Shown here piece by piece: positions 1-28,004 of a stretch of DNA of 28,004 nt. The DNA is from a virus, in IMG/VR virus record IMGVR_UViG_3300025102_000209, positions 1 through 28,004 of that record; one strand, given 5' to 3'. Under the pieces are notes generated by a model. That model was not told the origin of the DNA. It saw nothing but the letters and a program-made list of their open reading frames with translations, and made no database searches. Position numbers and translations under genes: made by a program. Numbering within the stretch: position 1 is the first letter of the stretch; every line of letters begins with the position of its first letter.

Positions 1-252
1 ATGGTGCCTGCTGGTACTTCAACTGTATACGATCAAACTTTAGGTAAGAACATTAAGCGTCCTTTCCTACACGTTCGTTATAGAGCTTCTGAAGCTGACG
101 ATAGAAAGATGAAATCTTGGATCACTGGATCTGTAGGTGGAAACTTCACGAGCGATGTTGACAAGATGGAAGTACAATTCCTATCTGAAAGATGTCTTTG
201 TGTACAAGGAGCAAACAACTTTGTATTATTCAAGTCTGTTACTCAATCGTAA
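1..252 (+). CDS. Probable major capsid protein, C-terminal fragment (cut by window start)
   Basis: The reading frame is open from the first base, so this is almost certainly the last 83 residues of a longer gene; the methionine at position 1 need not be the true start. The segment is beta-rich and ends in FLSERCLCVQGANNFVLF, a kind of ending I associate with major capsid proteins of marine podovirus-like phages. It is followed at once by a strong hairpin terminator and then by the connector and tail genes, which is where a capsid gene is expected. Codon use differs from the downstream genes: TTC, AAC, GAC, AAG, CGT and GGT are frequent and G+C is about 40%, as expected for a very highly translated protein. 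The capsid identity is inferred from context and motif, without the rest of the protein. Confidence 0.55.
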   Translation: MVPAGTSTVYDQTLGKNIKRPFLHVRYRASEADDRKMKSWITGSVGGNFTSDVDKMEVQFLSERCLCVQGANNFVLFKSVTQS

Positions 253-260
253 TTACTAAT

Positions 261-305
261 GTAAAGAACGGGGCGTCATAAGGCGCCTCAGTCTTTACTT
301 TTTAT
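261..305 (+). terminator. Hairpin terminator after the capsid gene
   Basis: The arms GTAAAG (261-266) and CTTTAC (293-298) pair perfectly. Inside them GGGGCG pairs with CGCCTC, with one G-T wobble and two internal mismatches, around a loop TCATAAGG. The stem is followed by TTTTTATT. This is the normal form of a Rho-independent terminator and lies 8 bases after the stop codon of the capsid-like gene. Confidence 0.75.
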
Positions 306-325
306 TAATCTTATTATATTATATC

Positions 326-1090
326 ATGGCAACAAAAGAAGCTACACAAGCTAAGGCTTGGAAAATTAAGGATAGAACTTATATATTAAAAGGTGATAAA
401 ACACCTATAACTTTTACATTAGCGTCTAAACATCATTCAAGAAACCCTTTAATGTGGTTTGATGAAGAAACAGGACAAAATAAAGAATTAAGATACGCAA
501 GTAATCAAAATTCACCATTTAGAGATGAACAAGACGGAATGTCTACTTTAAAGCATATAGTTTTTAAAGATGGATCTTTATTTGTGCCTAAAGCACAACA
601 ATCTTTACAAAAACTACTTTCATTATATCATCCGCAGTTAAATAGAACATATTATGAATTAGATAACGTAGCGGTGGCTAAGGATGAGCTTTTTGATATT
701 GAATTAGAAATAAAAGCATTGAATTTAGCAAAAGATTTAGAAGTTGATCATGCAGAAGCAGTACTAAGAGTTGAAATGGGCTCTAGTGTTTCTAAAATGA
801 CTTCTTCAGAAATTAAAAGAGACCTATTATTATTTGCAAAAAGAAATCCAGATACTTTTTTAGCATTAGTTGAGGATGATAACGTACAATTACGCAATTT
901 TAGTATTAAAGCTGAAGAAGCAGGCGTAATTAAATTATCAGGCGATCAAAAGTCTTTTCACTGGGCTAGTAATAATAAAAAATTAATGACTGTTCCATTT
1001 GATGAAAATCCATATTCTGCATTTGCGGGTTGGTTAAAAACAGATGAAGGAACAGAAGTTTATAAGTCTATACAGAAAAAATTAAAATAG
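326..1090 (+). CDS. Conserved phage head-associated protein of unknown function (254 aa)
   Basis: A soluble, mixed alpha/beta protein with no signal peptide or membrane segment. The N-terminal third contains NPLMWFDEETGQNKELRYAS and a following FRDEQDG, then a central LYHPQLNRTYYELDN. The C-terminal part is helical and Lys/Glu-rich, ending near VPFDENPYSAFAGWLKTDEG. I recognise this combination as a recurrent uncharacterised family placed directly after the capsid gene in Bacteroidota and marine phages, but I know of no experimental function. The gene stands alone between two hairpins, so it may be transcribed or dosed separately from its neighbours. The start at 326 follows an AT-only leader (TATTATATTATATC) without a Shine-Dalgarno sequence. 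A head completion, scaffold-related or decoration role is possible by position only. Confidence 0.7.
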   Translation: MATKEATQAKAWKIKDRTYILKGDKTPITFTLASKHHSRNPLMWFDEETGQNKELRYASNQNSPFRDEQDGMSTLKHIVFKDGSLFVPKAQQSLQKLLSLYHPQLNRTYYELDNVAVAKDELFDIELEIKALNLAKDLEVDHAEAVLRVEMGSSVSKMTSSEIKRDLLLFAKRNPDTFLALVEDDNVQLRNFSIKAEEAGVIKLSGDQKSFHWASNNKKLMTVPFDENPYSAFAGWLKTDEGTEVYKSIQKKLK

Positions 1091-1097
1091 GAATATC

Positions 1098-1140
1098 TTA
1101 TAATGATTAGGGTCATTTAAGGTGGCCCTTTTCATTATAA
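1098..1140 (+). terminator. Long hairpin between the 254-aa gene and the connector genes
   Basis: A perfect 9-bp outer stem TTATAATGA / TCATTATAA encloses an inner stem AGGGTC / GGCCCT (one G-T wobble) with loop ATTTAAGGT. The inner hairpin is followed by TTTT, as in a terminator. The outer stem extends the structure and is followed by A-rich rather than T-rich sequence. It may be an attenuator, a partial terminator or an RNA-processing or stability element rather than a full stop. Confidence 0.6.
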
Positions 1141-1153
1141 TAAAAAAAATAAT

Positions 1154-1846
1154 ATGGTTAGTGTAGATACAGTATACCAAACAGTATTGGCAATACTTAA
1201 TAAGGAAAACAGAGGATATATGACTCCACAAGAGTTTAATCTTTTAGCTAATCAAGCTCAAAACGAAATATTTGAGCAATATTTTTATGATTTAAATCAA
1301 TATAATCGTAGAGGCGAAATAACAAATGAGTTCGCTAATATTGTAAAAAATATAAAAGAAAAAATTGATTTATTTAAAGTACAACAAATTCCACTAGTAT
1401 ACTCTACAAATAAATTTAATTTACCTTCTAACTTATACAGGGTAGGTTCAATTAATTTTCAAAAAATAACGGAAGTAGAACAAGTAACTAATAAAGAATA
1501 TTTGTATTATTCTCAATCTCCGTTAACAGCTCCAACAGTATCTTACCCTATGTACATTAGAGAAGAAAATAACATATCTGTTTTTCCAAACTCTATTATT
1601 TCAGAAATATTTTGTACTTATGTAAGAAAACCTGCACCAGTTAACTGGACTTATAATACCGTTAACAATGAAGCTTTTTATAATCCAAGTGCTTTAGATG
1701 CTCAAAATTTTGAAGTACATGAATCTGAAGTATCTGATTTAGTTATAAAAATATTAAGCTATGCTGGAATTGTAATAAAACAAGCTGAAATTATTCAATT
1801 AGCAGAAGCTAAAGAGAATAAAAAAATAACTCAAGAAAAATCTTAA
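1154..1846 (+). CDS. Probable connector/ring (head-tail adaptor) protein, 230 aa
   Basis: The N-terminus, YQTVLAILNKENRGYMTPQE followed by FNLLANQAQNEIFEQYF, is a helical segment that I recognise from a family usually annotated only as 'structural protein' and found next to the capsid gene in uncultured marine phages. The middle part is beta-rich (for example SNLYRVGSINF and ISVFPNSI) and the C-terminus is a helix rich in Lys and Glu. The fold order, helices then a beta region then a helix, would suit an adaptor or ring protein between portal and tail such as the T7 gp11 class. That role is inferred from position before the large tail protein. It ends TAA-TAA and the next start codon follows immediately, so the two genes are probably translated as a pair. 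Confidence 0.6.
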   Translation: MVSVDTVYQTVLAILNKENRGYMTPQEFNLLANQAQNEIFEQYFYDLNQYNRRGEITNEFANIVKNIKEKIDLFKVQQIPLVYSTNKFNLPSNLYRVGSINFQKITEVEQVTNKEYLYYSQSPLTAPTVSYPMYIREENNISVFPNSIISEIFCTYVRKPAPVNWTYNTVNNEAFYNPSALDAQNFEVHESEVSDLVIKILSYAGIVIKQAEIIQLAEAKENKKITQEKS

Positions 1847-1849
1847 TAA

Positions 1850-2737
1850 ATGGCTTTAGCTAAAGTAACACCAGTACAACATTACGCCTCAAATAATATG
1901 GGGCAGTACCAATTTATTAGTTTAAAGGATATTGTAAATAATTTTATTGTTTCTCAGGTTGGAGATGACAAAATAATTAAAAGTGCAAAAAGATCGGAAG
2001 TATTATACCATGCTCAACGTGGTCTTGCTGAATTAAATTATGATACTCTTGGAAATATAAAAACTCAAGAAATAGAATTACCTCCATCTTTATCAATAGC
2101 TATACCTCATGACTTCGTAAATATTGTTGAAATTTGTTTTGTTAATTCTAAAGGTATTTTATACCCAATACAAAAAAGTTCTGTTTCAGCAGACCCTAGC
2201 TCAATACAACAAGATATAGATTATAACTATATATTTGACTTTGATGGTTTTCCAACAATAGCTTCTCAATCTGTAACTGCAGATAGATTTTTAGATGCTA
2301 CAAAAGGTAATGTAGCAAATAGAAATGAAATAGATTTTTTAGAAGAAGGTTTTGGTTATACAGTAGACAAAGGAGCTAGATATGGTATAGATCCAACATT
2401 AGCAAATAAAAACGGATCTTACTTAATAAATGATAAATTTGGTTTAATAAGTTTTAGTGGTGATTTAGCTGGTAGTATTATTGTTCTTAAATATATATCA
2501 GATGGTCTACATTCAGACGCTGATATGGAAATACATAAATTTGCAGAAGAAGCAATGTATAAAATAATTGCATGTGGCCTTGTATCTGCTAAATCAAATA
2601 TACCTGAATATCAAGTTAATAGGTTTAAAAAAGAAAAAAGAGCATCAATAAGAAATGCAAAATTAAGGTTAGCAAAGCTAAGTCCTAATGAAATTATTCA
2701 GGAACTAAGAGGTAAATCTAAACAAATTAAACATTAA
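1850..2737 (+). CDS. Probable second connector/ring protein, 295 aa
   Basis: Near the N-terminus it has YHAQRGLAELNYDTLG followed by IELPPSLSIAIPHDFVNIVE. This is a recognisable signature of a phage structural family found between capsid and large tail genes in Bacteroidota and marine podovirus-like phages, in which a helical section precedes a beta-barrel-like part. The last 70 residues are strongly basic and helical (FKKEKRASIRNAKLRLAKL). Both flanking junctions are the same nine bases, TAATAAATG: stop codon, a second in-frame stop, then the next ATG. This implies tight translational linkage of the 230-, 295- and 2832-residue proteins. An adaptor or ring role at the portal-tail junction is inferred from context. 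Confidence 0.6.
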   Translation: MALAKVTPVQHYASNNMGQYQFISLKDIVNNFIVSQVGDDKIIKSAKRSEVLYHAQRGLAELNYDTLGNIKTQEIELPPSLSIAIPHDFVNIVEICFVNSKGILYPIQKSSVSADPSSIQQDIDYNYIFDFDGFPTIASQSVTADRFLDATKGNVANRNEIDFLEEGFGYTVDKGARYGIDPTLANKNGSYLINDKFGLISFSGDLAGSIIVLKYISDGLHSDADMEIHKFAEEAMYKIIACGLVSAKSNIPEYQVNRFKKEKRASIRNAKLRLAKLSPNEIIQELRGKSKQIKH

Positions 2738-2740
2738 TAA

Positions 2741-5700
2741 ATGGCAGAGCTTAAGCATACTTTCCTTAAGGGGAAGATGGATAAAGATAGCGATGAAAGA
2801 TTAGTTGAAAATGGAGCATATAGAGATGCTCTTAATATACATGTGTCTTCTTCAGAAGGTGCTAATGCTGGTGCAATAGAAAATTTATTAGGTAATGAAC
2901 AACTTTCTTCATTACAATTAAAAAATGCAAAAGTATTAGGTTCTGTAGTTTATACTTTAAAAGATAAATTGTATTGGATTGTAACTTCAGATAATATAGA
3001 TGGCATATATGAATATGACCAAATACAAAAAGAAATATCACCTATATTAATTGACACAAAAAGTGCTGGTACAAAAACTTTTTTCTCTACAATTATAGAT
3101 TCTAATTCTGATAACGAATTAATTTTAGATAATATATCTAATACAGATATAAGTACAATATTTGGTAACGTTCCAAATAGCAATAATGATGAAACGCTTG
3201 TTTCAAATAATATTGATCTTTATTGTGAAAATCCATATATAAAAATATCTATACCAAAAGATACGGTAATAAGAAAAGAAAATGATTTACTTGTATTTAA
3301 GAATATACATTATTCTGGACAAGCATATGGAGGTGTTGACTTAAATGTAGATTTTTCACTAAAAAGTGTATTAAATTTTTCAAAAAGTAATATTATAACA
3401 GGTATTAATATTATAGATGATATGCTTTTTTGGACAGATAATTTAAATGGTCCGAGAAAAATAAATATTTCAAGATTTAAAAAATATACAGAGTCACAAA
3501 AATCAAATAACGTAAATATATTTGAAACACAAACAAAAGTATTGTTTGATGATAAAGATGTGCATGGTAATATATTTACTAATACAAGAAATTTTACAGA
3601 AGATGATATTAGTTTAGCTAAAAAAGTGCCAATGAGTGCACCTACATTATCATTATCTAATACATTAACTAATTCAGGTATTACTACAATACCATTTTTA
3701 ACTAATTTTCAAAATAATAATATAAACGTTGATGTTGGTGATGATTTATTTATACCTGTTAAAACATTACCCATTTGGAAAGTAGGAGATACTATAACAA
3801 TAACAGCAGAAAATCCAACTGTTGAAACCATTGAACTTACAGCTACTGTAAAATTAATTTCTTTTATTGGCATAACATTAACATTAACAACAAAAGATGC
3901 TGATATAGACTATAGCTTAAATTATGAAGCCACATTTACTTTATTAGAAAAGAAGCCAATTCATGAATTATCTTTTGTTAGATTTGGTTATAGATGGAAA
4001 TATAATGATAATGAATATTCATCTATTTCACCTTTTTCTGAAGTTGCTTTTATACCCGGTGACACATTTAAGTACAATGCTAAAGAAGGTATCAATACAT
4101 CAATGGAAAACCAGCTTAGAATAGTTAAACTATCTGATTTTGATACTGGAGATGATAATGTTTCAGAAATAGAAATACTATATAAAGAAAGCGCTAATCA
4201 AAATATATATACTTTAAAATCAATAAAAAGAATAGATTTTGAAGATACTTATGAAATAACTAAAGAACAAATACATTCAGTATTACCAAATGATCAGTTA
4301 CTTAGATCATGGGATAATGTGCCTAAAAAAGCAAAATCACAAGAAGTAACTTCAAATAGAATAATATTTGGTAACTATAAGCAAAACTATGATATTTATA
4401 ACCCAGCAGAATTTGATGTATTTATTTCTCAAAGATTTGGAAAGCAAAGTATAAAATCAAATAGAAATTACCAAATAGGTGTTTCTTATATTGATGAATA
4501 TAATAGACATTCACCTATACTTTCAAATGATACAGGTTCATTTTTTATAGACAAAACACAAGCTACAGTATCTAATGAATTTAATATTGCATTAAAATCA
4601 AAACCGCCAGCATGGGCAAAATATTTTAAGTATTATATAAAAGATATTTCTTCTGAATATTACAATTTAGCCGCTGATAGATTTTATGTAGATAAAGAAA
4701 ACGGATTTGTTTATATTTCTTTTTCTTCAAATGAAAGAAACAAAGTATCAAAAGATGATTCTATTTTATTAAAGAAAAAACACGGAACAGATGAAGCTGT
4801 TTCAACAGATAATAATAGATTTAAAGTTATTGAAGTTTTTAATGAAGCACCAGCTTTTATTACACAAAGAAAAAAAGCTATTGAAATTTTAAGTGATATT
4901 AAGTTTTCTGACAATATTTCTGGATCAAATGTTACTCCTATATTAAATATAAATAATGCACCAGCTAGTTCATTACCTAAAAAAAGAAGTAGATCTGTAA
5001 AGATAATGCAAGCCTTTAAAGGCGTTGATTATGATAGTCTTGTTTTAAACACCACCGCTAACGCCAATGAAGGGGTACCTCAAAAATATTTAGCTAATTT
5101 ACAAAATGGAAAATTTGTTAGATTTATTTCTGGTGATAAAAAAACAGATTATTACAAAATATCATCTGTAAGCATAGACTATGCAGATTCTGGTAGTAGT
5201 GGTGATAATGATATTCAAGTACAATTAACTTTTGATAGAGATTTTAATGATGATGTTAATGTTCTTTATGATGCGGCTGGTAATATAGGAGACTCAAACG
5301 GTTTAGGTGTAAATTTAGAAATAGCAGAAGAGTTTTCAGCAGCAGGTGATAAAGAATTTGATGGTAGATTTTTTATTAAAGTAGCTGCTAATGAAGAGTT
5401 ATTATATATAAATAATTCATCAAATACAGATTATTACGATTTAGAGTCTTTTGATTTAGCAGGTGTGGACAGGCATTCTGATAAAAAGAAAAATAAAAGA
5501 GTTTTACCTAAAAATGATGTAGATGATAATCCAAAGTTTCCACTGTTTATAAGTAATAATAATCCAGGAGGTGATTTTGCTTTTGGTATTGTTATGTTAA
5601 ACCATAAACAGGCAAGTTTAGATGCATTTGAAAAATTTGATATAGGTACAAAATTTTATATTAATGAAGACTCAGATAATATATATGAAATACAATCTAC

Positions 5701-8700
5701 ATCAACGCCAGAAAAAACTACATTTGGTGGTTATGAAAGTCAACGCAGAAGAAGACTATATTCAATACTTAAGAAAAATTTAAAAATAGTAAGAGTTGAT
5801 ACTGAAGATATAGTAAAAACACAAGATTTACCACCACTACCAGCGCTTGGTTCATTATCAACAATAAAGCTTACTATTGTTGAAGAAAACTTTGATAATA
5901 ATAAAATACCTTTTTCTAAAAATCCTGCAATATTTGAAACAGAGCCAAAGCCAAATAAAACTGATTTAGATATTTATTACGAAACTGAAAAAGCATTTGA
6001 TATATCTGAGCACGGTAATTCTTTAAAAATAAAATGGTTTAACTGTTTTAATTTTAGTAATGGAGTTGAGTCTAATAGAATAAGAGACGACTTTAATTCA
6101 CCATTTATTCAACCAGGAGTAAAAGCATCAGCGCCAATAACAGATCAAATAAAAGAAGAACATAAGTTTAATGGTATAATATGGTCAGGTATAATAAATT
6201 CAAGAAGTGGATTAAATAAATCTAATGAATTTAATGTAGCTTACCCTATAACAAAAGATTTATTACCGTCATATGGCTCTATACAAAAATTGCATGCATG
6301 GGATGATAGATTAATCATGCTCTGTGAAGATAAAATTGTACGAGCATACGCAGATAAAGATGTTATTTATAACGCTGATGGCAATATGAATATTGTTGCT
6401 ACTAATAAAGTTATAGGTGATGCTCAGCCTTATGCAGGTGAATATGGTATATCTACAAACCCAGAATCATTTGCAGCTTATGGTTTTAGATGTTATTTTA
6501 CAGATAAAATGAGAGGTGCTGTAATAAGATTATCATTAGATGGTATGGAGGTTATTAGTAATTATTTTATGAGTGACTTCTTTAATGATAGATTTTTTGG
6601 TAGTGAATGTTATAATTCAGTACAAGACAATTCATATTTATTAGGTTCATATGATAGCAATAATGGTTTATATAATATTTCTTTCTTAGGAAGAGATACT
6701 GTATGTTTTGATGAGCAAATAAATGGATGGGTAACTAGAAAATCATTTATACCTCAAAATGCTATATCATTAAATAACATTTATTATACATATAATAATG
6801 GAGATATTTGGCAAAATGATTCATCTAATGTACCTCATAATAATTTTTATAATGTACAGTACACTTCTAAGGTACAATTAGAAATTAATGATGATCCATC
6901 TGTTATAAAAAAATATAGAACTTTAGGTTACGAAGGAACAAAAGGTTGGCAAGCTAATATAGTTACAGATCAAGAAAAATCAAGTAACTTATATTTTGTA
7001 GAAAAAGAAAATAAATATTTTGCGTATGTAAAAGGTGAAGAAAAGAACTATACTAATTTAGATTTAAAAAGTTTTAACTTACAAGGATTAGGAAATATAA
7101 CTGCTTTTGCTGGTCTTTCCGCAGCGGTTAATACCGAATTAAAATTTCAAATATCACCTAATGATACTTTTAAATACATATCTAATCCTGTTATTTTAAC
7201 AAATACGCCTGGAACTAAATTATCACCAACTGTATCTATAAAAATAGCACCAAAAAATGGGTATATATTAGATGCAAATAAATTAAATATACCTAAAGCT
7301 GTTGTAACTAAATCTGGCAAAGATTTAATCGTAGAGTATACACATGGTATAAAATCACACCCTACTGAAGATAAAACGGTTGAAATAGAATTATGTAAAA
7401 TAAATTTTGCTGAAAAAGAAAATGTATCAATAACAGGTAATTATAGTTTTAGTAAAACAGGTAAAGTAAGTTCTAGTATTCCTGATGATTCTTATAATAT
7501 AAGCGGAAATACAAAAACACTACAAATTACAGCAAAAAGAACATTAATTCCTGATCCAGGTAACGAAATATTATTTGATAGTATAAAAACAGATAATCCT
7601 AATGTACAATTAACTAAAAAGCAAAATGATGATGGAAGTGTAACAGTTACTGAAAGAATACAAATAGGCACTTCTAATATAACAAATTTTGATTATGAAA
7701 TTTCTGCAATAGCAATTGCGGCTACTGTAGCTACTAAAGAATTAGTATTATCATCTATCAATAAAGATGATTTAATTAATCAAGATTATAATAGAATTTT
7801 AAGTATTTATGGTGACCCAGGAAGTGCATTTTCATATGAATTAGAAAATAACGGGGGACCTATAGACAATATAAATAACATTGTAATACCAGATACAGGT
7901 ATTCATCAAATACCAATAAACTTTGATTCATCAAATATTACTGATTTATTCACTATAACATTAACACCTGGGCAAGACACAGTAAATGGTGCTAATTTTG
8001 AAAATATTATACAAATACCTAAAACTCAGAAAAGTACTCATGAGATTACTATGTTTTCTCAATTTAATAATACTATGAGTAATAAAAGTGTGTTTAAAGC
8101 AACGAGTAATGATGCTATTAACTACGACTTTTCTTTTGTTTTAAATTTACCTTCTGCTAATTATGTTTTAAAATCACAAGTAAAACAAAAAGATTTTATT
8201 TTTGATAATACAACAGACAATACAGAACTTACTGATTTAAATTTAGTATTAGATAATTCCGCAAACACTGTAACATTATCTGGTAATATAAATATAGACA
8301 AAGTTACAAGTAATAATAAAATTATATTATTTTTAACTGACTTTGTAAATGAACAAATAACATTACAATTAGGATATAGTAATGTTACCGCAGCAGGAGT
8401 TACTACAACAAATTATACATTTGCACCTTCTTCAACTTATTCAATAATAGGCCCATCAGGTTTAGCTCCCCAGACTATTGAAAATGAATATTTATTTACA
8501 CTAACACCAAGTGGTGGATTTGAATTTATAAACAATATAAGTTCTAATGATTTTGAAATAATAGATAGTGGTAATAATAATGTTACAGCTACATATGCTT
8601 TAAATAATACTGTTGATATTTCAGTAATAAATAGTGAGTTGGTTGTAAAAATGATTCCTAATAGCTTTAATATGCCGCCGGCTAATGAAACTATAAACAT

Positions 8701-11239
8701 AGTACCAAAAGATCAAATAACGCAATCTATACAACCTCCATTAAGTGATTATAGCTTAGTGTATGATCCTCTTGATAACGAAGATAGATTATTTACAGAT
8801 AAATTAATATTAGGCAAACTAACCGACTCTTCTAACCAACAATTTTTGTTTCAAAAAACATTTGTTATTGATAGAACATTAACACAAAACTCTGATTATA
8901 CGAAAATTTTTAGTACGTTAGGTCATGTAATAAACTTATTAGATAATGAATTAAGTTTAGCCACTGCAGGAACATATACAGATATAAATGGAAATTCTGT
9001 AGCAGTAACGGATCACATAGAGCTAAATACAAATAAAACAGAATTAACATTAAATATATTAGCTAATATAAATGCAGTTCCTGATAAAGCTATAGGTACT
9101 GTTGAATTTGATTTTGCTACTGAAGAAAGTTATCATATAATAGAACTACAAGAAGGAAACTGTGATACTCATAAAGGCAAGCAAATAGTTAAATATAGAT
9201 TATTTAATGCGGATCCTTTAGATTCATCAATTACAAAAGGTTCTTATATAGCTAATATTAATGATTCAGGAATTGGTGCTACTGATGGTAGTGCTATTCT
9301 TCAAAATAAATTTAAAATAGTAGGCGGTGATAAATTAGTAATATTAAATAAATCTACTATAAATGGTATTGATAAAGTAAAAGGATTTGAGCAATGTTCT
9401 AAAAGCATAAATACTATAATTGATGCAAATGATATAACTAGAGTATATGGCGATCCTGATTTTCAAGTTAGTGCAACTACACGTTCAGGTGCAAATTTAT
9501 CATTTGTAGTTAAATCAGTTCCTCTTCAAAATGTAATAACTTCTACTAGTTCAGGTAAGGTAACTATACAAAATGCTGGAACAGCAGAAATAATTATATC
9601 AGCACCTCAAGTAACCAAAGGTGTTATAACTTATTTACCTGCAACAAAAACAATAAAAGTTACAATACAAAAAGCAACAAGAACTATATCTTTTGATAAA
9701 GAAATATATACTACTAAGTTTGGCTCAATCATTGCAAAAGTTACACAGTCAGGACCAGTCAATACCCCCACATATGAAGTTATTGGTTCAGCAGGTGTTG
9801 TTGGCCCAATACTACCAGTAGATCCTAGTAATCCATTTGAAGTAAATGTATTTACTATAGGCGCTGTTGGTAGATCCACTGTTATTAAAGTTACAGCATT
9901 TCCAGGTATGAATTTTTTACCTGCTTTTGATACAGCTATAGTAAAAATAGAACAAAGAGATCCTTCAACTATTGATAGTGACGGTGATGGAGTTGCTGAC
10001 GCTGATGATGATTTCCCGCATTCTACTGAAGCACAATTTATAACACAATTTTCTTCATTTTCTTCAATTGATTCAGACGATCCAAATAATATTATAACAA
10101 AAATTCCTTTTTATGGCCAACCAGCAACAGAAAGTATTGAACAATACTCAGATGGAGGAAGTGGATATTTAGATATTACAGGAACTGGACCATCTAATTT
10201 AGCAGCATTTCAATATAAATGGGAAGCTGTAGTTGATAATAATTCTAGTTGGATTGATTTAAGAAGAACATCAGGACAAGTAGGTTTAAACAGAGCAACT
10301 TTTACAACACAAGAAAATAATACAGGTTTTGAAAGAGTTGGTAGAATAATAACAACTATTTTTTATAGAGGAATAGAAGTTAATAAAATAACTAATGAGA
10401 TAATACAAGCTGCAACCCCAAAACCACAACCTACCGTAACACCAGGAACTACACCCGCACAAAATACAAATCCTAATACACCTCAACCACCTAACCCTAA
10501 TGCTTTGCCTATTAATTCATTAACGCCATTTCAAATGAGCACACGGGGTCATGCGATCTACAAACCAATCCCCTCATTAGCTGAAATAGCTGCCCAATCT
10601 TTTCCAATTGATAAAACATATTATCATAATGGAACTAATATATTACCAGACGTCGGAGATTCTATTAGATTAGAAAATGATATTAATGGAACCAATCCAA
10701 GTCATGATAGATGGTATAGGCTTACCAATAATTCTATTGTGCGTCTTAAATTTGAAGGAGGCAGAGGACGCAGAGGCACTTATATTAGTGAAATAAAAAC
10801 ATTTACGCTGCCACAAGCAAGTTCAATAGGTAATTTAGTTTGTGATAATGATCCTGCCGCTACTACAGCTAATTCTATAAGAATTTCAGGAAGCATAACT
10901 GGATCAGTAACAAATCCTTCACTATTTTATCAGAATCATGATATTTCAAAAGGAACTGTTATAGACTATCAAATAACAAATTTATTCCTTGCTCCTACAG
11001 GTGCTAAAATAAGAGCAATGGTACATTTCTTAATAAGAGTTGATGATACTCAATATGATAATCACGGGCAAGCAATAGTATGTTCTGCAATAGTACAAAC
11101 TGTATTCCCTAAACGTGCTGGTAATGACGAAACTTTGTTAGAAAAGAATTTTGGAAATAAATTTGGTAATAGATTTTACGATATTAGCAATCCGGGTGCA
11201 CCTTTACCTAATCCAGGGAATTATAGTCCTCTAACTTAA
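2741..11239 (+). CDS. Giant tail hub/'muzzle'-like protein with adhesin-like C-terminal half (2832 aa)
   Basis: The N-terminal half looks like a phage tail-tube or stabilisation protein of podovirus and crAss-like type. Visible landmarks are KMDKDSDERLVENGAYRDAL with SSSEGANAGAIEN (first 55 residues), LLRSWDNVPKKAKSQEV (about 520) then RIIFGNY (about 540), GEYGISTNPESFAAYGF (from 1233) followed by YFTDKMRGAVIRLSLDG, and YRTLGYEGTKGW (about 1390). From about 1460 to 2560 the sequence changes to Thr/Asn/Ser-rich beta segments resembling bacterial Ig-like or MBG-type modules; one begins near VYGDPDFQVSATTRSG (about 2235). A single thrombospondin type 3-like calcium loop, DSDGDGVADADDDFP, lies near 2412. 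A Pro/Thr/Asn-rich linker (about 2557-2594) joins a C-terminal head that includes YYHNG and PDVGDSIRL. There is no signal peptide, as expected for a virion protein. I infer that it forms the tail tip and protrudes to contact the host surface. Confidence 0.65.
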   Translation: MAELKHTFLKGKMDKDSDERLVENGAYRDALNIHVSSSEGANAGAIENLLGNEQLSSLQLKNAKVLGSVVYTLKDKLYWIVTSDNIDGIYEYDQIQKEISPILIDTKSAGTKTFFSTIIDSNSDNELILDNISNTDISTIFGNVPNSNNDETLVSNNIDLYCENPYIKISIPKDTVIRKENDLLVFKNIHYSGQAYGGVDLNVDFSLKSVLNFSKSNIITGINIIDDMLFWTDNLNGPRKINISRFKKYTESQKSNNVNIFETQTKVLFDDKDVHGNIFTNTRNFTEDDISLAKKVPMSAPTLSLSNTLTNSGITTIPFLTNFQNNNINVDVGDDLFIPVKTLPIWKVGDTITITAENPTVETIELTATVKLISFIGITLTLTTKDADIDYSLNYEATFTLLEKKPIHELSFVRFGYRWKYNDNEYSSISPFSEVAFIPGDTFKYNAKEGINTSMENQLRIVKLSDFDTGDDNVSEIEILYKESANQNIYTLKSIKRIDFEDTYEITKEQIHSVLPNDQLLRSWDNVPKKAKSQEVTSNRIIFGNYKQNYDIYNPAEFDVFISQRFGKQSIKSNRNYQIGVSYIDEYNRHSPILSNDTGSFFIDKTQATVSNEFNIALKSKPPAWAKYFKYYIKDISSEYYNLAADRFYVDKENGFVYISFSSNERNKVSKDDSILLKKKHGTDEAVSTDNNRFKVIEVFNEAPAFITQRKKAIEILSDIKFSDNISGSNVTPILNINNAPASSLPKKRSRSVKIMQAFKGVDYDSLVLNTTANANEGVPQKYLANLQNGKFVRFISGDKKTDYYKISSVSIDYADSGSSGDNDIQVQLTFDRDFNDDVNVLYDAAGNIGDSNGLGVNLEIAEEFSAAGDKEFDGRFFIKVAANEELLYINNSSNTDYYDLESFDLAGVDRHSDKKKNKRVLPKNDVDDNPKFPLFISNNNPGGDFAFGIVMLNHKQASLDAFEKFDIGTKFYINEDSDNIYEIQSTSTPEKTTFGGYESQRRRRLYSILKKNLKIVRVDTEDIVKTQDLPPLPALGSLSTIKLTIVEENFDNNKIPFSKNPAIFETEPKPNKTDLDIYYETEKAFDISEHGNSLKIKWFNCFNFSNGVESNRIRDDFNSPFIQPGVKASAPITDQIKEEHKFNGIIWSGIINSRSGLNKSNEFNVAYPITKDLLPSYGSIQKLHAWDDRLIMLCEDKIVRAYADKDVIYNADGNMNIVATNKVIGDAQPYAGEYGISTNPESFAAYGFRCYFTDKMRGAVIRLSLDGMEVISNYFMSDFFNDRFFGSECYNSVQDNSYLLGSYDSNNGLYNISFLGRDTVCFDEQINGWVTRKSFIPQNAISLNNIYYTYNNGDIWQNDSSNVPHNNFYNVQYTSKVQLEINDDPSVIKKYRTLGYEGTKGWQANIVTDQEKSSNLYFVEKENKYFAYVKGEEKNYTNLDLKSFNLQGLGNITAFAGLSAAVNTELKFQISPNDTFKYISNPVILTNTPGTKLSPTVSIKIAPKNGYILDANKLNIPKAVVTKSGKDLIVEYTHGIKSHPTEDKTVEIELCKINFAEKENVSITGNYSFSKTGKVSSSIPDDSYNISGNTKTLQITAKRTLIPDPGNEILFDSIKTDNPNVQLTKKQNDDGSVTVTERIQIGTSNITNFDYEISAIAIAATVATKELVLSSINKDDLINQDYNRILSIYGDPGSAFSYELENNGGPIDNINNIVIPDTGIHQIPINFDSSNITDLFTITLTPGQDTVNGANFENIIQIPKTQKSTHEITMFSQFNNTMSNKSVFKATSNDAINYDFSFVLNLPSANYVLKSQVKQKDFIFDNTTDNTELTDLNLVLDNSANTVTLSGNINIDKVTSNNKIILFLTDFVNEQITLQLGYSNVTAAGVTTTNYTFAPSSTYSIIGPSGLAPQTIENEYLFTLTPSGGFEFINNISSNDFEIIDSGNNNVTATYALNNTVDISVINSELVVKMIPNSFNMPPANETINIVPKDQITQSIQPPLSDYSLVYDPLDNEDRLFTDKLILGKLTDSSNQQFLFQKTFVIDRTLTQNSDYTKIFSTLGHVINLLDNELSLATAGTYTDINGNSVAVTDHIELNTNKTELTLNILANINAVPDKAIGTVEFDFATEESYHIIELQEGNCDTHKGKQIVKYRLFNADPLDSSITKGSYIANINDSGIGATDGSAILQNKFKIVGGDKLVILNKSTINGIDKVKGFEQCSKSINTIIDANDITRVYGDPDFQVSATTRSGANLSFVVKSVPLQNVITSTSSGKVTIQNAGTAEIIISAPQVTKGVITYLPATKTIKVTIQKATRTISFDKEIYTTKFGSIIAKVTQSGPVNTPTYEVIGSAGVVGPILPVDPSNPFEVNVFTIGAVGRSTVIKVTAFPGMNFLPAFDTAIVKIEQRDPSTIDSDGDGVADADDDFPHSTEAQFITQFSSFSSIDSDDPNNIITKIPFYGQPATESIEQYSDGGSGYLDITGTGPSNLAAFQYKWEAVVDNNSSWIDLRRTSGQVGLNRATFTTQENNTGFERVGRIITTIFYRGIEVNKITNEIIQAATPKPQPTVTPGTTPAQNTNPNTPQPPNPNALPINSLTPFQMSTRGHAIYKPIPSLAEIAAQSFPIDKTYYHNGTNILPDVGDSIRLENDINGTNPSHDRWYRLTNNSIVRLKFEGGRGRRGTYISEIKTFTLPQASSIGNLVCDNDPAATTANSIRISGSITGSVTNPSLFYQNHDISKGTVIDYQITNLFLAPTGAKIRAMVHFLIRVDDTQYDNHGQAIVCSAIVQTVFPKRAGNDETLLEKNFGNKFGNRFYDISNPGAPLPNPGNYSPLT

Positions 11240-11251
11240 AAATAAAATAAG

Positions 11252-11575
11252 ATGGCAATTACAACATTAACATTTCAGCATGCATTGAACCAATCGTTAC
11301 AAACGGGTGATACTATATATTTTCAAAAAAATGACAATGTATTGGAATTTGGGCAGTGTTTAAGTATAGATGATTCTAGAACAGTAATAGGTGTTGAAGT
11401 TCCTGATACTAACGTACGTCCTGAAGCAAATAGTTTCTTTATGTTTGCTAAAAATAATGTAATAAATACTAGTGGATTGCTTGGTTATCATGCAACTGTA
11501 ACATTAGAAAACGATTCAACAGATTTTACAGAGCTATTTGCTGTAAATTCAGAAGTAAATATAAGTAGTAATTAA
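11252..11575 (+). CDS. Small conserved virion protein, 107 aa
   Basis: A short beta-rich acidic protein beginning MAITTLTFQHALNQSLQTGD, with a hydrophobic core section (SFFMFAKNNVINTSGLLGYH) and ending SELFAVNSEV-like as TELFAVNSEVNISSN. I recognise very similar small proteins (MAITTLTF start, TGD/VGD turn, SxLLGYxA...NDST...ELFAV) placed after large tail genes in marine phage genomes, where they are annotated only as structural or hypothetical. Its likely job is a small structural or minor tail component, by association. It is preceded by the A/T leader AAATAAAATAAG and followed 12 bases later by the next gene, so it belongs to the ejection-protein operon. Confidence 0.6.
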   Translation: MAITTLTFQHALNQSLQTGDTIYFQKNDNVLEFGQCLSIDDSRTVIGVEVPDTNVRPEANSFFMFAKNNVINTSGLLGYHATVTLENDSTDFTELFAVNSEVNISSN

Positions 11576-11587
11576 AAATAAAATATT
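11576..11587 (+). promoter_or_regulatory. Bacteroidota-type A/T translation leader
   Basis: The whole spacer before the 236-aa gene is AAATAAAATATT. It has no Shine-Dalgarno sequence and abuts the ATG directly. Nearly the same leader precedes the next gene (12299-12309), and close variants precede the starts at 11252, 13665 and 22282. This fits the known A-rich, SD-independent initiation of Bacteroidota. Confidence 0.55.
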
Positions 11588-12298
11588 ATGGGATTTGATA
11601 ATACAACAGGCAATATAGAACTTGCAGGAGACATTACCAAAACTGAAACACCAAAAACATTTGCAGAAAAATTAGGACAAGCAGCAAAAACTGATGTTGG
11701 CGGTTTTGGACAAGTAGCTGAAGGATTAGCTGGAATAGCAGGTGGTCTTATAGGCGGTAGAGCTAGAAGACAAGAACAAAGAGCAGCTAGAACTGATTTA
11801 GCCACGCAAAGACAAGCTTATGAATCTTTTCAATTTCAAGATCCATCAAGAAATTTAACTAATACTTTTGAAGATTTAACAGTAAATAGACAAGCAGCTG
11901 AATTTGCTGCCCAACAACAACAACAAGGCTTAGCTGGTGCATTAGGTAAATTACAAGGTGCAGCAGGTAGTTCTGGTATTGCTGCTTTAGCGCAAAGCTT
12001 AGCACAACAACAATCTAGAAATTTGCAGGCCGCTTCAGCTAGTATAGGTCAACAAGAGGCTGCTAATCAAATGGCGAGAGCACAAGGACAACAAAGTTTA
12101 GAAAGAGCAAGAGCCGCAGGTGCACAATATGTGCAAGAAAAAGAATTTGCTAGAACAGAAGATATGTATGAAACAGCTGCTCAAAGAAAATTAGCAGCAG
12201 ACGAAGCGAGAAAACAAGCTACTGAAGGTTTAGTTGGTGGAATAGCTAACTTAGCTGTTGGGGCTGGAAGGGTCGCTGTTGGAGGCGGCATATTTTAA
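11588..12298 (+). CDS. Putative internal virion/ejection protein, Gln/Ala/Gly-rich (236 aa), T7 gp14-like by position
   Basis: The protein has a glycine-rich hydrophobic stretch at about residues 38-58 (VAEGLAGIAGGLIGG), then a long Gln/Ala/Arg-rich helical body with a QQQQQ run and many coiled-coil-like segments. It ends with a second glycine-rich hydrophobic segment (GLVGGIANLAVGAGRVAVGG) at the very C-terminus. A small Ala/Gln-rich protein with membrane-active ends, placed just before two larger helical proteins, mirrors the position and composition of T7-type gp14, which leaves the virion and inserts in the outer membrane. No sequence identity with gp14 is claimed; the assignment is by composition and order. 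The start ATG follows the leader AAATAAAATATT. Confidence 0.5.
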   Translation: MGFDNTTGNIELAGDITKTETPKTFAEKLGQAAKTDVGGFGQVAEGLAGIAGGLIGGRARRQEQRAARTDLATQRQAYESFQFQDPSRNLTNTFEDLTVNRQAAEFAAQQQQQGLAGALGKLQGAAGSSGIAALAQSLAQQQSRNLQAASASIGQQEAANQMARAQGQQSLERARAAGAQYVQEKEFARTEDMYETAAQRKLAADEARKQATEGLVGGIANLAVGAGRVAVGGGIF

Positions 12299-12309
12299 AA
12301 TAAAATATT
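12299..12309 (+). promoter_or_regulatory. Second copy of the A/T translation leader
   Basis: The spacer AATAAAATATT between the 236-aa and 447-aa genes is the same as the last 11 bases of the leader at 11576-11587. Again there is no purine-rich ribosome-binding sequence, and the ATG follows directly. Confidence 0.5.
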
Positions 12310-13653
12310 ATGGCATTAGATACAAAATTAATTGGACAAGCGCTTGGAACTGGAAAAGGCAGAGTTATTAACACTAGTAATGTTACACGTGCTGTTATGC
12401 GTGGTGAAGCTGCTCTAGCTAGAAACAGAGCTTTACAATTAAAAAGAGAGCAAGATTTTCAAAAAGCATTAAAAGATAGACAAGATTTTAATGTTAAATT
12501 ATTAGCTCAATTCAAATTACCTAGTTTCAAAGGCGCACCACCTCAAGCTATGAATTGGCTTAATAAGCAAGCTAGTGCGTTGAAGGTTCAGTCATATGAA
12601 ATTGCAAATGATCCTAACTTAAGCAAAATGCAGAAGCAAATCGCAATGAATGAACTTCAAGGTGAAGTTGACAAATTAACTTTTTGGAAAGAAGAATATA
12701 AAGAAAGCATGGTTGATTTTATAGACAAAACAGATATGCTAAGCTCGGTTAACTCTCAGAAAGATTTAGAGCTAGATAAAGCTAGAATAGCAGGAGATTT
12801 TGTATTTGAAGGGAAAGATGCAATATTTAATATTAATGGCAAAGAAATAAGAAAGCCTATAAGTGAATTATCAAAAGGATTTGGATTAGTTGAACAAGAA
12901 CATATAGCTTTTAATGATTTATTAAAGACAACTCAAAAAGCAGCTAAAAAAATAGCTTCAGAAGGAAAAGACCGGTCTGCTATAGCCTATGAAATTGATT
13001 CAGGATTTGAGGAATTACAATTAACTGATATGCAATATTTAACGTTAGCTGTTGATAAATTTAAATACGGCAGTGAAAAAGATCATGTAGATATAGACGT
13101 ATTAAAAGAAGAATTAAAAGATGAAAATCCTGATAAAATTGATAATCCTGATATTAAAATAAAATTACAAGAATTTATAAAAGATAAATTAACTAAAGGA
13201 GCTGAAGAAGCTTACAAGGCTTATTTTGAACCAAAAGACCCTAAGGGTGATGGAACTGAAAATGTTGAAAATTTAAAATCATTAGCAGAAGATTATACAA
13301 AAGAATTAAATGATGCAATGAGTAATTACGATTTTTCAATGCTTCACAATACTAAAATTGGTGGTAAATTAATAACAGGTAGTGAAATTAGAAATGGTAA
13401 ATTATATTTAGAATATACAGCTAGAACTACTTCTGAAGGCCAACAAACAGCAGAACTTTCTGGAATTGATTTAAATAATAAAGTTAGATTAAAAGCTTTA
13501 TTATCTGAATATATTAAAGGTCAAAAAGGGATGGATATGAGTAATAAAATTACAAATAATATTACTGATGAATCATTATTTATAATAGATGATATAAATA
13601 AACAAAACTCTATTTTATTTCCACCACCAACAACAAAGTCAAATTTACCTTAA
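12310..13653 (+). CDS. Putative internal virion protein (447 aa), middle gene of the ejection cassette
   Basis: A largely helical, charged, soluble protein with no signal peptide or clear membrane segment. The first 60 residues are basic (VTRAVMRGEAALARNRALQL). Next come a helical region with many Gln/Lys/Glu residues, a small beta insertion near residues 165-185 (FVFEGKDAIFNINGKEIRKP), further helices with Lys/Glu-Asp alternation, and a beta section near the C-terminus (LYLEYTARTTSEGQQTAELS). I recognise no enzyme motif. Its place between a small membrane-active protein and a 2500-residue multidomain protein matches T7 gp15, the periplasmic tunnel component of the ejectosome. This role is inferred from synteny only; it could equally be another internal cargo protein. 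Confidence 0.5.
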   Translation: MALDTKLIGQALGTGKGRVINTSNVTRAVMRGEAALARNRALQLKREQDFQKALKDRQDFNVKLLAQFKLPSFKGAPPQAMNWLNKQASALKVQSYEIANDPNLSKMQKQIAMNELQGEVDKLTFWKEEYKESMVDFIDKTDMLSSVNSQKDLELDKARIAGDFVFEGKDAIFNINGKEIRKPISELSKGFGLVEQEHIAFNDLLKTTQKAAKKIASEGKDRSAIAYEIDSGFEELQLTDMQYLTLAVDKFKYGSEKDHVDIDVLKEELKDENPDKIDNPDIKIKLQEFIKDKLTKGAEEAYKAYFEPKDPKGDGTENVENLKSLAEDYTKELNDAMSNYDFSMLHNTKIGGKLITGSEIRNGKLYLEYTARTTSEGQQTAELSGIDLNNKVRLKALLSEYIKGQKGMDMSNKITNNITDESLFIIDDINKQNSILFPPPTTKSNLP

Positions 13654-13664
13654 ATTAAATAAAT

Positions 13665-16600
13665 ATGGAAGACATTTTTGAATTTGAAAATCAAGAATAT
13701 ACTTTGCTTGAAGTAGAAGAAGCAGCCAAAAAAAAATCATTAAGTATTGATGATTATATAAAAAAATACAATATTTCTCGTAAGCCGGGAAAGACAAATC
13801 TCACATCACCGGGTGCGGATGTGAAGGATATTGCAGCACCCGAGTTAACCGTTACGGACTCTCCTTCGGTAAATATTTCTTTGGATTTATCCGAAACACC
13901 TAAAACAGGTACACAAGCTGGTACTGAATTTATACCCGAAGCTATATCAAAAGAAAGAGAAAACGAAATACTTTTAGAATATGATGAAATATCTAATATA
14001 GATATAGAGCAAGAAGCTATAAATAAAAAACAATCTAAATTAAAGCGTTTTCAACAGGGTGAATTTAAACTTGAAGAAAAAGAAGAATTTAATTATTGGA
14101 AAAATTCTAATGGTAAATTATTTGAAGAATCTGAAACTTTATCTGAAAAAGAAATTGAAGATAGAAAGCAAGCTAATCAAACTGTTTTTTTAAGTAAAAT
14201 ACCAGCTTATGAAAGACAACAAATATTTGCAAAGAATAAAAAAGTCCTTGAAGAGCAAACTAATTTTGTAAATAAGTCTATTGAAAAAAGAGATAACCTT
14301 ATTTCACAATATAATGATATTGCAAATACAGATATAAAAAGTTCTGAAGATTTTATTTATAGAAAAAATTTAATAAACCAAATAAAATTTGAAGATATTG
14401 AAAGAAGAAGAGCTTTATCTAATTTAAATAGAACAGAAGATTTAGTTGACGATTTTAAAAGAAGTTATTCTTTTTACGATACAGCAGAGCAATCTTTTAA
14501 AACAATTGGTACTGATTTAGCTATAGGTGTAATGAGTACCATAGATATGTTAAAAACAGAAGAAGGCCAAAAAATTTCTTATTCAAATGATTTAATTGAT
14601 TTTAGAGAAGGTTTGCAGCAATTTGCAGAAGAAAATTTAGCAAAACCTATAAGCATTGAAAATGTAAATAGCTTAGATAAAGCATTTGTTTGGGGCACTC
14701 AAGCTTTAGCAAATCAGCTACCTACATTAGCAATGGCTTTTACAGGCCAAGCGGCTATTCCATTATTTTTTGCAACAGGATATGGTTCAAAAATGTCGGA
14801 TTTTGAATTAGGTGAAAGAAAAGCAAAAAAAGAATTACCATTATTAGATGCTGCTTTAAAATTAGAAAAAGACCCTGAAAGAAGAAAAGAAATACAAAAA
14901 AATATTGATTATTATTCTCGTTATTTAAATGTAAGTGATGCGATTAAGGTAATAACATCTGCTGCTCACGGTGGAGCTGAAGCTATATTTGAAGGTTTAA
15001 CAACATTAAAATTAGTTCGTGATCTTCAAAATATTGGTACCAACATATTAAAAGCAGGTGGTAGCCGTAAGGCTGTTTACAATGCTTTTAGAGCCGCTCC
15101 TATGTCTATAGGATTAGAAAGCTTAGGAGAAACTGCTACGCAAATATCGCAAAACGCTGCTGATATATTAATATTTAAAGATGATAAAAGTCTTTTAGAA
15201 AATGTATCAGAAGCCGCAGCTCAAGGAGCTTTATTTGGTTCTGGTTTTGCTGTTCCAAATTTAGGTGCTGCTATAAACGCTGGTATTCAGTCTACAATAT
15301 CTACTAAAAATGATAATGCTAAAATCAAAAAAACATTAAAAGAAATTAATGATTTAACTTTTGAGTTAGAATCAAATAATAAATTAACTTCTGAAAATAA
15401 AAAAGAACTTCAAAAGAACATACAACAAAAAATTAGTGAACTTGTTACTACAACAGATATAACAAGAGCCAGGTTTCAGCGTTTATCATATGAGCAACAA
15501 CAAGAAGTATTTGATTTAGAAAGACAAGTAAATAATTCTATAAAAAGATGGACCAATATAGGTGCTTCAAACATGAGTGAAAGCACTAAGAACTCTTTAC
15601 GAGAAGAAATAAAAAATGAAATACAAGCTTTACAAGATAAAAAACAAGCTTTATTAGAAAGTGGTGATTCTAGACTAAAAGAATTAACAACTATATCTAC
15701 AAAAAATCTTTTATCAGACGGAGATATTTTACAAAAAAATCAACAATATTCTAGATGGAAACAAGGTGTACAAACATTTATTAAAAAATACAATTTACCT
15801 ATTGAAGTTTCTGTTGAAGAAATGTCTAAAGAAGAAATTCAAAAATATTTAGAAAGCGACGATGCGCCCCCTGGTGGAAAATATGCAAATGGCAAAATAA
15901 CTTTATACGAAAATGTTGCTAGTCAAATAAATCCATCAACTCCTGTACATGAATTAACTCATGCTATTTTAGAACAATTTGGTCTTACAAAAAAAGACTT
16001 TGATAAATTAGAAAATTCTTTTAAAAGTTTTTTAGAGCTTAAAAAAGCAAATGGAGAAATAACTGATAAGCAATACAAAGATACTATAGAAAAGTATGAA
16101 AAATATCAAAACGATCCTTCTCAAAAAAAGTTTGCTTCAGAAGAACTTTGGACAAGTTTTATCGATGCTATTTCTGAAAAAGTTTTAGATAAAAAAGATG
16201 TTTCATTTTTATTAAAAATTGGACAATCTTTAAAAAATATAATATCTTCTAAATCATCTAAAATAGAAGCTGAAAATTTTAAACTTAATACTCCAGAAGA
16301 TGTATATGATTTTTTAACTCAATTTGCAGAAAGTGTAGCGCAGAAAAAAGATTTTAAAAGAATAGTTGGAGTAGAAATACCAGAAAAAATTAAAGAAGAC
16401 GTTGAAAAATTTTCAAAGTCAATGGCTTCAGAAAAAGTGCAAGAAATATACGAAGCACAAGGGGCTGCTAATGCTATGGATATTATTGATGAGTTTAAAC
16501 CTATAACTAATAAAATAGTAAACAGATACAGAGACGTACCTGGTTTTGAATTTGAATTATTAAGAGATGAAATAGAAACAGGTAAAAGAGGTATACTTGA

Positions 16601-19600
16601 CATGATAATGGATTACACCCCTGAAAAAGCAAAGGGTGCTCCATTAGCTGCTTATATAAATAGCTTATTACCAAAAAGAGCTATTGAAGCGGCAAACCGT
16701 ATATTAGATACAGAATTTAAATTAGATGTAACGGAGGCTAAAGGAGTTACTGATACAGTAACAGCAGAAGAAACAATTGAAAGAGAAGAAGCTGCTCCTG
16801 CAGATGAAATAAAAAGTTTACGTAAACAAATTGGGTTATCAGAAGAGCTTGTCACTAAAGTTAAAGATGCTGTAGTAAAAACTTTTGGTACAAAATTACC
16901 CAACCCTCAAGATCCTAAGTTTAGATTTGAATTGCAAAAAAGATTCAGAACAGAGTTAAAGAAACCTTTATCTAAGTTTGTAGGTAAGCAAGCTGATTAC
17001 GAAGCTTTCTTAAGAGATAATTTTGAATCTGTGTATAGCAAAATGCCTCAGTCATTAATAAATAGAAGGTTTAAAGAATTTGCTGAACCTGTTCTTGATA
17101 AGAATGGAAAGCAGGTTAGAGAGAAAACAGCAGAAGGCAATAAGGTATATGTTAAAAAGAAAATATCTAAAGCTGAATGGATTAAATATTTTATAGGCGC
17201 TGATGTTAAAAGTTCAACTAAAGGGGCTAGAAAAACAGCTATAGTTGAAGGCATGGCAGAAGAAATTGCTTTTGATGCTACTATGGAAGTTTTAGATAAC
17301 CCTGATGTTATTTCAAAATACCAAGACATAGCCGGTATTACAGGTGAGGTATTACCTGAAAACTTTAAATCATTAATAGCTAAGCAAGTTGATAGAGCGG
17401 AAGACTTTAAATTTTCTAAAAGTTTAATTAATGATGCTAAGACAGAATACAATTTAGAATCTCAAGAATTAGCAAAAATACTTGATAAAACAAGTTTAGA
17501 TAAATTAAGCAATAAATATTCATTAATATCTGATAATATAATTTATGAGGCTGACCCTGCTAATATTAAATTTAGTCTCACAACTAAGGCTGATGGTAAA
17601 TGGGAACAAAACCAATTAAACCCATTAGAGGAAAGTGCAAAGATATATAAATTTAAAGTAGGTGAAATAGATTATGAAATAAATGCATTTAAAGATCCTT
17701 CAGGTTACAACTACGATATATTTGAGCAGACTGAAGGTATTGAGGATGGGGCTATCAATAATGATCCAAAATCATGGGAATTGGCTTTTGCATCTGCAAC
17801 TACAAAAAGGGTGGGTTTAACAGAATACGCGTTAAAAGGTCGTACTAATCAGTTTAAAGTATTTGGAACTGTAGCTAATGCAACTATAGATTTAATTAAA
17901 AAAGAAAAATTAAATTCTATAACATTTACCGCAAAGGAAGAAAGTAGAAAAAGATTATATAATTCTTTAAATAAAAAGTTTGCAAATGAATTAGGATGGG
18001 AAACATATGACTATCCAGCTGACATACCAGATGGTTCAGAAACAATATTTATAGCTTATGATCCAAAAGCTTTTAATACTGAACCGCAAATTACAACACC
18101 ACCACAAATTAAATTTAGTTTAAATACAAATAATGAATTTAATGTTACTGCAAAAGAGTTATTGTATAATTCAAAAGCTTGGGCAGAATATTCAAATAAT
18201 ATTCTTAATCGCAGTCAATTTTATCAAAATTATATTGGGAGTATTGAAGCAAGCTTAGGTTCCGTTAGACCTTCTAATGTAATAGATTATGCTGGTATTG
18301 TAGGTTATAAAAAATTAACAGATAAAGAGCAAAAAATTTTTAAAGAAAAAATAAAACAATTACAGCAAAAAATAATAGCTCAAAAAACAGCAAATACTGA
18401 TAACATGCTTCAAGATGGGCCTGCATATAAAAGTCCTCCTTATGCTTTTGGCAAAACAGTAAGTGAATTTAAAAAGAAATTAAAAAACGGAGAAATATTT
18501 AAACACACAAAACAATATCAAAGAATATATAGAGATATGTGGAGCAAATATTTTGATATGCTTGCTGCAGATAATACAATGTATAACTTCCTTGAATTAA
18601 CGTTAAATAATTCCAATACAGATACTAGCCACTGGCATAGACAAGGAGCTTTATTTATTGGGTTTGATCAAGGGGCATTACCTACGCCTTTATTAGATAA
18701 AAACGGAAAACAAATATTTAGGTTTACTAAGGAAGGAAAAAAATATCCTTTAACAAGAGTTGTTGAATTTGAGCACGCAGTTCAAAATCACATACAATGG
18801 AGGAGAGTGCTAAAAGCCACAGCAAAATTTGCTAAAAAAAATGATAAAAAAGGGTTTATTAAATACCTTGAAAAATCTATGGAAGACTATGTTTTAATCG
18901 GTATGGCTTACGCAGATGCTAGAAAAGTTGATAAGGCTGGATATGCTCATATAATGCCAGAAGGATGGAAACGTTGGTGGGATAGATATTTCAATAATAA
19001 AGTAGCAAAAATAGATGGCGGAATAAATGCAAATAATATATCTTTTATAGAATATACTAATACAAAAGCTAATATTAAAGGTAATATTGCAAGAGAATTT
19101 AATATTAGTAATTCAAATGGTAATATTAAACTTTCTAAATCATTAAGTAAGGAATTTAATAATTTATTACAACAAACTACAGGCGTACCATTTTATGAAA
19201 AGTTTTCGCCTGTTAAAGCTACAATGATGGGTAGAGGTAAAGGTAAAAAATTCTTTATACCTTATTCAGCAGATGACTTTGTAGGTTTATTATATGCAAC
19301 ATTAGGCACTAAAAAGCAAGGCGGTAATGAACAAATGAAATGGTATGAGGAAAATTTACTTAGACCATTTTCTCGCGGCATACAACAATATGAAACCGCA
19401 AAGCAAGTTGCATTACGTAACTGGCAAGCTCTTAAAAAAGAAGCTAAAAAAGATGTACCTGGCGGTTTAAATAAAGTTAATGAAACCGGATTTACAAATC
19501 AAAATTCATTAAGAATTTATATGTGGCGTAAACAGGGTATAAAAGATAAAGATATACCTGGAATAAGTTCACAAGAATTAAGAGACAATAGTAGAATAGT

Positions 19601-21167
19601 AAGAAATGACCCTAAGTTAAAAGCTTTTGCTGAAAGATTAATGGCTTTAAATCCTGAAGGTTATCCACCACCATCTACAGAATGGATAGCTGGTGATATT
19701 ACTACTGACTTAGTTTCTTATATAAATGATGTAAAGAGAGCTGAGTATTTAACTCAATGGAAAGAAAACGTTGATCAGATATTTAACGATCAAAATAAAA
19801 ATAAATTAAAAGCATTATACGGTGATTCATATATTAAAGCATTAGAAAACATGCTTTATAGAATGGAAAAAGGTAGAAACAAATTTAAAGATGCAAGTGA
19901 TATTGAAAGAAGGTTTCAATCATGGGTTAATAACTCTGTTGGATCAATAATGTTCTTTAATGCTAGATCTGCTGTATTACAAACATTATCTGCTGTTAAC
20001 TTTATAAACTTTAGTGATAATAATCCAATTGCTGCGGGTATAGCATTAGCTAATTTTCCACAGTATGTAAAAGATTTTTCAACATTATTTAATTCAGACT
20101 TTTTAAAACAAAGACGTTCTGGTTTACAAACTGATGTAAATGCTGATGAAATTGCAAAAGCAGCGGCTACATCTAAAAACCAAGCACAAGCAATGCTTGC
20201 TGCAATACTTAAGTTTGGATTTACACCAACACAAATTGCTGACTCATTTGCTATTGCTTCAGGTGGTGCTACATTTTATAGAAACAGAATAAACAAATAC
20301 AAAAAAGAAGGATTAAGTCAAAAAGAAGCAGAACAAAAAGCATTTACAGACTTTCAAGAAATAGCAGAAGAAACACAACAGTCTGCTAGACCTGATAGAA
20401 TATCTATGCAACAAGCAGGTTCATTAGGTAGACTTGTATTAGCATTTGGTAACACCCCAATGCAATATGCAAGGCTTACAAAAAAGGCTACGTTAGATTT
20501 AATTAATGGAAGAGGAGATTGGAAGACAAATATAAGTAAGATTGCGTATTATAGTGTAATACAGAATATTATATTCTCTGCTTTACAACAAGGGTTATTT
20601 GCGCTTCTATTTGATGATGAAGAAGAAGATGATAAGAAAGCAAGATATTATAGAATAGGTAATAGTAGTGCTGATACATTATTAAGAGGCATGGGGGTTT
20701 ATGGCGCTGCTGCAGCAACAGTTAAGAATATGATTATCAAGATAGTAGAAGAAACTAAAAAATCCAGGCCTGATTATACTAAAGTTGCAATAGAAGCAAC
20801 AGCAATATCACCACCTATAAATTCTAAATTAAGAAAACTTGTTTCAGCTGGTAAGACATTTACATATAAGCAATCAAGAGAAAAAGTATTTACAGAAGGA
20901 TTTAGTTTAGACAATCCAGCTCTTTTAGCCGTTGGAAAAGTAATTTCTGCTGGTACCAATTTACCCGCTGATCGTATAGTTTTAAAAATGGATCATATAT
21001 ATACAGCAATGCAACCTGAAACAGAACTTTGGCAAGGTACTGCATTAACGCTTGGATGGGGTGAATGGGAATTAGGTATGATAGAAAAGCAAACCAAAAA
21101 AGAAAGTAATTTAAAAATAAAACCTTTTAAGAAAAAATCTTTAAAGATTAAAAAATTTAAGAATTAA
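13665..21167 (+). CDS. Giant polyvalent internal virion/ejection protein with zincin domain (2500 aa)
   Basis: The N-terminus, FEFENQEYTLLEVEEAAKKK then LSIDDYIKKYNI, resembles a short N-terminal module I know from other giant phage virion proteins. Hydrophobic stretches at about 345-375 (ALANQLPTLAMAF) and 505-535, with GLESLGETATQISQN between (about 483), suggest a membrane-interacting section. A zincin motif HELTHA lies at 762-767, with SEELW (825-829) as a candidate third zinc ligand, so a metallopeptidase is likely. The segment at about 1302-1483 contains VFGTVANATIDLIKKEKL and a following beta strand, and resembles an acyltransferase-like domain seen in such proteins (tentative). The C-terminal third (about 1822-2500) is helical, has a hydrophobic segment at about 2293-2317 followed by DDEEEDD, and ends in a Lys-rich tail. 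Linkers with K-F/L-S recur between sections. By position it is the T7 gp16 counterpart, probably ejected into the cell. I find no RNA polymerase motif. Confidence 0.6.
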   Translation: MEDIFEFENQEYTLLEVEEAAKKKSLSIDDYIKKYNISRKPGKTNLTSPGADVKDIAAPELTVTDSPSVNISLDLSETPKTGTQAGTEFIPEAISKERENEILLEYDEISNIDIEQEAINKKQSKLKRFQQGEFKLEEKEEFNYWKNSNGKLFEESETLSEKEIEDRKQANQTVFLSKIPAYERQQIFAKNKKVLEEQTNFVNKSIEKRDNLISQYNDIANTDIKSSEDFIYRKNLINQIKFEDIERRRALSNLNRTEDLVDDFKRSYSFYDTAEQSFKTIGTDLAIGVMSTIDMLKTEEGQKISYSNDLIDFREGLQQFAEENLAKPISIENVNSLDKAFVWGTQALANQLPTLAMAFTGQAAIPLFFATGYGSKMSDFELGERKAKKELPLLDAALKLEKDPERRKEIQKNIDYYSRYLNVSDAIKVITSAAHGGAEAIFEGLTTLKLVRDLQNIGTNILKAGGSRKAVYNAFRAAPMSIGLESLGETATQISQNAADILIFKDDKSLLENVSEAAAQGALFGSGFAVPNLGAAINAGIQSTISTKNDNAKIKKTLKEINDLTFELESNNKLTSENKKELQKNIQQKISELVTTTDITRARFQRLSYEQQQEVFDLERQVNNSIKRWTNIGASNMSESTKNSLREEIKNEIQALQDKKQALLESGDSRLKELTTISTKNLLSDGDILQKNQQYSRWKQGVQTFIKKYNLPIEVSVEEMSKEEIQKYLESDDAPPGGKYANGKITLYENVASQINPSTPVHELTHAILEQFGLTKKDFDKLENSFKSFLELKKANGEITDKQYKDTIEKYEKYQNDPSQKKFASEELWTSFIDAISEKVLDKKDVSFLLKIGQSLKNIISSKSSKIEAENFKLNTPEDVYDFLTQFAESVAQKKDFKRIVGVEIPEKIKEDVEKFSKSMASEKVQEIYEAQGAANAMDIIDEFKPITNKIVNRYRDVPGFEFELLRDEIETGKRGILDMIMDYTPEKAKGAPLAAYINSLLPKRAIEAANRILDTEFKLDVTEAKGVTDTVTAEETIEREEAAPADEIKSLRKQIGLSEELVTKVKDAVVKTFGTKLPNPQDPKFRFELQKRFRTELKKPLSKFVGKQADYEAFLRDNFESVYSKMPQSLINRRFKEFAEPVLDKNGKQVREKTAEGNKVYVKKKISKAEWIKYFIGADVKSSTKGARKTAIVEGMAEEIAFDATMEVLDNPDVISKYQDIAGITGEVLPENFKSLIAKQVDRAEDFKFSKSLINDAKTEYNLESQELAKILDKTSLDKLSNKYSLISDNIIYEADPANIKFSLTTKADGKWEQNQLNPLEESAKIYKFKVGEIDYEINAFKDPSGYNYDIFEQTEGIEDGAINNDPKSWELAFASATTKRVGLTEYALKGRTNQFKVFGTVANATIDLIKKEKLNSITFTAKEESRKRLYNSLNKKFANELGWETYDYPADIPDGSETIFIAYDPKAFNTEPQITTPPQIKFSLNTNNEFNVTAKELLYNSKAWAEYSNNILNRSQFYQNYIGSIEASLGSVRPSNVIDYAGIVGYKKLTDKEQKIFKEKIKQLQQKIIAQKTANTDNMLQDGPAYKSPPYAFGKTVSEFKKKLKNGEIFKHTKQYQRIYRDMWSKYFDMLAADNTMYNFLELTLNNSNTDTSHWHRQGALFIGFDQGALPTPLLDKNGKQIFRFTKEGKKYPLTRVVEFEHAVQNHIQWRRVLKATAKFAKKNDKKGFIKYLEKSMEDYVLIGMAYADARKVDKAGYAHIMPEGWKRWWDRYFNNKVAKIDGGINANNISFIEYTNTKANIKGNIAREFNISNSNGNIKLSKSLSKEFNNLLQQTTGVPFYEKFSPVKATMMGRGKGKKFFIPYSADDFVGLLYATLGTKKQGGNEQMKWYEENLLRPFSRGIQQYETAKQVALRNWQALKKEAKKDVPGGLNKVNETGFTNQNSLRIYMWRKQGIKDKDIPGISSQELRDNSRIVRNDPKLKAFAERLMALNPEGYPPPSTEWIAGDITTDLVSYINDVKRAEYLTQWKENVDQIFNDQNKNKLKALYGDSYIKALENMLYRMEKGRNKFKDASDIERRFQSWVNNSVGSIMFFNARSAVLQTLSAVNFINFSDNNPIAAGIALANFPQYVKDFSTLFNSDFLKQRRSGLQTDVNADEIAKAAATSKNQAQAMLAAILKFGFTPTQIADSFAIASGGATFYRNRINKYKKEGLSQKEAEQKAFTDFQEIAEETQQSARPDRISMQQAGSLGRLVLAFGNTPMQYARLTKKATLDLINGRGDWKTNISKIAYYSVIQNIIFSALQQGLFALLFDDEEEDDKKARYYRIGNSSADTLLRGMGVYGAAAATVKNMIIKIVEETKKSRPDYTKVAIEATAISPPINSKLRKLVSAGKTFTYKQSREKVFTEGFSLDNPALLAVGKVISAGTNLPADRIVLKMDHIYTAMQPETELWQGTALTLGWGEWELGMIEKQTKKESNLKIKPFKKKSLKIKKFKN

Positions 21168-21168
21168 A

Positions 21169-21330
21169 ATGAAGTACGCTCCAATAACATCAAAGACATG
21201 CACTAAGTCACCTTTACTTAAAAAGGATGCATGCTATAGAAAAGCAAAAGCTAAATATAGAGTATTTCCTTCTGCATATGCATCAGGTTATATTGCAAAA
21301 TGCCGTAAAAGAGGCGGTAATATAGGATAA
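21169..21330 (+). CDS. Tiny basic cysteine-containing protein, 53 aa
   Basis: It starts one base after the stop codon of the 2500-aa gene. The protein has 3 cysteines and about 15 Lys/Arg residues and ends with YRVFPSAYASGYIAKCRKRG. This pattern (K-Y-R-V-F/Y-P-S-A-Y-A-S/N-G, then K-C-R-K) recurs in small uncharacterised proteins of many phages and large DNA viruses. Function is unknown; a nucleic-acid-binding or minor virion role is only a guess from charge. Its stop codon overlaps the next start (TAATG), so the two basic proteins are probably translationally coupled. Confidence 0.65.
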   Translation: MKYAPITSKTCTKSPLLKKDACYRKAKAKYRVFPSAYASGYIAKCRKRGGNIG

Positions 21331-21683
21331 TGCCTTACGTTAGTGATGCCCAAAGAAAAGCTGTATGGGCTAGTAAAAATGAAAGAGCTGCTTTAAAAAA
21401 GGTAAGAAAAACTGAAAAAGGTGCATCATTAAAAAGATGGTTTAAAGAAGAGTGGACAGATGTCCGTACAGGTAAACCCTGTGGTAGAAGTAAAAGCGAA
21501 AGCAGAGGTGTACCTTATTGTAGACCAAAGAAAAGAATATCTAGTAAAACACCGAAGACAGCTAGTGAAATGTCTTCATCAGAAAAAAGAAGTAAAATAA
21601 GAGAGAAAACAAGTTTAGGCCAGCCGGCAGGCAAGCCACGAAGAGTTAGTCCGATTACAATGAAGAGCTCTTGTAAATATTAA
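21330..21683 (+). CDS. Small very basic protein, 117 aa, phage family of unknown function
   Basis: The ATG at 21330 overlaps the previous stop by one base. The protein is rich in Lys, Arg and Ser, with no hydrophobic segment. It carries LKRWFKEEWTDVRTGKPCGR, then GVPYCRPKKRISSKTPKTAS, then a basic tail ending KSSCKY. The W-F-K-E-E-W-x-D-V...P-C-G-R...Y-C-R-P pattern is one I know from small basic proteins in T4-like marine phages and large viruses, where no function is established. The spaced Cys residues (C-G-R and Y-C-R-P) might bind a metal or form a disulfide. DNA binding inside the virion or in the infected cell is possible but unproved. Confidence 0.65.
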   Translation: MPYVSDAQRKAVWASKNERAALKKVRKTEKGASLKRWFKEEWTDVRTGKPCGRSKSESRGVPYCRPKKRISSKTPKTASEMSSSEKRSKIREKTSLGQPAGKPRRVSPITMKSSCKY

Positions 21684-21691
21684 TCAAAAAA

Positions 21692-21838
21692 ATGGTAGAA
21701 GATTTGAAAATATACGGATTAGCAATTTTTGCATTAGCTACAAGCATCTCATCAGCAAACCCAATGTTGCAGACAGTTGTTTTATTATTATCTATATTAT
21801 ATACTGCAATAGGTATTTATAAACGATTAAAAAAGTAA
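21692..21838 (+). CDS. Small two-helix membrane protein, holin candidate (48 aa)
   Basis: This short frame encodes two hydrophobic helices, IYGLAIFALATSISS and LQTVVLLLSILYTAIGIY, separated by an Asn-Pro turn and ending in the basic tail KRLKK. It starts 8 bases after the upstream stop and is followed 6 bases later by another membrane protein. Size, two helices and a positive end fit small phage holins (class II type) and are equally compatible with an unassigned membrane protein. No endolysin gene is visible nearby. Confidence 0.6.
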   Translation: MVEDLKIYGLAIFALATSISSANPMLQTVVLLLSILYTAIGIYKRLKK

Positions 21839-21844
21839 AAATAT

Positions 21845-22270
21845 ATGACACTTCCCAAAAATGGCGTTGCGCGCGAAATTAGACATTATGTAGGATCATT
21901 ATTTATATTCCTATTTGTTATAGGCATTATTGTAGCACTTATACAATTTCCTGTATTAGATACTAATAAAGAAGTTGTAATGATGCTTATCGGTACAATT
22001 TCCGCAAGTATCGGTATTGTGGTGAGTACAATCACTGGTGCCAAACCAGATGATGTTACCGCTTTAAAAAATGAAGTTGAAAAGAAAAATAATCAGATTG
22101 ACATGCTTGTTCAAGCAAAAGATAATTTAGAAGCTATGGTTATTGGTCTTCAAAAACAAATGCTTGACAATCAAGACAATGTGATGGATAAAATTATTCT
22201 TAAAGCAGCGCTCGAGCATGATGATAGATATACGGCTAAAAAAGCAATGCAAGGTAAAAATAAATCATAA
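21845..22270 (+). CDS. Membrane protein with coiled coil, possible holin or spanin-like (141 aa)
   Basis: After a short basic start the protein has one strongly hydrophobic helix (about residues 17-38, SLFIFLFVIGIIVALIQF) and a second glycine/serine-containing helix (about 45-66, MMLIGTISASIGIVVSTITG). About 70 residues of charged coiled coil follow (LKNEVEKKNNQIDMLVQAKD), then a soluble tail. Two helices with a cytoplasmic or periplasmic coiled coil occur in phage holins and holin-like proteins. The position beside the 48-aa membrane protein and before the fibre genes would fit a lysis cassette, though a tail-associated membrane protein cannot be excluded. Confidence 0.6.
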   Translation: MTLPKNGVAREIRHYVGSLFIFLFVIGIIVALIQFPVLDTNKEVVMMLIGTISASIGIVVSTITGAKPDDVTALKNEVEKKNNQIDMLVQAKDNLEAMVIGLQKQMLDNQDNVMDKIILKAALEHDDRYTAKKAMQGKNKS

Positions 22271-22281
22271 AAAAATAAATT

Positions 22282-22584
22282 ATGACAACTGAAGAAAAAA
22301 ATAAATTAACTACAGAAATTAAATCTTATGTACAAAGCGCTTTGGGAAAAAGTGATTGGTACATTACAAGAAAAGCTGAAAGAGATATAGCTATACCTCA
22401 ATCTATTACAGATGAAAGAACAGGAATATTAACAGCATTAGATACATACGAAGCTGGTATAGATGCAAAAGAAACAGCACAAGAGGGTTGGGTATTTTTG
22501 GCAAAAATTATTTTTGATAATGAAGCATTAAACCATGAGTATTTATCAAAACAAAATCCTAATATACCTCCAAGAACAATATAA
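22282..22584 (+). CDS. Small helical protein before the first fibre, possible tail-fibre assembly factor (100 aa)
   Basis: A charged, mainly helical protein that contains SDWYITRKAERDIAIP followed by DERTGILTALDTYEAG and ends with a Pro-rich tail. The S-D-W then R-x-x-R/alanine-helix pattern resembles the core of phage tail-assembly chaperone proteins (S-D-W-T...Y-R-Q-x-L-R-D), and the gene lies directly before a tail-fibre gene. The match is looser than for the 74-aa protein after the second fibre, so the chaperone role is a tentative inference. The leader is AAAAATAAATT, in the same A/T style as the ejection genes. Confidence 0.55.
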   Translation: MTTEEKNKLTTEIKSYVQSALGKSDWYITRKAERDIAIPQSITDERTGILTALDTYEAGIDAKETAQEGWVFLAKIIFDNEALNHEYLSKQNPNIPPRTI

Positions 22585-22606
22585 ATAATATATAAAAAGA
22601 TAAGTT

Positions 22607-24613
22607 ATGCCAGAAAAATATGAATTATTCCTAGATAAGAATAAAAAAGTAAAACTTGCTGCAAATGATCAAGGTGAATTTTTTGCAGAAGCAAACGGTA
22701 ATAGAATTAAACTAGGGGAACAAGGTTTACAAACGATTAATAAAACAACAGGAGCCCCAGAAAGTGTTGGAGGTGCTCCAGATCCTAATCTAGACGTAAC
22801 CAGTCTTGCGGGTGTTGCAATTAATGGATTAGGTGAAGACTCAGGAAGAAATACATTTACTCACAGTGACTTACCTGGAGAAACTTTAGTTGGATGGTAT
22901 GTTAAAGAAAATGCTGGACAAGCTCCAAAATTATTTCTTACAATAAATCCAGCTTATTTGTCTGGTGGGGGCACGATTCTTTCTGACCCTAATGGAAACC
23001 AAATTTATAAAGCATTTGCCACTCCCGAAGAAGAGTTAATAACAATAAGAATAAATGGTACCACTTATACCGGGAAAAAAATGGAATTAAAAAATCATAG
23101 TTGGTATAATGCTTCACAAATAAACTTCTCAGGCTCTACAACTGAAGGAATTGTACTTGCACCAGCAAATAGTATAAATGGTTATGGAGACATTCTGGAA
23201 ATGGAAAACGATATATTAGCTGTTGCACTATCTACAGAATTAGTTCCAGGACTTAATTTTTCTAATGGATTCAGCTTAAGAAATGGTGGTATATATGGTA
23301 TTCCTTTATCTGCAGATATAACAATACCCGTTATAAATGATATAGATGTTACTACTCCAATTAAGTTTAGTGGTGGAGCTAAATTTTCTGAACCAGTAAA
23401 CGGACTTGTAACAGATAATGATATTACAGATTTACTTGGAACTGATAATGCTTTATTTAGTAATAAAACCCCATACAGTAGCAGTACTTCTGATTTAAGA
23501 TTTACTTATACTCAAGGCGCGTTACATTCAAGTCATAGTGTAACAACTCCAAAATTAATTGAAGGAAATACATATAGATTATCATGCGCCAATGGAGGAA
23601 TTGTCGGAAATCAATTAATTAATTTTGATTTTACTGATAATGAAGAGTTTTTTGGTATTGAATTAGATATTCATAGACCGGTAGTAAATAATACTACAGA
23701 TAAAATTAAAGGAAAATCATATATAGATATTCTGGTAGGCTTTGAAGGAAACCTGAGTTTAGAAGCTGGTGGCCATAAACATATAATATTTTACTTTAGC
23801 GAATCCTCAGGAGGAAATGGCGCGCAGTATTCTCAACCCGGACAGTATTTTATATATACAATAGATAATCCGACTAGTGGCCGTGAAATAAAAAATTCTT
23901 TTACTTCAGGAGATAGAGGAATGCCAAGAGTTAATAACGCGGTTTCACAAACTCACGTTCAAATTGGGGATGCAAATCCAGCAGGGTTTTGGTCTGCAGG
24001 TCAAACAAACAAAATAAGAATATATTTAAATGATTTTAAAAGAGTGTCAGGTGAATTTGTTGGCAACGGTATATATGGAAAATATACTTCTGCTCAAAGT
24101 CATGGATTCCAGTCTCAACCAAATAGTATAATACCGCTTGATTTAACTTATTTAGCAAGTATTGGATATACAGGTGTCTCACATAATAATAATCCTTATA
24201 GTCACAGTGATTATACTTCAAGTGATCATTTAACTATTTCAATGGCTCCTAATTCAACAGTTTGGATAACTGATTCCGCGGGCCCTGATGGTACATCTCT
24301 TTCATCTTCAAATACTGTTGGTATAATACTTGATTTAAGTTATCTTAGAAATGGAGATACGTTTGCTTTTGCTTACGATGCTATCTCTAGTTCAATAAAT
24401 GGTAGCAATTATAATCCGACATATTATGTAGCTATTATTTTAAAATTTGGATCACGTGGGTATAAATTCAATGTTGGATCCTCTCCTAATTATGGAGGTT
24501 TTTATAAATATCAAATAATAGGTTCAACAACAACTGGAGAATTACAATTCTTCCAGCCTAGTGGATCTGTATATAGTACTCAGGATCAATCCTACCAAAA
24601 CGTTCTTATATAA
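22607..24613 (+). CDS. Probable tail fibre / receptor-binding protein 1 (668 aa)
   Basis: The N-terminus (LFLDKNKKVKLAANDQGEFF followed by NRIKLGEQGLQTINKTTG) resembles the start of the second fibre-like protein downstream, which suggests a shared virion-attachment module. The rest is beta-rich and full of Gly, Asn, Ser and Thr, with no membrane segment, signal peptide or recognised enzyme motif, as is usual for the distal part of phage fibres. A Gly/Ser/Asn-rich, aromatic region lies near the C-terminus (about residues 515-560). The C-terminal region is probably the receptor-recognition part. Neighbouring small genes of chaperone type support the assignment. The host receptor cannot be read from the sequence. 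Confidence 0.6.
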   Translation: MPEKYELFLDKNKKVKLAANDQGEFFAEANGNRIKLGEQGLQTINKTTGAPESVGGAPDPNLDVTSLAGVAINGLGEDSGRNTFTHSDLPGETLVGWYVKENAGQAPKLFLTINPAYLSGGGTILSDPNGNQIYKAFATPEEELITIRINGTTYTGKKMELKNHSWYNASQINFSGSTTEGIVLAPANSINGYGDILEMENDILAVALSTELVPGLNFSNGFSLRNGGIYGIPLSADITIPVINDIDVTTPIKFSGGAKFSEPVNGLVTDNDITDLLGTDNALFSNKTPYSSSTSDLRFTYTQGALHSSHSVTTPKLIEGNTYRLSCANGGIVGNQLINFDFTDNEEFFGIELDIHRPVVNNTTDKIKGKSYIDILVGFEGNLSLEAGGHKHIIFYFSESSGGNGAQYSQPGQYFIYTIDNPTSGREIKNSFTSGDRGMPRVNNAVSQTHVQIGDANPAGFWSAGQTNKIRIYLNDFKRVSGEFVGNGIYGKYTSAQSHGFQSQPNSIIPLDLTYLASIGYTGVSHNNNPYSHSDYTSSDHLTISMAPNSTVWITDSAGPDGTSLSSSNTVGIILDLSYLRNGDTFAFAYDAISSSINGSNYNPTYYVAIILKFGSRGYKFNVGSSPNYGGFYKYQIIGSTTTGELQFFQPSGSVYSTQDQSYQNVLI

Positions 24614-24643
24614 ATTAGTTTAACAAATAAATAACAAATAAAA

Positions 24644-25753
24644 ATGCCAGATAATAATAAGATAATTTTAGGTACAAATGACGATACTTATATTGCGGCG
24701 GATGACGCGGGGAATATAGTATTGCAACATGAAGGAGGCAATAGAATTTCTATGAATAATACCTCTATAACTCCTGCTAGTAATGAGCAGATAGATCTAG
24801 GATCCGCAACAAAAAAGTTTAGAGATTTATATCTTTCATCAGATTCTATTTTTATAGGAAACACTAAACTGTCATCGGACCCAACCACAGGAGCACTATC
24901 AACTGTTGTTGCAGATGCGCAAGGACAATTTACAGCAGCCCCTTCAGCAGTTGGAGGAGATGTTGATTTTAGTAATTTAAGCAATACACAAGAAACATTG
25001 CTAGCTAAATGGCGTGGAGCAGATAATTCATCAATCATTCCATCACCAGGAGATGTAGCTAATAATCCACCTACATTTCAGTTTGAAAATAATGGTGGGT
25101 CGAACATTACTAGTTCAGTTATAGGCCATGCAAGCGGCACAGTAAATGGACCGGGGGGAATTGCTATTCCTTATAATCTGCTTCAAACAAGAGTGCGATA
25201 TGGTAGTGGTTTTACTAATATACCTGGTGCTGCTAATTCTGTGCTTAAACTTACAAATAAAGAAAATATTCCATCTACAGAATTTATGTATGATGATGCT
25301 AATGATTTCTTGATTCCTGGTTATAGTATAAATCCTAATTTTGATCATTTAAAATTAGTTTTTTATGAAGAAGGATCTGAAGGAATGCCAGGATTTGGAG
25401 GAACACCCACATATAATTATTACTGGAGAGTATTAGATGCAAACGGAAATGATGTTAATTTCTGGGATGGAGTTAATTTTTTCACTTATAGCCCTTTGTC
25501 CAACTTACGGTTTGGTCATCCTTCAAATAGCAGTAGTTGGGGATACCAGGATGGCAATTCTACTGGTACATTACCAGCAAATGTCCCTACTTGGGAATTG
25601 TATCAATCAACTAATGAAGTTGAAATTGAAGAAAGTATAAAAATTAATGGAGATCCATTTTCTAAGGACGGGTTAATGATAAAAGACCAAGCTGGTAACT
25701 ATAGAAGGATAACAATAGATTCAGTAGGTAATTTAGGCAGTACAGCTGTTTAA
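24644..25753 (+). CDS. Probable tail fibre / receptor-binding protein 2 (369 aa)
   Basis: It begins with a module like that of fibre 1 (KIILGTNDDTYIAADDAGNI then NRISMNN). The next motif, IDLGSATKKFRDLYLSSDSI followed by FIGNTKLSSD, is the typical N-L/I-G-S/D-x-x-x-R/K-F-x-D-L-Y-L-S repeat seen in tail fibres of marine phages. The remainder is beta-rich and aromatic and ends with KDGLMIKDQAGNYRRITIDS, a short capping beta segment. It is shorter than fibre 1 and may be a second, host-range-specific fibre or part of the same spike. The 74-aa chaperone-like gene follows. Confidence 0.65.
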   Translation: MPDNNKIILGTNDDTYIAADDAGNIVLQHEGGNRISMNNTSITPASNEQIDLGSATKKFRDLYLSSDSIFIGNTKLSSDPTTGALSTVVADAQGQFTAAPSAVGGDVDFSNLSNTQETLLAKWRGADNSSIIPSPGDVANNPPTFQFENNGGSNITSSVIGHASGTVNGPGGIAIPYNLLQTRVRYGSGFTNIPGAANSVLKLTNKENIPSTEFMYDDANDFLIPGYSINPNFDHLKLVFYEEGSEGMPGFGGTPTYNYYWRVLDANGNDVNFWDGVNFFTYSPLSNLRFGHPSNSSSWGYQDGNSTGTLPANVPTWELYQSTNEVEIEESIKINGDPFSKDGLMIKDQAGNYRRITIDSVGNLGSTAV

Positions 25754-25791
25754 TTACTTAAGTATAATTAATAGTTTTAAAAATTAAAAAT

Positions 25792-26016
25792 ATGACAAGA
25801 GAAGAAGCTGACGCAAGAGATGCGGCAAATTGGCGGGCTAATTTTAGAGCTCAAAGAAATGCAAAGTTAAAAAATAGTGACTGGACACAAGGCGCTGATG
25901 TACCTGATAATATAAAAACACCTTATGCTGTTTATAGACAGGAACTTAGAGATGCTCCAGTGAATTTTTCAACAGAAAATGGAAGAATAGTATGGCCAAC
26001 TGAGCCATCAATATAA
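25792..26016 (+). CDS. Tail-fibre assembly chaperone-type protein (74 aa)
   Basis: The core NAKLKNSDWTQGADVPDNIK then YAVYRQELRDAP and the end IVWPTEPSI match the well-known phage tail-assembly chaperone pattern (R-N-x-x-L-x-x-S-D-W-T-Q-x-x-D-V-P...W/Y-x-x-Y-R-Q-x-L-R-D...W-P). Such proteins help trimerise or attach fibres and lie next to fibre genes. The protein is of normal size for the class. It starts after an A/T leader (AAAAATTAAAAAT) and is the last plus-strand gene before the terminator. Confidence 0.85.
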   Translation: MTREEADARDAANWRANFRAQRNAKLKNSDWTQGADVPDNIKTPYAVYRQELRDAPVNFSTENGRIVWPTEPSI

Positions 26017-26022
26017 ATAATT

Positions 26023-26048
26023 AAGGGGCTTTGCGGCCCCTTTTTTTT
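26023..26048. terminator. Bidirectional terminator between convergent modules
   Basis: The perfect stem AAGGGGC / GCCCCTT, with a possible T-G closing pair around loop TTGC, is followed by eight T in the plus direction. On the minus strand the same stem is preceded by eight A and followed by TTAATTATTT, and the stop codon of the RNR gene (26047-26049) touches it. It therefore ends plus-strand structural transcription and probably also the minus-strand RNR transcript. Confidence 0.85.
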
Positions 26049-27810
26049 ATCCATCACACGATATGCAATCAGGATTCATGGCATTTGCGGCTATATCACC
26101 GCGAAGTACAGATTCTGTTCTCATATAATATAAGGTTTTTATACCTCGTTTCCATGCTTCTAAATGTACTTTATTAATCCATTTAGGTTCAGCAACAGAA
26201 GGAAACGCTAAATTTAAACTTACAGATTGATCTATATAATCTTGTCTTATACCTGCTTGACCTATTAATTCTAATTGGTTTATTTCTTTAAATGTTTTAA
26301 ATACATTTTTTACAGGCTCACCATCTTCTTCGGTAAGTCTTCCTGAGTGATCATAATACCATCCATCGAGTTTTTTAATTCCTTGAACGGATCCACCGTC
26401 TTCCAAAATTTTGTCCCAAGTTTCTTTATTGTCGATTCCAATTTTTCTTAATACTTTTTTAAGTTCTTTATTTTTTCTAATAAATGTTCCTTTAGCTGAT
26501 TGCTCAGTAAATACATTAGCTGCCCAAGGTTCAATACCTGGTGATACATTACCTGATAGCTTACTATTTGAAACTGTTGGAGCTATTGATCTTAAATGTG
26601 TATTTCTAAAACCAGTACCAACACACCATAAAGGTTCGCCATATATTTCAGCTAAATCTCTTGAAGCTCTTTCAGTTTCTATTTTTATTTTTGAAAATAT
26701 TTCTCGCGTTTTGAATTGCGCTAATAAACCTTCGAAAGCTATTCCTTTTTTCTGTAACAGGCTGTGCCATCCAAGGACACCTAATCCAAGTGCTCTCCCT
26801 TTTTCCGCACTGCGTACAGAGTTCTCGAATCCCTTCATATTCTTTGCTCGCTGAATAAATTCTTCCAGCACACCGTCCAGGAACCAAGTTGCGTCGTAAA
26901 TTAAATTTGTATTCTTCCATTCGTCGTATTTATCTAAATTTAAAGATGACAAGCAACAAACAAACGAATGTGACTCGTCAGTATGTAACGTTATTTCGCT
27001 ACATATATTTGTCATGTGAACTTTAAGTCCATTTGACTTATATGCTTTTGGGTTACTTTTGTTTGTATTTCCCTTAAATAAGATATAAGGTTCGCCAGTT
27101 GCTTTACGTTTTTGTAATAATTTACCCCATTTTCTTCTAGCGTCTTTATCTCCTCCATCAAGTTTTCGCATAAACTTGTCGCCGACCACAGCGCACTGGT
27201 GGAGATTGAGGGATTGCCGGTTAATATCGCCTTTCGGTTCTCTGATCTCCAACCATTCTTCAAAGTCGGAATGGTCAATATTGATATTAACTGATGCAGC
27301 TCCTCTGCGGACAGATCCTTGATTAGTGGCGAGTATTGTTGAATCGTAGATTTTGCAAAAAGGCACCACGCCGTCACTTGTTCCATTTCCTGTAATTTTA
27401 GCTCCAGCGGGTCTAATCATATTAACTCCTATTCCAACACCGCCGCCATGCTTGGCTAAGAGCATCATTTCTAAATTTTTATTTCCTATATCTTGTATAC
27501 TATCTGCAACATCAATACCAAAACAACTAATAGGTAAACCTCTGTCTGTGCCTGTATTAGACAACACTGGTGAAGCTAAACACAGCCAACCATCCCATAT
27601 ATACTGGAAAAATTTATCGGCCATTTCAGGCTTATATAAACGTCTCGCAACGGTTTTTGCAACACGCATATATGCTTCTTTAGGTGATTCACCGTTGTAT
27701 AAATAACCACCAGCTATTGTTTTTTTATAGACATCTGTATCTCCCCATACAGGATAGTCTTCACCTTTTTTCCAGTTACTATTCCACATTAGTTTCTTTC
27801 TTTTTATCAT
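26047..27810 (-). CDS. nrdA: Class I ribonucleoside-diphosphate reductase, alpha (large) subunit, 587 aa
   Basis: Reduces ribonucleoside diphosphates to deoxy forms with a separate beta subunit. Key motifs are visible: PISCFG (C96) and CCLSSLNL (C285/C286) for the redox pair, N-I-C-S-E (N268, C270, E272) for the thiyl-radical active site, the tyrosine pair in TLYYMRT (Y561-Y562) for radical transfer, VSNSKLSGNVSPGIEP (413-428), and a C-terminal C-I-S-C pair (C582, C585). The protein begins directly with the barrel region and lacks the N-terminal ATP cone (about 100 residues) of longer NrdA proteins, so the usual dATP activity switch is absent. An alternative start at 27789 (MWNSNWKKGED) has an A-rich leader and shortens the overlap with the upstream small gene from 32 to 11 bases; I cannot decide between the two starts. 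Parts of the gene (26760-26880, 27170-27430) have markedly higher G+C and different codons. The beta subunit is not in the window. Confidence 0.93.
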   Translation of the reverse strand: MIKRKKLMWNSNWKKGEDYPVWGDTDVYKKTIAGGYLYNGESPKEAYMRVAKTVARRLYKPEMADKFFQYIWDGWLCLASPVLSNTGTDRGLPISCFGIDVADSIQDIGNKNLEMMLLAKHGGGVGIGVNMIRPAGAKITGNGTSDGVVPFCKIYDSTILATNQGSVRRGAASVNINIDHSDFEEWLEIREPKGDINRQSLNLHQCAVVGDKFMRKLDGGDKDARRKWGKLLQKRKATGEPYILFKGNTNKSNPKAYKSNGLKVHMTNICSEITLHTDESHSFVCCLSSLNLDKYDEWKNTNLIYDATWFLDGVLEEFIQRAKNMKGFENSVRSAEKGRALGLGVLGWHSLLQKKGIAFEGLLAQFKTREIFSKIKIETERASRDLAEIYGEPLWCVGTGFRNTHLRSIAPTVSNSKLSGNVSPGIEPWAANVFTEQSAKGTFIRKNKELKKVLRKIGIDNKETWDKILEDGGSVQGIKKLDGWYYDHSGRLTEEDGEPVKNVFKTFKEINQLELIGQAGIRQDYIDQSVSLNLAFPSVAEPKWINKVHLEAWKRGIKTLYYMRTESVLRGDIAANAMNPDCISCDG

Positions 27811-27997
27811 TCATCTCTTTTGAAATATCTTTCTGTAAATCTTCCAGTGCTTTTTCGTACCCGTCAAATTTCTTCACTAGGCTCATCGTCCCAATAGATA
27901 AATCTCTGAGATTGTTCATTTCGTTTATTATTTGTTGTACGTTTTGGCCCAGAACTTCTATCCTGTTCCACATTTCTATTAGTTTGCTTTCTTTCAT
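27779..27997 (-). CDS. Small coiled-coil phage protein upstream of the RNR gene (72 aa)
   Basis: An all-helical, charged protein that begins ESKLIEMWNRIEVLGQNVQQ, continues INEMNNLRDLSIGTMSLVKK and ends KDISKEMNDKKKETNVE. The N-terminal half shows coiled-coil heptad spacing. The pattern 'N-L-R-D-L-S-I/V-G-T...F/P-G-Y-x-x-A-I/L' is one I know from small uncharacterised proteins beside RNR genes in marine phages. The 3' end overlaps the RNR start by 32 or 11 bases depending on the RNR start chosen, so translation is likely coupled. The function is unknown. Confidence 0.6.
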   Translation of the reverse strand: MKESKLIEMWNRIEVLGQNVQQIINEMNNLRDLSIGTMSLVKKFDGYEKALEDLQKDISKEMNDKKKETNVE

Positions 27998-28004
27998 TGT
28001 GCAT

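Follow-up and report, generated by a model that had tools for sequence, protein, structure and literature searches.

The muzzle protein gp44 of PhicrAss001 forms a hexamer at the end of the tail and gates it (PMC10172136). The length differences published for crassvirus muzzles are described as insertions within the crass and IG2 domains and not as a C-terminal array (PMC10172136). The ten Crassvirales muzzles that we compared are 1338–1595 aa long, versus 2832 aa for the protein described here; gp44 itself has 1371 aa and no C-terminal adhesin. The closest cultured relatives of the muzzle part of this protein are Callevirus phi38:1 gp097 and the Elemovirus muzzles, whose records lie outside Crassvirales (Pervagoviridae; Elemovirus without an order). 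They have the same neighbouring genes, but their terminal domain is fused and the adhesin cassette is absent. In the central fibres of lambda gpJ-type siphophages, the tail-hub protein carries Ig/FN3-type domains to a receptor-binding end, although gpJ has an unrelated hub fold and tail type and is without a split-off terminal domain. A tail-associated protein of tandem BACON repeats in crAssphage has been proposed for host binding (PMC6949934). It resembles the arm described below in that a crAss-like tail bears Ig-like modules of glycan type (PMC6949934), but it is a separate tail protein, whereas the arm has one BACON-like domain and is fused to the muzzle. The tail fibre proteins of Zeta crAss-like phages, which have Ig-like arms and lectin heads and were compared to intimin/invasin, share the Ig-like spacer and the variable head with this arm, but are probably trimeric, DGR-diversified and outside the muzzle (PMC12386605). 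A limited literature search found no description of a gate–adhesin fusion with fission of the last domain of the gate.

We analyzed a virus contig of 28,004 nucleotides (the window), which contains the structural gene block of a marine crAss-like phage. Its ORF 2741–11239, on the plus strand like all features of the protein and its terminal domain given below, is a single open frame of 2832 aa, consisting of a crassvirus-type muzzle (residues 1–~1460) and ~1,370 added residues. The independent contig L001 has a counterpart of 79.7% identity with unchanged architecture, and the independent contig L002, perhaps the same virus, has one of 99.9% identity. We consider it quite probable that this is a gene fusion joining a crassvirus-type tail muzzle to an adhesin that sister phages encode as the next gene, and that the resulting arm binds the host.

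Residues 1–1460 (2741–7120) were assigned to the muzzle core from PHROG 14478 (E 1.7e-124), a gp44 profile match and gene order. The crAss_MUZ_C domain was found at residues 1366–1431 (6836–7033; PF25729, 30.5 bits with a cut-off of 27) and in all 13 members of alignment A3; the Y-R-T-L-G-Y-E-G-T motif (residues 1392–1400) falls within it. In hhalign, a profile of 17 relatives (A5) matched gp44 with a probability of 90.8 and an E value of 1.2e-6 over 212 columns, and this match extends beyond MUZ_C to cover window residues 1165–1400. The C-terminal part of the fused muzzles of the cultured relatives matched the ten Crassvirales muzzles with a probability of 98.2 and an E value of 3.1e-14. The gene order of the window matches phi38:1 gp094–gp101, the neighbours being putative ring and cargo genes by position and unnamed PHROGs. 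The window muzzle shares with gp44 a homologous propeller/MUZ_C part, and it likewise follows a putative ring-type protein. The sequence search of solved structures gave no match with the muzzle core or the Ig-like array as query, and no structural match was obtained for the muzzle part because its MUZ_C part is unfolded in the model that holds it. On these profile comparisons, residues 1–~1460 are a crassvirus-type muzzle, which makes specific the tail-hub or muzzle identity that the sequence-only reading had proposed for this part.

The added residues begin with a junction or linker (residues ~1432–1480; 7034–7180), delimited by the starts of hhalign alignments with stand-alone adhesin ORFs. 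A chain of Ig-like beta-sandwiches is predicted for residues 1463–2221 (7127–9403) from an AlphaFold2 model and stand-alone homologues. The model (mad6c5a5a215a) is all-beta with blocks mostly at pLDDT 70–90, and it is confident for residues 1463–1997 and 2130–2221 and poor for residues 1998–2129. Its fold matches are generic Ig-like ones (macroglobulin-type, Vibrio colonisation factor GbpA) with Z scores of 8–9 over 90–95 residues, GbpA being among the best at Z 8.9. A check for tandem sequence repeats in the array showed only weak similarity from module to module. A Pfam search of the array gave no credible match, and the extension matched none of 50,697 phage records.

The module after the array is a Big/MBG-like domain (residues 2222–2317; 9404–9691; pLDDT ~75) that contains a YGD motif; its model matched a staphylococcal SraP domain (Z 8.2, rmsd 2.3, 80 residues) and a Paenibacillus Big_2 domain (Z 7.8). 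The window protein itself stays below the MBG/Big gathering scores of Pfam, and MBG_2 reached E 0.039 in one relative. Residues 2411–2429 (9971–10027) form a DxDxDG segment, "IDSDGDGVADADDDFPHST", which resembles TSP3/Ca-binding sequences. Profile A4 matched an OmpA-family protein (5wtl) at the DxDxDG columns (E 6e-5), and TSP3_bac was found in one A4 member (E 7.9e-13). Relatives use a shared repertoire of modules; in L008, DxDxDG repeats replace the Big/MBG-like part. The next module (residues ~2436–2560; 10046–10420) scored 20.1 bits against PF13004, below the cut-off of 25, and its top fold match was the N-terminal domain (residues 42–131) of 3zmr, a B. ovatus GH5 xyloglucanase (rmsd 2.7, 88 residues; Z 8.9, a value at which common folds also score). 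Since the gathering score is missed and the similarity to 3zmr is one of fold, we label this domain BACON-like. A Pro/Thr-rich linker (residues ~2558–2592; 10412–10516) leads to the C-terminal head (residues ~2593–2832; 10517–11236). The model of these 240 residues is too poor to interpret, with pLDDT mostly below 50, and we found no head homologue of known function.

The sequence-only reading had described the extension as Thr/Ser/Asn-rich modules of Ig-like character with the architecture of a surface adhesin, followed by a Pro-rich linker and a head. The predicted Ig-like chain agrees with this description, as do the Bacteroidetes-adhesin-like modules at the end of the protein and the 24% Pro content of residues 2561–2605, after which the head comes. 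The richness in Thr also held (10.3% in residues 1461–2220 and 11.8% in residues 2221–2560, versus 5.8%), but Ser and Asn add little, Ser being nearly constant in the extension and Asn slightly raised in its first part.

When the ORF directly downstream, of 107 aa (11252–11575), was compared with the final ~100 aa of the fused muzzles found in cultured relatives, hhalign gave a probability of 98.7% (E 4.7e-16). MUZ_C and this terminal domain (TD) stand side by side in phrog_18548. Judged from these profiles, the 107-aa ORF, which the sequence-only reading had missed, is the displaced C-terminal domain of the muzzle, and the extension stands exactly at the point where the chain was cut. A gp44-type muzzle has its C-terminal domain on the same chain; here this domain sits in ORF 11252–11575, and we therefore term the 2832-aa protein a variant of the muzzle. 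The TD ORF is 87% identical to its L001 counterpart. The TD is a separate ORF in all 68 marine loci in which a cassette parts MUZ_C from TD, and it is on the muzzle chain in all seven loci without a cassette (L018, L025, L026, L027, L082, L114, and L115). Equating the 107-aa domain with the C-terminus of gp44 is not claimed, because a suggestive motif and position were accompanied by a probability of 0.3%. A second cutting point was seen in L117, L118, L119, L124, and L125, where MUZ_C and TD form their own ORF apart from the remaining muzzle; this ORF has 241–273 aa, or 641 aa in L125. PHROG 18548 (241 positions) appears to equal this MUZ_C+TD piece; its reading as a whole-muzzle fusion was dropped in favor of a separate piece of 241 aa in loci like L124.

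The cassette between MUZ_C and TD measures 548–1985 aa in the 68 marine loci, with a median of ~918. In about half of them, the muzzle stops soon after MUZ_C and at least one ORF follows before TD, often after a gap of 2–12 nt. A profile of the window-type extension matched only muzzle ORFs and ORFs between muzzle and TD. When it was rebuilt without its two most distant members (L017 and L022), it still matched such ORFs, down to 9.7e-22, and gave no match to reversed or shuffled ORFs. In profile–profile comparisons, the extension matched six groups of stand-alone ORFs (A–F) with E values from 3e-8 to 5e-17, with weaker or no support for groups G and H; the reversed controls reached at most 0.4% probability. 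The hhalign alignments start at ORF residues 12–30 and extension columns 43–56, and the start of the stand-alone ORF corresponds to window residue ~1482–1495. Stand-alone members contain Cadherin_3, Big_9, or fn3 above the Pfam cut-offs, which is in line with the surface-adhesin character proposed for the extension. By these comparisons, the window extension is homologous to the stand-alone adhesin ORF of sister lineages.

In a quick tree of the muzzle core, the clade of the window contains 14 loci (SH-aLRT 100) and is wholly of the extended type, with muzzle ORFs of 2296–3074 aa among its complete members. In its sister group (L039, L045, and L049; SH-aLRT 92), the muzzle stops 30 aa past MUZ_C and separate ORFs are present. 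The sequence-only reading had stated that proteins of this family end shortly after the Y-R-T-L-G-Y-E-G-T motif. This is true of the cultured relatives, in which the Callevirus phi38:1 (1324 aa) and Elemovirus elemoC (1493 aa) muzzles, with the same neighbours, end ~100 aa past MUZ_C, and of roughly half of the marine ones, of which 31 among 68 end less than 200 aa past MUZ_C, but not of the window's own clade, whose complete members all carry a long extension. An ordinary tail protein shared at full length by all close relatives had been named as the finding that would speak against an added adhesin. Such sharing is seen within the clade only; one step outside, the array is a stand-alone gene, which argues that the protein is a fusion and not simply a tail protein of great length.

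Across the tree, the long muzzle extension requires at least 11 changes, a count that serves as a guide only, since many inner branches are weak and the length limits were set by us. The window array and the fused arrays of the L059 and L086 groups matched with a probability of 67–77% at the junction only, so repeated fusion here means a count of muzzle architectures and not one proven family. On this comparison of loci, fusion with TD fission is one of the forms taken by a variable cassette that occurs widely among marine crAss-like phages. Separately, in L015 (16903–18077), L005 (16078–16223), and L033 (10729–11922), the extension is split within an MBG-like domain, with the head encoded by an ORF of its own (390–395 aa where complete). 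A programmed +1 frameshift joining the parts in L015 and L005 was rejected as a general rule; the L033 split is in another frame, and the different relative frames in L015 and L033 indicate a gene split, not a conserved frameshift. The tail part of a stand-alone adhesin (L055, 8163–11138, residues 639–797) is 31% identical (E 8e-10) to a C-terminal part of phi13:2 gp120. This is a structural protein of Cellulophaga podophages that belong to a different family, Pachyviridae, and the resemblance fits a role of the adhesin in binding.

L001, the nearest distinct relative, was the reference for identity and dN/dS. Identity to it is ~90% or more over most of residues 1–2200, with lower values in 701–1000 and 1401–1600. 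Past residue ~2200 it falls to 70, 48, 31, 53, 33, and 53% per 100 residues, and the head has 33–62% identity where the hub has ~90%. The dN/dS values are 0.07–0.16 in the muzzle except residues 701–1000 (0.35), 0.175 in the Ig-like array, and 0.52–0.64 in the variable, module-swapping C-terminal part (residues 2221–2832; 9401–11236). The purifying selection on the array bears on whether the long frame is an assembly chimera or an accidental read-through of two genes. That two genes stand here in sister lineages would suit such an origin, but the full-length frame occurs in several independent contigs, and with the selected array this makes an artifact practically negligible. We infer that the divergence of the last ~600 residues is the pattern expected of a receptor-binding end. 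The divergent block continues past the adhesin through the putative cargo genes to ~16.4 kb, and synonymous divergence (dS) rises in it too. Part of the pattern is therefore explained by exchange with a distant allele, with no need for positive selection. Within window positions 9600–16400, the block includes the adhesin end and putative cargo ORFs of 236 aa and 447 aa and the start of a 2500-aa ORF, which suggests that the adhesin end and cargo are exchanged together; L001 contains no match to the 447-aa ORF.

Two other functions for the extension were weighed. The array could be a general sticky decoration for weak binding of glycans or particles and for surface search, with specific binding left to separate downstream fibres. 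Virions commonly display Ig-like domains as weak binders, the BACON-like domain points to glycans, and two fibre-like ORFs lie within the same window. However, a conserved Ig-like array leading to a fast-changing, module-swapping end fits specificity better, and we regard this alternative as unlikely. The extension might also be cargo or a processed protein that is cleaved off the muzzle and then ejected or released. In favor of this, it sits between the muzzle and genes in cargo position, the divergent block joins both, and gp45, which adjoins the PhicrAss001 muzzle, is cargo (PMC10172136). The Ig-, BACON-, and cadherin-like modules are instead extracellular binding folds, and the models are without cargo-like helical content, which leaves this possibility very slight.

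In the preferred reading, a host-binding arm fused to the muzzle, the 107-aa TD protein would rejoin the muzzle as a subunit. Because the TD is made separately, the muzzle C-terminus would be free to carry an arm of ~10–13 Ig-like domains. If the muzzle is a hexamer like gp44, the tail end would carry up to six arms, which by our own estimate (~4 nm per Ig domain) would be very roughly 40–50 nm long when stretched and would extend to the surface of the host. There the variable last ~600 residues would attach to a glycan or protein exposed by a Flavobacteriia-type host, and the tail would stay anchored to the cell until opening of the muzzle. The crass/IG2 part of gp44 spans residues 318–1021 (PMC10172136), which places the C-terminal segment on the propeller side and not at the distal crass domain. 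By this analogy, the arms may emerge from the muzzle close to the barrel. In T7-type nozzles the C-terminus is on the ring side; if this is so in the muzzle, the base of the arms would be beside the barrel instead of at the tip.

The architecture suggests that host recognition and tail opening are joined in one chain, which bears on host recognition and the muzzle-opening trigger in crAss-like phages. A bolder version, tentative and rather doubtful, is that tail gate and receptor sensor are one polypeptide, that up to six arms attach to the cell and their pull on the muzzle opens it, and that this split-and-fuse arrangement arose several times in marine crAss-like phages. If true, the price of the gate–sensor fusion is that the muzzle TD is made separately and then reassembled. 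The fusion, together with its adjacent-gene version in sister phages, provides "Rosetta stone" evidence for docking of the stand-alone protein on the muzzle. Two unannotated gene sets in many marine phage contigs, the adhesin cassette and the split TD, thereby gain a likely role, and the fusion indicates where host specificity is likely encoded. The cultured relatives and prophage-like loci come from Cellulophaga, Flavobacterium, Maribacter, Tenacibaculum, and Aquimarina, which supports a host of Flavobacteriia type. L114 and L115, muzzle-type loci free of the extension, are located on large contigs from the genomes of Aquimarina algiphila and Tenacibaculum sp. and are possible prophages of crAss-like phages.

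The neighbouring genes downstream of the muzzle cassette are probably cargo. ORF 13665–21167 (2500 aa), which has the position of crassvirus cargo, contains a HELTHAILEQFG stretch of the zinc-protease-like HExxH type and a weak match to DUF6934. ORFs 22607–24613 and 24644–25753 are fibre-like by eye with weak family matches; the latter has a "DLGSATKKFRDLYLSSDSIFIG" stretch of a type seen at phage fibre N-termini, and its PHROG matches are weak. The ORF at 26047–27810 on the minus strand encodes a ribonucleotide reductase large subunit (PHROG 84, E 1.1e-146).
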